This document shows positions 1 to 64,000 of a stretch of DNA of 64,000 nt, one piece after another; position 1 is the first letter of the stretch; each line of letters begins with the position of its first letter. The notes below the pieces were generated by a model. The model saw only the letters and a program-made list of their open reading frames with translations. It did no database searches and was not told the origin of the DNA. This stretch comes from a virus. The stretch is from positions 1 through 64,000 of the IMG/VR virus record IMGVR_UViG_3300001533_003062. One strand, written 5' to 3'. The position numbers and the translations under genes are program-made.

Positions 1-1131
1 AGACTCCCACTTACTTCCAGTCAGATCACCCCATTCTAAACCATCCTCAGCAACATTGACTTTTAATACTTGCCCAGTCGTACCATAAGAGGAAGGAGTA
101 TCCCCTAAATTCGTGAACCCTATAGGCACTCCGTCTATATTGTAGTTTGATCCAGAAGCAATATTAATATTACCACCAGTATAACTTATTCCGCCTATAA
201 CCTTCGCCCAAGCACTCAACAAATACTCTGTACCGCTCTCATCAATTGATGTTAGCACATTATCAAGACTATATATTCCATGATAGTTTGTTGGAGTAGA
301 AGGTGTTACCAATATATCTTTTATAAAAAATCCTCTATTTCCCAAAGTAGCTACAATATTGTTTTCAGATTCATTCATTAAACTAAAATCAAATCTACAT
401 GGTACAAAATTCGCATTTGCAGAACCTATTGATACGCATTTTATCCGACCAGACCTTACTCCTAAACCACCTGTACTTTCTCCGTAAAAGTTTATCTCTC
501 CTAAGGAATGCCCTGAATTTGTCCCCGTACCCGTCGGAGTCTTTTTATAGAATTGAAGATAAGCCCTTCTAGAAGTACTTGAACTAGTACACACATAATT
601 AATAGATAAGTTATTATCCCTGTATAAACCCATCATTGAAGTACTTGTCGAAGACTGGGCTGTGACAGTGCTGCCCAGGAGTATCACGGAATCCCCATAA
701 GTGAGATTGGGTACAATCCTTACGCTTTCATAAGAAATACCTGCGGCTAGTTCTGTCCACTTACTCGCCCAACTTTGAGTAGTAGGATCAATGAATTCTA
801 AGGCCGTCTCCCCCGTATTAACTATAGGTATTTTACCTGCTTGGTCCGTGTATGATGATGGCGTATCCCCTAATCCTATGAAGCTATCGGCACCTGTCGT
901 AAATTGCTCCCAAGATCCGCCTCGGAGCTGGTACACCGACCAGTCAGCCTCAACCGCCACCAACATCCCTTCTTTCTTCCGCTCATCTGTTATTGCATCT
1001 CTTTCCTCTATGGTTGCTACAGTCCTAAAACCCCCCTTGTTATATTCCTCCAAAGTAATAGCATAAGTATCCTCCGTATAGTAGGGGGTAATAGGCCCTG
1101 TTAAGGGTACATTAGACGTTATTAGGGGCAT
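1..1131 (-). CDS. Tail fibre / structural protein, C-terminus cut by left window edge
   Basis: The frame is open from an ATG at 1131 to base 1 (377 codons, no stop), so the C-terminus lies outside the window. AAGGAG stands about 9 nt before the ATG, and the previous gene stops 12 nt upstream, so the two are co-transcribed. The protein starts MPLITSNVPLTGPITPYY. It carries a motif twice, LGDTPSSYTDQAGK near residues 86-98 and LGDTPSSYGTTGQ near residue 340. Each is followed by a hydrophobic 'VN...LEF/LEW' stretch. This is a short repeat I know from many phage tail-fibre and appendage proteins. The rest is Ser/Thr/Gly-rich beta-type sequence with no enzyme motif. A virion appendage role is likely from repeat and position; the receptor is unknown. 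Confidence 0.8.
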   Translation of the reverse strand, partial: MPLITSNVPLTGPITPYYTEDTYAITLEEYNKGGFRTVATIEERDAITDERKKEGMLVAVEADWSVYQLRGGSWEQFTTGADSFIGLGDTPSSYTDQAGKIPIVNTGETALEFIDPTTQSWASKWTELAAGISYESVRIVPNLTYGDSVILLGSTVTAQSSTSTSMMGLYRDNNLSINYVCTSSSTSRRAYLQFYKKTPTGTGTNSGHSLGEINFYGESTGGLGVRSGRIKCVSIGSANANFVPCRFDFSLMNESENNIVATLGNRGFFIKDILVTPSTPTNYHGIYSLDNVLTSIDESGTEYLLSAWAKVIGGISYTGGNINIASGSNYNIDGVPIGFTNLGDTPSSYGTTGQVLKVNVAEDGLEWGDLTGSKWES

Positions 1132-1143
1132 TATTAGTTCTCC

Positions 1144-2085
1144 TTAAGAAATCGTTATATTTATAGCAGCTACTAAAGGGTTAGTGGATCGGTATACGTA
1201 ATAATCAGTAGACAGCCCAAACGAATTGGTAACGGATACGGTATCTGGAGCTTCCATGGCGATCGCAAGCCCCGTACCCGCATCTATGAATGAGCTAGCA
1301 GCGCCCATTGAAGTCGGGTAACAAATATATTTATAATTATTAGCACTTAAGCTATAAGTTCTTACGTAAGAGCTAGCTAAACTATTGTAATCTACTAAAG
1401 CCTCAATCTGGGTCTCCGCTAAACTGGTATTGGCGGAAGTACCTGCGTATATCCTCCAGTACCAATTCACTGTGTAATTCCTTGTAAAATCTATGGCTTT
1501 AGAATTTGTACCTGTTATTCTCCAAGTATTGGAACCCGGTGAAGTCCTAGTAACGGCAGAAGCCGTTAAAGCCTGGCTACCATCATTTGCGGTACCTGTT
1601 ATATAATTAACAGTATTTGTTACGTCATCTATGTCTATAGTATCGGCGGTTATATTAGAATCGTTTTCAGTACTCCAAGTAGCAGTGGGATCGGTACCGT
1701 TCGTATCACCTACCTCTATAGTAGAACTCCAACCTATAAAAGAGAATGAGCTAAAAGCAGGATATTGATAGGGATACAGTAACCCATCAAACATCTCCTT
1801 CATAGTCTTTCCCGAAAATGTGGAACCGGCCTCCCAGCCCCCCACATCAGCAGGCATGGCAACATCATTAGTATATGATGAAGAAGCGCCTAACTCAGAA
1901 CTCAGCTCATTCAAGGCACCTAATAAACTGTTCCCAGAGCTAAACCCCGTCAATCCTTGAGCACCCGTCTCTGAAATAGCTAACGGAGAAACCATATTTC
2001 CATCTTGGATATAACCTATTGACCCCGTATAACCTATATCTAATATAGGGTTGCCATTATCTATATGCCTTAATATAGAACCCAT
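1144..2085 (-). CDS. Putative tail appendage / fibre protein
   Basis: 313 aa, with AGGAGA about 8 nt before the ATG. Residues 1-60 are Gly/Ile-rich with a short collagen-like look (GYTGSIGY, TGAQGLTGF). Around residues 75-115 is a motif of the type 'P.DVGGW.AG.TF.GKT..E...GLLYPYQYP', which I associate with phage structural proteins just before an Ig-like or beta-sandwich domain. The rest is Ser/Thr-rich beta sequence ending in hydrophobic strands. There is no signal peptide and no enzymatic motif. It is the first gene of a two-gene unit with the fibre gene at the left edge and is divergent from the glycosyltransferase. A virion appendage is likely; its attachment point and receptor are unknown. 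Confidence 0.7.
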   Translation of the reverse strand: MGSILRHIDNGNPILDIGYTGSIGYIQDGNMVSPLAISETGAQGLTGFSSGNSLLGALNELSSELGASSSYTNDVAMPADVGGWEAGSTFSGKTMKEMFDGLLYPYQYPAFSSFSFIGWSSTIEVGDTNGTDPTATWSTENDSNITADTIDIDDVTNTVNYITGTANDGSQALTASAVTRTSPGSNTWRITGTNSKAIDFTRNYTVNWYWRIYAGTSANTSLAETQIEALVDYNSLASSYVRTYSLSANNYKYICYPTSMGAASSFIDAGTGLAIAMEAPDTVSVTNSFGLSTDYYVYRSTNPLVAAINITIS

Positions 2086-2135
2086 GCTTTCTCCTAAAAA
2101 GTCTATTTCATAGTCCTGCTTATTTTATACCATTC

Positions 2136-2144
2136 TATTAATAG
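2136..2144. promoter_or_regulatory. TATTAATAG motif in divergent intergenic region
   Basis: A copy of a motif that recurs in intergenic DNA, here extended to the palindrome CTATTAATAG. It lies between the divergent fibre gene (start 2085) and glycosyltransferase gene (start 2214). On the minus strand it is followed by GGTATAAAATAAG, which resembles a phage late -10 box. Promoter function is inferred, not shown. Confidence 0.3.
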
Positions 2145-2213
2145 ATAATTAAGTTAATAATGTTTTAATAACTCACGCTAATTTTTAAATGATAGATAAT
2201 AGAGGAAATTAAT

Positions 2214-2870
2214 ATGAGAGATATACCTAAAATATCCTGTTTAATGCTTACTAGAAATAGATTCACTCCCTTTAAAAACGCTATCAAGGACTTCCTAAAC
2301 CAGGACTATTCTAATAAAGAGCTTATTATAGTAAATAATGGTAACTTTCTGTACAAATACCGCGCAAGGGAGTACCTTAAGAATATAAACGGAAACATAA
2401 CCTACGTCGAATCTGAAAAGTTATCTATAGGTGAACTCAGGAACCTGGGAATGTCTAGGTGCCGCGGAGAGTTCATAGCCATCTTCGACGATGACGATAG
2501 ACACAGGGAAGACCGCTTATCTAAACAAATTGAAATGTGTTTGAAATCAAATGTAACAGGTACAGTACTCCGGAACTTTATCGCAGTAGAAGGCAAGAAT
2601 AGGAATTTCTGCCATATTAACCACGGGCTAGACGGTACACTTCTTTTCCAGAATCCTTACGGCTACATAAAATACACTGATATAAATCAGGGGGAAGATA
2701 CTGCCTTCATTAAAAAACTGAAAGAAAAGGGGTACCTGATTATAGTCCTAGAACTCGAGCACGAGTTATATGAATACCACTATCACGGAAGAAATACCGT
2801 ATCCCGTACGCATTTCAGAAAAATAGCTAAGAACCAAAAAACAGAAATAAAAAAAGAGACTAATGATTAG
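2214..2870 (+). CDS. Small family 2 glycosyltransferase
   Basis: 218 aa; the only plus-strand gene in the window. AGAGGA stands 7 nt before the ATG. The N-terminus has the GT-A nucleotide-sugar fold pattern: ISCLMLTRN, then QDYSNKELIIVNNG near residues 30-43, then GELRNLGMSRCRGEFIAIFDDDD. D92-D95 supplies the DXD-type metal/nucleotide-sugar site. The C-terminal half is short, so this is close to a bare catalytic domain; no membrane helix is visible. It probably transfers a sugar from a nucleotide donor. Sitting among fibre genes, it may modify virion proteins or a host surface glycan; neither target is shown. It has its own upstream region and terminator, so it is probably expressed separately from the late minus-strand genes. 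Confidence 0.88.
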   Translation: MRDIPKISCLMLTRNRFTPFKNAIKDFLNQDYSNKELIIVNNGNFLYKYRAREYLKNINGNITYVESEKLSIGELRNLGMSRCRGEFIAIFDDDDRHREDRLSKQIEMCLKSNVTGTVLRNFIAVEGKNRNFCHINHGLDGTLLFQNPYGYIKYTDINQGEDTAFIKKLKEKGYLIIVLELEHELYEYHYHGRNTVSRTHFRKIAKNQKTEIKKETND

Positions 2871-2880
2871 CCTCTTTTTT
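2850..2880. terminator. Bidirectional rho-independent terminator
   Basis: The arms AAAAAAGAG (2850-2858) and CTCTTTTTT (2872-2880) enclose CTAAT/ATTAG, giving about 14 paired bases with one A/C mismatch. A T-run follows on either strand. It overlaps the glycosyltransferase stop codon and lies just past the end of the minus-strand adhesin gene at 2923, so it can end both convergent transcripts. Confidence 0.85.
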
Positions 2881-2922
2881 ATCGAGCTGAAAAGCCTCAA
2901 ATTTATTCGGGAATAATGTTAG

Positions 2923-5900
2923 TTAAAATATAACTCTTTTTCTTAGAGATACCGTAGCATCTATTGCTGCGTTAGTATTTGTAGCCTCTAATTCATATAA
3001 GTTAGACCCATTGTAACTCACAAAAAGAGATACAAGCGGGTCTCCGTTTAGGTTAGGTGTAGATGATTCCGAACTCGTGAAATTCCCCGAAGCATCCACC
3101 GAAATGATGATAGTCCCGGACCTCACATACCAGGTACCTCCATTATTTACCTCTATCTTATAATCATAGGTAATGTTCCTAGAGGGGTAGTAACTTAAAT
3201 TAGAATCTATCACCGTAGTTGCTGAAGCGGGCGCACTTGCTACTATCTTTTTGGATATAGTATCGTGCAAGCCTGTTACTTTAATTGAATTTTGATATAA
3301 TGTACCGTTATCCAGTACCCCGAAAGAGGTACCCCTGCTCCCGGGTCCAGATCCGTTACCTATCATTAAAGAAGAAGCTGCGGACTCATCGGAAAGTAAC
3401 TGAGGTTCAATGTCATTGAATTTACCCAAAACTGTTTGATAGGGATATATTGCAGTCAAGCCCATACCTAAGGCTACAGAAGCAAAACTATAAACTGTAT
3501 TATTTATACCTATAGCTGCACTTGCTAATCCGATGTCCTGGTAAAGAGTAGGTATCTCATAAGATGCCCAGAATTTACTATTTATTATATCGGGATCCTC
3601 GTGAACCACTCTAAGTACTATATTCCATTCTGATCCATCATACACGGCGTAATCCCCCGAGGACACACTCTCATAACCCGGAACAGAAGTAGAACTCCCA
3701 GATCCCGTAGTGAAGTCCACAAAACCGTCCTGAGTAGCTACATAAGTATCTCCTGAAGTGCCTACCCCATCTATCAAAGTATTGGTCTGGGGATCCCATA
3801 AAATTCCGGGGTTCCAAGGTTGTCTTGCAGTAATAGCCGGAAGAGACCCTATACCTCCATTTTGTATAGTATTCCCAACACCCACAACTATAGAAGCCCT
3901 GCTACGTGCTGTATTAGATATACCCACAGCTAGAGTATTCTCAGCTAAACCTCCCGCTTCTATATCGCTCCCATTTATGGTATAATCCCCTACTAAATTC
4001 CACTCACCTAGGACGTAAGAACCCGTAGACGCTAAAACATTCATGTTACCTACAACAAAAGAATGATCTCCTGATTCCGTTAAAGAGATACCAGTACCTA
4101 TTAAATTGCTGTAACCGTTTACTATTGAATTATTTGATACAAGGGTGTTTTCAGTTCCGGATATAAAATTATTACCGGAACTGGCGATCTTGAGCACATT
4201 ACTATTCCCACTAACAAAACTGTTATTTGGCCCCGTAATAATGTTGTCAGATCCCGTAACTATATCTCCGCGACTATCTCCAGAAATAGTGTTATGATAA
4301 CCCATCGCTAGACAACTAGAAGCGTTTCCTATGATATTATAACTACCACCTATAATATTACTAATGGATATATTACCTGTGGTAAAGAAATGGTTAGTCC
4401 CTACTACTAAACAATTGAATACCGTGGCGGTACTTTCAAAAATGTTACCGTTACCCGTCAAAATCGTAGAATAAACAGTACTACCCGTTGCCACCACATT
4501 AGCTACTCCGAATAAAGCCGAAAATCTAATATCCGAACTCTGCTCTACTATCAGAGTATTACCTACCACTAAAATATCTACGCCTGATTTTATGCTATTT
4601 TGATTACCTGAAACAATAGAAGACCAACAATCAGCAATATTACCTACACCGCCTAATAAAGTACCGTTAATAACCCCGCTGGAGGATTGAAGGGTTCCTG
4701 TGCTCTCTAAAGAGTTCTGTCCCCCGTATACAAAACTATTAAGGGTTTGTCCTCCGTTTGTAAATATTTGGTTATCTGTGCCGAATAAAGCTAAGCCCCC
4801 AGACCCCCAGGCATATCCCATGGTTCCCGGGTTACTGTAATTATAGGTAGAAGGATCTCCTGTCCCTATATATAATCTTTGGCCTACAGCTATATTGGTC
4901 CTAAAACCAAAAATATAGTTTTCTTCTCCTACTATAATGGACCACGACGCATTGCTGGCATTACGCTGACCCGACACTACCGAGCCTATACCCACATTTA
5001 TATTCTCGGCACCCATAGTTGTATTAAAACCTTCTCGTGTCCCAAAAGAAGAAATGATGGTATTTATGCTTAATAGCCGGGTTATAGTATTCTCAATAAG
5101 ACCACTATTGTTTACGTTATAGTGCGTTTTCACGTCGGAGACTGTGGATAACCCTGTAAGGTCTATACTACTTATATTGTAAGCACCAGATATTAAAGAA
5201 TAACCTCCGACAGATATATTATTATTACCCACCACGACTGTTCCTACAGGTCCTATAGCTGTAGGACCTATTTTATTACTTTCCCCTAAGGCAACACTTC
5301 CCACAGCATGTACGTCGTTATCAGAACCACCCCCTATAAAGTTATTGTAACCTGTCTCAGTGTTACCATACCCGAATACAACAGACTCAAAACCCGCTAC
5401 AGAGTTCCCCGAACCTGCAGAAAAAGAGCCCTCTCCCGTTGCAGTGTTGTTATACCCAAATATGGCAGAGAACGGACCTGATATTGTGTTCCCAGAACCT
5501 GCCGAGAAAGTAGCATCCGCAGTCAAAGTATTATTGTAACCGAAAACCGCTGAAAAAGAACTGCTTCCAAAGGTATTCTGAGAACCTATATCAATAGAAT
5601 ATTGATAAAAATTTCCATAAATAAAAGGTGCGTAAGCTCCCTCCGGGTGAGATATAATCAGGATACCCGAGGCATCAGTACCTAAGCCCGCTCCTCCGTT
5701 TTCGCCTATGATAACACTATTAGATACATTTACAAGAGTAGGTGCGACATCAGCACCTATTAAAATATTTCCATAAGCTTTTTCTAATAGCTTAGCAGCG
5801 TTGCTTCCGCTTATTACATTATTACCCCCTATTAGCTCTCCTAAGCTCGCTGCGTTATCGCCAGTTATAGTATTACCACTACTCCTAAGAAGCCTACCAG

Positions 5901-7431
5901 CAAAAGCTCCTGTTATGGTGTTATTATCTCCAATTGGTGTGGTATATGAATTTAATACCGTGCGGATAGGATCTCCTACCGCTATAAAATTAAGTACGGG
6001 TTGTGGTGGATTAGCACCCTCTGAATAAGTACCAGATATCCAGTAGTACCCGTCTATTATTACAGTAGGAATTATAATAGGGATATTAAGATAATCACTG
6101 TACAAGGACGTATCGGGAGGTATTAAGGTACCTGACCCCTCATCAAAGAAACTGATGTAGGCACCGTCATTTACCTGTATAGTGCCATCAGGAATAACGG
6201 CTATAGCTCCTAACCATTTTGATGGGAAAGAAAACGCGGTAATAGCTGCATCACCATCACCCGCTATTACTCCAGCTAAATCTATTTTTAGGATACTAGA
6301 ATTAGCCCCATCACTATCACTCGCATATAAAAAATCAGAGGAATCTATATTACTGTTACCAAATCCAGAAGCCCCAAATTTTAAACCCAAAAAGCTATAA
6401 GTAAAATAGCTATTACCGTTAGAGTACTCTGTAAAAGTCTCCGTCGAAGTATTAAATCTTAGTAAACCATCGCCTAATCCGTATTGGTTTCCGTCGTGGA
6501 TTAGCCATATATTATCGTTCGAGTCTACAGCTATTGAACCTTGATTAAATAATATATTAAGTACAGGAAAGGTGCTTATTACTTCCTTATTATCGGGGTC
6601 TAACTTTACTAATAGACCGCTACGTGGAGCTATCCACGTCAATACCCACATATTTCCGGAAGAGTCATTAACAAACCAAAAAGGTTCACCGTATGTATTA
6701 TTAAGTTTACCCCAAGAATTAGTCTCTTTTTTAAAATAGTAAAAACCTCCGGGACTTAATGCCCATGGGACACCGTTGCGGTCCATCCCACCGCTTAAAA
6801 AATATCTTTCGATCCTATTTCCGTCAGATATTTCATTAATACTATAGAAAGTCAAATCTTTAGTCCGGACATTGTACCGATACATCCCAGAGCCTATCGG
6901 TGGGGTCCCCCAAGGAAAAATCCATACATTACCATCTAAGTCTTCCATAATGGATAAAGCCAAACCCGCATTTAGTAACACACGGGAGGTAACTACAGTA
7001 GAAAAAATACCATCACCAGAATAGGTACCTAATAACGTATTTCCACTCTGTACCGTTATACTGTCTCCGGCATAAGCACCTATAGCAGAGGTATACTTAC
7101 CTGTGGTAATAGACCTCACCGCATAATAACCTAAAGAAGCATTATAGAGTCCGTCAGGACCTGATGTATCGATTATATTAGAACCAGAATCTTTACCCCA
7201 GAATATGTTCTTACCTTGACGATCTTGTATTGTAGCAAGCTCTATATAATCCCCATAAGATCCCTCAGAATTACGAAAAGCTACTCTCCAAACAGGAGAC
7301 CCCTCTACTAAGTCATCATCTCTTTGTATGGCATACTGATCCTTCTTCAGATTCAAGGGATTACCATTATCGGACAATAACGATTTACTGTCTCTTATAT
7401 GCTTTATATGTCTATTAAAAGTCTCTGCCAT
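2923..7431 (-). CDS. Giant fibre/adhesin: beta-propeller plus YadA-like beta-roll repeats
   Basis: 1502 aa. Residues 1-110 look like a virion attachment domain. Residues about 110-150 already show YadA-head-type repeats (TTGKYTSAIGAYAGDS). From about 160 to 490 come propeller blades with DxxGNVWIF, DRNGVPWAL, DSSGNMWVL and DSNDNIWLI, the pattern of two-component-regulator or Vgb-type beta-propellers. From about 495 to 1200 are dozens of 'S.VFGYNNT..G..SFSAGSGN' repeats, as in the left-handed beta-roll head of trimeric autotransporter adhesins. The C-terminal part (FGVLDNGTLYQN) matches how phage fibres with such heads end. It is probably a trimeric receptor-binding fibre. It closes the adhesin operon before the terminator at 2850. 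Confidence 0.85.
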   Translation of the reverse strand: MAETFNRHIKHIRDSKSLLSDNGNPLNLKKDQYAIQRDDDLVEGSPVWRVAFRNSEGSYGDYIELATIQDRQGKNIFWGKDSGSNIIDTSGPDGLYNASLGYYAVRSITTGKYTSAIGAYAGDSITVQSGNTLLGTYSGDGIFSTVVTSRVLLNAGLALSIMEDLDGNVWIFPWGTPPIGSGMYRYNVRTKDLTFYSINEISDGNRIERYFLSGGMDRNGVPWALSPGGFYYFKKETNSWGKLNNTYGEPFWFVNDSSGNMWVLTWIAPRSGLLVKLDPDNKEVISTFPVLNILFNQGSIAVDSNDNIWLIHDGNQYGLGDGLLRFNTSTETFTEYSNGNSYFTYSFLGLKFGASGFGNSNIDSSDFLYASDSDGANSSILKIDLAGVIAGDGDAAITAFSFPSKWLGAIAVIPDGTIQVNDGAYISFFDEGSGTLIPPDTSLYSDYLNIPIIIPTVIIDGYYWISGTYSEGANPPQPVLNFIAVGDPIRTVLNSYTTPIGDNNTITGAFAGRLLRSSGNTITGDNAASLGELIGGNNVISGSNAAKLLEKAYGNILIGADVAPTLVNVSNSVIIGENGGAGLGTDASGILIISHPEGAYAPFIYGNFYQYSIDIGSQNTFGSSSFSAVFGYNNTLTADATFSAGSGNTISGPFSAIFGYNNTATGEGSFSAGSGNSVAGFESVVFGYGNTETGYNNFIGGGSDNDVHAVGSVALGESNKIGPTAIGPVGTVVVGNNNISVGGYSLISGAYNISSIDLTGLSTVSDVKTHYNVNNSGLIENTITRLLSINTIISSFGTREGFNTTMGAENINVGIGSVVSGQRNASNASWSIIVGEENYIFGFRTNIAVGQRLYIGTGDPSTYNYSNPGTMGYAWGSGGLALFGTDNQIFTNGGQTLNSFVYGGQNSLESTGTLQSSSGVINGTLLGGVGNIADCWSSIVSGNQNSIKSGVDILVVGNTLIVEQSSDIRFSALFGVANVVATGSTVYSTILTGNGNIFESTATVFNCLVVGTNHFFTTGNISISNIIGGSYNIIGNASSCLAMGYHNTISGDSRGDIVTGSDNIITGPNNSFVSGNSNVLKIASSGNNFISGTENTLVSNNSIVNGYSNLIGTGISLTESGDHSFVVGNMNVLASTGSYVLGEWNLVGDYTINGSDIEAGGLAENTLAVGISNTARSRASIVVGVGNTIQNGGIGSLPAITARQPWNPGILWDPQTNTLIDGVGTSGDTYVATQDGFVDFTTGSGSSTSVPGYESVSSGDYAVYDGSEWNIVLRVVHEDPDIINSKFWASYEIPTLYQDIGLASAAIGINNTVYSFASVALGMGLTAIYPYQTVLGKFNDIEPQLLSDESAASSLMIGNGSGPGSRGTSFGVLDNGTLYQNSIKVTGLHDTISKKIVASAPASATTVIDSNLSYYPSRNITYDYKIEVNNGGTWYVRSGTIIISVDASGNFTSSESSTPNLNGDPLVSLFVSYNGSNLYELEATNTNAAIDATVSLRKRVIF

Positions 7432-7449
7432 TTTAAACCCCTTATAAAA

Positions 7450-8430
7450 CTATAACTCTGTAGAATCCTGTATATTTATTTCTTCATCATCAACAGTATC
7501 CTGCCAATTTATTTCATTAGGATCTGTGGTATCCTGTATAAAGTAAACATCCGTTACTGTTATATAACCTACCTTAACCTCGGTGCTTTCCAAGAGACCT
7601 GTCGATACCCTTAAAGATACCGTGTATGAGCCGTCATATAAATATGTGTGCTCTGGGTTCTGCTCCGTAGAAGTATGACCATCCCCAAAATCCCAATACC
7701 ACTCACTTATTAATCCAGAGGTCCTGTCCGTAAATTGAACTATAAGAGGTTCGGACCCGAACCTAGGTTCTGCATCAAAATCTACCCTCAAAGACCTCTC
7801 TATCAATAAAGTAGGTATCGGCAGCCCATGGTCTCCAATAGGCCCCGTAGCACCTTGGGCACTCATCCCCGTGATACCTTGGACCCCGTCATAACCTTTT
7901 TGTCCCTGAACCCCAGTTGGCCCCTGTATCCCAGTAATTCCTGGGATACCTCTTATTCCAGTATCACCGGGTTCTCCATCAGGACCCATAAGGGTAAGGT
8001 TACCATAACCTTTATACTCTTCTATATCTTCTTTTCTAATCTCTTTTATGGCCTTTAGATCTTCAGAACCATCCTGTCTTAGACGGACCAAAACTAAAGG
8101 TACCTTACCTGATAAATCCGGAAAAGTCTTTATTTCGCCGAAAGATTTTTTATTAAAAGAGATACTAGGTATCACCTCTAACTTAGAGTTTTTATCTACT
8201 GCTATCAATACATAGAGTATATCATTAAAATGGTTAAAGATTCTTCTGGAACTCTTCCCCAAAAAATCGGATACAATCTTTTTTACATCTATTCTTATAT
8301 TAGGTACTTTCACCCAAAAGCCATTTACTATGGTAGACCCCCCTTTAATTAAAAGGGAGTTATCAAGGATCTTTCTATGATCCTCTTTCTTTGAGGTGAA
8401 GTCGTAATTTTTCTTTTGTATTAAGCCCAT
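7450..8430 (-). CDS. Collagen-like fibre protein with PKD domain
   Basis: 326 aa in three parts. Residues 1-145 form an N-terminal domain shared with the next protein upstream, containing GxWV and LRQDG (residues 117-121). Residues about 149-203 are Gly-X-Y collagen-like triplets (GPTGVQGQKGYDGVQG). Residues about 215-295 are a PKD domain with the signature WYWDFGDG, NPEHTYLYDGSYTVSL. A short acidic tail contains three 'WQDT/IQDT' repeats. Collagen-like stretches trimerise phage fibres, and PKD domains often mediate surface or glycan contact, so this is a receptor-binding fibre candidate. It follows the 216-aa paralogue after 27 nt. Confidence 0.85.
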   Translation of the reverse strand: MGLIQKKNYDFTSKKEDHRKILDNSLLIKGGSTIVNGFWVKVPNIRIDVKKIVSDFLGKSSRRIFNHFNDILYVLIAVDKNSKLEVIPSISFNKKSFGEIKTFPDLSGKVPLVLVRLRQDGSEDLKAIKEIRKEDIEEYKGYGNLTLMGPDGEPGDTGIRGIPGITGIQGPTGVQGQKGYDGVQGITGMSAQGATGPIGDHGLPIPTLLIERSLRVDFDAEPRFGSEPLIVQFTDRTSGLISEWYWDFGDGHTSTEQNPEHTYLYDGSYTVSLRVSTGLLESTEVKVGYITVTDVYFIQDTTDPNEINWQDTVDDEEINIQDSTEL

Positions 8431-8457
8431 TTTAATGTTTTCATTATTAAGAAATTA

Positions 8458-9108
8458 TTAAATATTAAATTCTGTTAAGGGTAAATGTACGTCCCAGCTT
8501 ATACCTGTCATCCCCTGGATACCGGTCCCTCCCATGATCCCAATACCAGGGTATCCTGTAAGCCCTTGGTCTCCATCCTGGCCCCCGGCCCCGATATGTC
8601 CTCTTACCCCCCTATTGCCTGGATATCCTGTAAGACCTCTGATGTCATTCTTTAAACCTGTAATACCTACTAAATTTTTATCTATGATATTACCTGTACC
8701 TGAAAAATATTTCACGTCTTTATCTGTTATAGGAACGTAACCCGTATTTAAATTATTTGTACCGTCTTGCCTAAGAATAACTCCTGCCAAAGGTATGTCC
8801 GTAAAAGAACTAGGAGGGGGTACAGATTCTCTGTTAGTATACCGAACCTGTGAGCCCTCTAAAACCTTTATTCCACCTTTAATATCCAGACAAACTAAGA
8901 GGTATATAGCATAACCCCTATTAATGAAAAAAGAGGTCCTACGGGGGGTGAGTACGCTACTTATATAATCATTTACCCTAAATAAGTAGCTGTTATAAGA
9001 TACCCATTGGTTATCTATTATAAAAGATCCCGCATTTATTTTCACCGCACCGCTTATCTTATTGTCTAAAGACTTTGTGCCTATGGTACTATTATTAGGT
9101 TTTAACAT
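8458..9108 (-). CDS. Collagen-like fibre protein, short paralogue
   Basis: 216 aa. Residues 1-145 match the N-terminal domain of the 326-aa neighbour in layout: a SFIIDNQWV-type segment, a hydrophobic strand pair, then LRQDG (112-116) and Y-x-G-x-GN before the triplets. Residues 148-203 are Gly-X-Y collagen-like (GYPGNRGVRG, GLTGYPGIGIMGGTGIQG). The protein ends about 13 residues later, without the PKD domain of its sister. It may be a truncated fibre, a co-fibre or an assembly adaptor. The shared N-terminus suggests the same docking site on the virion. Spacing to neighbours is 9 and 27 nt. Confidence 0.8.
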   Translation of the reverse strand: MLKPNNSTIGTKSLDNKISGAVKINAGSFIIDNQWVSYNSYLFRVNDYISSVLTPRRTSFFINRGYAIYLLVCLDIKGGIKVLEGSQVRYTNRESVPPPSSFTDIPLAGVILRQDGTNNLNTGYVPITDKDVKYFSGTGNIIDKNLVGITGLKNDIRGLTGYPGNRGVRGHIGAGGQDGDQGLTGYPGIGIMGGTGIQGMTGISWDVHLPLTEFNI

Positions 9109-9117
9109 AAAATTCCC

Positions 9118-9996
9118 TTAATCAAATAACACAGTGGGGCCTCGACCCCTTCTGAAACCCGTGGGATTAGGCCCCACCACTGTAGGGGGTATACTTAGTA
9201 TTGTACCTCGCGGTAAAGTGTTGTAGTCCCCACTACCCTGAAACTTTAGATACCTGTAATCTGCATTTATTACGCTATCTTCTACAGCTAAATCCACTGT
9301 AGTCCCTTTCAAGGGTGACTTAATAACCAGTATACCTACATGGGGACTAACAACAGAATCGCCGTAGATATCCGTAACCTCTACGCTTATGTATTTATAC
9401 CCTGGGTCTGTGAAAGTATAAGTTATAGACCTACTAGTACCTATGACAATATTACCTAATCGCCATATCCAAGAGACCGCTAAATTATTAGTAATGGCCC
9501 CAAAAGAAGACTCCAAGGGTTCTTGGCCCACAACAGGGTTTGCTGTAATAGTCGCTGTTAACCGCGGTGCATTTATCACGTCGCCATCCGTTATAGACCA
9601 ACCATCCTCTTCTATTAGACTTGTTCTAGCATCCTCCCAAATACCTTGATGATACCTACTATCCCCCCCGTGGAAATTAACAGAGGGCTGATGGGGCTTT
9701 GATTGCCAGCTTACTAATAAGGAACCATAGTTCCTAGGTGAGAGAGTCACCCCCTCGAACATAGAATCCATAGCTGCTACATTACCGATGTCCCAGGCAC
9801 CTATGTCCTGGTTAAAAGACGAGGCTCCGGAGAACATACTAGTCATATTAGTCACATTAGATGTGTCCCAAGATCCTATGTCCTGGTTAAAAGACGAGGC
9901 CCCCCAAAACATAACCCTCATATCAGACACATTAGATGTATCCCAAGTGCTTATATCTCCGTTAAAAGACATCTCCGTTAAAAGACACTGCCCCAT
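9118..9996 (-). pseudogene. DUF285/BspA-repeat adhesin, C-terminal fragment of a frame-broken gene
   Basis: 292 aa as an open frame. Residues 8-85 are 25-residue repeats ([20 protein letters not shown]), the DUF285/BspA-like surface repeat. Then come a linker, a PKD-like domain (about 147-225, [18 protein letters not shown]) and a unique C-terminus. The apparent ATG at 9996 lies inside a repeat and I see no Shine-Dalgarno before it. The frame equals that of the 178-aa fragment upstream, so both belong to one gene split by a 4-nt deletion (about 10123) and a 16-nt tandem duplication (9956-9987). Translation of this part would need reinitiation or frameshifting. It could also be a phase-off allele or an assembly error in repeats. 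Confidence 0.75.
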
Positions 9997-10290
9997 TGAA
10001 CATAAGAAACATATTAGTCACATTAGATGTGTCCCAGGTACCTAGGTCCTGGTTAAAAGATGAAGCTCTAAAAAACATACCGCCCATATCAGACACATTA
10101 GATGTATCCCAAGTGCTTATATCTTAAAAGACGAGGCTCTGGAGAACATACTAGTCATATTAGTCACATTAGATGTGTCCCAGGTACTTAAATCTCTGTT
10201 GAAGGATGTAGCACCGTAAAACATGCACTTCATATTAGAAACATTAGAAGTGTCCCAAGTACTAAGGTCCTGGTTGAATGAGCTGCCTCC
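9776..10290 (-). repeat. Array of about eight 75-bp (25-residue) DUF285 repeats
   Basis: Successive units encode variants of [25 protein letters not shown], with a period of 25 residues or 75 bp. Near-identical DNA such as 'acattagatgtgtccca' recurs. The array covers the end of the 178-aa frame, the out-of-frame gap and the start of the 292-aa frame. Such arrays change length by recombination or slippage. Confidence 0.85.
9956..9987 (-). repeat. Perfect 16-bp tandem duplication causing a frameshift
   Basis: TCTCCGTTAAAAGACA occurs at 9956-9971 and again at 9972-9987 (plus-strand reading). Other units of the array have it once. It adds 16 nt (+1 mod 3). Together with the 4-nt loss at about 10123 it returns the gene to its original frame, for a net +12 nt. 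Confidence 0.9.
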
Positions 10291-10653
10291 TGTATAAACA
10301 AAAAACATATAACTCAAGTCAGACACCCTATTAGGCAAGAATTCAGGCACTGAAATTAAATTAGGACATGCCTCAAAAGCGTGACTCAAACCCACCAGTG
10401 AATTATCCCAACTAAGAACATCCGTTAGCGCTTCGTTAGAGTTATAGTTATAGTTGGAGATTATTGTTATACTGTAATCCCCCACAGATTGTATCTCTAT
10501 GTCATATACACCGTCCGAAGAATAAGTGTGGAACAAATTATTATCAACCGTCCCATCTTTCCAATCTACTACAAAAGAGCTACCTGTTAAATTCAACTCT
10601 ACCATAGTCCCAGTCATTAGGCTTGTGTCGTATCGGAGTATTAAATTAGCCAT
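10117..10653 (-). pseudogene. DUF285/BspA-repeat adhesin, N-terminal fragment of a frame-broken gene
   Basis: 178 aa. Residues 1-75 are a beta-rich N-terminal domain (MANLILRYDTSLMTG; DWKDGTVDNN..HTYSSDGVYDIEI, close to a PKD strand pattern). From about 105 come 25-residue DUF285 repeats ([36 protein letters not shown]). It stops at TAA 10119-10117, where the expected SFNGDIS has lost CGGA. Right after, another frame continues with intact repeats ([14 protein letters not shown] ... [18 protein letters not shown]). The start overlaps the upstream gene's stop by 8 nt (ATGGCTAA), so it is translationally coupled. It may still make a short repeat protein. Confidence 0.75.
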
Positions 10654-11710
10654 CTATTCCTAAACTCCTCTTATCTATCTCTAAAAGCTGACCTACCCAC
10701 TCATCCGAAATGTTAAGTCCAGCCTTAAATCTCCAATTATAGAGCTGAATACCCTGACCCGACTCATATAAATAAGGAGCCCATAGATTGCCTCCCCCAG
10801 GTCTCGAGGTCTCTCCGTGGGCTATGCTATATAAAAAACCGTCCGGTCCGAAACCATCTTCAACAGGTATCTCTATACCGTCCACTAAAAACCTCATAGT
10901 TCCGTCATTACTTACGCACATAAAAACCAAAGAATGCCAGTTATCGTCCGAAAAGTCTATCTTTTTTGTCTTATTTATGGCTTTTGTTTTTGCACCTTTA
11001 AATTCTAGCCTATAATCATTACCGTCCTTAAGTATTGAAAACTTAATAGAGTCCTCTGTATCTAAAACTATAGATTGCGGATCAGATACCACAAAAGGAT
11101 ACAAAGGGTTTCCGGACACACTAAATTGGGGCCTTCTGATCCAACCCATACATAAAAATTTATTGCACGTGTTATACCGTATAGGATCCCTTACCACAGA
11201 TTTGCTCTTACTATTTATATACGTCTCAGTGAAATCCCCAGGACCTGATATCACCACTTTTTGGGTAACACTAAAATACCCCCTAGAGGTATAGTCGTGT
11301 ATAGGTGAAAAATCATTAGAATTTACAGTATTATCTCCAAAATCCCAATCCCATGAATCTGCCAAATATCCTGAGGGTATCTCTGATTCATTTATAAATT
11401 GAACCGTATAACGGTCTGACTTCTTTGTTATTTCCGCCCTAAAATCAATTTTAAGACCCTTTATTAATTCAGGTTCTATCTCAACATGTGAATTACCGGA
11501 TGCACCTATTACCGTGAGAGCTACTGTGTGTACCCCGTAAGATCTATAGGTGTGCGTGGGATTCCTTAAAGTGCTAGTTTCGCCGTCTCCAAATTGCCAT
11601 AAAAACCCCACTATATCTTCATCATATAAAAGGTTAACGGCATTAAAGCTAACTTTAAAGGGTACCCTACCAAAGTACGTATCCGCATAAATATTAGCAG
11701 ATATTGCCAT
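10646..11710 (-). CDS. Fibre/adhesin protein: two PKD domains plus LamG-like domain
   Basis: 354 aa. PKD domain 1 spans residues 5-78 (FLWQFGDGETS, NPTHTYRSYGVHTVALTV). PKD domain 2 spans 85-168 (WDWDFGDNTVN, HDYTSRGYFSVTQKVV). Residues about 180-345 form a concanavalin/LamG-like beta-sandwich (ILKDGNDYRLEF, DNWHSLVFMCVSNDGTMRFLVDGIEI). Such lectin-like folds commonly bind carbohydrate. There is no signal peptide, as expected for a virion protein. The preceding gap (11711-11812) has GGAG close to the ATG. It lies in the adhesin cassette and overlaps the DUF285 gene by 8 nt. Receptor binding is inferred from domain content. Confidence 0.8.
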   Translation of the reverse strand: MAISANIYADTYFGRVPFKVSFNAVNLLYDEDIVGFLWQFGDGETSTLRNPTHTYRSYGVHTVALTVIGASGNSHVEIEPELIKGLKIDFRAEITKKSDRYTVQFINESEIPSGYLADSWDWDFGDNTVNSNDFSPIHDYTSRGYFSVTQKVVISGPGDFTETYINSKSKSVVRDPIRYNTCNKFLCMGWIRRPQFSVSGNPLYPFVVSDPQSIVLDTEDSIKFSILKDGNDYRLEFKGAKTKAINKTKKIDFSDDNWHSLVFMCVSNDGTMRFLVDGIEIPVEDGFGPDGFLYSIAHGETSRPGGGNLWAPYLYESGQGIQLYNWRFKAGLNISDEWVGQLLEIDKRSLGIDG

Positions 11711-11812
11711 ATAGTATCTCCGATTTAAAATTATACAGCTAATAATAGATAGTACATATTAAGAGATAATTGCAATATCTAGGGGCAATAAATCAGATTG
11801 AGAGGAGGCAAA

Positions 11813-12469
11813 CTAAGGAGAGTCCAAAAATGCCGCCCGACCTCTTAAACTATTAAAGTAGTCTACAAGATGGGTGTCTTCTTTCCATATCTTTAAGTCA
11901 TCTATTATATAGGAGCTATTCGGAGCTATCTTAAAAAATCCCGTGGGGATATCTATTAGGATAGGTATATGGCTCGTTGTTATGTGCTTCTTATGTCTTC
12001 TTCCACTACCGTGAGTACCTACGTAGAACCTATCTTCCTCTACGTGATACTCTATAAACATCCATTTATTAGTTAGAAGTATCTTTTCCTCTGTTATCTT
12101 TTTATTGCCCGGAGTCTCGAAGACTAATTTACCGTCTGCATCTATATAAAATTTCCAGTAAGCCCCTGTCCTCTCTTTAGACTCCGCTATAACTAACTTA
12201 GTATCCTCTATATTTTCATTGACGTATATTACTTTTTCTTTACGGACGTATCCCTGTGAAGAACCGTCTCCTAGTATTAAGGATACTGAATAAACCCCGG
12301 GATTCTTGTATGTATGAGACACCGTAGCTTCATTACCGTCTAAACTTTCTCCATCACCGAATACCCATTTTCTGTATGTATAAGGTCCCCCCGAAGTAAT
12401 GTCTGTAAAATCTACTGCGTGAGGGGCAAGCCCTACTCTATCCGTATATGTGAAATCTACGTTTACCAT
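11813..12469 (-). CDS. Fibre/adhesin protein: PKD plus LamG-like domain
   Basis: 218 aa. Residues 3-85 are a PKD domain (YRKWVFGDGESLDG, VSHTYKNPGVYSVSLILGDG). Residues about 91-210 form a LamG/concanavalin-like sandwich (YWKFYIDADGKLVFETPG, NKWMFIEYHVEEDRFYVGTH, SSYIIDDLKIWKED). This is the same architecture as the 354-aa protein with one PKD domain fewer. The gene starts 15 nt after the collagen/PKD gene and is followed by a 102-nt gap containing only AT-rich DNA and the next ribosome binding site. It is probably a small receptor-binding or decoration protein; which structure carries it is unknown. Confidence 0.78.
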   Translation of the reverse strand: MVNVDFTYTDRVGLAPHAVDFTDITSGGPYTYRKWVFGDGESLDGNEATVSHTYKNPGVYSVSLILGDGSSQGYVRKEKVIYVNENIEDTKLVIAESKERTGAYWKFYIDADGKLVFETPGNKKITEEKILLTNKWMFIEYHVEEDRFYVGTHGSGRRHKKHITTSHIPILIDIPTGFFKIAPNSSYIIDDLKIWKEDTHLVDYFNSLRGRAAFLDSP

Positions 12470-12484
12470 CTTTACCTCTTATAA

Positions 12485-13573
12485 TTACGGACCTATAACA
12501 TCTATTTCTTCATATCTGTATGACTCACCGTTTTCATTACTAACCTTTAGAGATACCACATAGGAGCCAGCTGTAAGATAAGTATGACTAGGATTACGCT
12601 CTACCGAAGTAAAGCCGTCTCCAAAATCCCATAGCCACTCTTTAGGAAAAAGAATAGATTCATCTATAAAAAAAACTTTCAAATTATCTGATACGACCGA
12701 GAAAAGAGCTCTAGGCCTCTGATTGAACCTTAACCAACAAGATATAGCGCCTGAGAAGGGAAGATACTGATCTTCTCTATACTCCGAGATACCTCCCGCA
12801 TAAGTAACCTCATGTGCAGAACCTACTACACCTATAGTTTTTTGAAATTTAGAATCCTGTATACCGGTAACAGGTTCCGATCCGCCTATCCACCCTGTAT
12901 AACCCCCAGTATCATCCGCATAAAAAGTACAGTCTCTCTCATAAGGGCTATTATCTATTACACCCTTTCTATTGCTTTCAAACCCAACATCTAATAGATA
13001 GGTATAATCAGGACCTAAGCCAGTCGTACCCTGGATACCCTGATAGCCGTCAAGGCCTATTCCGGTGATACCCTGGTAACCCGTCTCTCCCCGTACACCT
13101 ACGGGGCCCGTCAGACCTTGATAACCTTGAGGACCTGTTATGCCCGGATAACCCTGAAGGCCTTGTGAGCCCTTAACTCCCTGGATAAAGTCCGTAGTCA
13201 CCGTAAAAGTCGCCATCTCTGAAAACTCCCTGAACTCGACTACTATGAAACTTCCCAATTCCTGCTTTAAAAGAAACTGGGATATAGGAAACACATTAGG
13301 CTTAGCCTCTGTATTTACAAAATCTACCCTATTTTTGTATTTACCTAATTGATCGAATATAAAGTTACCATCTGATACATCATAATAGACATTAACTACC
13401 GAGTACATATCCTTATCCACAGGCAGCTCAAAAAAGTTATTTTTGAATAAGGGAATCTCTAGATTATTCAGGCTCAACACCCTATTATTATATAATAGGT
13501 TACCCAGACTCACAGTATAGGCTATACCATAAGGTCCTTGCTTTACGGATATCTTGTTATTACTTTTTCCCAC
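12485..13573 (-). CDS. Collagen-like fibre protein with lectin-like remnant and PKD domain
   Basis: 362 aa. Residues 1-128 form an N-terminal domain ending TFTVTTDFI. Collagen-like Gly-X-Y triplets cover 131-187 (GLQGYPGITGPQGYQGLTG). Residues about 195-285 resemble the first half of a LamG-like domain (LLDVGFESNRKGVIDNSPYE, FSGAISCWLRF). A PKD domain covers 288-355 (WLWDFGDGFTS, NPSHTYLTAGSYVVSL). The lectin fold appears to stop where the PKD begins, as if modules had been joined by recombination. It is the first of the small-fibre genes after the 1491-aa baseplate protein (6-nt gap), so it may connect to the baseplate. Confidence 0.8.
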   Translation of the reverse strand: MGKSNNKISVKQGPYGIAYTVSLGNLLYNNRVLSLNNLEIPLFKNNFFELPVDKDMYSVVNVYYDVSDGNFIFDQLGKYKNRVDFVNTEAKPNVFPISQFLLKQELGSFIVVEFREFSEMATFTVTTDFIQGVKGSQGLQGYPGITGPQGYQGLTGPVGVRGETGYQGITGIGLDGYQGIQGTTGLGPDYTYLLDVGFESNRKGVIDNSPYERDCTFYADDTGGYTGWIGGSEPVTGIQDSKFQKTIGVVGSAHEVTYAGGISEYREDQYLPFSGAISCWLRFNQRPRALFSVVSDNLKVFFIDESILFPKEWLWDFGDGFTSVERNPSHTYLTAGSYVVSLKVSNENGESYRYEEIDVIGP

Positions 13574-13579
13574 TTTTAC

Positions 13580-16500
13580 CTAAACTCTTACTAAGGGCCT
13601 GTTATTTAATTTATATATAGAAATAGCAGTCTCAGGTATCTCTCCTATTTCTTCTGTAGTATATGTCTCTAGCTCCTCATAATATCCAGTGACATTATCC
13701 GCCCGGGATTTATAAACCTTTGAAAATAAGATAAGAACGAGTTCCCCTCTAACAAAAGGTTTTACCATGTCGGACCTTACCCTTCCTAACATAGGTATAA
13801 AAACTTTCCTGGGGGTGCTGTTGGTTAGGGCCTCACACTGGAATACTATATCTTCCGAAGCCTTACCATAAAAGGGTCTACCGAGCCTATCTCCGACATT
13901 ATTTGGTTCTGATAAGGTTAACTCTCCACCAAATTTTCGAGATATAATCGCGGGCATTTTCACAAAACCCGAATTTATACTAAAATTGCTAAAGTCTAAA
14001 TCATCTACATTAGAGAAAATATTATCGCTTTTAACATCGTCGTCATTCACAGCTATATGCTGCACAGGTATCTCATAAGGCAAGCCTTTGATCAAAGGAT
14101 CAGCACCCGTACCTAGGTTAGATATATAGACAAAATCCTCACTCTTAACTATATCTACATATAGCTTACTGGGCAGTCCTCTTACCGACTGGTAAGAGAT
14201 ATAATTATAGTAAACATCCAACTCAGAACCTTCCCCCAATAAGGGAAGCGTATTCAATTTCACTAGAATAGGTACTAAAATATTACCCGATAATGCGTAA
14301 TTCTTCACGTCTAGATTTATCCTTACTATGCTCGTCCCCAAACCTTCTATAGAGGACACCGGCAATACCTTATAAAAATCTTCCGAAGTCGCCTTATTCC
14401 ATATATACCATTGATTATCATTGGGGCTCGTCCTAAAAGTGCCCAAACCTAATACAACACCTCCCTCTAGGCCCCTAACTACGCTACCCACCTCTAAATC
14501 AATAGTTACAGAGGTTGCAGCATCTCCATCGTTTATTACTAAGGGATAAAGCACTGAAGTATAGAGACCCTCTATACCTCTTGAAGATGAATTATAGTTA
14601 CCGACGAAAGGGGTTCTTTGCGCTTGAGCGTTCTCACCCTTATTTGATACAGTGACATTTAGGTCCGTATTTACTGTCTGAAAATCACCTGTTCCAGTAT
14701 ACCCAAAGACCGTAGGGTCTGTAGTCACATCCAAAACTACTTCAATTATGGAATTTTCAGGTATTCTGAAAGCCTCATCCAAGTATATGACTATATTATC
14801 TTTATTGTACGTCCCGTCATCGTTTCGTTCTCGGTCTCTTATTACCATCCCAGAGTCAAAGTTAGAAGCTAATTTATACTCCGAACCGTTGATATTTTTT
14901 ATCTCAGAAACCCCGAATACGAAATAACCATTAATATTTTTAGGTACTCTAATAATATTAGTAGAAACTGACTGGTTGTAAAAATAGTGATACCTAACTA
15001 GAGTACTTCTATTCTGCTGATTTTCAAATTTTCTTACACTCTTCCTATAATCAGTAGAATTTTTATTTTCAGTCCCAGCATAAGAGTACAATAAACGATC
15101 ATCTATAGTATTCAGTATAGAAAGGGCTGAGTAGGTCTCCACATAATCCGGATAACCTGTTACTCTTTCTTCTATAGATTCTGATGATAAGGAATTTAGG
15201 GTAGACTTTATACCTTTGAAATAATAAACATTATTTAGGCTACCAACGTCCGCATTGTACCTTACCGAAAGGGGCCTACTAGGAACTTTTCTGAGACCTA
15301 CTCCACCGTAATCTATATACGTCGCCCTCAACCTAATAGTATCTGTGGCGCCTTCCCCGAAGTTAGTGAGAAGGGCATCCTCAGAAACTATAAAAGAAAC
15401 TGTTTTAGTACCTAAACCCTTAAACTCTCCCGAAACTACCCCTATTTCCGTATAAGGGTCCTCACCCTCTGCTAAAGGCTGCTCTTTTCTTATAACTCTG
15501 CTAGCGCTGTAAAAAGATGAGTCATTGTGATATAGGCCACTATCAAGAGTGCAAAAAGTTAAGTCATCCTCCGTGGGTATTATAGCAGGATCCAATATCT
15601 TATCTATCGTTACTAATTTAGCCCTAGAGCTAACAAGGCCCCTGACTACTGATTGTATACCAACAGTACCCGTATAAGTATCAACATTCATCAAGGTAGA
15701 ACCATACTGGGCGCCTCTTTCGTCTCGATCGCTAAGATTTGTGCTAAGAGTGTTAGAAAGTAATTTATCTAGATTATTCTCTAATAATCTACTATAAGAT
15801 TTAACATTAACAAGCTTCCTCAAATCTATGATTTCGTCACTTGTGACCTCTTCGTAAAAGGATCCATCGGGCCTAACTGAATTAAGCTCGTAAAAAGTAG
15901 ATCCATTAATATTTGTGTCTTTATCGAATGGGGAAGAATTTTTCCTATTTATAATAAACATAGGTATAGCCCAGGAGTAACCATCAACGGTATTCCGGCA
16001 CCGCGCTCGCCACAGACCATAGTCACCGTTTTCAGTGCCCATATTTATATAATTGTATTCCCCGGCTTGTAGCTCACCTGAATTAGGTCCAAGACTATAA
16101 ACAAAGTTCTCCCCTAAACCTGAATCCGGGTGATCAAAAGGATTTATCCCATCTACTATTCTTATCCTATACTGTATCTGAACCCTTTGAGTAGTCTCTA
16201 CACCTACATTAGGATCGACGATATTGTCCGGTAAAAAACTCTCAGCTTCGGACAGCACATTCCCCTCAGGATATATCCTACCAGAAGACCAAGAAACCAA
16301 GTCCGTACCCTGTAATTCGCCTACAGGGCCCTCTAATGTATCTTTATATTTGATAATAGAACCTATAGAGCCCGAAATCCAACCATTACTAATATCTATA
16401 AATGAGGAGCCTCTAAAATCATAGCCCTTACCTATATCTGATATTTCCCATTTTGCACCACTATTACCCGAGACAAGTATAGTACCTTTGTCTCCTACTA

Positions 16501-18055
16501 TCCAAGCTTTATCTTCCACAGAAAAATTAATAGCAACAGTATCTGCGCCAGAAATAACACCCGCCGTAGGTTTTATATCTTTTGTCAAATCAGCTGATAT
16601 ATACCCTAAGGTCGTATTAAAAACTCGCGCCTCTATTCTATTAGGGGCGTTTATGTCACTCGCTAAATAGGGGCTTCTTATGCTATTTATAGCATTCATT
16701 AAGGATTCAGAATCCGAATATAAATTAAGGTTCAGCACATTTTGGTATGTTATACCGTCAGAGGATCCCTTATACTTAAGAACTAAGGAATTCGGGTATT
16801 CTGGTGGAGATATAGCATAACTAGCATTATTGAAAAAACCCTCAGAACCCTCATATATCTTAATAGAAAACTGTACTGGGAATTTATTCACTAAAGAGAT
16901 GCTATTTAAATTTATCTCTTTAGCGGGATAAATATCTTGCAACGATGAAAACTTATCTCCATTAACTACCCTATTTGAAACATTAGCCCAGTTGAAACCA
17001 CTATCCGCAGTTTTCAGGATCAAACCTTTATCACCTACAATAAGACCGTCGTTGTAATTATAAAAAGCTATTGAATTTAAATTACTTGTTACGAGGGCCT
17101 CTGTGCTGGGATCTACTACTTTTTGCCTCACCCAAGTTAATCCGCCGTCTCTGGTTATCACTAAGATTCCTTTAGCACCCACAGCCCAACCTAGTGCAGA
17201 ATCTATAAAGAAAACAGAATTTAAGTTATCTACGACATTAGAGGACTTACTAGATACGGTAAAAGTTTCGCCGTCCGTAGACCTTAAAATAGTACCATTA
17301 TCTCCCACAATTACTACGGTATTACTGTTTATTATAAAGATACTATTAAGTTTGTCCTGGAGGTCGTTATCTAGGATATACCAATTACCTCCCCCATCAA
17401 TGGTCTTTATAATGTAACCTTTATCGCCTACGGCATAGCCTATAGCTCTATTATAGAATTTTACGGCATTGAAATTGACTTTTACGGGCGTATCCTGACT
17501 GACCCAGCTGGACCCCCCGTCGATAGTGCTAAGTATAACACCATTATTTCCCACAGCCCAGCCCACATCAGAATCCAACATGTGTATGTCTTTTATGTCG
17601 CTTATTTTAGAGATATCCTGAGGTTTAGAAAAAGCGCTTCCACCTTCCGAGGTAATCAGAGACCTCCACACCTCTAGGAAAACGCCGTCTACCCTAGACC
17701 CGGACTTTAGTTCGAAATCTTCCAAATTTATCTTATTAAGATGCTTTATAGGGGTACCCGTATTCGTCACGTATATAGGCCACCCATTTACCAGAGCCAC
17801 TTCAGGCTTTGTCCCCTCAGGATTCTGGGTCATAAAACTATTGCTAAGATCTTTAGAAGTATAGTGGGGCCTATAGCTCAACCATCCCGAGGGTAAATCC
17901 GCCGTTACCTTCTGAGAAAAAATATTGTTTAGTTCTTGAGCTAAATTAAGTTCAGAATCTAAAGGAGGATTACCTTTTTTAAAAACAACTTTATCGAAGG
18001 CGTAACTCAAGCTATCTAATTGAGATGCTACGTTTTCTAAAATATTCTTTGCCAT
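13580..18055 (-). CDS. Large baseplate-region protein with inserted YCF48/BNR-type propeller
   Basis: 1491 aa. Residues 1-135 and from about 610 onward resemble a phage baseplate/tail family (DUF4815-like): VDGVFLEVWRSL near 128, then IQYRIRIVDG near 630 and GLWRARCRNTVDGYSWAIPMF, with SVRYNADVG later. Between them, about 150-575, sit six or more YCF48/BNR-type blades (DVGWAVGNNGVILSTIDGGSSW, IGYAVGDKGYIIKTIDGGGNW, VVIVGDNGTILRSTDG). They include a non-propeller insert near 390-500 with a flagellar-hook-like 'SLMNAINS' strand. The gene follows baseplate J by 14 nt and precedes the fibre cassette by 6 nt, as expected for a protein linking wedges to fibres. The family assignment is from memory of motifs, so moderate. 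Confidence 0.7.
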   Translation of the reverse strand: MAKNILENVASQLDSLSYAFDKVVFKKGNPPLDSELNLAQELNNIFSQKVTADLPSGWLSYRPHYTSKDLSNSFMTQNPEGTKPEVALVNGWPIYVTNTGTPIKHLNKINLEDFELKSGSRVDGVFLEVWRSLITSEGGSAFSKPQDISKISDIKDIHMLDSDVGWAVGNNGVILSTIDGGSSWVSQDTPVKVNFNAVKFYNRAIGYAVGDKGYIIKTIDGGGNWYILDNDLQDKLNSIFIINSNTVVIVGDNGTILRSTDGETFTVSSKSSNVVDNLNSVFFIDSALGWAVGAKGILVITRDGGLTWVRQKVVDPSTEALVTSNLNSIAFYNYNDGLIVGDKGLILKTADSGFNWANVSNRVVNGDKFSSLQDIYPAKEINLNSISLVNKFPVQFSIKIYEGSEGFFNNASYAISPPEYPNSLVLKYKGSSDGITYQNVLNLNLYSDSESLMNAINSIRSPYLASDINAPNRIEARVFNTTLGYISADLTKDIKPTAGVISGADTVAINFSVEDKAWIVGDKGTILVSGNSGAKWEISDIGKGYDFRGSSFIDISNGWISGSIGSIIKYKDTLEGPVGELQGTDLVSWSSGRIYPEGNVLSEAESFLPDNIVDPNVGVETTQRVQIQYRIRIVDGINPFDHPDSGLGENFVYSLGPNSGELQAGEYNYINMGTENGDYGLWRARCRNTVDGYSWAIPMFIINRKNSSPFDKDTNINGSTFYELNSVRPDGSFYEEVTSDEIIDLRKLVNVKSYSRLLENNLDKLLSNTLSTNLSDRDERGAQYGSTLMNVDTYTGTVGIQSVVRGLVSSRAKLVTIDKILDPAIIPTEDDLTFCTLDSGLYHNDSSFYSASRVIRKEQPLAEGEDPYTEIGVVSGEFKGLGTKTVSFIVSEDALLTNFGEGATDTIRLRATYIDYGGVGLRKVPSRPLSVRYNADVGSLNNVYYFKGIKSTLNSLSSESIEERVTGYPDYVETYSALSILNTIDDRLLYSYAGTENKNSTDYRKSVRKFENQQNRSTLVRYHYFYNQSVSTNIIRVPKNINGYFVFGVSEIKNINGSEYKLASNFDSGMVIRDRERNDDGTYNKDNIVIYLDEAFRIPENSIIEVVLDVTTDPTVFGYTGTGDFQTVNTDLNVTVSNKGENAQAQRTPFVGNYNSSSRGIEGLYTSVLYPLVINDGDAATSVTIDLEVGSVVRGLEGGVVLGLGTFRTSPNDNQWYIWNKATSEDFYKVLPVSSIEGLGTSIVRINLDVKNYALSGNILVPILVKLNTLPLLGEGSELDVYYNYISYQSVRGLPSKLYVDIVKSEDFVYISNLGTGADPLIKGLPYEIPVQHIAVNDDDVKSDNIFSNVDDLDFSNFSINSGFVKMPAIISRKFGGELTLSEPNNVGDRLGRPFYGKASEDIVFQCEALTNSTPRKVFIPMLGRVRSDMVKPFVRGELVLILFSKVYKSRADNVTGYYEELETYTTEEIGEIPETAISIYKLNNRPLVRV

Positions 18056-18069
18056 TTTATATTTCCTTT

Positions 18070-21000
18070 TTATAGTCCTCTTTTAATATTCTCTTCTTTT
18101 AGTATAATAACATTACTTAAGCTATCTTGGTCTACATCCAGGTACTCTATTTCCGAAGTAACTATATCGCCTACTATATTCTCGTTCTCCGGGTAAGACA
18201 CATAATAGGATGCCTTATAATTCTTAGATTGCGGGGGGCTGCCATCAAAAGTACTTACTAATATTCTCCCGTCCGAAAATATATAAGAACTACCGGCTTT
18301 TTTAGACACTAAATAGGGCTCAGGGACTAAATCTAAAGGTACATTATCCTCATAAACACCTCTGAATAAATTATCGGGGCCACCGTTATCACTTGTCATA
18401 TGTTCTAAAACACTGTTTACACTTACGTACGAGGGCACTCCCTTACCGCTTAATTTTTGGTAAAGCTCGAAATCTACACTACCTAAATTCTCTAGAGGGA
18501 TAAAAGACCCGTTCCTTTTAGACATCTTTGTCAAAGGGATTTTAACATCTGAAACACCCTCTACACTAGATACTACTTTAACTAGGGAGCTTTGTGTCAA
18601 AGTTTCTCCCATCTTCATCCTAGATAGATGGTTGTTTATTGCTGTCTTTATCCTAGATAACAATAAGCTATTATTAACAGCTGCATCCGCTGTTATTTTT
18701 TTATAAACGGTAAACCCTAAATCTATATAGTTAAGCGTTGCTTGCTTAATCACGGTATCTGCGCAACTATGCTTCATATCGTCTACAGCCTCTTGTGACG
18801 CACTTACCAATCTATTATATCTATAGGTTACTTTGAAATTCATACTAGCCGTATAGGACACACTAACCCTTGAACCAGGTCTTATCTTACTATTAGGTAA
18901 TAACTCTATTTCAGTCCTTATCGAGGAATTACCTAAAATAACTTTATAATCTACATCCTCTAAATAGGTAGTATCCCCGTCTAATGAAGTTATCACTATA
19001 GTAGATCCCTCAACCCCCTTACTATTAAGGGGGGTAGAAGACGCCAATACTAAATCTACCTCTTCTCCCTCTATATCTATAAACTCATTTATATCTTCAT
19101 TACCTGTAAAATTGAATCTTAGCGCATTCTTAGCTATAGAGGACTCTCCTATATCTAAAGGATCATCCGTTTTAACTAGCTCATATAATTCTGGATCTAC
19201 CTCATTACCTTCAGCATCTTCTACGGATACTATTGAGTCAACAGGCGGGTTTTCAAGGATAATAGAATTAGAACTTCTATACTTATACGACATTTCAATT
19301 ATGTCAAATGTAGACATACCTATCTCATTATTAATAGCATTTTTTTCTAAAATTACGGAATCTCCATCACCCACTATCTCTATACCTGTTATATCGTAAT
19401 CTCTACCCCGCGTTGCGTTACGGACAGAAGATACACTTACTATGGGGCTTTCAGAACTTACATTATTATTTATAGTCTTTAGCCTCATTTCTTCCGAGCT
19501 CACAATTTTTAACTGCTCCGATATATTATTACCTATAACATCCTTTGGGTACTCGTACTTAAAAGACACCCTATCTATAGTTTGTACTATTTCACTTCCT
19601 TTTATATAGATATCTACCTTACCACCTATGTGCCTCTTTTCCGTCTTATCATAATCCCTCAGCATGAGCCTATCCCCCGCCTCTTCTACCCTAACTTGCT
19701 CTACCCCGGGCACACTTAAGACAGTGTTAGCATATCCTCCTGGAGTCCCCGCATCTAAAGATATACTACTCAGTTTAATTCTATCCGCTAAGTGCTGGTT
19801 TGTTTCCTGATTAGAACCCCCCGTGATAGCAGAATCATTAGTTACCTGTACCGAGGGACCTAAGGCACTAGAGCTGGTTAAAAAACCTGAAGGAACGTTA
19901 CCCACCGTGCCGGATTGAATAGCCTCTACCTCTGCTTGGACCTCATATCTTTGCTCTACAGGATTATAGTAATAAGAGATATTACTTACATCCATCAAAC
20001 TACTACTTACCGTCCTAAAAGCGGTTGACCTTATGCCTAGTCCTATGTCTTCCGCAGAGTTTATGGTTATACCTGAGGGTATTCTAATATCCGACTCAGG
20101 CCTTATTTTAGTATAAAATGTGGCGAAACCCTTTGCCCTTGTAGGAGGCCTTCGCACCAAGCCTCTATTGGCTGCTAATTTATCAAATTGTTCGTCTATT
20201 AAAAGTTGCAGGGCATCATTAGTAGTTAACTGTAGCGCATCCCTAAGCCTAATCTTATTTAAGTTACTCTCTACAGGATCACTGACTCCGTCTCCATCTG
20301 CATCATCGAATGCTACTAAAGTATTAATAGAGTTGCAGGTGAATACGAAATCCTGTATTAAATAAAATTTCTCGAACTCTAATGAGATAGGGTCTAGCAT
20401 ATCACGGAAAACGGAACCTCCGGAAGTATTTATATTCTTATTATTACTTACGAGGTCTTTAGTCAAAGAGGTGAGTACGGATTCTCTACTTCTTAGGGGG
20501 AGGTTTTTAGTATCTAAAGAATAGTCTATAAATTTAGCCTCTTTTTCTGTAGAATAAAGACTCTCCACAGAGGTATTTAGTACATTGTCAAAGGCTATTA
20601 CTGAGACTACAAAGAAATAACTATAGTTATTATCTAAGGTATCTCCGTCCGCTAAAAAAACATTTGGGAAATCATTATTTTGTATGAGTTTACTAATTAC
20701 TTCTTTATTAAAAGTGAAAGTATAGTATTCTTTCTCGACATTTTTAGTTTTTATAGTCCTAACATTAGTCCCCGAGGCAGAGTCAACATAGAAGCTATCC
20801 GTAAGAATCTCTTCTAAAGTTTCTTTTTCATCTATCTCCGTTACAGAGGTATTATTCATCCTTACATAGCCTCTACTACCCCCTCCGGATATGTTAGAGA
20901 CATAAAAATTTATACCCGCAAACTCCGCATTATTGCTGAACCTAATAGAGTCCTTAGATACCTTGAGTTTTATTTGGTTTTTAGACCTAAGGACCTCTAA

Positions 21001-21441
21001 GGTGGAGGTAGATAGAACCGAGGGGCTCACAGTATCTTCACTGATGATTTCTACATTGATGCTAACTTCAGCACTTTCATCCTCTATATATTTAGAAAAC
21101 CGATTCTTCTTAACAGTCTTGAAAACAATTAAAGCAGACGTTCCTACGCTAAAATTAATGATCCCTCTAGTATCAAAACTCCAGGGTATCTCTTCTATTA
21201 CATTACTATTACTCCCAACAGTAACGCCCCCATCAGAAAAGCTAGTGAAGTTGCTAGTTACCCCATTTCTCATTATTTGTACCTTATGAAGTACAGATAT
21301 ATAAAAGTTATCAGATTCCTCCTCTATTACGGAAGGTACTGATCCTGAGATAATTTGATTTAAACTATCCGTATAATATTTATTATCCTCTCCAGCTACC
21401 CAATTAGTCATAGGGTATAAAACTGTAGGTGCCGCTATCAT
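18070..21441 (-). CDS. Baseplate J-like wedge protein
   Basis: 1123 aa. The central part (about residues 440-720) has the baseplate J/gp6 pattern: RPPTRAKGFATFYTK, then IRIPSGITINS, EAIQSGTVGNVPSGFL, TGGSNQETNQHLADRIKLSS, GTPGGYANTVLSVPGVEQVRVEE. C-terminal residues about 880-980 carry the usual 'ATLNYIDLGFTVY ... RIKTAINNHLSRMKMGETL'. The protein is much longer than simple J proteins, with a 400-residue N-terminal extension of beta domains. The J fold joins wedges into the ring around the hub. The start overlaps the gp25-like gene's stop by 4 nt (ATGA), so the two are coupled, as gp25 and J genes usually are. Confidence 0.88.
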   Translation of the reverse strand: MIAAPTVLYPMTNWVAGEDNKYYTDSLNQIISGSVPSVIEEESDNFYISVLHKVQIMRNGVTSNFTSFSDGGVTVGSNSNVIEEIPWSFDTRGIINFSVGTSALIVFKTVKKNRFSKYIEDESAEVSINVEIISEDTVSPSVLSTSTLEVLRSKNQIKLKVSKDSIRFSNNAEFAGINFYVSNISGGGSRGYVRMNNTSVTEIDEKETLEEILTDSFYVDSASGTNVRTIKTKNVEKEYYTFTFNKEVISKLIQNNDFPNVFLADGDTLDNNYSYFFVVSVIAFDNVLNTSVESLYSTEKEAKFIDYSLDTKNLPLRSRESVLTSLTKDLVSNNKNINTSGGSVFRDMLDPISLEFEKFYLIQDFVFTCNSINTLVAFDDADGDGVSDPVESNLNKIRLRDALQLTTNDALQLLIDEQFDKLAANRGLVRRPPTRAKGFATFYTKIRPESDIRIPSGITINSAEDIGLGIRSTAFRTVSSSLMDVSNISYYYNPVEQRYEVQAEVEAIQSGTVGNVPSGFLTSSSALGPSVQVTNDSAITGGSNQETNQHLADRIKLSSISLDAGTPGGYANTVLSVPGVEQVRVEEAGDRLMLRDYDKTEKRHIGGKVDIYIKGSEIVQTIDRVSFKYEYPKDVIGNNISEQLKIVSSEEMRLKTINNNVSSESPIVSVSSVRNATRGRDYDITGIEIVGDGDSVILEKNAINNEIGMSTFDIIEMSYKYRSSNSIILENPPVDSIVSVEDAEGNEVDPELYELVKTDDPLDIGESSIAKNALRFNFTGNEDINEFIDIEGEEVDLVLASSTPLNSKGVEGSTIVITSLDGDTTYLEDVDYKVILGNSSIRTEIELLPNSKIRPGSRVSVSYTASMNFKVTYRYNRLVSASQEAVDDMKHSCADTVIKQATLNYIDLGFTVYKKITADAAVNNSLLLSRIKTAINNHLSRMKMGETLTQSSLVKVVSSVEGVSDVKIPLTKMSKRNGSFIPLENLGSVDFELYQKLSGKGVPSYVSVNSVLEHMTSDNGGPDNLFRGVYEDNVPLDLVPEPYLVSKKAGSSYIFSDGRILVSTFDGSPPQSKNYKASYYVSYPENENIVGDIVTSEIEYLDVDQDSLSNVIILKEENIKRGL

Positions 21442-22184
21442 ACTATACCTAACCTTTGTCTAAATTGACTTAATTCTAGTAACTGACTATATTCTATAGT
21501 CTTCCCACTCCTAGCAGTGAAAGATAGGGTCACCTCAAATACAGAATAATCTCCAGTTTCTTCCACAGATATACCTAGGGTAGTCCCGTATAGCTCTCCA
21601 GGAGTCATAACCCTCCCAGCGGCTATCTGCTGCTCTTGCAGGTCTATTAGCTTATTAACCGCGGTATTTATCTGATTTGTTACCCTAGAATTAATTAAAT
21701 CTATATCTGCTACTTTAGTACCTATAAGACTCTGCAAATCGGTCCCCATCCAATTATGGAAAGTATTAGAACCTATTTGAGTCACTATAAACTTTTCTAC
21801 CTGCTGAACTAAATAACCTTCGTCTTTGACCAGAGCTACGTCCCCGTCGGTGGATATCCTTATGTCATCTACGACACTGACCCCCAAACACTTAGGACAT
21901 CTTTCAAGTACCGTTAAATAATCCACTTCTACTAAAGGAAATTGGTTCCTTATCCTTCTTTTCATACGTATAAGTCTTTTTGGTACATAATTCCTATTAT
22001 CGCTAATAGTTATTATCTCGTAATCCTCTTTAGCCACCTCTGAGCCATCCACATAAACCTTACAAGAAGTCTCAGAAGCTATAGGATACACTAATAAGAT
22101 ATCTTTCCTATTAGCTCTCAGCGTAGCCTTCTCCCGATAAATACGATGATCGCATATATTTTGTATTTTAAAATCTTGAGACAT
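21438..22184 (-). CDS. Putative gp25/GPW-like baseplate wedge protein
   Basis: 248 aa. Residues 1-105 contain beta strands ending in a CPKC motif. Residues about 125-248 have the layout of the gp25/GPW lysozyme-like wedge family: KFIVTQIGSNTFHNWMGTDLQSLIG (pieces of), RVTNQINTAVNKLIDLQEQQ, then a YSVFEVTLSFTARSGK strand. In T4, gp25 sits beside the J-like protein in the wedge; here the gene overlaps the J gene by 4 nt, which supports the call. A catalytic role is unlikely, since wedge members are structural. A motif TATTAATAG lies 16 nt before the ATG. Confidence 0.68.
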   Translation of the reverse strand: MSQDFKIQNICDHRIYREKATLRANRKDILLVYPIASETSCKVYVDGSEVAKEDYEIITISDNRNYVPKRLIRMKRRIRNQFPLVEVDYLTVLERCPKCLGVSVVDDIRISTDGDVALVKDEGYLVQQVEKFIVTQIGSNTFHNWMGTDLQSLIGTKVADIDLINSRVTNQINTAVNKLIDLQEQQIAAGRVMTPGELYGTTLGISVEETGDYSVFEVTLSFTARSGKTIEYSQLLELSQFRQRLGIV

Positions 22185-22200
22185 AATATTAGCCTTGTTA

Positions 22201-22209
22201 TATTAATAG
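22201..22209 (-). promoter_or_regulatory. TATTAATAG motif upstream of gp25-like gene
   Basis: Minus-strand reading CTATTAATATAACAAGG, 16 nt before the ATG at 22184, in a 66-nt gap at the head of the wedge genes. It is one of five intergenic copies found. A late-promoter core is a guess. Confidence 0.3.
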
Positions 22210-22250
22210 GTTATTAGATAATAGTTCTTACCTATTACCTTATTAAAATC

Positions 22251-23678
22251 TTAAAAGACATCCTCTTTATCGCTATACTTTTTAGCAGCCTCTTCCTCCT
22301 GTACTTCTTCCCTTATGCGGTAAACACCTTTTACTTTTACAAGGTACTTTAGCTGTATGAATCTTTTTTTGCCGTTTTTATCTATGACTTTCTCTTCATC
22401 CTCAAACGGTAGATTACCTCCATACTCCTCTCTTACTAGGTTCCTTAAATCTTCCTCTAAAGCCTTTTTAGTATCAGGGTCTGTAGGGATAATACCACCC
22501 GTCCTAAATGCTAAATTCTTAAAGAAACGCCTAGCTTTATCGCTCTTAAAAGGGCCCTCTCCCGCTAAAACTCCCTCTAAATAGTTCTTCCCTTTATTTG
22601 CTTTGGATAGAAAGTCATTTATACCCTTGGTCATTTCATCTATCCGGCTTTTTTCTATCGATAACTCTTCTCTGAGCTCTTCTTTATTCTTCGTATCCGC
22701 TATCCTTGAGTATACATCAGATTTTAGCATAGTTTGTATTCTACCTGAAAAATCTTCGATAGTATTATTCTTAATCCCTTCTTCTTTAGATATATTCTCT
22801 TTTTGATTAGATATAGATTCATATAGTACATCTATCATATTCCTTATTTTAACCTCGGTTGTAACTATAGTCTGCAAGGGTACCCCAATAAAATGTTTTG
22901 GAAGACCCTCTAAGTGAGTTTTAAAATTTAGGGCTTTTACATTAGATTTTAAATCTTCTGGTAAGAGATCAAAATTACTTATGAGCTTTTTCTTATAGTG
23001 TATAAAACTTACAGAATTATGTTGCATATAAGCCCTATACCGATCCTCTTCCTCCGTTGTAGACTCTGTGCTTGTTACCTGTAAAAAAATACCGTAGAAT
23101 TTATGCAGGTATTCATTATAAGCTTGAGAGGCCTCTAAGAATCCCTTATCGGACTCTCTTTCCTCTAAAGATTTATCAGATTCCTTATCAGCCTTAAGAT
23201 TATACATCTTACTGATAAAAAATTCTAACTCTTTTATCCTTAAATTGCTTTTCTTTAGATCGTAGACTAAGGATTCTAACTTACCCCTTTTATCCTTAGT
23301 TAAATCCTTATAAATATTGTTTAAAGCAGTATAAGTAGGATCTACGTGGTTCTTCTCGAAGAACTTATAATCCCGAGCATCCGCTAAAAGATCTAAAGGC
23401 CCTACATTGGGGACCGTATCAGATACTGAAATTGAGGCTAAATTTGGGTCAGAATCTATGTCAACCCCTGTACCTCCCCCCAAGACAGACTCTTTTACTA
23501 TGAAACTTCTTAAGCCTGAATGCTGCCTTTTTATTTTTCTACGTAATTTAGACAATTCTTTCTTATAGGATTTAATCTGATCATCTATAGAAGTATCCTG
23601 AGCATATTTTTGATATAACTCTAAGTCAGATAGAGCCATATTAGAACTGTATAAGCCTAATAATGAATCTTTAGCCAT
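22251..23678 (-). CDS. Coiled-coil structural protein, unknown function
   Basis: 475 aa, highly charged and alpha-helical. There are coiled-coil-type stretches near residues 20-50 (DDQIKSYKKELSKLRRKIKR), 140-175 and 285-355 (SNQKENISKEEGIKNN; KEELREELSIEKSRIDEM). It ends with a Lys/Glu-rich tail. I recognise no family. It lies between the FN3-containing 571-aa protein (15-nt gap) and the gp25-like gene (66-nt gap), so it is probably a baseplate wedge or assembly component. No signal peptide or membrane helix is visible. Confidence 0.6.
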   Translation of the reverse strand: MAKDSLLGLYSSNMALSDLELYQKYAQDTSIDDQIKSYKKELSKLRRKIKRQHSGLRSFIVKESVLGGGTGVDIDSDPNLASISVSDTVPNVGPLDLLADARDYKFFEKNHVDPTYTALNNIYKDLTKDKRGKLESLVYDLKKSNLRIKELEFFISKMYNLKADKESDKSLEERESDKGFLEASQAYNEYLHKFYGIFLQVTSTESTTEEEDRYRAYMQHNSVSFIHYKKKLISNFDLLPEDLKSNVKALNFKTHLEGLPKHFIGVPLQTIVTTEVKIRNMIDVLYESISNQKENISKEEGIKNNTIEDFSGRIQTMLKSDVYSRIADTKNKEELREELSIEKSRIDEMTKGINDFLSKANKGKNYLEGVLAGEGPFKSDKARRFFKNLAFRTGGIIPTDPDTKKALEEDLRNLVREEYGGNLPFEDEEKVIDKNGKKRFIQLKYLVKVKGVYRIREEVQEEEAAKKYSDKEDVF

Positions 23679-23693
23679 TATAAAAATCTCTCC

Positions 23694-25409
23694 TTATGAT
23701 AAGCCTAATAAGCCTAATACGGTTTCTACCGCCTTTATAGATTTTTGGATCTGTTCTGCTCCGTCCTCTCCCACATCCTTGACCGGTTTAAAATATTTCT
23801 GGAAATATTCACCGTCTAAAGAGGGAAAACCAAAGACTAGTATTAAACCGAACATAATACCCTGCTCATCCGAGCCGTTAAAAGGATTTTCATTGTCCGG
23901 CGTACTAGGTACCGCACAAGCTTCATCGAATCTCTGAGATAATCCGTTCATTCCACCCTCTTCAGGAGGCAGTTTTAAAAGAGCTAAAGTGCCCTTAAAG
24001 CTGAATTGAGATATTGTTTTTATTATATCCTCTATGGAATCTATAATTTTTATTATTTTCTTTATCTTCTTTTCCATGAATTTAATATAGTTATTAAGGG
24101 CATCAGAACCCGTAGATATGCTACCCTCTAAGATATCCGAGATATTATCTATTTTATCGAAAAGCTTATCAATAGCGGGGCCCAGGAAAGTCCTCATGCT
24201 TATAGATTTCCACTCACCCGCTAAATCCAAGGGAGGAACCACCATCCCTCTGTCATCTAATAAGGACCTACTAGCCAATACCGATAAAGGTATCTTAGCC
24301 ACTGGGCGTGCCCGTACCGATTTCGAGGCTACAGCACTGTTCAAATTTTTAAGATCAGGATTGTTCTCAAAGAAACCTTCGCTAGAAGGACCTATATAAG
24401 AATAAACCTTATAAAAGTAAGTTTCTCCCGCCTTAACATCGAAGTCAATATATTCGTATTTTGTTTTAGCTATAATCTGTTTAACTTCTGCTATTTCTCC
24501 CCCATTAAAATCCTTGTTATCGAATACCTCGATAATACTTCCCGTAACCGTTTCTATATAAGTTCCCTTTGAATTTCCTATATTTCTGGTTACCTCAAAA
24601 CCGGACACATACTCCCCAGGATGCGTCCAAGTTAGTTTCACTCCTATGGCTGGTGCAGATTTCCTGTCTTTTCTATAGTGCCCTGGGATGGCCCTTAAAC
24701 CTTTGGGAGGTTGTATATTAAAACCTTTAAAAGGGAAAAAGTTAGATAACACCTTAAAATTCTCTATGAGGTTAGCTAATATGTTAGGATCGTTTATACC
24801 TGCTATACCCGCTAAAATTACGCCTCCTACCGTATCCGAGTCCTGAAATTTAGGGGCCCCAGGATCGGTGCTGTTCAAAAGGGAGGCATTCACACGGCTT
24901 TGGAACTCCTTAAAACCCCCATTAATAGGCATAGCAAACTTTTGACGCTTAGTATCAAAATCTGGATTTATTATACACGCATAGAAGCCTAAAGAAGTAA
25001 GGCCCTCTATGATACTTTTCAGCTGTTTAATTACTACTTTAAGAGCTAGCTTTAAGAGAAAAGATATATTTCTAAGGTCCGAGCTTAATATCCGCAATAT
25101 TTTAAGAACAACCACAAAAACTGAAGTAATCCTATCTATCTTTTCTAAAACCTCACTAACCACCTCTACGACTTTTTCTTCTTTTGTCAGATCGACACTA
25201 AGGGTAAGATCTAGCCATTCAGACCCTAGATTAGAGGCACTACTACTCTCTTTAGAGGTGTTTTCCTTAGCCGGTTCGGGGGTGTTTATTATAGGCTTTT
25301 TAGGTTCATAACCTAAAATATCCGGAAATTCTACACTCCCTATTTCAAGATCTTCCGTCTTAGGGGCTACATATTCAGGCTCTCTTATGAATCTTACTCT
25401 TAATCCCAT
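23694..25409 (-). CDS. Baseplate-region structural protein with FN3-like domain
   Basis: 571 aa. Residues 1-75 are Pro/Glu/Ser-rich. Residues 75-150 form amphipathic helices (EVLEKIDRITSVFVVVLKILRIL). Around 230-345 is a fibronectin type III-like domain (VKLTWTHPGEYVSGFEVTRN; EYIDFDVKAGETYFYKVYSYIG). C-terminal residues 400-571 are helical, with KKIKKIIKIIDSIEDIIKTI. The ATG overlaps the stop of the small gene upstream by one base (TAATG), so it is coupled to it and to the giant protein. It is a likely baseplate component; the exact role is not recognised. Confidence 0.62.
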   Translation of the reverse strand: MGLRVRFIREPEYVAPKTEDLEIGSVEFPDILGYEPKKPIINTPEPAKENTSKESSSASNLGSEWLDLTLSVDLTKEEKVVEVVSEVLEKIDRITSVFVVVLKILRILSSDLRNISFLLKLALKVVIKQLKSIIEGLTSLGFYACIINPDFDTKRQKFAMPINGGFKEFQSRVNASLLNSTDPGAPKFQDSDTVGGVILAGIAGINDPNILANLIENFKVLSNFFPFKGFNIQPPKGLRAIPGHYRKDRKSAPAIGVKLTWTHPGEYVSGFEVTRNIGNSKGTYIETVTGSIIEVFDNKDFNGGEIAEVKQIIAKTKYEYIDFDVKAGETYFYKVYSYIGPSSEGFFENNPDLKNLNSAVASKSVRARPVAKIPLSVLASRSLLDDRGMVVPPLDLAGEWKSISMRTFLGPAIDKLFDKIDNISDILEGSISTGSDALNNYIKFMEKKIKKIIKIIDSIEDIIKTISQFSFKGTLALLKLPPEEGGMNGLSQRFDEACAVPSTPDNENPFNGSDEQGIMFGLILVFGFPSLDGEYFQKYFKPVKDVGEDGAEQIQKSIKAVETVLGLLGLS

Positions 25410-25582
25410 TATTTCCTTCTCAATCTTTTTTCTAAATCTTTAAGTTGTATCTTTAAGACTTCTTTTAACTCCTCTTGTAGAGGTTTTAATATATCATCTA
25501 TTAATGGATTATGGTTATGAGGCCCCGCCTCCACTTTTTTCCACCTAGGTTTACTATCCCAACCCGCTATCTTACCACTCAT
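25409..25582 (-). CDS. Small basic/helical protein between giant baseplate gene and FN3 gene
   Basis: 57 aa from the ATG at 25582 (MSGKIAGWDSKPRWKK). An in-frame ATG at 25627 would add 15 residues but lies inside the giant gene. I prefer 25582 because it follows that gene's TGA by a single base, the usual coupling here, with a GGGGG stretch upstream. The C-terminal half is a charged helix (LQEELKEVLKIQLKDLEKRL). No family is recognised. Its conserved position between two large structural genes suggests a small adaptor or assembly protein. Confidence 0.6.
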   Translation of the reverse strand: MSGKIAGWDSKPRWKKVEAGPHNHNPLIDDILKPLQEELKEVLKIQLKDLEKRLRRK

Positions 25583-25583
25583 A

Positions 25584-28500
25584 TCAAACCCCCGTGGCCC
25601 CTCCGATATTAGAGGCATCCTCTTCATCCTCCTCTATCTTTTTAGTTAGATATTTGACCTTCTGGTCACAGCCTATCTCTCTATGGAATTTAAGGTAAAG
25701 CCACAGATATTTATTAGAGACTAATTGCTCGTTTACAATACCCTCCCTTATCTGACCTACCCTCTTAAATTTGATGTATCTTAGAAAATTCTCGGTACCT
25801 AAGCCTAAAGGATAATCGTTATAGATACCATCCTCTTCTAAGGCCATCTCGCGCTTTAAGTCCTCTCCCACATTCTCATACTGTAGGGGGGCTATTAACC
25901 TACTAGGAAGATTAGACATGAATACATTTTTTAGCTGTTGTTCTTTATTGTAAAAGTAATCCACGGTCTCCTCTTCAGGCGTATAATCTATCCACGGCTT
26001 AGACATCCTTTTCTTAGCACTATTTAGAAGTATAGTGAGATCGTAATCGGATACCTGGAAATACCGGATATCCCCCATCACACCAAAATAAGCTTTAAAG
26101 GCTTTATTTTTGTACATACTGACCTCGGGGGTCCTCGTGATACCTAATTTACCAAAGCCCCTCCTTACTAAAGGTAATATATTTATACTTAATAAACCCT
26201 CGTCATAGTCTCCCCTAAAATTCCGTACAAATTTTTCAAGGTCTCTGTCTAGGTTAGAGGACCGTGTCTCCCCTGAGGTAACCGTAAATTCCGTGGAGGA
26301 CACGCCATAAGTACCCGTATTATCTTCGTACTCCATGTGGAGTAAATCTAAAGCTAATACAGGTCTTAAGTCCCCGTCTAAATCTAAATAGCTTTCGATT
26401 TCTTGGTAGTCCGGTTTAGGTATCAAAAGCTCCGCAGGAAGATCACCATATCCCTCATGCACCAACTTAGATGTTAGTCCTGTAAAGGGCTCCTTAGAGT
26501 TTATATCTTCAATTATATCGAAGAAGTTACCGTTTAGAACAAAATTATATTCGGTGATGTATTTCCCATACATTACATCCCCAAAAGGCTCGAACCCAGA
26601 GGTGCCCGTAAGATTCAATGCAGGACTTGTATTGTATGCGGGTTTAATCACAGAGGCTATGAAAAAAGGTTCAAATGAGAAATTATTTAGATGTCTCCTT
26701 GAGTTTATAACACTAACCAACCCCTCAATAGTATATAAGGGAGTATTATAGGATATATTCAGAGGATAAACAATATTTCCGCTGTACCTAACAGTAGCAG
26801 TTAAGGTAATTCTATCTCTGCTAGAGGGTACACTATAGCTAACATCCGTCACCTCCCAAGCAGAACCTGTCACAGATCCCGAGCTGGCTATTATACTTAG
26901 ATCAAAAGCAGGCGCAGTTGTGAATACTTCTTTCTCCAAAGTAACAGGGGATACACTAAGACTTCCAGAACCGCTTAGTAAGTCCGTGCTGCTGCCGTCT
27001 CCTCCAAGTGCTAGTACCGCGTTAAACATAGGAGTCCCTGTCTCTGGTATAGTCTCTAAATTTATAGCCCCTACTAATTCAGATATTGTGTCATAAGACG
27101 TATTATTAAATAAAAAATCCTGCTGGTAAGTTAGTTCTGTAGTGTAGTTACCTGTAAAGGATAAAGTTTTACCCACATCATCTACTCGATATTGTAGATT
27201 TGAAAAATCGTAAAAATCTGAATTAGGCACCACAGAAAAAACTTTAGCATTAGTCTTAATATCTAAACTACTAGACCTATAAACGGGATAATCTTCTATA
27301 GTAGTATTATTTAGCTTGTCCGGAAGAGACTCATTAAAACCGGGTGTCAGGGGGTTATTTGATTTTTCATTTATCCTAATCTCGGTCTCCTCTGTGGGAG
27401 TTAAACCCACTACCTCATCTCTCATCAAATATATTTTATCTAGCTCTGATTTATATAATTCAGTTTTCTGGTCAGGTAAATAGGTATACTCGAAATACCC
27501 TCTATTGCCGTCCTCACTAATCTTACCGTCTTCACCCCTTTTAAAGTCCCTGTCCCACCTTAGGTTACAATAGAAATAAGCGTTAGAATCCGAACCAACG
27601 CTACCAGAGCCTGATAATTGACCGTTTATCCTATCTAGAAGTTCGTTCAAGGTCTCGCCCTCTATAGATCGGCCTTCTGGCCTTTCGCCTGATGACGCTA
27701 AAGGTATACTTACGTCTACGTTTAAACTTTTAAACCTTATCCAATTATTTTTTATTTCAAAAAATCTACCCTCCTCTTCATCTGGTTCATCCCAACAGTA
27801 GACGTGAAAAGGAGTAATATCTACGGAATTTCCAAAATTACCCGAATCAGCCATGAGTTCCTGAGCGCGCCCAGGTGATGAGGCGAAAGCAAAATTTTCA
27901 GTATCTCTGACACTATAATTATCTTGTACTACGCTTAAGTCTACGCTACCACCAAAATCTGATCGAGAGACCTGTAGCTTCCAACCGGCTATATAGGCCT
28001 TAGAATCTGTATAACTCCCATTTAAATTAAGAAGCTCCCCGTCAACACCTTTGACTAGGGATACCTCGTCCGTCCTATAGAATTTCCCCTCACCGCCATT
28101 ATCCGATTTAGAAAATATCCTAAAATATTTCCTAACAGGCTCATAGGATACCTTCAGATTCTGAGTGTCTAAATCAAGCACCCAATCTCCGCCTACCGCA
28201 GTGGCCTCGTAATGTCCGCCAGAATTTTCCGGATCTTCCCCAAAAATATAGGCTCCAGGCACTACCTCACCTTTTTCATTTGTATATTCCCCCCGCCATT
28301 GCGCATTATTTATGGCCTCTATTAAGTCCCTTATCTTTTTGTATTTGCCTAAGTCTAATTTTAATATGTACTTTCCGCCTTCCGCTTCCCTTCTTAATAG
28401 AACTATATTTCTCACTATTTTTGTGCTAGGCCTGTTTATAGGGACATTAGCCCTAAGTTTCTGGTATTCATCAGGGGTTATTATTGCTAAATTTGGGTCA

Positions 28501-31500
28501 CCTGTTATATTTACCTCTTCCACTATTTTAGCTAGTCTTCTATACAGTTTAATCAACTCCTCCTCACCCAAAGACCTCAGTCTCTCTTCAAAGCGATACT
28601 GAAGAGAGGCGCTCCCCTCTATAAGGGTTACTAAAGCAAACAAACCTTGGTTAGAATCTATTTCTTGCTTTTCATCTCCGAGGAAATCAACTATTCTTTT
28701 AAAAAGCTTCCCCCCCTCCCCGTTACCATCTAAGATAACATCGAGGGCATCTCTTTCCCATAGTATCTCTCTTAAATCCTCACCTGCAGAATATTCATTT
28801 AGGGGGGGCCTCCCATCATCAAAATCTATTAGGTCTAAATCATTCTCTTCACTCCTTATATATTCCACTTTCTCAACACTCTCTCCGCCCTCGGTCCCTA
28901 CTAAAATATCGGCATTGTCATAGGTCACCAAGAACTCGGCAGTACCCCTAGATTTAATGCTAATAGCATTAAAAACATCACGTGTTTCCCACTCACCTGG
29001 TACTGGAAGGTTCTCAAATGAATGTACCAGAGAATCCTCTAAGGCTTCTTTTCTTGGGTTACCGTTTTTTACGTAGACGGGAAATGTCCGATACACCGCC
29101 GCCTCCGTAGTTAAGCTATCCCTAAAACCTCTATCTAAAAATAATACCCTAGAGTCATAGAGCCTGTGATCTGGCACACCTGTTATGCTTAATGTGAAAT
29201 CTTCTATAGCTTTTACCCCCTCATCTTTAACGATATTCCGGGTATCCATTAAATAGGATCCTCCCTCCCTATCTAATACCCTAATATCTTCTAAGGCTAT
29301 AAACGGGCTCAATAAAGAAACGGAGAATATCTCTGTTCCTTTTTCTTTAAAAGATTCCACATTTTTAACGAATTCAGATAACGTATAATGTTTAGGGTCA
29401 TTGATAATATCTCTATCGTTATCATAAATAGGGTCCCTGTAATAGCTGAAAATTCTTTCAATATTGAGCTCACTCAGTTCGGGATTTATTCTATGGATTA
29501 AGTCGTATGTGATCCGTAACTCCCCTAAACCGTCAAATCCTGTGGTAGACTTAATTTCTATATTTTCTACCAAGAAATCTGAGGGGCTGGCCTTAAGGTT
29601 AAATCTTAATAGCGGGTATTCCACCGGTCCTAAAACTATGGGACCTGAATTAAGCATTTCCCGGGCTATACGCTGATATAATACGCCCCTTTCTAAGCTT
29701 ATACTCCATTCTTTATATCCCTTAGATATACGCTTATCCCAGAACTCTAGCAATTTCTTATATACCCTTGTAATCGATTTAAAGCCCCCATAATTTGATA
29801 GGGCATCTCGGGCATTATCGTACGAAGTGATTATCTCGTTGGACGCCTTATCCTCCTCATGGGTCTCTGTCGATCCCGGTTTGGTGAAAGCTTTCTCTAT
29901 TACATCCGGTGTAAGAATATTTCTTACAGAACCATACTCCTTATACTCATCCCCGTAGGTTTCGGTTAAAAAATTCATATGTATCTCATAGGCCATCATT
30001 CGAGTTAGTACCAACCTTATAGCCTCTAAAAGATAACCTTTAAATCTACTACTATCCACAAGTAACCCTCCACCATCAGGTGAAATACCATAAGATCCCG
30101 AGGAATAATCTAAGGTTCCATCTAAAAAACATCGAGCTATTTTATTGTCGAAAAGTAATAAGTCCTTATCTATAAGCTCAAGTAACTGCCAGGCCTGCTT
30201 CTCCCTTAATAGGTGCCTGAAGATATTGTCTGGATCGTAAAAATTTTTATATTTGCGTCCAGGGATTAGCCCGTAGTCCTCTATAACATCGTTACCGCCA
30301 GAAGAATACGGGTAAAGCCAATGGTCTCTATTCTTACCTCTAAAAACTAAACCCTCGACAAAAGATCCCGCATCCTTATTGTAGGTCTTTTCAAAAGTGA
30401 TGTCAGCTACATCTCCAAATCTAGGATCTTTCTGATCAACGCCCTCTATTAAGGCGTCCATAGTGTCTGATACTTTTCTCTCCTCGAAAATATTCAAACC
30501 TTTAAGGTTGAGCTCCTTATTAACCCCAGGAGCATCCTCTTTTATAGATACATCCATAGTACCCTCGTCAGGAGAGTCTACCATCATTCTGAATAATTTA
30601 TCTGGTTCTAAAAGTGCTAATAGGCCAGGTGGTAGGAAAGGAGCAAACAATAAAAATGCGGGAAGACCTTTCTTTATTTTATTTTTACCTCTTTCGTGTC
30701 CCTTGATTTCATCACCTACTATCCTAGCCCCAAAATTACCCTCATCATCCCACATGGGAAATTCTTGAGCCACACTTTTCTCAATCCACACCCTAAAACC
30801 GTCTACAGGTAAGGAATCTTGAAGCTCTCTTAAAGTAAGATAGGCATGGTAAATTCTATTAGATCCCAGCTTACCTGTAAAACCCGTATCAAAATATACC
30901 CCCGCAGGATAATAAGACCCGTCTTCCTTAAGAACCGTATTCTCTTCAACAAAGAATACCTTATAAGTAGGTATACCCCTCTCGCTAAAATAACGGCCCT
31001 TTTCTAAGGTTGAGATATCTCCACTTCTTAAGGATATTAATTCATATGGTAGCCTCTTCTGGTTTTTGGCCTGTTTGTATACGAAACTATCCTCGTCCCA
31101 ATCCTTAGCCATTTCTTTAAATTCATCCTCAGATAGCTGACGTATGTTAGACTCTTTGGTTATGTCTTCTATCTCATAGTAGGTTTTTCTCCCGTCTATC
31201 TTTATCTTATCCCCAACGCTCACCCTAGTCAAAAAATCATAGGGATTTTCCTTAGCGGAAAAAAGCTTATCTTTATCTCTTATAACCACATCATAGTTAG
31301 CTACTAAATTCGTCTCTTGTCCCTTAAGTATCCTGTAGTCGACTGTAGGCATACCATTATTCACATCATTATTGACCCATCCAGGGTTAGCCGATTTTAC
31401 ATAACCTACCTTTATTTTATTATATTCTATGTTGTAACAATACACATCGTTATTCAGTTTCTGCCTCTTACCAAATCTATCATAGTACTTTGGAGATGCT

Positions 31501-34500
31501 CCGTCATAACCAACTGGAAAAAATATAGAGAAACCATTATCTATCTGAGCTATTTCCTCATCAGTAGTTAGTGTGTAGTTATGGTCTTCTACGCTACTAT
31601 CCGCTAACTTAAATATCCCATCCTCTTTAATAACGTGCTGGCAATTACCAAACCTAAAACCCAGTATAAGTTGTAGCTCAGATGCAAAGTTCCTTAAACG
31701 ATCCTTATACCACTTATAAATCTTTAAGTATATCTGCTTTTTTATTTCTTCGTCCCTTAGGAGATACTTAAGGTTCTCTATCCCCCCTTTATATACCTCG
31801 ACTAGGTCATCCCCGCCGACCTCATCGCCTGAGCCTCCGCCGGAACTTTTATCCTTAACTATCTGACCTATCTCAGGAATGGACTCTATCTCTATAAACT
31901 GCCTCTCCGTTAAAGTCTGTATATAAAATTGATCTCTATTTAAAAAATCCATATAGACCTCTACGGAGCTTCCCACAGGTAAGTCCTTAAAATATCGGCA
32001 AGAACACGTTATCGATTTACCTTCTTCTTCCGGATAAGCATTTAGGCCTAGGTAGTTCAGACGGAACCTGTCATCAGTTACTAAGGGCTCCGTAAGAGAT
32101 AAGCCTCCTCCCTCCACAGCATAGTCCTCGTCAGCTACTAATTTACTTTCTCCCGAAAGTAAATAATACGAGTACCCATCATTAAAATCCACCCGAGATC
32201 TAAATTGTACGGGATAACTAGTGTAAGAGATATCAGGGGAAGCTAGCAAGGTATCTAGCTCTTCCTCATTTAGAGGGACATCAAAATATACCCGCATTAG
32301 TGCCGACTCATATACACTTTCATCCATATATTTTTCAATGCTCGACACCGCTCTTATAAGATCATTATTAAATCTTATGATAGATCCGGGCACCATATCG
32401 GTAAGAAAATCAGATACGTCTAACCCGTCTGGAGAAAATAAAGAAAAATTCTCTGCAGTGACATCAGTAAATGACAGACCCGAAGAAACGGATCTAAAAA
32501 CAGGTAAGGTATAGGAGAAATCTGCGGAGGAGGACACCTCCTGAAGCTTTTGGGTATCTATGGGCGAATCAAAAGTCACCCTTACAACTTCTGTGCCGTC
32601 CCTACCCTCATCTACGTACCTATCTACCCTATATATTGTCCTAAATTCTTTATTAAGCACCTTTAAAACAGAGCCTTGAATTAAGCCCCGGGTCTTATAG
32701 GCTAGGTCGTTACCTGGATCCGCGAAGGAAACACTATCCTCTTTGCCGTCTATGATAACGAGCGAACCATCAAGGGTACTGAACACAGGCTCCGTTACAG
32801 CTATATCGGAGGCCCCTGATATCATTACCAATAGTTCCATATCTAAAGGTCTATTAAAATTTACCTTTACGATCTCTATGTTGGACCTATTTGTATCTAC
32901 GTAATTTTCTACAGACTCTATATGCCTGATATCCGTATCTTTAAATTTTATCAGAGATCCTCTTACCAAAGCCTTTAAAGACCTAAAAACATCCGTACCT
33001 GGTGGAGTTGTTAGGGATAAACTACTCTCTTTACCGTCTATTATGATAAGATCCTGATTAAAGTGCTCTAAGCTTACCCATTCTGCTTCCTTGCTGACCC
33101 AAACTCCCGGCTCAACCGTGTGCTCATTGAATTCAGGATATACCGTTATATCAGTTTTATTCTCTTTTTCATTATACTCACAGGATAATACCTTATGAAA
33201 ATAGGACTCCCCCGTTATATTACTTCTATAAGCTAGCAGAGAATTCTCCTTAAGGGCGTACGATCTATCTACGTCTAATATGGTATACTTATCTTTACCT
33301 AATACCGTTCTTATTAATTTTCTCTTATAAAGTTCCTGTATTATGCCCACTGTGTACGGTAAGCTCTCATAGACATTTTCCTCAAAGGGCTGGATAGACA
33401 GGCTCTCCCTACCGCCACCTTTTACAAAATTTACCACCTTAAAAGGCTTATAGTTCTCCGGATAATTTCCATCTAGCGCATTAAAGGTACTTACCGTATC
33501 CTCTATAGCAGCCACCAAAGAATCTATAGTCGGATATTCACTGTATCTAAAATCGTAGCTATCCCCATTAAGGACTCCCCCTAAAGACTCGAGGAGAGAT
33601 ATTCTATTAGTATCGATCTGTATCTTAGCGTTTCCCTCAAAACCGTCGGGTACCGCATAATCTATTTTAAAAGCAGACTCTTCGGGATCTGTTAGAACAA
33701 ATTTTTTTGTTATTAAATCGGTACCACCTAAAGTATATATAGGCAACTCAGACACAGCGACCCCATCTTCTATGTTGCTTATAAGAGAGGGAAATATAGT
33801 AGCCTTTACTTCCCCGGCCTCTAGTCGGGATTCAAGAACGATATAGATATCTCTACCGTCCACCATCAATAGGTGATTAGAAGCCACGGACTCTAATAAC
33901 TGCAGAGTATTGCCTCTAAAAGATACAGTGTCATTGCCCACTGATATATTTTTATTTACTTCCGTACTAGGAGGTAAACTCGTCCACTCTACGCTTTTAT
34001 CGAACACATAAAAAGAGGGATTATAGATATCTTCAGGGTAGCTACCATAAAATTCCACAAAGGTGCTATTATCTGCAAAACGCACGGATTTAACTCTCAA
34101 GTAATAAGTAGCCTCTGGGGCCATATTATCTATTCTAAGGACATCCCCGGGATAAATAATATCCCTTCTATCAAAGCCCTCGATCAAAAGAGTGTTAGAC
34201 CCCTCTTCCAGCACATTATAAAGTCTTTGGATAGGTGCGTATGGGAGTATCTCACTTTCAAAACTATAAGAAACATTTACGATACTATTCCGATTTAGGA
34301 CCGCTGTATTTAAGCTGTTATCTAAGGTGAGAGTCCTCTCTATATTGTCATAGGTATAACCCTCGGTATTTAATAACCTGATATCCCCGCCCTCGATCAC
34401 TCTTAAATTACTGAGAGAAACCTCTTCCAAATCTCCGGAAAATTGAAATTTATCAGGGTCTCCAGATTTTTTAAATGGGTCCTCAATTACCCTAGATACT

Positions 34501-36281
34501 GCAGGATTAGTGACCGAAAATATATAAGACCCCTCATCAGAGACCTCTAGCGTATCATTTAGTATAGTCATCTTATAAGTAGTTTCGCTGGTATCTGACG
34601 GTTGTATCACTGTATGCAGTAAAGATAAGGGGGTGTATATAGCCTCAATAGAATCCACCGAGGAACTTAAAACATCTGCATCGAATATTCTTATTTTACC
34701 TGTAAGATAGGATACCTCAAAATCAGCGCCCTCGGAGAGTCTTCGACTACCGCTTTTAATATCTCCACCACTCTCCTGCTGAGTCCAGTTAACGGTTAAT
34801 CTCACTGTCCCGTTTAATATGGGGTATTGGCTAAGCCTTAAGTTGTCCCCGCTTATTCTCTCTCCCTCGACATCCTTACCCTCGACATAGTACGATACAA
34901 GTACAGCTTCATCTTTTGAAAGCGGGGTATTGAACAATAGTGCCCCCGATGTGTAGTCTATTTCACACCCTTCCCCAGGGAATAAATGATTCTCCTCTCT
35001 ATCTTCAAAATAAAGGGGATTTTCTATACCTACACCAGTGAAACCCTGATCTACTACCAGCTCATTCTTATCTAATATAGTAGAATAGGGTGCACCCTTA
35101 ATAATACTCATACCATCCCAAAGTATTCTTTTTCTCGTAGCTATAGATCCTATTATCTCTTCAGAATTATAATGATCCGATAAAAAAACTACCCCTCCCG
35201 GATAATCAATCTTATAATTGTCGTCTTTTACGAGCAGATTTTCATTGACCCTTATCTCTTCCGAGTTGGGTATTATATTACTAATAGGGGTTATTAGAGG
35301 TTCTCCTCCCCCTATTTCTTTCTTTTTAATTATTGAAAATATACCCTCAAATGACCCATCTATAGGCTCTACTTGGGAGGCTCCTTTCCCACCTACCTTA
35401 CCTAACTCATCTAAAAATTTAATATAGGCTACATCTCTTTCCTCATAGGCTGGAAACGGAAATTTATATTGATCCTCTTGGGAATAGTTTACAACATAAT
35501 CCTTATTCTCTTCCTTAAGTAATAGCTCCCCACCCTCTTCAGACCAGTAAACCTTTAGAGTTTCGTGAGGGAAAGGTAATGGATCCAAGGACAAATCAGA
35601 TATAGGACTTTTTGAGTTAGTCACTAATTTTTTCCTAGGCTCGGTAGAATTAACAGTCATCATATCCGCGGAGTTAGTAGACGCCCCCGGAAAAATTTTA
35701 AATCTTATGTTATCATCCTCTAAAGGTTTTTCCCATCCCGTTGCGCCAGATACGACGGTAAGGGCCTCCACACCCGTGAATCCCCAGGCATTCCTATCCC
35801 TATCAAAAAACATACCTGATTCATCCTGAAGGGTTTTTACAACCTCATAGCTAACACTACCTTTTTTTATTTTTCTTAGAGTACAAACCCCCTCTTTTTC
35901 ATCCGGATCGGTATCGTTTAATTTCTGATATTTATCCGTCAAGTATATTTTATTTCCGTCTGCACTTATACCCGTTATAGCCCAAAACCTTTCGTCCGAA
36001 TCAAATCTTATGATATCGCCGTGAACGACCTCTTTTTTATCCCCTATGAATTTAAAGTTACTCACTTCTTCGCTATCTTGTTTAAACTTACCCGAGCCCT
36101 TAAATTGGTTTTTACTTAGAGAAGCCTGTACTAAGTAATTAGCGCCAGTCTCGAAGGTCCTTATATCAGGATCAACTTCTATAGTAGACGTAGTAGATGC
36201 GTTATTAGTCGTTACTTTAGCTCCTCTAGCTACCGTATTACCTAAATAAAGTGATTTTAGTCTAAATACTTCTGATCCCAT
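25584..36281 (-). CDS. Giant 3565-aa baseplate/virion structural protein
   Basis: 3565 aa, the largest gene here. Residues 1-1470 are chains of beta-sandwich units of the form 'DYTSGALLFNTPLSKDEAVLVSYY'. They include three tandem ~95-residue repeats at about 1074-1360 (LIIIDGKESS / LVIIDGKEDS / LSFTDVTAEN, each with RGSL/QGSV/PGSI then VVRV-type strands). A Gly/Ser linker near 1480 (SSGGGSGDEVGG) precedes a mixed alpha/beta half. A strongly hydrophobic run (LPAFLLFAPFLPPGLLALL) lies near residue 1875. It ends in a charged helix. No enzyme motif or known family is recognised. It lies 9 nt after the spike-neighbour gene and before the wedge genes, so it probably forms part of the baseplate or a large tail appendage. 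Confidence 0.8.
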   Translation of the reverse strand: MGSEVFRLKSLYLGNTVARGAKVTTNNASTTSTIEVDPDIRTFETGANYLVQASLSKNQFKGSGKFKQDSEEVSNFKFIGDKKEVVHGDIIRFDSDERFWAITGISADGNKIYLTDKYQKLNDTDPDEKEGVCTLRKIKKGSVSYEVVKTLQDESGMFFDRDRNAWGFTGVEALTVVSGATGWEKPLEDDNIRFKIFPGASTNSADMMTVNSTEPRKKLVTNSKSPISDLSLDPLPFPHETLKVYWSEEGGELLLKEENKDYVVNYSQEDQYKFPFPAYEERDVAYIKFLDELGKVGGKGASQVEPIDGSFEGIFSIIKKKEIGGGEPLITPISNIIPNSEEIRVNENLLVKDDNYKIDYPGGVVFLSDHYNSEEIIGSIATRKRILWDGMSIIKGAPYSTILDKNELVVDQGFTGVGIENPLYFEDREENHLFPGEGCEIDYTSGALLFNTPLSKDEAVLVSYYVEGKDVEGERISGDNLRLSQYPILNGTVRLTVNWTQQESGGDIKSGSRRLSEGADFEVSYLTGKIRIFDADVLSSSVDSIEAIYTPLSLLHTVIQPSDTSETTYKMTILNDTLEVSDEGSYIFSVTNPAVSRVIEDPFKKSGDPDKFQFSGDLEEVSLSNLRVIEGGDIRLLNTEGYTYDNIERTLTLDNSLNTAVLNRNSIVNVSYSFESEILPYAPIQRLYNVLEEGSNTLLIEGFDRRDIIYPGDVLRIDNMAPEATYYLRVKSVRFADNSTFVEFYGSYPEDIYNPSFYVFDKSVEWTSLPPSTEVNKNISVGNDTVSFRGNTLQLLESVASNHLLMVDGRDIYIVLESRLEAGEVKATIFPSLISNIEDGVAVSELPIYTLGGTDLITKKFVLTDPEESAFKIDYAVPDGFEGNAKIQIDTNRISLLESLGGVLNGDSYDFRYSEYPTIDSLVAAIEDTVSTFNALDGNYPENYKPFKVVNFVKGGGRESLSIQPFEENVYESLPYTVGIIQELYKRKLIRTVLGKDKYTILDVDRSYALKENSLLAYRSNITGESYFHKVLSCEYNEKENKTDITVYPEFNEHTVEPGVWVSKEAEWVSLEHFNQDLIIIDGKESSLSLTTPPGTDVFRSLKALVRGSLIKFKDTDIRHIESVENYVDTNRSNIEIVKVNFNRPLDMELLVMISGASDIAVTEPVFSTLDGSLVIIDGKEDSVSFADPGNDLAYKTRGLIQGSVLKVLNKEFRTIYRVDRYVDEGRDGTEVVRVTFDSPIDTQKLQEVSSSADFSYTLPVFRSVSSGLSFTDVTAENFSLFSPDGLDVSDFLTDMVPGSIIRFNNDLIRAVSSIEKYMDESVYESALMRVYFDVPLNEEELDTLLASPDISYTSYPVQFRSRVDFNDGYSYYLLSGESKLVADEDYAVEGGGLSLTEPLVTDDRFRLNYLGLNAYPEEEGKSITCSCRYFKDLPVGSSVEVYMDFLNRDQFYIQTLTERQFIEIESIPEIGQIVKDKSSGGGSGDEVGGDDLVEVYKGGIENLKYLLRDEEIKKQIYLKIYKWYKDRLRNFASELQLILGFRFGNCQHVIKEDGIFKLADSSVEDHNYTLTTDEEIAQIDNGFSIFFPVGYDGASPKYYDRFGKRQKLNNDVYCYNIEYNKIKVGYVKSANPGWVNNDVNNGMPTVDYRILKGQETNLVANYDVVIRDKDKLFSAKENPYDFLTRVSVGDKIKIDGRKTYYEIEDITKESNIRQLSEDEFKEMAKDWDEDSFVYKQAKNQKRLPYELISLRSGDISTLEKGRYFSERGIPTYKVFFVEENTVLKEDGSYYPAGVYFDTGFTGKLGSNRIYHAYLTLRELQDSLPVDGFRVWIEKSVAQEFPMWDDEGNFGARIVGDEIKGHERGKNKIKKGLPAFLLFAPFLPPGLLALLEPDKLFRMMVDSPDEGTMDVSIKEDAPGVNKELNLKGLNIFEERKVSDTMDALIEGVDQKDPRFGDVADITFEKTYNKDAGSFVEGLVFRGKNRDHWLYPYSSGGNDVIEDYGLIPGRKYKNFYDPDNIFRHLLREKQAWQLLELIDKDLLLFDNKIARCFLDGTLDYSSGSYGISPDGGGLLVDSSRFKGYLLEAIRLVLTRMMAYEIHMNFLTETYGDEYKEYGSVRNILTPDVIEKAFTKPGSTETHEEDKASNEIITSYDNARDALSNYGGFKSITRVYKKLLEFWDKRISKGYKEWSISLERGVLYQRIAREMLNSGPIVLGPVEYPLLRFNLKASPSDFLVENIEIKSTTGFDGLGELRITYDLIHRINPELSELNIERIFSYYRDPIYDNDRDIINDPKHYTLSEFVKNVESFKEKGTEIFSVSLLSPFIALEDIRVLDREGGSYLMDTRNIVKDEGVKAIEDFTLSITGVPDHRLYDSRVLFLDRGFRDSLTTEAAVYRTFPVYVKNGNPRKEALEDSLVHSFENLPVPGEWETRDVFNAISIKSRGTAEFLVTYDNADILVGTEGGESVEKVEYIRSEENDLDLIDFDDGRPPLNEYSAGEDLREILWERDALDVILDGNGEGGKLFKRIVDFLGDEKQEIDSNQGLFALVTLIEGSASLQYRFEERLRSLGEEELIKLYRRLAKIVEEVNITGDPNLAIITPDEYQKLRANVPINRPSTKIVRNIVLLRREAEGGKYILKLDLGKYKKIRDLIEAINNAQWRGEYTNEKGEVVPGAYIFGEDPENSGGHYEATAVGGDWVLDLDTQNLKVSYEPVRKYFRIFSKSDNGGEGKFYRTDEVSLVKGVDGELLNLNGSYTDSKAYIAGWKLQVSRSDFGGSVDLSVVQDNYSVRDTENFAFASSPGRAQELMADSGNFGNSVDITPFHVYCWDEPDEEEGRFFEIKNNWIRFKSLNVDVSIPLASSGERPEGRSIEGETLNELLDRINGQLSGSGSVGSDSNAYFYCNLRWDRDFKRGEDGKISEDGNRGYFEYTYLPDQKTELYKSELDKIYLMRDEVVGLTPTEETEIRINEKSNNPLTPGFNESLPDKLNNTTIEDYPVYRSSSLDIKTNAKVFSVVPNSDFYDFSNLQYRVDDVGKTLSFTGNYTTELTYQQDFLFNNTSYDTISELVGAINLETIPETGTPMFNAVLALGGDGSSTDLLSGSGSLSVSPVTLEKEVFTTAPAFDLSIIASSGSVTGSAWEVTDVSYSVPSSRDRITLTATVRYSGNIVYPLNISYNTPLYTIEGLVSVINSRRHLNNFSFEPFFIASVIKPAYNTSPALNLTGTSGFEPFGDVMYGKYITEYNFVLNGNFFDIIEDINSKEPFTGLTSKLVHEGYGDLPAELLIPKPDYQEIESYLDLDGDLRPVLALDLLHMEYEDNTGTYGVSSTEFTVTSGETRSSNLDRDLEKFVRNFRGDYDEGLLSINILPLVRRGFGKLGITRTPEVSMYKNKAFKAYFGVMGDIRYFQVSDYDLTILLNSAKKRMSKPWIDYTPEEETVDYFYNKEQQLKNVFMSNLPSRLIAPLQYENVGEDLKREMALEEDGIYNDYPLGLGTENFLRYIKFKRVGQIREGIVNEQLVSNKYLWLYLKFHREIGCDQKVKYLTKKIEEDEEDASNIGGATGV
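32200..33060 (-). repeat. Three tandem ~95-residue protein repeats inside the giant gene
   Basis: Protein-level triplication. Each unit starts with a 'hhhIDGKE.S.S' strand, continues with 'RGSLIKF / QGSVLKV / PGSIIRF' and 'VENYVD / VDRYVD / IEKYMD', then 'VKVNF / VRVTF / MRVYF', and ends in 'PVFSTLDG / PVFRSVSSG / PVQF'. The third unit is the most diverged. Boundaries are approximate. Confidence 0.75.
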
Positions 36282-36290
36282 ATAATCCTC

Positions 36291-36914
36291 TTAATTTATC
36301 TTTGAATATATCGCGGGTATACCCACCACTGCTAAGGGTCCCACAGGCGGTACAGGTGCAATAGCCCCCGTAACTAATATAGTAAATGTCGCACCGGATT
36401 TTAGCTGATTAACAACCCCGTACGATATACAATCAGCGATCTTATTTATATCCCTACCCATAAGGGCCTTGGAGGCTAAATTAGCCTGCATGATCTTTAT
36501 TAAAGCTTGGGCATTTATCTTAGTTAATTTTGCAGTTCCGCCACCTATAGCTAAACCCGCGAAATTACCTTGGACTATAGCCCCGTTCATAACCTGGCAT
36601 ACGCCATTAGCTATAGCGGAGAAAAAAGATCCCATGTCTCTTCCACCAGCCCCAAAACCTAATTGGGCCGCTCGAGCTCGCATAAGATTAGACATAGCCG
36701 CAGGTACTATACCCGCTACAACTAAACTGGAGGCGGTCCCTACCGGGCCCGCAGTACCTGAGCATGTAAAGGATAGCATATTGGGCGTAGTGATATGTAA
36801 AGCAACAGAGGAGCCTACGGCGTCCGCTATATCAATAGCATTACGCCCTATAATCCTCTTAGAACCAAAATTAGCCATTATAGCTGCCGTTATTAATTTA
36901 CCTGTAACGGGCAT
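36291..36914 (-). CDS. Spike-associated protein with internal duplication
   Basis: 207 aa, Ala/Gly/Ile-rich. The first third (FGSKRIIGRNAIDIADAVGS ... GIVPAAM) and last third (LASKALMGRDINKIADCISY ... GIPAIYS) align with each other. The link is Gly-rich (GFGAGGRDMGSFF, GLAIGGGTAKL). The ATG overlaps the spike gene's stop by one base (TAATG), so the two are coupled. No family is recognised. It could cap or seat the spike, or be a baseplate hub component; the internal symmetry would suit a two-fold or pseudo-hexameric ring. There is no PAAR zinc motif. Confidence 0.6.
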   Translation of the reverse strand: MPVTGKLITAAIMANFGSKRIIGRNAIDIADAVGSSVALHITTPNMLSFTCSGTAGPVGTASSLVVAGIVPAAMSNLMRARAAQLGFGAGGRDMGSFFSAIANGVCQVMNGAIVQGNFAGLAIGGGTAKLTKINAQALIKIMQANLASKALMGRDINKIADCISYGVVNQLKSGATFTILVTGAIAPVPPVGPLAVVGIPAIYSKIN

Positions 36915-38986
36915 TATAAACTCGCCTTTACTGTTTTCGACCCCATTAACGGAGCTCCTGTTATATAATCTTTATGCGAGTTAACGGTAACTACCCCACT
37001 TAATGCTGCCCCCGCACCTTTTATGTCTACAAGCATCCCCCTCAGTTGAGCCTTGCCTGCAGTTGCTTCCAGTTTCATACCTAAGGTCGAGGAAGCCTCT
37101 AATTTTCCCGCTACTGTCTTTAAAATTACTTTACCGGCAACTGTTTTTAAAGATAAATCTCCTTTTAATGTCTCTACCTTAAAATCCCCGGCGGTCGAAA
37201 AAAACGTTCTATTTCCTTTTGTTATTATTCTTTCTTCTATGTCACCCTTGGTGAGAGTGACCGACTTACCCCCTCTACCCACAACTGACTCTTCTATGTC
37301 ACCTCTAGTAGTAGGTTTAGTGGGTAGCATTTTTAACTCGCTTTTACCCTCAGTTATCGTGGTCTCTCTGCTGCCGTAACCCTCTTGTTTCTCCTTAGAT
37401 ACTTTCTCATTGAAACTATTGCCCACACTTAAATTGAAGGATTCCCCTATATTAGTATTCGAGGAACCTCCTACAGTAAGCTCCTCCTTACCGTTTATAC
37501 TGATTTTATCACTACCCTCTATTATAGTCTCACGAGACATTTCTACTTGTTTTCTCTCGAAGCCCGCGATAAATTCTATTTTTTTATACTTATTTATATT
37601 ACCTACAGGTTCTCCCTCATTTTCGAAATCCTCAATTGTGGTTAGCTCCTTTTCTAAACCATACTTAAAAAAGACCCCCCTAGAAGTAGTAACATCCATA
37701 CTCAGGTTCTTATGAGGGTTGTCCGAACTTTCCCCATGGTTGCCTATTACCCACTTCAACCCACCATCAAGAACCATATCCCATGAATTACCAAACCTAG
37801 AGTCCGCTCCCCAAATTTCCTTACGACTTCCTCTAGCTAATAAAGAAAGAGACCTCCCTGGACATATACCTCCCCCAGAACCTGACGGAAGAAAATGGTA
37901 AAAATGACCCTCTTTATCGGCTCCAAAAAAGGCACCCCTTTCAGCATTTCTTCTATTCGGAGCAAAAAGTGAAAAAGCCATTCCTATAGTATCCGGCTCT
38001 TCTCCTGTAAGAACATCAAAAATAAAATCCCCCTCTACATCCCCGTAGTCATTGAATAACGTAGGTTTTAAAATCTTGCTGTAGGTATCCTCATACCTCT
38101 CGTTATTCCCTATAAAATGGCCCATACTAAAAATAGCGTCAGGATTTCTGAACGTCTCTACGCCTATTTGATTTACGTCATTACCGGGCATATCATCTTT
38201 AGCCCTACCGTCTACCTCTATCCTATATTCGGTATAATAATCCGAAGCATTTTTATTATCGTTAGGCCTAAGATTATAGTTGATTGTACCGTCAACCTTT
38301 CGATCCTTTTCTACGTATGAGCCCTCTTCTCTGTTAAAATCCTCAGCAGAATTTCTCTGGGCTATACCTGCATTTACCCATACCCCACTGGTGAATACAT
38401 AATTATTTGAAGAAGTACTTATGATCGTATTATCTTCAGACCTTATCTTAAAATTATCCCCTTGCCTAGTAGATATGTTTATATCACTATTGAAAAAAAT
38501 CTCAGCGCCCTTATTAGAGGAGATACTTATTTCACCCTCATCTAATCTCCTTAAACGATAAAAGTATTCATTCTTGTCATTAGTTTTTACCTTTTCTTTA
38601 TTCCACTGAACGGCGTGCTCTTGTTTAAGACCCAATTTATACTTCGGTATAAATGTGACAGGGTAACAACCGTAGGGACTTTCTACCACCACAACCGTGG
38701 AATTTACCTCGGGAGCCGCGCATATAAAACTAGAGTTACCCGAGTAAGGCTGAGATATCATTACATCATCTAGGATATCCCCTCTTCTGTCGCCCATAAG
38801 GGATACCTTCATGATTTGTCTATCTGTATCGATACTTACGACGTTCCCTATGACTACAGATATACCCTCCTTACGTCTTATCGCAGGAGAGGGTAGCTCA
38901 CCCTCCGCGTATATTCTTCCCGATACTGGAGGGTCTATACGGCTTGTGCTTGACTGACTTTTAGCCACATTCACATTTACACTCAT
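36914..38986 (-). CDS. Central spike / baseplate puncturing protein (gp5/VgrG/gpV-like)
   Basis: 690 aa. Residues about 40-120 form an OB-fold like the N-terminus of gp5/gpV (GNVVSIDTDRQIMKVSLMGD, ICAAPEVNSTVVVVESPYG). The middle is a large insert (NPDAIFSMGHFIG, GGLKWVIGNHG). Residues about 480-690 are short-strand repeats typical of an intertwined trimeric beta-helix (SINGKEELTVGGSSNTNIGE, GDFKVETLKGDLSLKTVAGK, VILKTVAGKLEASS). I see no lysozyme domain in it; the lytic activity is in the separate 565-aa protein. It is 2 nt downstream of the hub gene. Confidence 0.85.
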   Translation of the reverse strand: MSVNVNVAKSQSSTSRIDPPVSGRIYAEGELPSPAIRRKEGISVVIGNVVSIDTDRQIMKVSLMGDRRGDILDDVMISQPYSGNSSFICAAPEVNSTVVVVESPYGCYPVTFIPKYKLGLKQEHAVQWNKEKVKTNDKNEYFYRLRRLDEGEISISSNKGAEIFFNSDINISTRQGDNFKIRSEDNTIISTSSNNYVFTSGVWVNAGIAQRNSAEDFNREEGSYVEKDRKVDGTINYNLRPNDNKNASDYYTEYRIEVDGRAKDDMPGNDVNQIGVETFRNPDAIFSMGHFIGNNERYEDTYSKILKPTLFNDYGDVEGDFIFDVLTGEEPDTIGMAFSLFAPNRRNAERGAFFGADKEGHFYHFLPSGSGGGICPGRSLSLLARGSRKEIWGADSRFGNSWDMVLDGGLKWVIGNHGESSDNPHKNLSMDVTTSRGVFFKYGLEKELTTIEDFENEGEPVGNINKYKKIEFIAGFERKQVEMSRETIIEGSDKISINGKEELTVGGSSNTNIGESFNLSVGNSFNEKVSKEKQEGYGSRETTITEGKSELKMLPTKPTTRGDIEESVVGRGGKSVTLTKGDIEERIITKGNRTFFSTAGDFKVETLKGDLSLKTVAGKVILKTVAGKLEASSTLGMKLEATAGKAQLRGMLVDIKGAGAALSGVVTVNSHKDYITGAPLMGSKTVKASL

Positions 38987-38988
38987 GA

Positions 38989-41196
38989 CTACCCTCTATC
39001 CTTAGGTTTCAATTTTAACAACCTTATATTCTTGTATTCTTCAGAATTTATCCTGTCAGCAAGATCCACGAATTTATAATTATCTTCTCTATCTAATAAT
39101 AAATTAGCTCCGTAAGGAAAAGCTCCTATATGCTCATAACCATTTTTATCTGTGTATGGCACGGTCTCTTTTGTTATGTGTATCATCTCATTGCTAAGTA
39201 TTTTAAGAGAAGTCTCGGCGTCAGTATTCCCGTCTTCGGGCTTACCTTGATCTACCACCTTGTCTCTAGTTATCTCTTTTGATGCAGGCCTTATCTCGGT
39301 GAAACCCTCCGAGTTATTACCCGCATATAAACCACTAGTACTCTCTAAATACTGCTTCTGAAGTTTATTAAGCTCATTCGCCTTGTTATCCTTACCAAGA
39401 TCTCCCTGAGTCCTAGCTCCTTGGGCTATAGGTTCCAGCTTTTCATCATCGACAGCTTTTCCCTCCGCTAATATTTCTGAGATCTCATTCCTTAACTTCA
39501 CTACATAACCTTTGAGTATCTTGCCAGGCACACTTGTTACTTCTCCTGAGTCAAAAACTCTATCTCTTCTAGCCTCAAGGTTAAGCTGAGTCGTTGCGGA
39601 AGATCCGAAAGAGAAACTATGGGAGATACCCGATACATAGTAAAAACAGTCTGCGTGACTTATATAAACAGGGTACCCCAACCTCATCTCAGATCTAAGA
39701 GGGATAGACAAGGCTCCTGTTTTTGTTTTAGCATTTATCCTAGCCATCTCAGCTACCGCTATAGCCCTTAGTGTAGCTGGAGTGTTACCGTAGTTCATAC
39801 TCAATGTCTGATGCCTAAGGCCGTACCTTTTCACAGACTCATAATCTATATGGACACCCAAATACGCCAACTCCGGGAAGTGGTAATTAAAGGGCCCGGT
39901 TACCTCTAAGTAATTGACTATAGCGTCTGTGTTTTGCGAGAATGAAAAATTGATTATATCTTCCGATTTCATGACATATGTCTCATCTCCTCCAAATACT
40001 ACATCTAAATTATACATAGGGGGCTTAAAGACAAAACTACCATTTAGGTCCACAAAAAATTCCATATGCGTATCTTCACATATCTTATTAGCTATTTCTA
40101 GCTTAGTATTCTGGAGAGATTGGGAACCATCTCCATATAGACTAAAAGCACCATAGGGTAAAACTCTCTCTAATATAGAAAAGTCAAGATCTAACTCAGC
40201 CCTTGTTGTCCTATTCTTTGATTTATCCGACGTAGACATATATTCTTTAACAGACTGAGCTATACTCTTCAGTTCTATAGGGCCCACTAACCCATACATT
40301 TCTAGGGCGGCCTTACCTTTTTTAGCCAGGTCCTCCTCACTTGCACTTTTATCCCCTATTATACCATCAGGACCTGCAAAAGATTGAAAATCGAATCTCC
40401 GGGACCAATACTCTGTTGCACTTCTAGCTAGACCTCCTAGAACCTTACCTACATCGTCCCCAGAAACATTACCTATCTGAGGGTTATTATAAAGGCTAGA
40501 AAAATTAGGGTAAACAAAATTATCAGTTGAGTCCGAACCCTTCCTATTGAAAAATGTATCTAAAAACAAAGAGTATATTATTTCCCAGGGATTCATAAAC
40601 TCAAAGATTGTAGATATTTGATCTTTTTGATTGGAACCCAAAATAGTATTAGCTAAAGACGGGGCGACCGTGAGCTTCTGAAAAGCCCACCAATTCAAGA
40701 GATCCACACAATTCAGGCTAAAGGTGCTTACCCCTCCTGAATAACTCTCTGTGACATTTGTTATAAACCCCCAAAAAACTGGATAGTACTGAGGCCTATA
40801 CTTATTGGCGGGGGCTTTTTCTATAAAACGGGATTTCATGAATATTTTTACTTCTGTCATGGGCAAAAAGTAAGGGACCCTTATCCCATTAGGCATATCG
40901 ACATAGTAATCGTTATGTAAGCCCTTATACTGAGGAGCAACCACCTCTATATTAGCTCTCCCGGAACCTGACGGAGAAATAGAGGCACTAACATTTATGG
41001 ATGTAATACCGCCCTGAAGATACTTCATTGATTCCTTATTACCCGATACACTGAAGCTATTATTAGTCTCAGGGTCCATAGGAGATATAGCCTTCTCCCC
41101 AAAAGCATTATTCATGATAGCTATAGCGTCAGGTGCAAGCTTAAGAACGCTTCTATCTTTTATACCTTTTAGACTAAATAATCCAGAACTATCCAT
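38989..41196 (-). CDS. Baseplate hub protein (gp27/gpD-like)
   Basis: 735 aa. The N-terminal half has the hub/gpD pattern: INVSASISPSGSGRANIEVV, PYFLPMTEVKIFMKSRF, YPVFWGFITNVTESYSGGVS, FSLNCVDLLNWW. The middle has KLEIANKICEDTHMEFFVDLNG followed by FKPPMYNLD. Then come ADCFYYVSGISHSFSFGSSATTQLNLEARRD (in pieces), the usual end of the tail-tube-like hub domains. A charged C-terminal extension of about 170 residues follows. This trimeric adaptor joins tube to spike. It lies immediately before the spike gene (2-nt gap) and after the lysin gene (13-nt gap), the classical hub-spike order. Confidence 0.82.
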   Translation of the reverse strand: MDSSGLFSLKGIKDRSVLKLAPDAIAIMNNAFGEKAISPMDPETNNSFSVSGNKESMKYLQGGITSINVSASISPSGSGRANIEVVAPQYKGLHNDYYVDMPNGIRVPYFLPMTEVKIFMKSRFIEKAPANKYRPQYYPVFWGFITNVTESYSGGVSTFSLNCVDLLNWWAFQKLTVAPSLANTILGSNQKDQISTIFEFMNPWEIIYSLFLDTFFNRKGSDSTDNFVYPNFSSLYNNPQIGNVSGDDVGKVLGGLARSATEYWSRRFDFQSFAGPDGIIGDKSASEEDLAKKGKAALEMYGLVGPIELKSIAQSVKEYMSTSDKSKNRTTRAELDLDFSILERVLPYGAFSLYGDGSQSLQNTKLEIANKICEDTHMEFFVDLNGSFVFKPPMYNLDVVFGGDETYVMKSEDIINFSFSQNTDAIVNYLEVTGPFNYHFPELAYLGVHIDYESVKRYGLRHQTLSMNYGNTPATLRAIAVAEMARINAKTKTGALSIPLRSEMRLGYPVYISHADCFYYVSGISHSFSFGSSATTQLNLEARRDRVFDSGEVTSVPGKILKGYVVKLRNEISEILAEGKAVDDEKLEPIAQGARTQGDLGKDNKANELNKLQKQYLESTSGLYAGNNSEGFTEIRPASKEITRDKVVDQGKPEDGNTDAETSLKILSNEMIHITKETVPYTDKNGYEHIGAFPYGANLLLDREDNYKFVDLADRINSEEYKNIRLLKLKPKDRG

Positions 41197-41209
41197 AATT
41201 TATAAAACC

Positions 41210-42907
41210 TTATTTCTTAACTACTGTACTTAAAACATTTACTAGATATCCATTTTTCTTGTTTTCAGCCCCCGCTAAAATATAACCCACTGTAGGGTCA
41301 GCAGGTATACTATTCGTTTTTAAATTACTAGGGCTCGAGTTATAAGCCCCAAGCTCCTTCAGAGTATCTCCCTCTATACCTAATGACTTAGCATTAGAAT
41401 TCAACAAAAATATCGAAGATATCATACCGAAGCTAGGATCGTTATCACAATTTTCGAAATTAATTTCACCCTCTTTATTTTTATACCCCATGCCCTCCAT
41501 GAAAGGGATGAACTTAGGATCTTCCACCAATCCCTTGAAAGTAGCCCCAGACATTTGAGTAACACCTAATGATGGAAGTTTCTGATCCGTATCACCCACT
41601 ATGGCTTTTTTTATCGTGACGCTATTACCGTCTGAAGACCAGTAACCCTGCGACTCATTATTAATGATAGTAGCTAAGAGTACAGGATCCAGATTATACC
41701 CTAACTTCTCCGCCGCTTCTGCAGCCACCTGCCCAAAGGTTTTATCTCCGTGTGTACTACCCGCCTTAGATCGAAAGAAATTTACAGTCTCTTCTATATT
41801 ACTATTATCTTTGGCTTTTCCTCCCGCGTCTACTAAGTTATCCTCAAATTGCTCATCCGTTAGGGTCAATATAGGGGTATTCCCCTCCGTTACTTTCATA
41901 TAAGTGATTTCCCTGCCATCCTTGAACCTACGTGTATAGGTGGTCCCTACAGGACTATCGGAGTCTACCTCACCCGATATAGGTTTTTGACTCTTATAAT
42001 CCTGAAAGTCAAAAGTAAACTCAGGATTTTTGGGGTTTTCGCTAAAAAAATCCTTTATCTTAAACACGTCATTTAAATCTTCTTTACTCATGAGAACAGT
42101 TTTAGCGAAAAAAGAATTTTTACCCTGTACTGAGAAGGGAATATCCTCGTTCTCATTAGACACCTCATTACCTTCCATCCTTAAATGGCCTTCCATAGCA
42201 TCTCCGCGCATGCCCGAAACTACAAACTCAAAATTATAGCTTAAATTAAAAGGCTTAGAAGGATCCTCACTTAAAGTAAAAGAATTGAAGTTACCTACAT
42301 ACTCAGACCCATCATAGGATAAAAGGATACTATCCATTACATTGATAACCCGGCTCTTTGAACTGTATAAACTAGAATTTCTACTACCATTTAGGAAATA
42401 GTTACCGTTATTCCGATACATGGAAATTAAATCTAAAAGATTAATGAAACCTAAAGTCTCTTTTCTATTTTTGGTTGTTAAACCGCTATTAAAAATCTTA
42501 CCTTTATGAGAAACTCCAGTTCCTATAAAAAAGGCCGCGGATACTCCCGAACAAGCTATCGTTTGTTGCTGACTTCCCCAGAGAGTAGACACCCAAGACT
42601 GTCTCGTGTAACTATTAGAGGATATAAAAGACAGGCCCATCTGTATATCCTGAGGGTTTATTAATAAACCCAATTCGACCTCTTCCGTGTCCGTGTAGTA
42701 ATTGTATATAGAGAACTTAAAAAGTAGACCATGGTTTGTCCGTAAGGACCTAGCAGAAGAGTAGTATTGCCCCGATGAGTTATTGAGGACAGACAACGCG
42801 TTCGACATAAAATAAACCTTATCATCCCTTAAAAAGAATGAGCCCCCTTGCCTTGAAGAAAGGTTATCGAATGCTGTTAAACTATCACTTACTTTATTTA
42901 AAGCCAT
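41210..42907 (-). CDS. Baseplate hub protein fused to SLT-type lytic transglycosylase
   Basis: 565 aa. Residues 1-250 form a structural domain (LLINPQDIQMGLSFISSNSY; NFNSFTLSEDPSKPFNLSYNFEF) resembling the 426-aa neighbour. Residues about 395-565 are a transglycosylase of the SLT/lysozyme-like fold: LDPVLLATIINNESQGYW with predicted catalytic E418, then PSLGVTQMSG, and GAYNSSPSNLK near 520, matching the family's E-S-x-G, G-x-x-Q and A-Y-N motifs. It cleaves the peptidoglycan glycan strand during injection. No signal peptide is visible, so it works from the virion. The lytic domain is carried here rather than on the spike as in T4 gp5. Confidence 0.85.
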   Translation of the reverse strand: MALNKVSDSLTAFDNLSSRQGGSFFLRDDKVYFMSNALSVLNNSSGQYYSSARSLRTNHGLLFKFSIYNYYTDTEEVELGLLINPQDIQMGLSFISSNSYTRQSWVSTLWGSQQQTIACSGVSAAFFIGTGVSHKGKIFNSGLTTKNRKETLGFINLLDLISMYRNNGNYFLNGSRNSSLYSSKSRVINVMDSILLSYDGSEYVGNFNSFTLSEDPSKPFNLSYNFEFVVSGMRGDAMEGHLRMEGNEVSNENEDIPFSVQGKNSFFAKTVLMSKEDLNDVFKIKDFFSENPKNPEFTFDFQDYKSQKPISGEVDSDSPVGTTYTRRFKDGREITYMKVTEGNTPILTLTDEQFEDNLVDAGGKAKDNSNIEETVNFFRSKAGSTHGDKTFGQVAAEAAEKLGYNLDPVLLATIINNESQGYWSSDGNSVTIKKAIVGDTDQKLPSLGVTQMSGATFKGLVEDPKFIPFMEGMGYKNKEGEINFENCDNDPSFGMISSIFLLNSNAKSLGIEGDTLKELGAYNSSPSNLKTNSIPADPTVGYILAGAENKKNGYLVNVLSTVVKK

Positions 42908-42920
42908 GTATCTTACCTAA

Positions 42921-44201
42921 CTACACGAAGGCAGTAGGCTCCTCTGAGCCCGAACTCGGATAAATGAATTTATTAGAATCCAATAGCCCGCCATAGGTAT
43001 TGTCCTTACTCTCCACATTAAAATTAGTATCCACCTGTAAAGGTACCCTATCTCTGTTTGCTGTGACACCTTGATTATATATAGTTTTCTCGGACCTATA
43101 GGTCATACTATACCTTAATCTGAAGGGTGAACTGCTATCTTCTGTGAGGTCAAAACTATCTATATACCCTAAACACGTTATATAGTCATAGTGTAACTTA
43201 ATATAAAGCCTTTCTTTAGGCAGACCTCTTCTAGGGTGGTTGTTTAAGAAATAACTGTTAGAACGATCTCTTATGAACTCTTGAGTTAAACTACTATCGT
43301 CATAGGACTTAGCATCATGATACAACATACCGTTAGTCCTATACAACTTTACTATCTCCTTAAGCATTTCATAGGGTTTGGTTTTCCTTCTATTTACAAC
43401 GGATAAACCCTCACCCTGGTACTCTCTATCATCATAGTACTCAAATAATCCAAAGGTACCTCCTGAAAAAGTTATGGTGTCTATCTCATCCCCCCAATGC
43501 TCCTCTATCCACCGAGTCATAGTGTGGTACCTATTTATTATTTTAGACGAATTTATAACTAAACTATCGGGGGTAGGGGTAAGCGATATAGCGCTTACGA
43601 TAGAACAATCTCCCATACTCATAAGATAAGATTGACCCGTAGAATCTACCATATCTAATATAAACTTTTTTTCACCCTTATTTCTTTTAGTGTACTCAGG
43701 CCGTATTTCCCTCTCATTGTTGTACTTTCCGTAGGGGAGCTTAATTTTCATAATAGGCCCACACTCAGGTACTGTATGCGGTTTTATGAAAGGAGTGGGT
43801 ACATTCGGTACAGAAATAGGATCTTCCCCTGTTTCTTCTTTTATGGTATCTTCCTCGGTTTTTATATTAGTTATAGTGGGCTCTTTAATCTCAGGATCCC
43901 CCTTAATCTCTATCTCTCCGAAATCGTACACTACACTCGTATTAGACCCATACAAATCAACCACTAATAACCCTTGGGGGTTTAATGTACTTACAGTATA
44001 ACCTGTAGCATCTTGTACGGCTAGTTCTCCCCCACCTCCATCAGACACTATCTCGGAACCAAAGGACCCAGAAGCACCCCCACTCCCGGAAGAACCTCCC
44101 TGGAAGAATTCAGAAGAGTCCACGACATTACTACTCGTGTCATAATCTTCGGGTACGTCCTTACCCTTAAAAAAATCTAATACAGGATCCCAAGAGGCCA
44201 T
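42921..44201 (-). CDS. Tail tip/baseplate hub protein, paralogue of lysin N-terminal domain
   Basis: 426 aa. Residues 1-140 are low-complexity Gly/Ser/Glu/Pro linker. Residues about 145-400 have the layout of the hub-associated domain in the lysin: VSAISLTPTPDSLVINSSK, DTITFSGGTFGLF, TCLGYIDSFDLTEDSSSPFR then LRYSMTYRS. The same order (FNSFTLSEDPSKPFNLSYNF) is in the 565-aa protein. It sits between tape measure and lysin, as expected for a tail-tube initiator or distal hub protein. No catalytic motif is visible. Confidence 0.68.
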   Translation of the reverse strand: MASWDPVLDFFKGKDVPEDYDTSSNVVDSSEFFQGGSSGSGGASGSFGSEIVSDGGGGELAVQDATGYTVSTLNPQGLLVVDLYGSNTSVVYDFGEIEIKGDPEIKEPTITNIKTEEDTIKEETGEDPISVPNVPTPFIKPHTVPECGPIMKIKLPYGKYNNEREIRPEYTKRNKGEKKFILDMVDSTGQSYLMSMGDCSIVSAISLTPTPDSLVINSSKIINRYHTMTRWIEEHWGDEIDTITFSGGTFGLFEYYDDREYQGEGLSVVNRRKTKPYEMLKEIVKLYRTNGMLYHDAKSYDDSSLTQEFIRDRSNSYFLNNHPRRGLPKERLYIKLHYDYITCLGYIDSFDLTEDSSSPFRLRYSMTYRSEKTIYNQGVTANRDRVPLQVDTNFNVESKDNTYGGLLDSNKFIYPSSGSEEPTAFV

Positions 44202-44212
44202 TTATATAATCC

Positions 44213-47200
44213 TTACGTTTTCGTTACTGATTTAGCTTTACTTTCAGCTATTTTCTGCTTAGTTATCTTCTCTATCTTAGCTGTTAATTCTGTATCTAGT
44301 TTGATCTCAATATCCACTTTATCACCCTCAAGAGCCTCCTTAAGGTTAGTGAAATTTTTGTCTATCAATTCAAGCAGAACAGGCTCGCCAGCCTTACTCA
44401 ACAGGAAGTCCCTCTCCTTCTTCGTCTCACCCTTTAAAAGCGTGTTTAAAGCCTTGTCTTTCTCCTTTTCAGTACTTTTATCAACCGTTAGAACTTTAAG
44501 TAGACCCTCTAGTTTATCATTATGCATACCTTTGGTATCTAGCGCCCACTTAGAACCTTTCTTTTTCTCTTTTTCATGTTGAATATCCTTTTTCCAATCA
44601 ACGGCGAGAAACTGGCTTTCTATTTCTACTGCTCTGCGACCAGTTTCCACAAACGAGTCATCGACCCTAGTATCGCCTGTATAATTAGTGCCATCTTTTT
44701 TATAGCTTTTCCCGTAAGCATCCGTCTTTATGTTTTGGATATACCCTTGTATATTCTTATAGCCTGGCACAGACTCTACCTCTTTTATGTATCCCTCTAA
44801 TTTAGGTATAGAAGCCTCTAATTCTTTGAGTAATTTCGTTTCAACCTTAGTCAGGCCCTTCTCACCCCCCTGTCTCGCCTTTAGTCCCGCTATCTCTCTT
44901 TTACGCCCTTCTAGCATAGCTACAGAATCCGTATACTTCTCTTTAAAAACCTTATCAAATCTTTCCATAGCATTTTTATTTTTATTTCTAAACCAACTTT
45001 GGATAATATTAAAAATACCGCCTGTATTAGTAGCTATATTTGATATACCCGCAAGGGTGTCCCTTGCAACATCGCTGGAGGCCAATGCGTATCTTAATTG
45101 CTCTTTTCCTATACCTACATATTTAGATAAAGGATTAGTCATCTCACCTATACCCGCCGCTATATTTTTCTGCTGCTTTTCATCAGCTCTAATATCTGGA
45201 GTTTTTTGAACCATTAAAGTATCCGTGAGTTTGGTGATAAAATCAGCATACCCCCCTTTAGCCCCTCCGCCCTCAAGGGTAGTTATGAGGCCCTGAATAT
45301 TAGTGGCATCATCCTCGATTAATTTTAAAAGGGAATTTATTAAACCCTCATTTGCGCCTCCTGCTTTTAAGGCCTCTAAATCCGTCTTTATCTTAGTAGC
45401 GTAATCCTCCTTAGACATATCACCCGAGGAATATTTTTCAAACAAGGTCTTAAACTCACCGAACTTTTTACCTATATCATCACCGAGTTTACCTGATTTT
45501 ATTATATTAAATAGCTCTTCAGCACCTGCTCGTTTTAAAGACCCTCTTCTAGCCAGAGACCTATCTCTTAGGCTATCTATTACGCTAGAGTCTACATTAA
45601 TCTGCTTAAGTACGTTTTTTATTCGCATAAATACGTTTTCCTGCTCTGAGCCTATAGCAGATAAACTACCCCCAAATTTTCCGGCTAGCATCTGCATATA
45701 AGACACAGGGTCTCTTGCCAGTTCCTCTCTCACTCCGCGACCCATTTGATAGGGATCACTACTACCGGCACTATACTTCATAATATCGAACCTACCAAGG
45801 GCTGTTTTTAGGTTAGCCTCCATGGAGGCTACTAGAGATTCTGCTGCTTTTTTCTCATCAGCGCCACTAGCGCTCTTAAGTCTCTCTTTAGCGGCATTTA
45901 GACTCTCTTTTGCTTTAGCTACTTCCTCTTCCCTATACTTCAGGCCCTTATCTAATATCTGCTTTACTGATGAACTATCCATACCTCCCAGCATACTCAT
46001 AAACTTCATTGTGGTGTTATCATCCATATTGCCCATAGTTTGAGATAGAGAAGATAGATCCTTAGCAGCATCTTTAAAACCAGTGATACCCTCTTCCATG
46101 AATTTAGTAAGATGGCCGGAGGTACTTTTAAGATAACTTCCATACCGGCTTAAACCTGAAGATACATTCATCACCTCTTGGTAAAATCTATTAGAGCTTA
46201 CACCAGCCACCGTAGCATCATAAGACATCTGAGAAAAAGAGTCAGATACTTCATCTAAACTACTCTTTAGATTCAACATCTGATCTGAAATCATCCCGCC
46301 CATGTCAGAAAGACCCACCCCAAACGTGCGGCTTAGTACAATAGTTTTCTCTAAAGCCTCATTATAAGAGCCAATAGATTTCTCGATACCGCCCAAACTC
46401 ATACCACTAGATTTAAATCCAGAGAAAGCCTGTTTTACCTCTTCAGCATTTACCCCATATTTCATCTTTATCTCGGAGTTATATAAGGTATCTGTGAAAT
46501 TTCTTACTTTCTCTCCTAAGTCTGTTAAGGAGGTTATAGGCCCTTGCATTTCAAAATATGATTGATTAGCCTTCTTTATAAATTCATCCAAAGCAGACCC
46601 GAACTTAACTAAAGCGCCCACAGCTGATATAATAAGACCAAACCACCCGGCTGTCCCTACAGCCTTCATGGCAACGCCTAAGCCCTTAAAAGCAACCTTC
46701 AAGCCTCCGACATTCTTCCCCAACCCATCAGCGGCCCTACCCATATCCTGAAGGCCTTTAATATTTTTACCTATGGCTGTCAGACCTGAACCTTTTCCCT
46801 GAAAAAGGCTCTTTACTCCCACCACAGTACCCGTTATATGTCCTGAGGCCCTCCCCTTTAATTCTTCCTTCGCTTTCTCCTGCGCACTTTCAGTGATTAC
46901 ACCCCCTTTTAACGTCTCACCCTTAAGTGCTTTAGATATTAACCTCTCTAAATCTATATTTTTGAAGCCTTGATTAAAAATGTCTGTTGCAAACTCCTCG
47001 GCCTGAGCCACGCCCTTTTGAAAACCCTCAGACTTTATTGCCCCTAACTCAAGCTGGGCCTTCAGGTCTTTTATCCTTAAGTCAGTCAACTTCTTTATTG
47101 CTGCAGCCTCATCCGCCTTTGTCTTTATCCCCGATCTAGCTAACTCATTAGCCCTGCTTGCCGTGTTGGACATGGCCTTCATAGCATTCTTATAATTATC

Positions 47201-47632
47201 TGCGTTTTTACGCGCTTTCTCTAGACTTCCAGCGACTATCTCTTGTTGTTCTTTGAAAGTATCCTCTACTTTAATCGCTTTATCAAAAGCTTCGTTTGTT
47301 TCATCCAAAGATTTTTTTAATCGCTCTGATTCTTCCTTAAATTTTTTCTCGCTGAGGGATCCCTTTTTATAAGCCTTTTCTAATCCCTTTAGCGCCCTCT
47401 CTTCACCCTCGATACCTTCCATAATTTTATCAATTTTTTCTTTTTGGTCATCCAGAGCTCCTGAAAGAACGTTCTCCGCACTGGTTAAGCCTTTTATGGA
47501 CCCCTCTGCCTTTCTTACTCTGCGGTCATACGTTGTTATAGTTTCGTTATGACTACTAAGCTCCCTATCAAGTCTACTGAGACTCTCTTGTATAGCATCT
47601 AATTGTTCCTTAGATAATTTATTAACCGCCAT
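44213..47632 (-). CDS. Tail tape measure protein
   Basis: 1139 aa. Residues 1-230 are long charged coiled coils (AIQESLSRLDRELSSHNETI; EGEERALKGLEKAYKKGSLS). A hydrophobic segment near 325-345 (GWFGLIISAVGALVKFG) is followed by helical repeats with 'SLGGIEKSIGSYNEALEKTI' and 'GVGLSDMGGMISDQM'. Ala/Lys-rich coiled coils follow and a Lys-rich C-terminus. Length, coiled coils, a central hydrophobic segment and position after the putative chaperone genes identify the tape measure. By the usual ~0.15 nm per residue, the tail would be about 170 nm, an inference. It starts 2 nt after the upstream gene's stop. Confidence 0.88.
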   Translation of the reverse strand: MAVNKLSKEQLDAIQESLSRLDRELSSHNETITTYDRRVRKAEGSIKGLTSAENVLSGALDDQKEKIDKIMEGIEGEERALKGLEKAYKKGSLSEKKFKEESERLKKSLDETNEAFDKAIKVEDTFKEQQEIVAGSLEKARKNADNYKNAMKAMSNTASRANELARSGIKTKADEAAAIKKLTDLRIKDLKAQLELGAIKSEGFQKGVAQAEEFATDIFNQGFKNIDLERLISKALKGETLKGGVITESAQEKAKEELKGRASGHITGTVVGVKSLFQGKGSGLTAIGKNIKGLQDMGRAADGLGKNVGGLKVAFKGLGVAMKAVGTAGWFGLIISAVGALVKFGSALDEFIKKANQSYFEMQGPITSLTDLGEKVRNFTDTLYNSEIKMKYGVNAEEVKQAFSGFKSSGMSLGGIEKSIGSYNEALEKTIVLSRTFGVGLSDMGGMISDQMLNLKSSLDEVSDSFSQMSYDATVAGVSSNRFYQEVMNVSSGLSRYGSYLKSTSGHLTKFMEEGITGFKDAAKDLSSLSQTMGNMDDNTTMKFMSMLGGMDSSSVKQILDKGLKYREEEVAKAKESLNAAKERLKSASGADEKKAAESLVASMEANLKTALGRFDIMKYSAGSSDPYQMGRGVREELARDPVSYMQMLAGKFGGSLSAIGSEQENVFMRIKNVLKQINVDSSVIDSLRDRSLARRGSLKRAGAEELFNIIKSGKLGDDIGKKFGEFKTLFEKYSSGDMSKEDYATKIKTDLEALKAGGANEGLINSLLKLIEDDATNIQGLITTLEGGGAKGGYADFITKLTDTLMVQKTPDIRADEKQQKNIAAGIGEMTNPLSKYVGIGKEQLRYALASSDVARDTLAGISNIATNTGGIFNIIQSWFRNKNKNAMERFDKVFKEKYTDSVAMLEGRKREIAGLKARQGGEKGLTKVETKLLKELEASIPKLEGYIKEVESVPGYKNIQGYIQNIKTDAYGKSYKKDGTNYTGDTRVDDSFVETGRRAVEIESQFLAVDWKKDIQHEKEKKKGSKWALDTKGMHNDKLEGLLKVLTVDKSTEKEKDKALNTLLKGETKKERDFLLSKAGEPVLLELIDKNFTNLKEALEGDKVDIEIKLDTELTAKIEKITKQKIAESKAKSVTKT

Positions 47633-47634
47633 AA

Positions 47635-48693
47635 CTAATCCCTCTTATTGCTCTTAATTACCCTAGAACCCATTCTTCTTATCAGGTCCTCCGACTTACC
47701 TAAATCTGCATAAGCAGAGTTGTACATCTCTGTATGCCGCCTCTTATTTGATCTTCGGTTTACTATATTGTTTAATTCCTCTGGAGTGGCCCTACGAGTC
47801 CCCTCAATATCTAAAGATTTCTCATCGAATTCTTTACGGAACTTATTAGCTTTTTCTATCCTTATCTCCTGAGCCTTTTTGTCTGCTTCAGCCCTTCTTC
47901 TTAGCCACTCATCTATAAATTGATCATGTTTATCCTTCTCGCCCCTTTTTACCCTATTTAACTCTCTGACTAAGTCCTCGTTAGTTACCAAGGGTTTAGA
48001 CCACTTATCATTTCTCTTCTTAACTGCTATTCTACGCTTATTATGGCCATACTCTAATATTTCTTCTCTTTCCTTATCTCTTTCTTCTCTCTTCAATTTT
48101 ATGGAGTTTGTCACGCTCTTAACACCAGTAGGGTTATATGAGGAAGCTACAAAAAGGGCTAAATCGAGATTACCTCCGTCACGATCTTCTCTATCTAATC
48201 TCTCATTCAGGATTATCCACTTATCTTTAATAAAGTTGTTCAAAGAAATGTCCACGCTTAAAACATCCCTATCTCTACCTAGGGAATTCAAACGCTTAAT
48301 CCATATTTCCTTAGATTCTGGGGTATAACAGAAGCCCTCTAAAAAACTATGAGCTTCTACAAATATACGGAATAAGTCATCTATCTTATCGGATAGAGTA
48401 TTCAGGATAAAAGCAGGGATACTGCCGTAGAATACTTCTAAATATTCTAACTTCTTGTGCCGGTCTATTAAACAATTATTGCCGTTTAAAAAATAAGTAG
48501 AGTAAGCTATCTTCTCCGTTACAGGTATATTAGATATGTCTTTCTCATTATGTTTTACTGCTAAATAATTCAGCTCTCTATCAGTTAAGGACTTTAATAC
48601 TATATTAAAGTCCTTATACTTTAAGCCTAAAGTAATGAAGCCCCCAGACACTATATCCTCTAAATAACTGTAAGCTTCTTTTACTTCCATCAT
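47635..48693 (-). CDS. Tail assembly protein upstream of tape measure (possible second chaperone frame)
   Basis: 352 aa. Residues 1-200 are globular (FITLGLKYKDFNIVLKSLTD, ELNYLAVKHNEKDISNIPVT). Residues 200-352 are very basic/charged (KLKREERDKEREEILEYGHN). Position between the 184-aa protein and the tape measure matches the second frame of tail assembly chaperones. The start ATG (48693), or the adjacent ATG at 48690, has AGGGA 4-7 nt upstream, so independent initiation is possible. The frame is also open upstream as far as an A7 run at 48715-48721, allowing a fusion with the 184-aa frame. Function is inferred from position. Confidence 0.6.
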   Translation of the reverse strand: MMEVKEAYSYLEDIVSGGFITLGLKYKDFNIVLKSLTDRELNYLAVKHNEKDISNIPVTEKIAYSTYFLNGNNCLIDRHKKLEYLEVFYGSIPAFILNTLSDKIDDLFRIFVEAHSFLEGFCYTPESKEIWIKRLNSLGRDRDVLSVDISLNNFIKDKWIILNERLDREDRDGGNLDLALFVASSYNPTGVKSVTNSIKLKREERDKEREEILEYGHNKRRIAVKKRNDKWSKPLVTNEDLVRELNRVKRGEKDKHDQFIDEWLRRRAEADKKAQEIRIEKANKFRKEFDEKSLDIEGTRRATPEELNNIVNRRSNKRRHTEMYNSAYADLGKSEDLIRRMGSRVIKSNKRD

Positions 48694-48709
48694 CAGGTCC
48701 CTATGGATA

Positions 48710-49264
48710 CTATATTTTTTTCAAAACTACATCGTCTTCTTCAGACAGTTCAATGTCCTCTTCTCTATTTTTATTTTCCTCTAAGTCCGCTTCACCAGAA
48801 TCCTCGGAGTTACCTGAATCGCCTTCTAAAGTCTTATTTTGTTCTCTACCCCTTGTTTCAGGGTCTTTAAACCAGCTATAAACAATTTCCTTATCGATAG
48901 ATGCCTCAGACTCTTCCTTTAGATCTGTGTAGATAATAAATAAAGTATCAATTATTCTAGTAGGCAATTTATCTAAAAAATCCTTCAAATAAAGTGTTTT
49001 TTCTATTCTTTCCCCTTCTACCTCTACTACGTCCGGGATCTCTACCCCATCTATCTTTGTTATTGACATAGCCAACAGATGCTTCTTCCAGTCCCCTAGT
49101 ACTGAAATATCCTCGTTATCGGATAAAGCCTCTATGAGCTTGGAAAGCTGAGCCTCTTCTCTGAAAGAAAGAACTCTCTGGGCGATAACCACGTCGTTAA
49201 CCGTACAATCTTTGGTAAATACCGTATTTTGTGAAAGTTTTAATAGACTGTCTTGAAAACTCAT
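48710..49264 (-). CDS. Putative tail assembly chaperone (first frame)
   Basis: 184 aa. Residues 1-115 are globular and helical (DVVIAQRVLSFREEAQLSKL, PTRIIDTLFIIYTDLKEESE). Residues 130-184 are strongly acidic (GEADLEENKNREEDIELSEE). It lies between tube and tape measure genes, the place of G/gp13-14-type chaperones that coat the tape measure. TTAGGAG stands before the ATG and a TATTAATAG motif 24 nt upstream. Its last codons are TTG AAA AAA ATA TAG, with an A7 run at the point where the next gene's frame opens. Sequence similarity to known chaperones is not evident to me. Confidence 0.6.
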   Translation of the reverse strand: MSFQDSLLKLSQNTVFTKDCTVNDVVIAQRVLSFREEAQLSKLIEALSDNEDISVLGDWKKHLLAMSITKIDGVEIPDVVEVEGERIEKTLYLKDFLDKLPTRIIDTLFIIYTDLKEESEASIDKEIVYSWFKDPETRGREQNKTLEGDSGNSEDSGEADLEENKNREEDIELSEEDDVVLKKI

Positions 49265-49288
49265 AAAAACTCCTAATTTAATATTTTA

Positions 49289-49297
49289 TATTAATAG
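49289..49297 (-). promoter_or_regulatory. TATTAATAG motif upstream of chaperone gene
   Basis: Minus-strand reading TATCTATTAATATAAAATATT, 24 nt before the ATG at 49264. A terminator closes the tube gene at 49488-49517, so a new promoter is expected in this gap. This is the best candidate, on repeat occurrence alone. Confidence 0.35.
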
Positions 49298-49411
49298 ATA
49301 AAAACAATCGCATAGATAATAAGAGTTGAGATAGCTCGAAGGAAGGGTATCTGATATTAGATCTTATGTGAATATTTAAAAAATGTATTATCTATATTTT
49401 ATCTTTTAAAT

Positions 49412-49474
49412 GACCACAGAACTTACGTTCTGTGGTCCAATCCTTCGGCAGACGAGAAAGCTTAACTCCCCGTC
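49412..49474 (-). ncRNA. Candidate structured RNA between tube and chaperone genes
   Basis: Minus-strand reading gives two hairpins. The first pairs GACGGGGAG with UUUCUCGUC (49474-49451). The second is a perfect 11-bp stem GACCACAGAAC/GUUCUGUGGUC with loop GUAA (49437-49412). A 13-nt link contains CCGAAGG. The first stem needs G-U pairs that become A-C mismatches on the other strand, and GUAA is a GNRA tetraloop only in this direction, so the minus-strand RNA is favoured. It is GC-rich in an AT-rich gap and lies after the tube terminator. It could be a phage ncRNA, a leader element, or a remnant of an IS200/IS605-type right end (omega-RNA-like). Confidence 0.45.
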
Positions 49475-49487
49475 CGCGCAACCCCAA

Positions 49488-49517
49488 AAATACTAACAGC
49501 CTTAACCGTTAGTATTT
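49488..49517 (-). terminator. Rho-independent terminator of tail tube gene
   Basis: Minus strand: AAATACTAAC (49517-49508), a 10-nt loop, GTTAGTATTT (49497-49488), then TTTGGGG. The 10-bp stem overlaps the tube stop codon at 49504-49502 and leads into a run of five T. Confidence 0.75.
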
Positions 49518-50185
49518 GTACCAGTTATTATACTAGACTTAGCATTTAGGTTAAAAAGCCTTTCTCCTGCATCTGTCTCATCCCCGTAAGGAAGTGAACC
49601 CGGTGCAGCCACAATATCAGTCACGTTGACTGTAACACTTTCTTGTACTAAAGCGGTATCCGAAGTATAGGAAGTATTAAAGTCACTTAGCCAGCACCCT
49701 TGGTAATAGGTAAGAATAGCGTCCAAACTCTGAGCGTTCTGGAAAGGTCCTACAGTTCCGTCAGGACTAGGTGTATTGTATGCACCCGCAAAATCCTCGG
49801 TAACAACTTGACTAATTACAAGTTCCTGGACGATATCAAAAGGCCATTTATGGTGCCTGAGAGATCTAACGATACCGTCTATACCCCCCTTATAACCAAA
49901 TACCTGAAAAAGATTCGACAGATACTGCGCCGTCCTATCCACAGATATCGTCATAGGGTCGGTGTATCCGGGAACAAGTTCCGCTACGTGGTCTCCATAA
50001 CCTATACCTCTTACGGGCTCTATAGTCCTAGATTCTGTCGGGCTAAACGTAGCCACAACACCTATCTGAACTTCACCCGAATCGTATGAGGGTATAGAAT
50101 AAATTTTATTCTTAGAACTTATAACTGAAGTGGTCTCAGGAGTCACCCCCTGACGGTCAATATAAGTATCTCTGTCTCTAGCCAT
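49502..50185 (-). CDS. Tail tube protein
   Basis: 227 aa. AAGGAG precedes the ATG. The composition is beta-rich, with VQIGVVATFSPTESRTIEPV, YGDHVAELVPGYTDPMTISV and then a C-terminal LSDFNTSYTSDTALVQESVT strand pair. This is the layout of gp19-type/myoviral tube proteins, in which an N-terminal arm and two beta-sheets form hexameric rings. It follows the sheath by one gene and precedes chaperones and tape measure, which supports the call. Its own strong terminator fits a highly expressed major virion protein. Confidence 0.78.
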   Translation of the reverse strand: MARDRDTYIDRQGVTPETTSVISSKNKIYSIPSYDSGEVQIGVVATFSPTESRTIEPVRGIGYGDHVAELVPGYTDPMTISVDRTAQYLSNLFQVFGYKGGIDGIVRSLRHHKWPFDIVQELVISQVVTEDFAGAYNTPSPDGTVGPFQNAQSLDAILTYYQGCWLSDFNTSYTSDTALVQESVTVNVTDIVAAPGSLPYGDETDAGERLFNLNAKSSIITGTNTNG

Positions 50186-50218
50186 ATATTACTCCTTAAT
50201 TTGTGTTCTTCGCCTATA

Positions 50219-51160
50219 TTAAGAGAAGAGTTTTCCAAGATCTTCAGCTTCTTTAGCATCTAAAGAAACGTCAATCATAGGAGCGTTAAGTTCAACACCT
50301 TCAGAAACATAAGCTTCTTTATTTTCACTTTTAGCCATGTCTTCCATGGAGCCACTTTCCCTAGCAGGCTTAGCCATATTCTCAGGATCTACTTCACCAG
50401 ATTCATCTTTCTTAGTCTGGACCATATCCTGTTTAGCGGCAGCCTCTACAGGAGACTCTTTTTCTGCTTTTTCCTTGTCTTTATTCTTCTTACATTCAGG
50501 AGAATCCTTCATAGGTCCTGTACCGTCAGGTACTCTCATAGGTCCTGTACCGTCAGGTACTCCCGGACCCTCTATAGCTCCCGCCTCTTTTTCTGCTTTT
50601 TCCTTGTCTTTATTCTTCTTACATTCAGGAGAATCCTTCATAGGTCCTGTACCGTCAGGTACTCCCGGACCCTCTATAGCTCCCGCCTCTTTTTTAACCG
50701 CGCCATGAGACTTTTCTACGATCTTAGACTTAAGAACCTCATCTATCTTAGGAGTCTGGTCGTCCTTAAGTGTAAAGGGTTTCTCTGCCTTCTTACACCC
50801 GTCAGGAGTCTGCTCTTTCTTAAGTTCAGCACCCGTCACGTCTTTAACGAGACTAGCCAAAACTATATCAGAAGCTTCCCTGTTCCAGTAAAGGCCATCC
50901 TCTGAAGCGTTCTTATCTTTTTCACACTCCTCAGCCTCAACAGAATTCTCTAAGTCCTCATTAATAAGGTCTTCAGTTTTCTTTGCTGCTTCCCTCTCTT
51001 CGTCGGACTCATATTCCGACGATAAAATAGTCTTAAATTTATCGTCACTCATTTTATCGAGTGTATAGGCCATTGCCTTGAGATCAGTAGCTATAGGTGT
51101 CTCTGACGCAAATACAGAAGACAAACCCTCTAATCTCTTTGACAGTGCTTTACGATCCAT
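50219..51160 (-). CDS. Repeat-containing acidic protein between sheath and tube genes
   Basis: 313 aa with AGAGGAG before the ATG. Residues 1-120 are helical and acidic (ASETPIATDLKAMAYTLDKM). The middle (about 157-235) is a tandem repeat: AGAIEGPGVPDGTGPM, then KDSPECKKNKDKEKAEK, twice, with an extra RVPDGTGPM in the first copy. The C-terminus is acidic. Several isolated Cys lie in 'EC/GCKK' contexts. No family is recognised. Position between sheath and tube suggests a virion or assembly protein, perhaps a linker or decoration. DNA copies are near-perfect, indicating recent duplication. Confidence 0.6.
   Translation of the reverse strand: MDRKALSKRLEGLSSVFASETPIATDLKAMAYTLDKMSDDKFKTILSSEYESDEEREAAKKTEDLINEDLENSVEAEECEKDKNASEDGLYWNREASDIVLASLVKDVTGAELKKEQTPDGCKKAEKPFTLKDDQTPKIDEVLKSKIVEKSHGAVKKEAGAIEGPGVPDGTGPMKDSPECKKNKDKEKAEKEAGAIEGPGVPDGTGPMRVPDGTGPMKDSPECKKNKDKEKAEKESPVEAAAKQDMVQTKKDESGEVDPENMAKPARESGSMEDMAKSENKEAYVSEGVELNAPMIDVSLDAKEAEDLGKLFS
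50456..50692 (-). repeat. Recent direct repeats within the 313-aa gene
   Basis: An 80-bp block at 50456-50535 is repeated identically at 50585-50664 (offset 129, in frame). A 27-bp block is tandem at 50509-50535 and 50536-50562, encoding VPDGTGPM. A further 'ccggaccctctatagctcccgcctctttt' follows both copies. All units are multiples of three, so the frame is kept. Confidence 0.9.
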
Positions 51161-51204
51161 AATTAACTCCTCTTTATTTCTTTATATAAATTAATAATAT
51201 TCTA

Positions 51205-51234
51205 TAATAGGGGGGTCTTTACGGCCCCCTATTA
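51205..51234 (-). terminator. Hairpin after tail sheath gene
   Basis: TAATAGGGGG (51205-51214) pairs with CCCCCTATTA (51225-51234), a 10-bp stem with a 10-nt loop, directly after the sheath stop codon. The following minus-strand bases are AT-rich rather than a clean T-run, so it may be a weak terminator or an RNA-stabilising 3' hairpin. Confidence 0.6.
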
Positions 51235-51238
51235 TGCT

Positions 51239-54229
51239 TTAGTTATTAAGCCCAAGATTAAGGGTCACTACTATCCAGTTAAGCGGAACTACTGGACTGT
51301 AAAATACCTCTATATCTAATGTAGAAGGATCCTGCTCATTAACTTCCACGTTAACATCTTTGTATCCCGCTATAATTTCAGAATCCTGGAGACCCTTGAA
51401 ATAAGAAGAAACAGAATTCTTCACTTGAGGTATCAGCCTAGGAAGATTTTTACTTCCTATGTATTTCCTAAGATTTCTCCTAATCCCCTGCTGGACAGCA
51501 TGTTTAACTTCTACTATCCTCGGGTTACGAGTAAGTATATCAGACATATCCGTAGTTAAGTACATGAGTACCCTGATTACGGGGGTTTCTTCCTGAAGTA
51601 CTGTTGTACCCGCGTTAGCGACCTGACCCGCAACAACGCCGTCGAGTCTTCTTGACATTCTCTTAAGACCTGTTATAGTCTTATTAGTGAGTGTAGTCGC
51701 TATATCTTCTACAGGAGAGACATCCCTACCCGCAACAGCCGCTGCGATCATAGAACCGTCTACAAGGTATTCCACTGAGTTACCAAAAACATCTTCTAAT
51801 TCAACAACCGCTGAATCAGGGTAAATAGCTGTGATCTTCTCAGAATTAATAGCCCTTACCTGGTTAATAACTTCGTCCGGTGTAGTACCTATGGCGAAAC
51901 CTATTATACTTGTCCTCTCATTTCTATACCTAATACTGGATTGTATAGCATTAGAGGTTTTTAGATAAGAATGTATCTGAGGATCCGTCGAAAGAGGTTG
52001 TATAAGGGAGGGTCTAGTACCATTACTAAGAGGAGCATTAAATTCCTCTATAGCCTCTATATAGTCCTGTACCGTCGCATCGGTCCCCCCGGGAGCTCTT
52101 TTAACTTGTTTAATAGCTACTGCCTGCGCACCATTAAGGAAAGCTAAATTAGCTGCCACTACTGCCTTATTGTTGATCTCAAGAGGACCAAAATACTTTT
52201 TAACATCTCTCATATTTGAGAGATACTTAATTTCATAGTCTAGCTTAGCTTTGTCGAATGTTACATAATAATAGTCACCGACCGAGGGCTCAGCACCCAA
52301 CTTATTATATGTGGTTAATATAACCGTATTATTTGTATTATCTACAGCCCCTCCATCAGTAGTAGCAACAGTTAAATTTACTCCTGGAATTGCTTTTATA
52401 ATATCTGAACTAGCAAATATATCATACTTCTCTGAAGCTACACTAGTTCCCGGATTACCTATATCATAGATAAGAGTGCTGCCCGGAGTAGGTACAGGCC
52501 CTAAATTACCATCATCTAAGGTAATTCTGAAACCTGTGGTGGGATCTATATAAGTCTGGCCCACATAACCTATGTTAGCACCGTTAGTAGTGACCGATCC
52601 TGTCTTACCCGCAGCAAGAGTGCTGGGGTCAATAGACGTTACAGTGAACATACCATCAACACCAAAAGTAAGCGTCACCCTCTCAACAGAAAGTAATAGG
52701 GGATTAGCCTCTGCATTAAAAGACCCTGAACCAGCGTAATATGGAGTAGCATCCCCACCATACTGGGTAACAGGTACAGCGTTTCCGCTTAACCTAGAAG
52801 ATATTGTGTAGATTCCTACACCAGCATCTCCAGGGACTTTATTGGTAATAGTCCAAATATCGTCTATAAGATTATTCTCATAATATGTTACAAAAACTTT
52901 TTCTGAATTGTCTAAATCTCCAGCATCAAAAATAGGGACTACATCCGCTAGAGTAACCTCCCTACCTGATACAGAAGCTATGGCCACAGGACCCGCAGCT
53001 TTAGCAGAGGCCCAATCAACGCCCACATATGCTATGATATCGTCCGTAGGTACGGCCTCAGAGTCAGGACCATCGCCGAAGTTTTCAGTGGCTTTACCTA
53101 CACCAGTACCATCAACTGGTACCGAAGGTAGTATAAAAGTCTTATTATTATTAGAAGCGTTATTAAGCACCCTACCCATAGAGTCCGTTATAGCCTCTCC
53201 GCTACCATCCAACTCGGGGTCCGCTGGTACAGAAAAAACGCCATATACCCTAACATCTGTAAGAGATGCTTCTGTATTGTTTACTAAGGGATCTGAACCA
53301 GGGGAAAAAACACCAGATACAGTCTGCAGGGAATGTCCCCAGTGTATCTTGTTAGCGCCTGAAAGAACCACGTCAGAACCTATCGAGTAGTCTGAAGTAT
53401 CTGAACTGTTACCAACTTTAGTGATTCTGTTCACGATAGGAGCCGGAAGAATATCGTAGGTATCTTGCCAATTGTTAGTGAAATAGGAAACCGTTATAGT
53501 CTGTCCCGCAGATACTGCATTAGTTAGTCTAAAAGTAGCATTAGCCCCGTCTATTTCAGAAATACCGACAGAAACCCCGTCTACCTTTACGTCCAGGACT
53601 TTAACAGTTCTTTCAAACTCATCCCCGTATACGTTCTCATTAGGGTTATAAAGAAAACTTATGGTACTACCTATATCTGAATTAGTAGCGCTTATTCCGC
53701 CGTTATCACCCTTAACTATACGCCGACTTTTTACCTTGAACGCAGTTGCGCCATCAGCAGCCTGCTCTGATATATCCTCGTTTTCTATGAAGGTGTCCCT
53801 TCTCTTATAGTAGTAAGACGCTCTTACTATATCGCTTTCCTCAGGAATACTAGCAAGACCAATAGAACCTGTAAGACCATCTATAGAATTAACAGCCACT
53901 ATCTCTCCATTTACAGTAACGAGGACCTCAGTTGGTAGACTTGCAACAGTACCTCTGCCATCTCCTTTTACAAGGGGGAAATTGGACACTGTGAAATTTT
54001 TATTCGTGCCGTCAAACTGAGAACTTACATCCTCATCGATTATCACGTTATCCGCAATAGAAGATGAGCCTCTAATCATTTCATAGTTTGAGATACGCTC
54101 TTCCTCGGCAGCAACGCCTATAATCGCTGGATACCTTAAGTTACCGGAAGCAGATACAGACGAGGGCTGATTTACTGTTCTAGTGAATACGCCTGGAAAG
54201 GCAAAGCTTTCTAAAGGTCCAATACCCAT
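51239..54229 (-). CDS. Tail sheath protein
   Basis: 996 aa with AAAGGAGA before the ATG. The N-terminus (FAFPGVFTRTVNQPSSVSAS, YPAIIGVAAEEE) and the C-terminal contractile core (VRVLMYL-type strand, KHAVQQGIRRNLRKYIGSKN, LIPQVKNSVSSYFKGLQDSE, DIEVFYSPVVPLNWIVVTL) identify a phage sheath. T4 gp18 is about 660 residues; here about 300 extra residues lie in the first half as beta domains, with repeated 'VTVSYFTNNWQDTYDI', 'VFVTYYENNLIDDIW' and 'VRASYYYKRRDTF'. Those extra domains should point outward on the tail surface. Tube and chaperones follow. Confidence 0.9.
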   Translation of the reverse strand: MGIGPLESFAFPGVFTRTVNQPSSVSASGNLRYPAIIGVAAEEERISNYEMIRGSSSIADNVIIDEDVSSQFDGTNKNFTVSNFPLVKGDGRGTVASLPTEVLVTVNGEIVAVNSIDGLTGSIGLASIPEESDIVRASYYYKRRDTFIENEDISEQAADGATAFKVKSRRIVKGDNGGISATNSDIGSTISFLYNPNENVYGDEFERTVKVLDVKVDGVSVGISEIDGANATFRLTNAVSAGQTITVSYFTNNWQDTYDILPAPIVNRITKVGNSSDTSDYSIGSDVVLSGANKIHWGHSLQTVSGVFSPGSDPLVNNTEASLTDVRVYGVFSVPADPELDGSGEAITDSMGRVLNNASNNNKTFILPSVPVDGTGVGKATENFGDGPDSEAVPTDDIIAYVGVDWASAKAAGPVAIASVSGREVTLADVVPIFDAGDLDNSEKVFVTYYENNLIDDIWTITNKVPGDAGVGIYTISSRLSGNAVPVTQYGGDATPYYAGSGSFNAEANPLLLSVERVTLTFGVDGMFTVTSIDPSTLAAGKTGSVTTNGANIGYVGQTYIDPTTGFRITLDDGNLGPVPTPGSTLIYDIGNPGTSVASEKYDIFASSDIIKAIPGVNLTVATTDGGAVDNTNNTVILTTYNKLGAEPSVGDYYYVTFDKAKLDYEIKYLSNMRDVKKYFGPLEINNKAVVAANLAFLNGAQAVAIKQVKRAPGGTDATVQDYIEAIEEFNAPLSNGTRPSLIQPLSTDPQIHSYLKTSNAIQSSIRYRNERTSIIGFAIGTTPDEVINQVRAINSEKITAIYPDSAVVELEDVFGNSVEYLVDGSMIAAAVAGRDVSPVEDIATTLTNKTITGLKRMSRRLDGVVAGQVANAGTTVLQEETPVIRVLMYLTTDMSDILTRNPRIVEVKHAVQQGIRRNLRKYIGSKNLPRLIPQVKNSVSSYFKGLQDSEIIAGYKDVNVEVNEQDPSTLDIEVFYSPVVPLNWIVVTLNLGLNN

Positions 54230-54340
54230 CTTATATTCTCCTTTTATTCTCGATTTTCACCGTAAAAATTTTTTCGTAATTTAATCTAATATCTTATAAA
54301 TCTTAAAAGAGACTTATAGTGTTATTATATATTATATAGA

Positions 54341-54349
54341 TATTAATAG
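54341..54349 (-). promoter_or_regulatory. TATTAATAG motif upstream of sheath gene
   Basis: Minus-strand reading TTCTATTAATATCTATATAATA, 111 nt before the sheath ATG, in a 135-nt AT-rich gap that shows nothing else but the ribosome binding site. A promoter is inferred from recurrence. Confidence 0.3.
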
Positions 54350-54364
54350 AATATTAGGTATAGC

Positions 54365-54877
54365 CTATTCAAAAGATCCCGCCTCATCAAACTGAGCCAA
54401 TCCTTTTTCCTTACGTTTAGCCCTGTGCTCTTCTAGAGCGTCAACAAACTCTTTTCTAATCTTCTTTTCTTTATCATCACCTAAATGCATGACAGGAGTG
54501 TACTTCCCATCTGGATCTTTAGGTATCTCTATTTCTTTAGGTTCAAGACCCTTTCTTCTTTCTTTCTGCCTGGCCCTGTAGATATCATGGTATTCTTTAT
54601 CGAAACCAAAGGTGCCACCAGAAATACCTTTTGACCTTTTTTCTATTATTTCTCTTTTTTTATCCGCGTCCTCACCTACTACTTTATCTATCTCCTTAGG
54701 AGATACTATCGTATCTCTTCTAGGATCAAGCGTAGTCTTCACCGAGACGCTATCTGGAAACTGTCTCTCTGAGGAATACCCACAACTAGGGCATTTCACT
54801 TTATTAGATTCCTCAAAATCAACAATTTCTTCAAAATTCAAAGAACAACCTTCACAAATATATTTGTAGATAGGCAT
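54365..54877 (-). CDS. FmdB-like zinc-ribbon protein
   Basis: 170 aa. Residues 1-45 are a zinc ribbon of the FmdB/CxxC_CxxC_SSSS type: MPIYKYICEGCSLNFEE with C8/C11 and VKCPSCGYSSERQF with C29/C32. The rest is charged and helical, with Lys/Glu-rich runs (GDDKEKKIRKEFVDALEEHR). AAGGAG precedes the ATG. Family members are small nucleic-acid-associated or regulatory proteins of poorly known role. Position just before the sheath suggests a regulator of late genes or an assembly factor. It shares a 17-bp upstream motif with the 201-aa zinc-ribbon gene at 59774. Confidence 0.75.
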   Translation of the reverse strand: MPIYKYICEGCSLNFEEIVDFEESNKVKCPSCGYSSERQFPDSVSVKTTLDPRRDTIVSPKEIDKVVGEDADKKREIIEKRSKGISGGTFGFDKEYHDIYRARQKERRKGLEPKEIEIPKDPDGKYTPVMHLGDDKEKKIRKEFVDALEEHRAKRKEKGLAQFDEAGSFE

Positions 54878-54932
54878 GTGAATCTCCTTATTTATTATTT
54901 ATGATATATTTTACATCTATTTATTAAGTCTA

Positions 54933-54949
54933 TTATGAAAAGATTATTA
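54933..54949 (-). promoter_or_regulatory. 17-bp motif shared by the two zinc-ribbon genes
   Basis: TTATGAAAAGATTATTA (plus reading; minus TAATAATCTTTTCATAA), 55 nt before the ATG at 54877. The identical 17-mer lies 59 nt before the other zinc-ribbon gene (60439-60455). Similar spacing upstream of related genes suggests a promoter or operator. Confidence 0.45.
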
Positions 54950-54967
54950 CGAAAGCGAGCGGGAAAG

Positions 54968-54996
54968 CCCACGGTTTTAACCGTGGGAGCAGTCAC
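54968..54996 (+). other. Right-end-like hairpin of IS200/IS605 type
   Basis: CCCACGG (54968-54974), loop TTTTAA, CCGTGGG (54981-54987), then AGCAGTCAC. The preceding bases are GAAAGCGAGCGGGAAAG. A GC-rich palindrome followed by a 'GCAGTCAC'-like tail is how I remember right ends of IS200/IS605-family and TnpB elements. It lies directly beside the 478-aa gene's stop, with no transposase next to it. No T-run follows on the minus strand, so a terminator is unlikely. Confidence 0.4.
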
Positions 54997-55002
54997 GGAG
55001 TA

Positions 55003-56439
55003 TTAACCCATCATAGGATAACCAGGCTTACCGTACTCAACCTCAAAAGGCTCTTTTTTAGGATATAATTTAGATTCCATTCCAACGACCCTATTTTGGT
55101 AAATATCCACGTACTCATTAGACCTAATATGTAAAGTACTAAAACTTAGGTCAAAGTCTATAACCTCAAACAAAACAGGTACGAACTTTTTCCACTCTGA
55201 TATAATAGCCATATTCAAAGAATTTTTATAATAAAGATCTCCCGTATTTTCATCATAAACTTCTTCTGTTTCCCCCCCGGAGTCCAACTCATCTATAGTT
55301 ATACCCTCACTAATAAGAGGGATCCTCTTGTTGTTCCATATATCGTTGATAATATAATCAACCATACCTGGGAGCTGGACAGTGTCTCTTGTAAATATCT
55401 CTATATCTAAACTTACATTAAAATGACCTCCGTAAACTCTAGCTGCTACCTCTCTTTCAGGATAAACTATAAGCACTACCTTATCGCCTAAATTAACTTT
55501 ATTATTAAAACACAACACGGCCCCTTTTATCGTTTCATGGTCGTATCTATTGTCTTCGGGTATCTTTACAGGCCCTATCTCTTCTCCTATCCATCTATAA
55601 TAAGCTATTAAATTAGTATGAGGTTCCAGAGAAAAACCCCCTATAAATGTTATAGCGCCGGTTATGTCTATGGTGTACTCTTCGTCACGTATAAGTCTAA
55701 CGCTATAATCCGTACCTGGTTTGCGCATGAATAGTATAACCTGATCTACCATAATATTCTGATTCTCTAAATTACCCCCTATTTCGGACCCTTTAGCGTT
55801 AGCGATAACTATCTCCTCCTTAACAGAATAAAGAGGGTTTACTACATACTTCAACTCAGGACCATCTTGCACTATCTCTAAATAGTATCTACCGGGTTTT
55901 GCTACATTTCTATAGAAATAAGATATCTCTACTCTTGCACCAGCAGGAGGACTTGTATATAAAGTCACCAAACCGTTTACAGCGTCTACCTCTTGGGCAT
56001 AGGACTTAACACCGTCTATAAATACCTTCACTTGCCTAAAATTACTCAGCAATTCCGTGTTACCTGGGCCCTTAGTTAAAAATTTATTACTAAGCTGTAC
56101 CATCCTGTTAGAACCCGTTATCTGAGAGGACACATCCTCCCTAAAGTGCTTAACTAAATTATGAGGATCCTCCCAAACCCACTCTAAAAATTCCCCTGAC
56201 TTATTACCCGCACGGGCTAAAGCGAAATGACTCCTCAGTATCCCCACAAAGTCGTCTGGGGAGAGCTTCTGCCTGTTAAATGACATATTCTTTAAGACAA
56301 TTCCGTGCTGTACCCTCTCTTTATAAGGAAATTTATGATAAATTTTGACTTTATCCCTATATTCAGAGTTCTTGCCTATAGTATCCTCTAGCTCATCAAA
56401 TAGCCTGGTTTTTATAGACTCAAATAGATTTATTTTCAT
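55003..56439 (-). CDS. Putative neck/tail-completion structural protein
   Basis: 478 aa. Residues 1-75 are mostly helical (MKINLFESIKTRLFDELEDT). Two beta units follow: VNGLVTLYTSPPAGARVEIS then YFYRN near 160, and ITGAITFIGGFSLEPHTNLI then AYYRW near 270. Both match the strand pattern recurring in the sheath and giant proteins. Residues 330-400 contain ARVYGGHFNVSLDIEIFTRD and VDYIINDIWNNKRIPLISEG, reminiscent of tail terminator/connector folds that end 'F.V.F.P.LY'. It lies upstream of the sheath, where neck and tail-terminator genes usually sit. The family is not recognised with certainty. Confidence 0.55.
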   Translation of the reverse strand: MKINLFESIKTRLFDELEDTIGKNSEYRDKVKIYHKFPYKERVQHGIVLKNMSFNRQKLSPDDFVGILRSHFALARAGNKSGEFLEWVWEDPHNLVKHFREDVSSQITGSNRMVQLSNKFLTKGPGNTELLSNFRQVKVFIDGVKSYAQEVDAVNGLVTLYTSPPAGARVEISYFYRNVAKPGRYYLEIVQDGPELKYVVNPLYSVKEEIVIANAKGSEIGGNLENQNIMVDQVILFMRKPGTDYSVRLIRDEEYTIDITGAITFIGGFSLEPHTNLIAYYRWIGEEIGPVKIPEDNRYDHETIKGAVLCFNNKVNLGDKVVLIVYPEREVAARVYGGHFNVSLDIEIFTRDTVQLPGMVDYIINDIWNNKRIPLISEGITIDELDSGGETEEVYDENTGDLYYKNSLNMAIISEWKKFVPVLFEVIDFDLSFSTLHIRSNEYVDIYQNRVVGMESKLYPKKEPFEVEYGKPGYPMMG

Positions 56440-56501
56440 ATAATAACCTTAAATAAAAAGTGGATCTCACATATTCTCTTATTTTATTAATAAATAATTA
56501 A

Positions 56502-56532
56502 AAAGGGCCTTAGGTATTAACTAAGGCCCTTT
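56502..56532 (-). terminator. Rho-independent terminator after actin-like gene
   Basis: A perfect 12-bp stem AAAGGGCCTTAG (56502-56513) / CTAAGGCCCTTT (56521-56532) with a 7-nt loop. On the minus strand it is followed by TTAATTATTT, 30 nt past the stop at 56562. It separates the actin-like unit from the structural genes downstream. Confidence 0.85.
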
Positions 56533-56561
56533 CTATTTAAATAGCCGATAAATAATATTAA

Positions 56562-57572
56562 TTACTCATTCATAGCAGCAATAAGCAGACCCTTAGCTAC
56601 ATCATTAAGAGGATCGTTAGCCACCCTAATCTCAGATATATTAATTGGGAAATCCTTGACCTTTGAAAATTCTTGTTTAAAGAATTCTAAAAAGTTTATA
56701 GCCTTTGAAGTACCTCCGCTAATAACCCAGGGAATACCATCCGGAAGCTCTATACTTGAATTATCCTTCTTGAATTCTTTCTTTATAGTATCGATTACCC
56801 TGTGTATTAAATTCTTATAATACACAGATATAGCCTCTCGCTCTCTGATATACTTAGGATCGCCCTTTGACGGATCTAAAAGGTCTACACCCTTTTCTTT
56901 AACAGACATAATCTTAGTAGCAGTAGTACCTACCGCCGCTGCCGCAGACTGGTCTATCCAGTCGCCACTCGTCTGTATACTAAAAGACATACCCACCATA
57001 GTCTGGTATACCAAAGAGGTGTTCACCATACCCGCTCCGAACGAGCTACTCATTGCCGTGAACATCTCAGAAGAACAATTAGAATATACTATAGCGGCAG
57101 CCTCATTCATAGAGGTAGCTTTAAATCCCATAGTCTCTATTATTTTCTTAAACATAGCCTCATGGTAGACTACATCCTTATCCGAGTCCACAGGTTTAGC
57201 AGGGATAGAATAATAAACAGTCTCATCCTCCACCTTTGGTGCACCTAGGATATTCTTAAGCAATATGACCAACATCCTTTCAGCATCAGACTCTCCCGCA
57301 GATATGACTCCTTTACTTAGGGGGCGCCTTGCCTCCCTCTTAAAAAGATTAGCCATATTAAGAGCGGGTTCTCCTACTATAAAAACTTGCTCATCCTCAC
57401 CCGGTACAAATGAAACGTTAGACATCTTAAGCATATTGAGTGTTGCCTGATCTGCCTCAATATCTAAAAAAGCGTCCCTTACCGATTTAATATCTACATC
57501 GGAGTTAGGTTCATTATTCTCCTTAGAAGCACACACTAAGAAACAGGTCCCTACGTCTAATCCTCTAGCCAT
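56562..57572 (-). CDS. Actin-like ATPase (MreB/ParM/Hsp70 superfamily)
   Basis: 336 aa with AAGGAG before the ATG. Superfamily motifs appear in order: phosphate-1 RGLDVGT (D6-T9); connect-1 SMNEAAAIVYS (N156, E157); a phosphate-2-like loop SSSFGAGMVNTS (S177-T185), in which the usual first Asp is Ser; the GDWIDQ loop (203-208) typical of MreB/Hsp70; and adenosine motif WVISGGTSKA (G286-G287). Length fits MreB/ParM rather than Hsp70. It probably binds nucleotide and may polymerise, moving DNA or virions or organising the infected cell. The missing Asp could weaken hydrolysis. It is 11 nt after a coiled-coil partner gene and has its own terminator. Confidence 0.78.
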   Translation of the reverse strand: MARGLDVGTCFLVCASKENNEPNSDVDIKSVRDAFLDIEADQATLNMLKMSNVSFVPGEDEQVFIVGEPALNMANLFKREARRPLSKGVISAGESDAERMLVILLKNILGAPKVEDETVYYSIPAKPVDSDKDVVYHEAMFKKIIETMGFKATSMNEAAAIVYSNCSSEMFTAMSSSFGAGMVNTSLVYQTMVGMSFSIQTSGDWIDQSAAAAVGTTATKIMSVKEKGVDLLDPSKGDPKYIREREAISVYYKNLIHRVIDTIKKEFKKDNSSIELPDGIPWVISGGTSKAINFLEFFKQEFSKVKDFPINISEIRVANDPLNDVAKGLLIAAMNE

Positions 57573-57583
57573 ATAATATCTCC

Positions 57584-58324
57584 TTATTTATTATTTTTTA
57601 AAGCTTTTAGAGCGTCCAAGGCATTTGACACTTGGCTGCCGCTCTCCACTACTCTCGTTTTTAAATTTATTTTTGCATTTGCATCTTCAACTTTGATATT
57701 AGGTATATACACCTCATCAGAACTTCGCGGAGAAGTATAATCCCCGACATTAGAACGAGGGCCGCTCGATACCGCCCCAGATTGTATAAGATTTATGAGC
57801 ATATCTATCTTACTATCTATGTTATTATCTACCGGTTTTTCCTTTTCAGGAGCGGGCTCAGTGTTAATACTATTTATCCCAGATAATCTCTGTTCTAGTC
57901 TTTCGTTTACTCCCGCCATGAACTGTTCCATCAAGCTATTCTTATCCTCTTCCGGGGACTCACTTATTCTTTTTTCAAGAGATATTATCTTTTCAAGAAG
58001 CATGTCTATCTTACTTTCATCATTTTTAGCGGGAACCTCTCTTATTACTTCTTTCTCTATAATTATAGGATCTTTTTGAGATTCTGAGACTACTTCGTTG
58101 ATAGAGGCTGACGTACTATGCTCTATACTAAAGTCGCTATTAGAGGGGGTGGTGTCTTTACTCTGCTTAAGAACTATCAAACGCCCTGATTTTATCTCAC
58201 GCTTTAAATCGAGCGACCGATCATAGTCCGAGTCAGTGTAGGACTTCTGCTGCTTATAATAGACCACATCCTCAAGATCTTTTATCTCTAATTTTTTAGT
58301 GGAGTTACCTAAGACTACGATCAT
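57584..58324 (-). CDS. Coiled-coil partner of the actin-like ATPase
   Basis: 246 aa from the ATG at 58324 (MIVVLGNSTKKLEIKDLEDV), chosen because AGGA lies about 8 nt upstream. The upstream in-frame ATG at 58405 has no ribosome binding site and would add a hydrophobic/basic 27 residues. Residues 1-60 are a small basic/beta domain (LKREIKSGRLIVLKQ). Residues about 95-165 are a charged coiled coil (DMLLEKIISLEKRISESPEE). Then come a Ser/Pro linker and a Lys-rich C-terminus (ALDALKALKNN). No family is recognised. The two-gene layout with an actin-like ATPase suggests an adaptor, by analogy with ParR-type or cytoskeletal partners; the analogy is not supported by sequence similarity. Confidence 0.6.
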   Translation of the reverse strand: MIVVLGNSTKKLEIKDLEDVVYYKQQKSYTDSDYDRSLDLKREIKSGRLIVLKQSKDTTPSNSDFSIEHSTSASINEVVSESQKDPIIIEKEVIREVPAKNDESKIDMLLEKIISLEKRISESPEEDKNSLMEQFMAGVNERLEQRLSGINSINTEPAPEKEKPVDNNIDSKIDMLINLIQSGAVSSGPRSNVGDYTSPRSSDEVYIPNIKVEDANAKINLKTRVVESGSQVSNALDALKALKNNK

Positions 58325-58433
58325 CTTATATATCCTATATAGAAAATTTTTTATTCTCACTACAAAAAGATAAATGATAGCCTCAAAGGTAGGGATATTT
58401 ATCATTTATTATATACATATTCAAATAGTTGCA

Positions 58434-58457
58434 ATTTCTATAGAAAAATATAGAAAT
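58434..58457. other. AT-rich inverted repeat beyond tnpB right end
   Basis: ATTTCTATA (58434-58442) and TATAGAAAT (58449-58457) pair as 9 bp around a 6-nt loop, next to the GC-rich structure at 58467-58512 and upstream of the coiled-coil gene. It could be a terminator-like stem, an operator, or the target-flanking part of the element end. Confidence 0.4.
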
Positions 58458-58466
58458 CGGTTTTTT

Positions 58467-58512
58467 AGACGCTTCACCGTCAATCGCGCCCCCCCCGGAG
58501 GGGCGAGCGTCT
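58467..58512 (-). ncRNA. Candidate omega-RNA 3' scaffold / tnpB right end
   Basis: Directly downstream of tnpB on its own strand. The outer stem AGACGCT/AGCGTCT (58467-58473 with 58506-58512) encloses an inner hairpin CGCCCC/GGGGCG (58487-58492 with 58500-58505) and an unpaired GATTGACGGTGA segment. TnpB guide RNAs are read from the 3' end of tnpB through the right end, so this folded GC-rich block is the expected place for the scaffold. The guide would be the bases after 58467 on the minus strand. Folding is read by eye. Confidence 0.45.
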
Positions 58513-58531
58513 TACATCGACTCTGCGTCCG

Positions 58532-59632
58532 TTAAGCACAGGCAACTCCCTGTGCTTGCGCCTCGCGCAATATGTTCCGAGATGCGTTCACATCTCTATC
58601 ATGTACTACTCCACACGCCTCACACACCCAGGACCTATCCCGAAGGGATAGGTCCTGGTGCAGTGTCCCACAGTCAAAACACATCTTTGAGGATGGAAAG
58701 AACCTGTTGACTTTAACTATTTTTTTATCCGACCTTTGAGCTTTATAGTCAAGGAAAGATACAAATTTAGTCCAACCAGCATCTGAAATAGATTTAGATA
58801 GTCTTCTATTTTTAACCATCCCTTTTACATTCAAGTCTTCCAGACCAATAAAATCGTAATCCCTCACCAGGTCCGAAGAGACCTGGTGCAGGAACCACAA
58901 TCTTTGGTTAGCTATCTTTGAATGTATCTTAGCTACTTTGAGTTTACATTTTTGATATCTATTCGATCCTTTCTTTTTCTTAGAAAGGTGCTTTTGAGCC
59001 TTGCGCAATGGCGCGTGGTTTTTGCGGAACCATTGCGGATTAGATATCTTTGTACCATCAGAAGTAACTACAAAATCCTTAAGTCCCAGATCGACCCCCA
59101 CGACCCGTAGGGTCTGAGGGGCTTTGTCATGGACTATCTCATCGACTAAAACAGAAACAAAATACTTACCCGTCCGGTCTCTCGAGACCGTCACGGAAAG
59201 GTACTTACAGTCTTTGTTAGGTCTTCTTTCCATGACTGTTTTGATCCAACCTATTTTTTCAAGTCTGATCTCATGATTACCTAAATCAAACTTCTGATTA
59301 GGCAGTCGATACGACTGCCTGTCAAACTTATTCTTAAAACTACATCTACCTATCTTCTTTAACCTACTCTTATTGAAGAACTGGCTCTTGTAAGTTCTGA
59401 AGTCGATTTCTTTCTGCTGCAAAGCAGCAGCTGAGACCTCGGACATCCATTCAAGATTATTTCTTATTTCTGTAGAAGTCCTAAATGTTGGTTTAGGGTT
59501 ATTGACTTTATCATAGGTGTTGAAGGTAGCTACATTAGTATTCCAAATGACCCGGACGCACCCAAAAGTCTTGCGAAGCAAGACCTCCTGTTCAGCGTCC
59601 GGGTATATCCTATACTTGTAAGCTTTATGCAC
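58532..59632 (-). CDS. tnpB: RNA-guided endonuclease TnpB (IS200/IS605, IS1341-type)
   Basis: 366 aa with a GTG start; AAAGGA lies 7 nt before it. The N-terminal helix-turn-helix (HKAYKYRIYPDAEQEVLLRK) is typical. RuvC residues are all present: D181 in VVGVDLGLKDF, E265 in FIGLEDLNVKGM, D347 in HDRDVNASRNI. The zinc ribbon has C318/C321 and C337/C340 (MCFDCGTLH, WVCEACG). Length is normal and the frame intact, so it is probably active. TnpB uses a right-end-derived omega RNA to cut DNA next to a short target-adjacent motif, helping element retention. In a phage it could also act against competitors or regulate; not shown. It sits between the coiled-coil gene and a zinc-ribbon gene. Confidence 0.95.
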   Translation of the reverse strand: MHKAYKYRIYPDAEQEVLLRKTFGCVRVIWNTNVATFNTYDKVNNPKPTFRTSTEIRNNLEWMSEVSAAALQQKEIDFRTYKSQFFNKSRLKKIGRCSFKNKFDRQSYRLPNQKFDLGNHEIRLEKIGWIKTVMERRPNKDCKYLSVTVSRDRTGKYFVSVLVDEIVHDKAPQTLRVVGVDLGLKDFVVTSDGTKISNPQWFRKNHAPLRKAQKHLSKKKKGSNRYQKCKLKVAKIHSKIANQRLWFLHQVSSDLVRDYDFIGLEDLNVKGMVKNRRLSKSISDAGWTKFVSFLDYKAQRSDKKIVKVNRFFPSSKMCFDCGTLHQDLSLRDRSWVCEACGVVHDRDVNASRNILREAQAQGVACA

Positions 59633-59715
59633 CTTTTGATCCTTTTATTACTCTACTCTTAAATATACATAGAAGACAATTCTATTTTAAACCATATTCT
59701 TCTATATTTATTTTA

Positions 59716-59724
59716 TATTAATAG
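59716..59724 (-). promoter_or_regulatory. TATTAATAG motif upstream of tnpB
   Basis: Minus-strand reading GCTATTAATATAAAATAAATATAG, 83 nt before the tnpB GTG, in a 141-nt AT-rich gap. Same core as four other intergenic copies. A promoter is inferred. Confidence 0.3.
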
Positions 59725-59736
59725 CATATCTCAAAG

Positions 59737-59762
59737 GGGGAGAAGTACGATGACCTCTCCCC
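59737..59762 (-). terminator. Possible terminator after acidic zinc-ribbon gene
   Basis: GGGGAGA (59737-59743) and TCTCCCC (59756-59762) form a 7-bp GC-rich stem 11 nt past the stop at 59774. The minus strand continues CTTTGAGAT, a poor T-run, so the call is weak. Confidence 0.4.
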
Positions 59763-59773
59763 TCCACTTAATC

Positions 59774-60379
59774 TTAGAAATTAGAATACCTATCAACAGC
59801 CATATCGAAAGCTGTTTTAGATTTCTTTTTATCCTCGTCGCCGAATTGAGCCCCAGGTTCTTCCTTAAACTCGACCCTGCCGTCTGAATCCTCTTTATCT
59901 TTAGTAGTTCTCTTCTTAGGCTTAGGCTCTTCGTCTTCTTCATCTTCCTCGTCTTCTTCATCTTCCTCGTCTAAGTCATTCTCGTCTGTCTCTTTTTCAG
60001 TCTTCTTTTTAGGTTTATCTTCTTCCTCTTCATCGACTTCTTCCTCAAAAACATCCTCTTCAGTATCATCGTCAGTATCTATAGGGTCTCCAGAATCATC
60101 CGCCGCCTCTATAAAAAATCTCTCACTTTCCTCAGTAGCAGCGTACTTCATATCTCCCCCACAAGCCTTACAAGAAACCGTGTCATCTACAGAAACACTG
60201 GCCACATACTCTATCCCGTTGTCCGAAGCAAATTTAGACCGGATACTATTAATAGATGCCAGATTAGAAGTGTGATTACAACTTTCACAAACAAAGTAGG
60301 TTTTCTCCGACGCCTGCTTCTCTATCATATCTGCTATCTCGAAGAGCTTCTCTGCCGCCTGTTTTACATTAAAAGACAT
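59774..60379 (-). CDS. Acidic zinc-ribbon protein
   Basis: 201 aa with AAAGGAG before the ATG. Residues 1-25 are an amphipathic helix (AAEKLFEIADMIEKQASEK). A zinc ribbon with a long loop follows (FVCESCNH, C31/C34; VSCKACGGDM, C70/C73). Residues 90-165 are almost only Asp/Glu with Lys runs (EEDVFEEEVDEEEED; DEEDEEDEEDEE). The C-terminus is charged (KTAFDMAVDRYSNF). No family is recognised. An acidic, zinc-binding protein could mimic DNA, bind basic proteins or regulate transcription. It shares a 17-bp upstream motif with the FmdB-like gene at 54365, so the two may be co-regulated. Confidence 0.65.
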   Translation of the reverse strand: MSFNVKQAAEKLFEIADMIEKQASEKTYFVCESCNHTSNLASINSIRSKFASDNGIEYVASVSVDDTVSCKACGGDMKYAATEESERFFIEAADDSGDPIDTDDDTEEDVFEEEVDEEEEDKPKKKTEKETDENDLDEEDEEDEEDEEDEEPKPKKRTTKDKEDSDGRVEFKEEPGAQFGDEDKKKSKTAFDMAVDRYSNF

Positions 60380-60438
60380 ATTTATTCTCCTTTAAAATTG
60401 ATATACGACTAATAAATTTATAAGTATAACACAGATAC

Positions 60439-60455
60439 TTATGAAAAGATTATTA
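60439..60455 (-). promoter_or_regulatory. 17-bp motif shared by the two zinc-ribbon genes
   Basis: TTATGAAAAGATTATTA, identical to 54933-54949, 59 nt before the ATG at 60379. On the minus strand AATCTT is followed after 17 nt by TATACT, a plausible -35/-10 pair. It overlaps the small inverted repeat ATAAGTAT/ATACTTAT (60420-60427, 60435-60442). Confidence 0.45.
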
Positions 60456-60493
60456 ATTTTTTACACATAATCCATATATGTTAGGTTCATGCA

Positions 60494-61933
60494 TTAGCTG
60501 CTTAGCACTCCTACGGTAATTAGGGTTAAGTTAAATATTGCGGCAACGAGTGGGGGTAAAGCGTACATAATATTTTCGAAGGTTACTGTTCTTCCGGTTC
60601 TTTCATACTGGTCAGGTATCTCCGGTTTATTAGGTATCGCAGGACTTGCATCTGAAGAAGGAGCCTCCCTAAAGGCGTTAAAAGAAGCAGGAACATTAAC
60701 TACGCCTCCGTTAATAGGTACTACATACCTTATATCCTGCTGATCTAAAGGAGATAAATTGAAATGCTGTTGGTATATAGCACCCCTCGATCCTTGCGGG
60801 TTCACACGCGCAATAGAATACCTATCATTATTGCCTCTAACTATAAAATCTCTATCATTTATAAGCGGATGAGGGCCTGTCCACGTAGCCCAATCATAAG
60901 ATATGTGTAGACCTATATCTGTTAAATTTACCATTTTCTCTGTTTCTGGAGGTGCCACTAAGATATCATACGGGCCCTCGTAACCCCCCGTATACCCTGT
61001 ACCAAAACATAGAGGACAGTCAGTCTTAGACTGCCTGTATTGCTCATCCCAGCAAGAACACCTTTCACCCGCCCATTTACGTATAAATAACTTTACACGC
61101 TCTCCCGCCTGCTCTAAGAGCCACTTATTCCTTCTGATAGCCTCGGCCCAAATCCAATCTACTTTTTCCATATCGTAGAGACTGATGGGGTCTATTTGAT
61201 TTAAGGGGGTCTCCATGGTAGCCCCTGACTCTGGGTCTAAAGCTACCGTGGCCACCTTGTAGTAAATTTTTCTATTTATATCCGTCTGAATAGCATTATT
61301 TATGTAGGTATAGGAAATCCTCACCTCTCCACCCATATTAGGGTCGGGTAATATTGGTTTATCTATTTGGTGCGTAGTATGGTTAAAGATCTTATTTTTA
61401 ATAAGATATACTTCTCCCGCATCTCCCAAAACCTTAAAAGCAGGCACAGTCTGAAAATCATCAGAACTCGTAGCTTTTATATCCACCCTTACATGCTGCG
61501 GCGAGTTAGCTATCTGACCGTTGGTGCCTGGTATTGTTATAGGTTTATAATACGTCTTTATTATCCAATCCCCGGTGGCATTAGTCCCCGCAATAAGCCT
61601 TCCCCCAAGCATTGGATCTTCCTCTAAAACTAAAACTTCTCTAGTCTCGTCTCTATAATAAAGAGAGCCTATAGGAGTATCATTTAATTTTTCGTAGTTA
61701 CCTTCAGGAGTATCATAAGACCTATAAATATTAACGCCCAACATATCTAGATTATTATGCTCGGCATATATGCCCGGATTATCCCATCTTATATCTATCA
61801 CGCCTATTAAATAAGGACTTGTCACATGCACATTCTTAGGTCCTAGGGGAAGAGACGGCGGAGTGTAGTCACCCTCCTTATAAGGTAGTTTGAAACCAGG
61901 CCTGCTATATGCTCCGAAATCGTGACTTAACAT
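60494..61933 (-). CDS. Virion protein with FN3-like domain and DnaJ-like zinc knuckle
   Basis: 479 aa. The N-terminal residues about 30-150 look like a fibronectin type III-type domain (GPKNVHVTSPYLIGVIDIRW, LGVNIYRSYDTPEGNYEKLN). The middle has a VRISYTYINNAIQTDINRKI strand unit. Residues about 288-320 carry C-S-C ... C-P-L-C-F-G-T-G-Y-T-G-G, a DnaJ-like CxxCxGxG knuckle that binds zinc. The C-terminal tail ends in a hydrophobic run (PPLVAAIFNLTLITVGVL). I associate this arrangement with conserved structural proteins of large myoviruses but cannot name the part. It starts 2 nt after the beta-helix gene. Confidence 0.65.
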   Translation of the reverse strand: MLSHDFGAYSRPGFKLPYKEGDYTPPSLPLGPKNVHVTSPYLIGVIDIRWDNPGIYAEHNNLDMLGVNIYRSYDTPEGNYEKLNDTPIGSLYYRDETREVLVLEEDPMLGGRLIAGTNATGDWIIKTYYKPITIPGTNGQIANSPQHVRVDIKATSSDDFQTVPAFKVLGDAGEVYLIKNKIFNHTTHQIDKPILPDPNMGGEVRISYTYINNAIQTDINRKIYYKVATVALDPESGATMETPLNQIDPISLYDMEKVDWIWAEAIRRNKWLLEQAGERVKLFIRKWAGERCSCWDEQYRQSKTDCPLCFGTGYTGGYEGPYDILVAPPETEKMVNLTDIGLHISYDWATWTGPHPLINDRDFIVRGNNDRYSIARVNPQGSRGAIYQQHFNLSPLDQQDIRYVVPINGGVVNVPASFNAFREAPSSDASPAIPNKPEIPDQYERTGRTVTFENIMYALPPLVAAIFNLTLITVGVLSS

Positions 61934-61935
61934 TA

Positions 61936-64000
61936 TTAAACCCCATCCCTTATTCCAAAAGTACTTTTATGTATCCGCTCGATATTATCCTCACCGGTAT
62001 AGTCATTAACCATTTTAAAAGAAGATACACTCACGGGGCCACCAGATACACCACCCACCGAGAACTGGATCCCTGTATAAGAGGGTTCCCACAGTGTTAT
62101 GGACTTCTCATAAACGGAACCATTACCCCTAACCTTATAATCCATTACAGCGCCTGTAACGCCCATAATGCCCGTCACACCCAAATCCACCAGTACCTCA
62201 CCAGAAATCTCTGGAGCGGGTATAGTGTAAGAAATCCCATCTACTTTATGAGATATGCTTACTCCTGATTTTTTATTTATAGAGAACCCATGAGTCCCAT
62301 TACTCAGCTCTATTTTAAAGTCATTCACGGAATCCACTTTAAGGTGCATCCTTAAAGGAAATTCAAAATACTCGTCGTACATAACCGAGCCGCCATCAAA
62401 GACTTTTAAACTGTTGAAGTTAAAATTAACTTCTCCCGAGGTGGACCACTCTTCCCTTAAAAATTTACTTACTATTTTTCCTCCTCGGTCTACCTCTACT
62501 GTTTTAGACACACCTATTAGGTGCATACCTGATGCACCTGTAAATTCAGGATATATACCGGGGAAAACTATTATATTCTCCGCAGAAGATGCAGCAATAG
62601 CTCCGTTTATAGTCCGGAAAGGTCCTGTATAAGAACCATTGTATGTCCCGGTCTCAGACCCTATCATAAAATACCCTGTATCACCCCCATCCGGAGATAC
62701 ATAAACTTTATTGGCAGACAAACTAGGATACGATGAGTGTATTAAAGCAGTATTATCTAAACCTGACACACCTACATCTACCCTAGAGTAGCCCTTGAAA
62801 AGAATATTTCTACTACGGTACCGACCTATTTCAGGTATACCCACCATACCTGTATAACCCGCAGCAGGATTCAAATTTACGTTTAAATCCTTAGCCTCTA
62901 AGAAGGCTCTATCAAGGGTTGCAAAAGGACCTGTTTCACCTCCTGTACCTATAAAATCGAAACCTCTCTCGTCAATATAGTTAATAAGGTCGCCACTAAC
63001 GCCCGTTACATACTCAAAAGCACCTATATCCGGTGTTACGTAATTTCTTCTAGCGCCTAGTTTATCTTTATTTCTATTAAAGGGCACCGCATTATATACT
63101 GTACCTCCCGTTATCCCTAACCAAGCCTGTGCCCATCTCTCGGGATCTGCGGAATCTATACTAGGAGACCCTGACCTTAGTTTAAAGTCATTACCTGGAA
63201 TATCCTTGAATAAGGTATCTGCAGAGATGTTGCCCGTATCATCAGAGGCCACAGATCCATCGTAATTAGTGGTTACCCCGTAAAAATTATTATATCTTAT
63301 CTTAACTGGGGTATTTAAGTATACCCCCAGAGCTATATCAGGGAAGGGAGCTCCTAGACCTGAAAAATTATTCGAGTCTATACTACTGTTGGTATCTATG
63401 ATATTTTGGGCCCTTATGGCCTCACCACTAATCGCAGGAGCACCCTCTGAGTACATCACCCTTAGTACCTCACCCACCTCTAACTGATTTTCTAATATGA
63501 GGCCTTCCCATGAAACTATGTACCCGTTACCTATTACAGTGTAATCATCCCCATAGTAAAAACTGGGACCTGTTGTAACAGAAAGACCTACATCGTACCC
63601 GTAGCTATTTTGGGACGCCAAAGAAGGTAAGGATATCCTCTTATTCTGTATATCGAAAGGAGTTAAAGTATGGTATATTACCCTTAAGCTACTATCTGGA
63701 GGCACCGTCGAGGATACCGTCCCAGAATCCACTATAGTATTATGATAAACCTCAAGATGGCCTATGGTATTCACATCGATAGATCTGGACCCCCTCGCAA
63801 ATACATTACCAGATATATTTACGCCCTTAGCCGTCTCTATTTTAATACCCTCTACAAAACCTATAAAATCACACTGAGCTATCGAAATATAATTAACATC
63901 TTTAATATTTATAGGATTATCTATACCATCGAAATAACACTCTTTTAGGGATATACTCCCCAACCCTACGCTAGATACCACTACGCCCTCTATGAGAGAT
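61936..64000 (-). CDS. Parallel beta-helix virion protein, N-terminus cut by right window edge
   Basis: At least 688 codons. An in-frame GTG at 63981 exists, but the frame stays open to the edge (SLIEGVVVSSVG), and beta-helix rungs begin at once, so the true start is most likely outside. Visible rungs are IKDVNYISIAQCDFIGFVEG, IKIETAKGVNISGNVFARGS and IDVNTIGHLEVYHNTIVDSG, the right-handed parallel beta-helix pattern. SIDSADPERWAQ and GAFEYV follow in the way of polysaccharide-lyase-like surface proteins. Later rungs include VYVSPDGGDTG, GPFRTINGAIAA and IIVFPGIYPE (DUF1565-like). A tailspike or appendage that binds or cuts glycans is plausible; no catalytic residues can be assigned. Confidence 0.72.
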   Translation of the reverse strand, partial: SLIEGVVVSSVGLGSISLKECYFDGIDNPINIKDVNYISIAQCDFIGFVEGIKIETAKGVNISGNVFARGSRSIDVNTIGHLEVYHNTIVDSGTVSSTVPPDSSLRVIYHTLTPFDIQNKRISLPSLASQNSYGYDVGLSVTTGPSFYYGDDYTVIGNGYIVSWEGLILENQLEVGEVLRVMYSEGAPAISGEAIRAQNIIDTNSSIDSNNFSGLGAPFPDIALGVYLNTPVKIRYNNFYGVTTNYDGSVASDDTGNISADTLFKDIPGNDFKLRSGSPSIDSADPERWAQAWLGITGGTVYNAVPFNRNKDKLGARRNYVTPDIGAFEYVTGVSGDLINYIDERGFDFIGTGGETGPFATLDRAFLEAKDLNVNLNPAAGYTGMVGIPEIGRYRSRNILFKGYSRVDVGVSGLDNTALIHSSYPSLSANKVYVSPDGGDTGYFMIGSETGTYNGSYTGPFRTINGAIAASSAENIIVFPGIYPEFTGASGMHLIGVSKTVEVDRGGKIVSKFLREEWSTSGEVNFNFNSLKVFDGGSVMYDEYFEFPLRMHLKVDSVNDFKIELSNGTHGFSINKKSGVSISHKVDGISYTIPAPEISGEVLVDLGVTGIMGVTGAVMDYKVRGNGSVYEKSITLWEPSYTGIQFSVGGVSGGPVSVSSFKMVNDYTGEDNIERIHKSTFGIRDGV

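Follow-up and report, generated by a model that had tools for sequence, protein, structure and literature searches.

A predicted seven-bladed propeller inserted into a putative baseplate-anchor protein of phages

The DUF6519 domain corresponds to eBAP5, an eCIS baseplate-anchor domain, and eBAP5 is described as carrying a distinct 200-aa insertion, a precedent for insertions into a shoulders-like anchor domain (PMC12923769). Propellers are described there as binding modules of eBAP3 fibres and not as anchor inserts (PMC12923769). Our literature search on propellers, baseplates and anchor families yielded no description of a phage baseplate-anchor domain that contains an inserted propeller. Here we analysed a candidate for this arrangement in a 64,000-nucleotide stretch of viral DNA (positions 1 to 64,000 of IMG/VR record IMGVR_UViG_3300001533_003062), referred to as the window.

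Architecture of the protein and its propeller

The gene occupies positions 13580-18055 on the minus strand and is a continuous reading frame of 1491 aa with an ATG start. It was divided into the following parts:

13580..18055, minus strand: whole gene, putative baseplate-anchor protein with inserted propeller, 1491 aa (ORF, Pfam, relatives with the same join)
17645..18055, minus strand: N-flank, residues 1-137, putative first half of the anchor domain, ending in the strand VDGVFLEVWRS (profile comparison; model strand 121-134)
17660..17677, minus strand: LEVWRS, residues 127-132 (sequence)
16961..17605, minus strand: propeller blades 1-5, residues 151-365 (Pfam, AlphaFold model, blade motifs)
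16520..16924, minus strand: inner domain between blades 5 and 6, residues 378-512, strands and one helix (model)
16304..16519, minus strand: propeller blades 6-7, residues 513-584 (model, blade motifs)
15665..16291, minus strand: C1, residues 589-797, putative second half of the anchor region, conserved more widely than any other part of the family's proteins (relatives)
16154..16180, minus strand: QIQYRIRIV, residues 626-634 (sequence; model strand 622-634)
13583..15664, minus strand: C2, residues 798-1491, C-terminal part (BLAST)

A preliminary description of the sequence had placed the segments LEVWRS and QIQYRIRIV about 500 residues apart, separated by YCF48/BNR-type blades that are themselves interrupted near residues 390-500. 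Each of these points was borne out. The segments start at residues 127 and 626, a distance of 499, and the region between them matched the Pfam family PSII_BNR (YCF48, PF14870) with an E value of 4.1e-28 and a score of 99 bits against a gathering cut-off of 27. Seven blade motifs occur at residues 169, 210, 251, 293, 341, 521 and 562, Asp-box motifs are present in the blades, and a domain of about 130 aa (residues ~378-512) separates blades 5 and 6. The AlphaFold model of the whole protein had a whole-model pTM of 0.56. Its propeller matched the solved seven-bladed propeller 7bie_A with a VIA Z score of 31.1 over 279 residues, and Foldseek returned YCF48 (5ojr_B, E 1.9e-13, TM 0.72 on the target). 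As modelled, the protein contains a complete seven-bladed YCF48-type propeller that forms a closed ring.

Compared to nine close relatives, sequence identity amounted to 64.6% and 61.3% in the flanks, 49.5% and 45.2% in the blades, and 40.6% in the inner domain, a pattern in keeping with an exposed propeller. BLAST with C2 found relatives in the propeller clade and, for the last part of C2, also in a clade with a small insert.

Distribution of the insert and gene neighbourhood

Among 110 distinct relatives having both flanks, the join between the flanks was trimodal: 67 had no insert, 19 a domain of about 115 aa and 24 the propeller, with no relatives between these three states. In the 67 insert-free proteins the gap is only -5 to 10 residues, in line with the earlier expectation that the two segments lie close together in related proteins. 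The ~115-aa insert is a tail-sheath-type domain (model; sheath 8kee_A, Z 11.3). It resembles the inner domain of the propeller in that both are modelled as strands plus one helix; however, homology between the two is not supported, since hhalign gave only 2.9%, over 21 columns surrounding a helix motif that both have. The 24 propeller carriers are distinct from the window protein, derive from other contigs and share its propeller, in an identical location.

In a tree of 52 rows, calculated with the insert left out of the alignment, the propeller carriers formed one side of one branch (support 100/99), a position compatible with a single gain, and the propeller was retained through deep divergence of its clade. 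The Pfam match, the model, the tree and the 67/19/24 split agree with the earlier proposal that a propeller was inserted into a pre-existing protein. The insertion is a real, inherited variant in a family most of whose members have no propeller. On at least nine contigs a propeller-bearing copy is accompanied by a plain one, so that two kinds of anchor could be present in a single virion. The window's own record, a fragment of 90 kb, yielded no second copy. Neither the C-terminal part nor the gp6-like neighbour gave matches as a single-sequence query against viral_contigs; an alignment query did work. Tblastn of plasmids with the N-flank likewise gave no matches.

The gene is surrounded by the following neighbours:

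18070..21441, minus strand: gp6/Baseplate_J-like wedge protein (Pfam PF04865, 7e-16; phrog_6, 2.5e-28)
21438..22184, minus strand: gp25-like sheath initiator (weak matches: PF10934, E 0.003; phrog_2669, E 0.0016)
12485..13573, minus strand: protein with collagen and PKD domains (Pfam)

Each of the 22 propeller loci checked has baseplate genes of the gp25-like and gp6-like types directly upstream. A relative of the collagen/PKD gene follows directly downstream in 13 of the 22, while no collagen-like neighbour was seen in six loci whose sequence extends beyond the gene (L022, L023, L024, L028, L029 and L033, the last extending only about 0.9 kb downstream of it).

Relationship to baseplate-anchor families

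No Pfam or PHROG model matches the flanks of the window protein. Profile comparison links the N-flank to DUF4815, and the N-flank together with the second strand to DUF6519. The DUF4815 model (PF16075) had no match in G000, none of 26 relatives exceeded its cut-off, and only one of 32 N-flanks was hit at E 0.026, below the Pfam cut-off. Profile comparison of the N-flank with the DUF4815 N-terminus gave 72% over 47 columns, and 66% over 82 columns when two TmpG-type sequences were included; 40 column shuffles, a reversal and six neighbour families, used as controls, all remained at or below 0.4%. C1 alone scored an insignificant 0.1-0.2% against DUF4815. The insert-free relatives aligned with DUF6519, represented here by only four sequences, at 72% over 144 columns (40 shuffles, ≤0.2%). 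This alignment pairs FLEVW with YLDVW and ETTKRVQIQYRIR with the segment DT.AR.Q..WQV. Again, C1 alone was not significant (4.9%), and the DUF6519 model had no matches at E≤10 in the eight records searched.

As C1 by itself has no significant match to either family, the proposed homology rests on the N-flank and one strand. By profile comparison only, residues 1-137 together with 589-~800 would represent a distant member of the DUF4815/TmpG and DUF6519/eBAP5 anchor domains. The term 'DUF4815-like' used in the preliminary description thus holds only for a distant anchor-domain relationship, seen at the N-terminus, given that DUF4815 itself is not matched and the flanks match no Pfam or PHROG model. 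The broader assignment to a baseplate family is supported both by the N-flank comparisons and by gene order, given that genes of the gp25-like and gp6-like types precede the propeller gene at 22 of 22 loci.

Neither the whole family nor the N-flank, used as a profile against solved chains, gave a credible match. Structural comparison of the insert-free model yielded weak similarity to baseplate proteins: phi812 chains at Z 6 (9eui_Q, Z 6.4) and four TssK entries (Z 4.3-5.2; 6n38_E, Z 5.2). TssK was not retained as a structural relative: its scores are below the trustworthy level of the tool, and no TssK sequences were found in 198 genomes. Folds missing from VIA lists were not counted as evidence. 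When 26 and 32 relatives were scanned against Pfam and PHROG, four of the 26 matched phrog_1980, 'tail fiber protein' (best E 8.7e-10); other families were hit by a few relatives. PF23786 (Baseplate_wedge) was not among the matches of the window protein at E≤1.

Possible role of the propeller and comparison with known systems

We favor, with a probability of about 0.6, a baseplate-anchored arm or fibre protein whose clade ancestor gained a propeller in a loop of the anchor domain, where it would act as a sideways binding disc. The N-terminal part (residues 1-137 and 589-~800) is the probable attachment to the baseplate wedge, next to the gp6-like protein. The ancestor of a single phage clade would have acquired a complete YCF48-type propeller of seven blades in the loop joining two anchor-domain strands, which may still pair across the insert; the host fold can stay intact because the first and last blades of a propeller adjoin. 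The propeller, with the smaller domain lodged between its fifth and sixth blades, would project sideways as a rigid disc and contact either the host surface, which we prefer, or a second tail fibre. The preliminary description had proposed that a propeller on the baseplate rim could bind sugars or another fibre. More tentatively, the loop may serve large phages as a site for exchanging different modules mounted directly on the baseplate, and the propeller may be a host-recognition module on the anchor instead of at a fibre tip.

A serious, though not a probable, alternative is that the propeller never touches the host and serves as a docking platform within the tail, holding another fibre such as the downstream collagen/PKD protein, or bracing the wedges. 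The collagen/PKD gene in 13 of 22 loci and a propeller that is moderately conserved and not hypervariable fit this role. However, the six loci without a collagen-like neighbour argue that such a partner is not general. A passive role for the propeller as spacer or decoration, with no specific ligand, is unlikely: the junction does tolerate fillers, as it is empty in 67 of 110 relatives and holds an unrelated tail-sheath-type domain in 19, but all 24 other carriers have the propeller at the same place, with conserved blade motifs, and it was kept through deep divergence of the clade. An enzyme of the sialidase or GH74 type clearing host polysaccharide appears very improbable. Asp-box motifs and a structural resemblance to GH74 xyloglucanases in Foldseek (6p2k_A, E 4.9e-12) point in this direction, yet in sequence the propeller matches YCF48, which is not an enzyme, and GH74 enzymes have two propellers whereas a single one is present here. 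A gene fusion or assembly artefact, for which no supporting point was found, is already refuted by the continuous ORF and by the same join in 24 distinct relatives on other contigs.

The protein appears to illustrate clearly the addition of a large domain within a baseplate-anchor domain and not after it. The history of the junction is readable: no insert, a small domain of tail-sheath type, or a propeller that holds a nested insert of its own. Should the propeller bind the host, a recognition module would be seated at the baseplate itself. Through these comparisons, phage G gp211 and its relatives, jumbo-phage structural proteins that are poorly annotated as a family, are also linked to known baseplate-anchor families, which allows gp211-type genes to be annotated.

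Of the known systems, DUF6519/eBAP5 shares the N-terminal arm, the FLEVW-type strand and the T.R.Q strand, close together and in the same order. In contrast, the corresponding loop has no propeller in four DUF6519 sequences, and the ~200-aa insertion of eBAP5, judged by eye from the sequences, seems to lie in another loop. DUF4815/TmpG of Twort-like phages (PDB 9euf, 9eui, 9euj, 9euk) is likewise a baseplate protein with an alignable N-terminus (47 to 82 columns), but it stayed below the Pfam cut-off everywhere tested and left C1 without a match. The photosystem II assembly factor YCF48/HCF136 has seven blades with the same blade motif; it is free-standing in cyanobacteria and plastids, whereas the propeller described here is an insert in a phage structural protein. 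Bacillus phage G gp211 and Tunturiibacter phage Tunturi_5 gp247 belong to the same family by both flanks but lack an insert (gaps of -2 and 16 residues). The 'baseplate wedge initiator' at the gp7 position of Synechococcus phage S-CAM9 is encoded directly after gp25 and gp6 and has repeats resembling those of YCF48 (36% identity over 170 residues); however, these are situated near the C-terminus (about 3380-3650) of a 3884-aa protein, and tblastn revealed no flank homology. With T4 gp7-type wedge proteins, finally, the propeller-bearing proteins share the gene position directly after gp6, as observed in 22 of 22 propeller loci.

Architecture of the propeller-bearing protein

The ORF at 13580-18055 (minus strand), on a virus record of 90,326 bases that is a fragment, encodes 1491 residues. 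As claimed in the preliminary description, two segments, LEVWRS at residue 127 and QIQYRIRIV at residue 626, lie far apart with a propeller between them. PSII_BNR/YCF48 was the sole strong Pfam match (E 4.1e-28), a sortilin-Vps10 match fell below its cut-off, and a PHROG search of the protein gave no match. Seven blade motifs were found, five within residues 169-341 and two at 521 and 562. An AlphaFold2 model of residues 1-840, using 37 aligned rows as input, had a mean pLDDT of 78.0 and a pTM of 0.56; in 10-residue blocks, pLDDT was mostly >85 across the blades, and it was <50 at residues 138-150 and 773-840. YCF48 structures ranked first in a Foldseek search with the model (5ojr_B, E 1.9e-13), and VIA-align matched it to a designed seven-bladed propeller (Z 31.1, 279 residues, 2.3 A). 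Based on these matches, the propeller is complete in the model, and residues ~378-512 form an additional domain that separates blade 5 from blade 6, in agreement with the earlier suggestion that the propeller is itself interrupted. By alignment, a subclade of relatives (L024, L028, L029, L033) carries a different sequence of ~80 residues between these blades, and L033:4081-8490 has a second insertion of this type inside blade 6.

Three insert states in the family

By tblastn against annotated phages, the flanks without a propeller were found in Bacillus phage G gp211, Tunturiibacter phage Tunturi_5 gp247 and the 485-kb LR745208. When viral contigs were searched with an alignment of these three relatives and the window protein, 117 relatives were obtained, the best 80 of which were taken (79 loci); a second alignment gave 183, again with the best 80 taken, and genome contigs yielded 5. 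Profiles of the N-flank (residues 1-137) and C1 (residues 589-797) were built from 51 hand-chosen relatives and the window protein, excluding near-copies and truncated ORFs. Scanning 164 loci with both profiles yielded 168 ORFs with both flanks, 110 of them distinct; five further ORFs had no N-flank match, all five being cut by the locus start. In 67 of the 110 the gap between the flanks was -5 to 10 residues (no insert), consistent with the expectation that the two segments are close together in relatives. A gap of 109-127 residues (small insert) occurred in 19 and one of 398-499 (propeller) in 24. No intermediate gaps occurred among the 110, and although the profiles partly derive from the scored sequences themselves, the three classes are widely separated. 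The small insert is exemplified by:

L059:5146-8376, residues 154-276: ~115 aa, occupying the propeller's loop in a separate clade

Its fold is that of a domain of tail sheath proteins (8kee_A, Z 11.3), an insertion domain there, and is also present in T7-type tail proteins. Weaker matches to its profile also occurred in L057, L067 and L047, three long relatives without an insert, so the small insert may be mobile.

In a tree of 52 rows and 356 columns of N-flank and C1, insert excluded, the 17 propeller rows were separated from all others by a single branch (support 100/99), as were the 12 small-insert rows by a different branch (100/100); on this tree, two changes would suffice to explain the insert states. 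Mean identity between the window protein and nine close propeller-clade relatives was 64.6% in the N-flank, 61.3% in C1, 49.5% in blades 1-5, 45.2% in blades 6-7 and 40.6% in the inner domain, indicating that the insert evolves faster than the anchor, yet is not hypervariable.

In Tunturi_5, the insert-free family member is immediately followed by a protein (L005:11283-16549) with the annotation 'regulator of chromosome condensation'; the RCC1 family consists of propellers. Two short contigs (L101 and L104) of the same Candidatus Altiarchaeales bin (RBin_358) carry one propeller copy and one plain copy. These are probably mis-binned phage, and the binning could hint at a host.

Probable distant kinship of the N-terminal part, and gene neighbourhood

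The proposed DUF4815-like baseplate family was supported in part, by an N-flank profile match and by the genes upstream, not by Pfam or C1. A DUF4815 Pfam match occurred in none of 26 relatives and nowhere in the window's record. In profile comparisons, whose percentages are values of single comparisons, the N-flank of the 110 relatives was matched to nine DUF4815 proteins, at their N-terminus, with 72% over 47 columns. Restricting DUF4815 to its two Gram-positive phage sequences (Twort TmpG and Bacillus phage BSP18) gave 66% over 82 columns, and lower values came from the cyanophage-only (16%) and Ackermannvirus-type (18%) subsets. Controls (forty column-shuffled profiles, one reversed, six neighbour families) gave <=0.4%. 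Twort TmpG has a relative among solved phage-baseplate chains (9euf and others). For the insert-free relatives and DUF6519 (represented by 4 sequences), the match was 72% across 144 columns (forty shuffles <=0.2%), the two named segments pairing with YLDVW and a DT.AR.Q..WQV segment. DUF6519 was matched at 79% by the TmpG pair and at 7% by all nine DUF4815 sequences together; C1 by itself matched neither family. These sequence comparisons support a distant kinship to DUF4815/TmpG and DUF6519 in the N-terminal part only. According to PMC12923769, DUF6519 corresponds to eBAP5, which belongs to the anchor domains holding eCIS fibres on the baseplate; it is described there as shoulders-like and as carrying its own inserted domain.

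Genes for gp25-like and gp6-like proteins lie directly upstream in all 22 propeller loci (L012-L033). In 13 of them, a collagen/PKD-type gene follows downstream; among the remaining nine, L025, L027 and L030 end before its position. In the window, the gp6-like gene matched Baseplate_J and phrog_6, the gp25-like gene weakly sheath initiators. Nine of 27 propeller contigs, a lower bound as many contigs are fragments, also encode an insert-free copy with both flanks (L017 and L018 being near-copies of each other):

L012/L060, L017/L053, L018/L054, L019/L075, L026/L045
L117/L066, L029/L142, L129/L143, L022

At least the N-flank of such a copy occurs on the contigs of L024 and L028. Further window ORFs, the PKD-domain ones near the collagen/PKD gene at 12485-13573, are:

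2923-7431, minus strand: 1502-aa protein, possibly a long fibre, with weak similarity to an ice-binding beta-roll (PF21300, E 2.6e-6, below cut-off)
7450-8430 and 10646-11710, minus strand: PKD-domain proteins; a collagen repeat is present in one and a weak Laminin_G_3 match in the other
25584-36281, minus strand: 3565-aa ORF amid baseplate-type genes, no PHROG match

Putative role and precedents

The observation in the preliminary description was thus confirmed, its interpretation only in part supported. Residues 1-137 and 589-~800 would most likely anchor the protein on the wedge, beside the gp6-like protein, with the propeller projecting from the loop connecting the two anchor halves. Host-surface binding is our first choice for the insert's putative role, given that family members can lack it, that its conservation is lower than the anchor's and that such folds commonly serve in binding; docking of another fibre is nearly as likely. 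Our literature search found no published description of a propeller within the anchor domain. Precedents for a propeller near the baseplate are the S-CAM9 protein at the gp7 position, which has YCF48-like repeats, and the eBAP3 fibres, which carry beta-propeller lectins according to PMC12923769.
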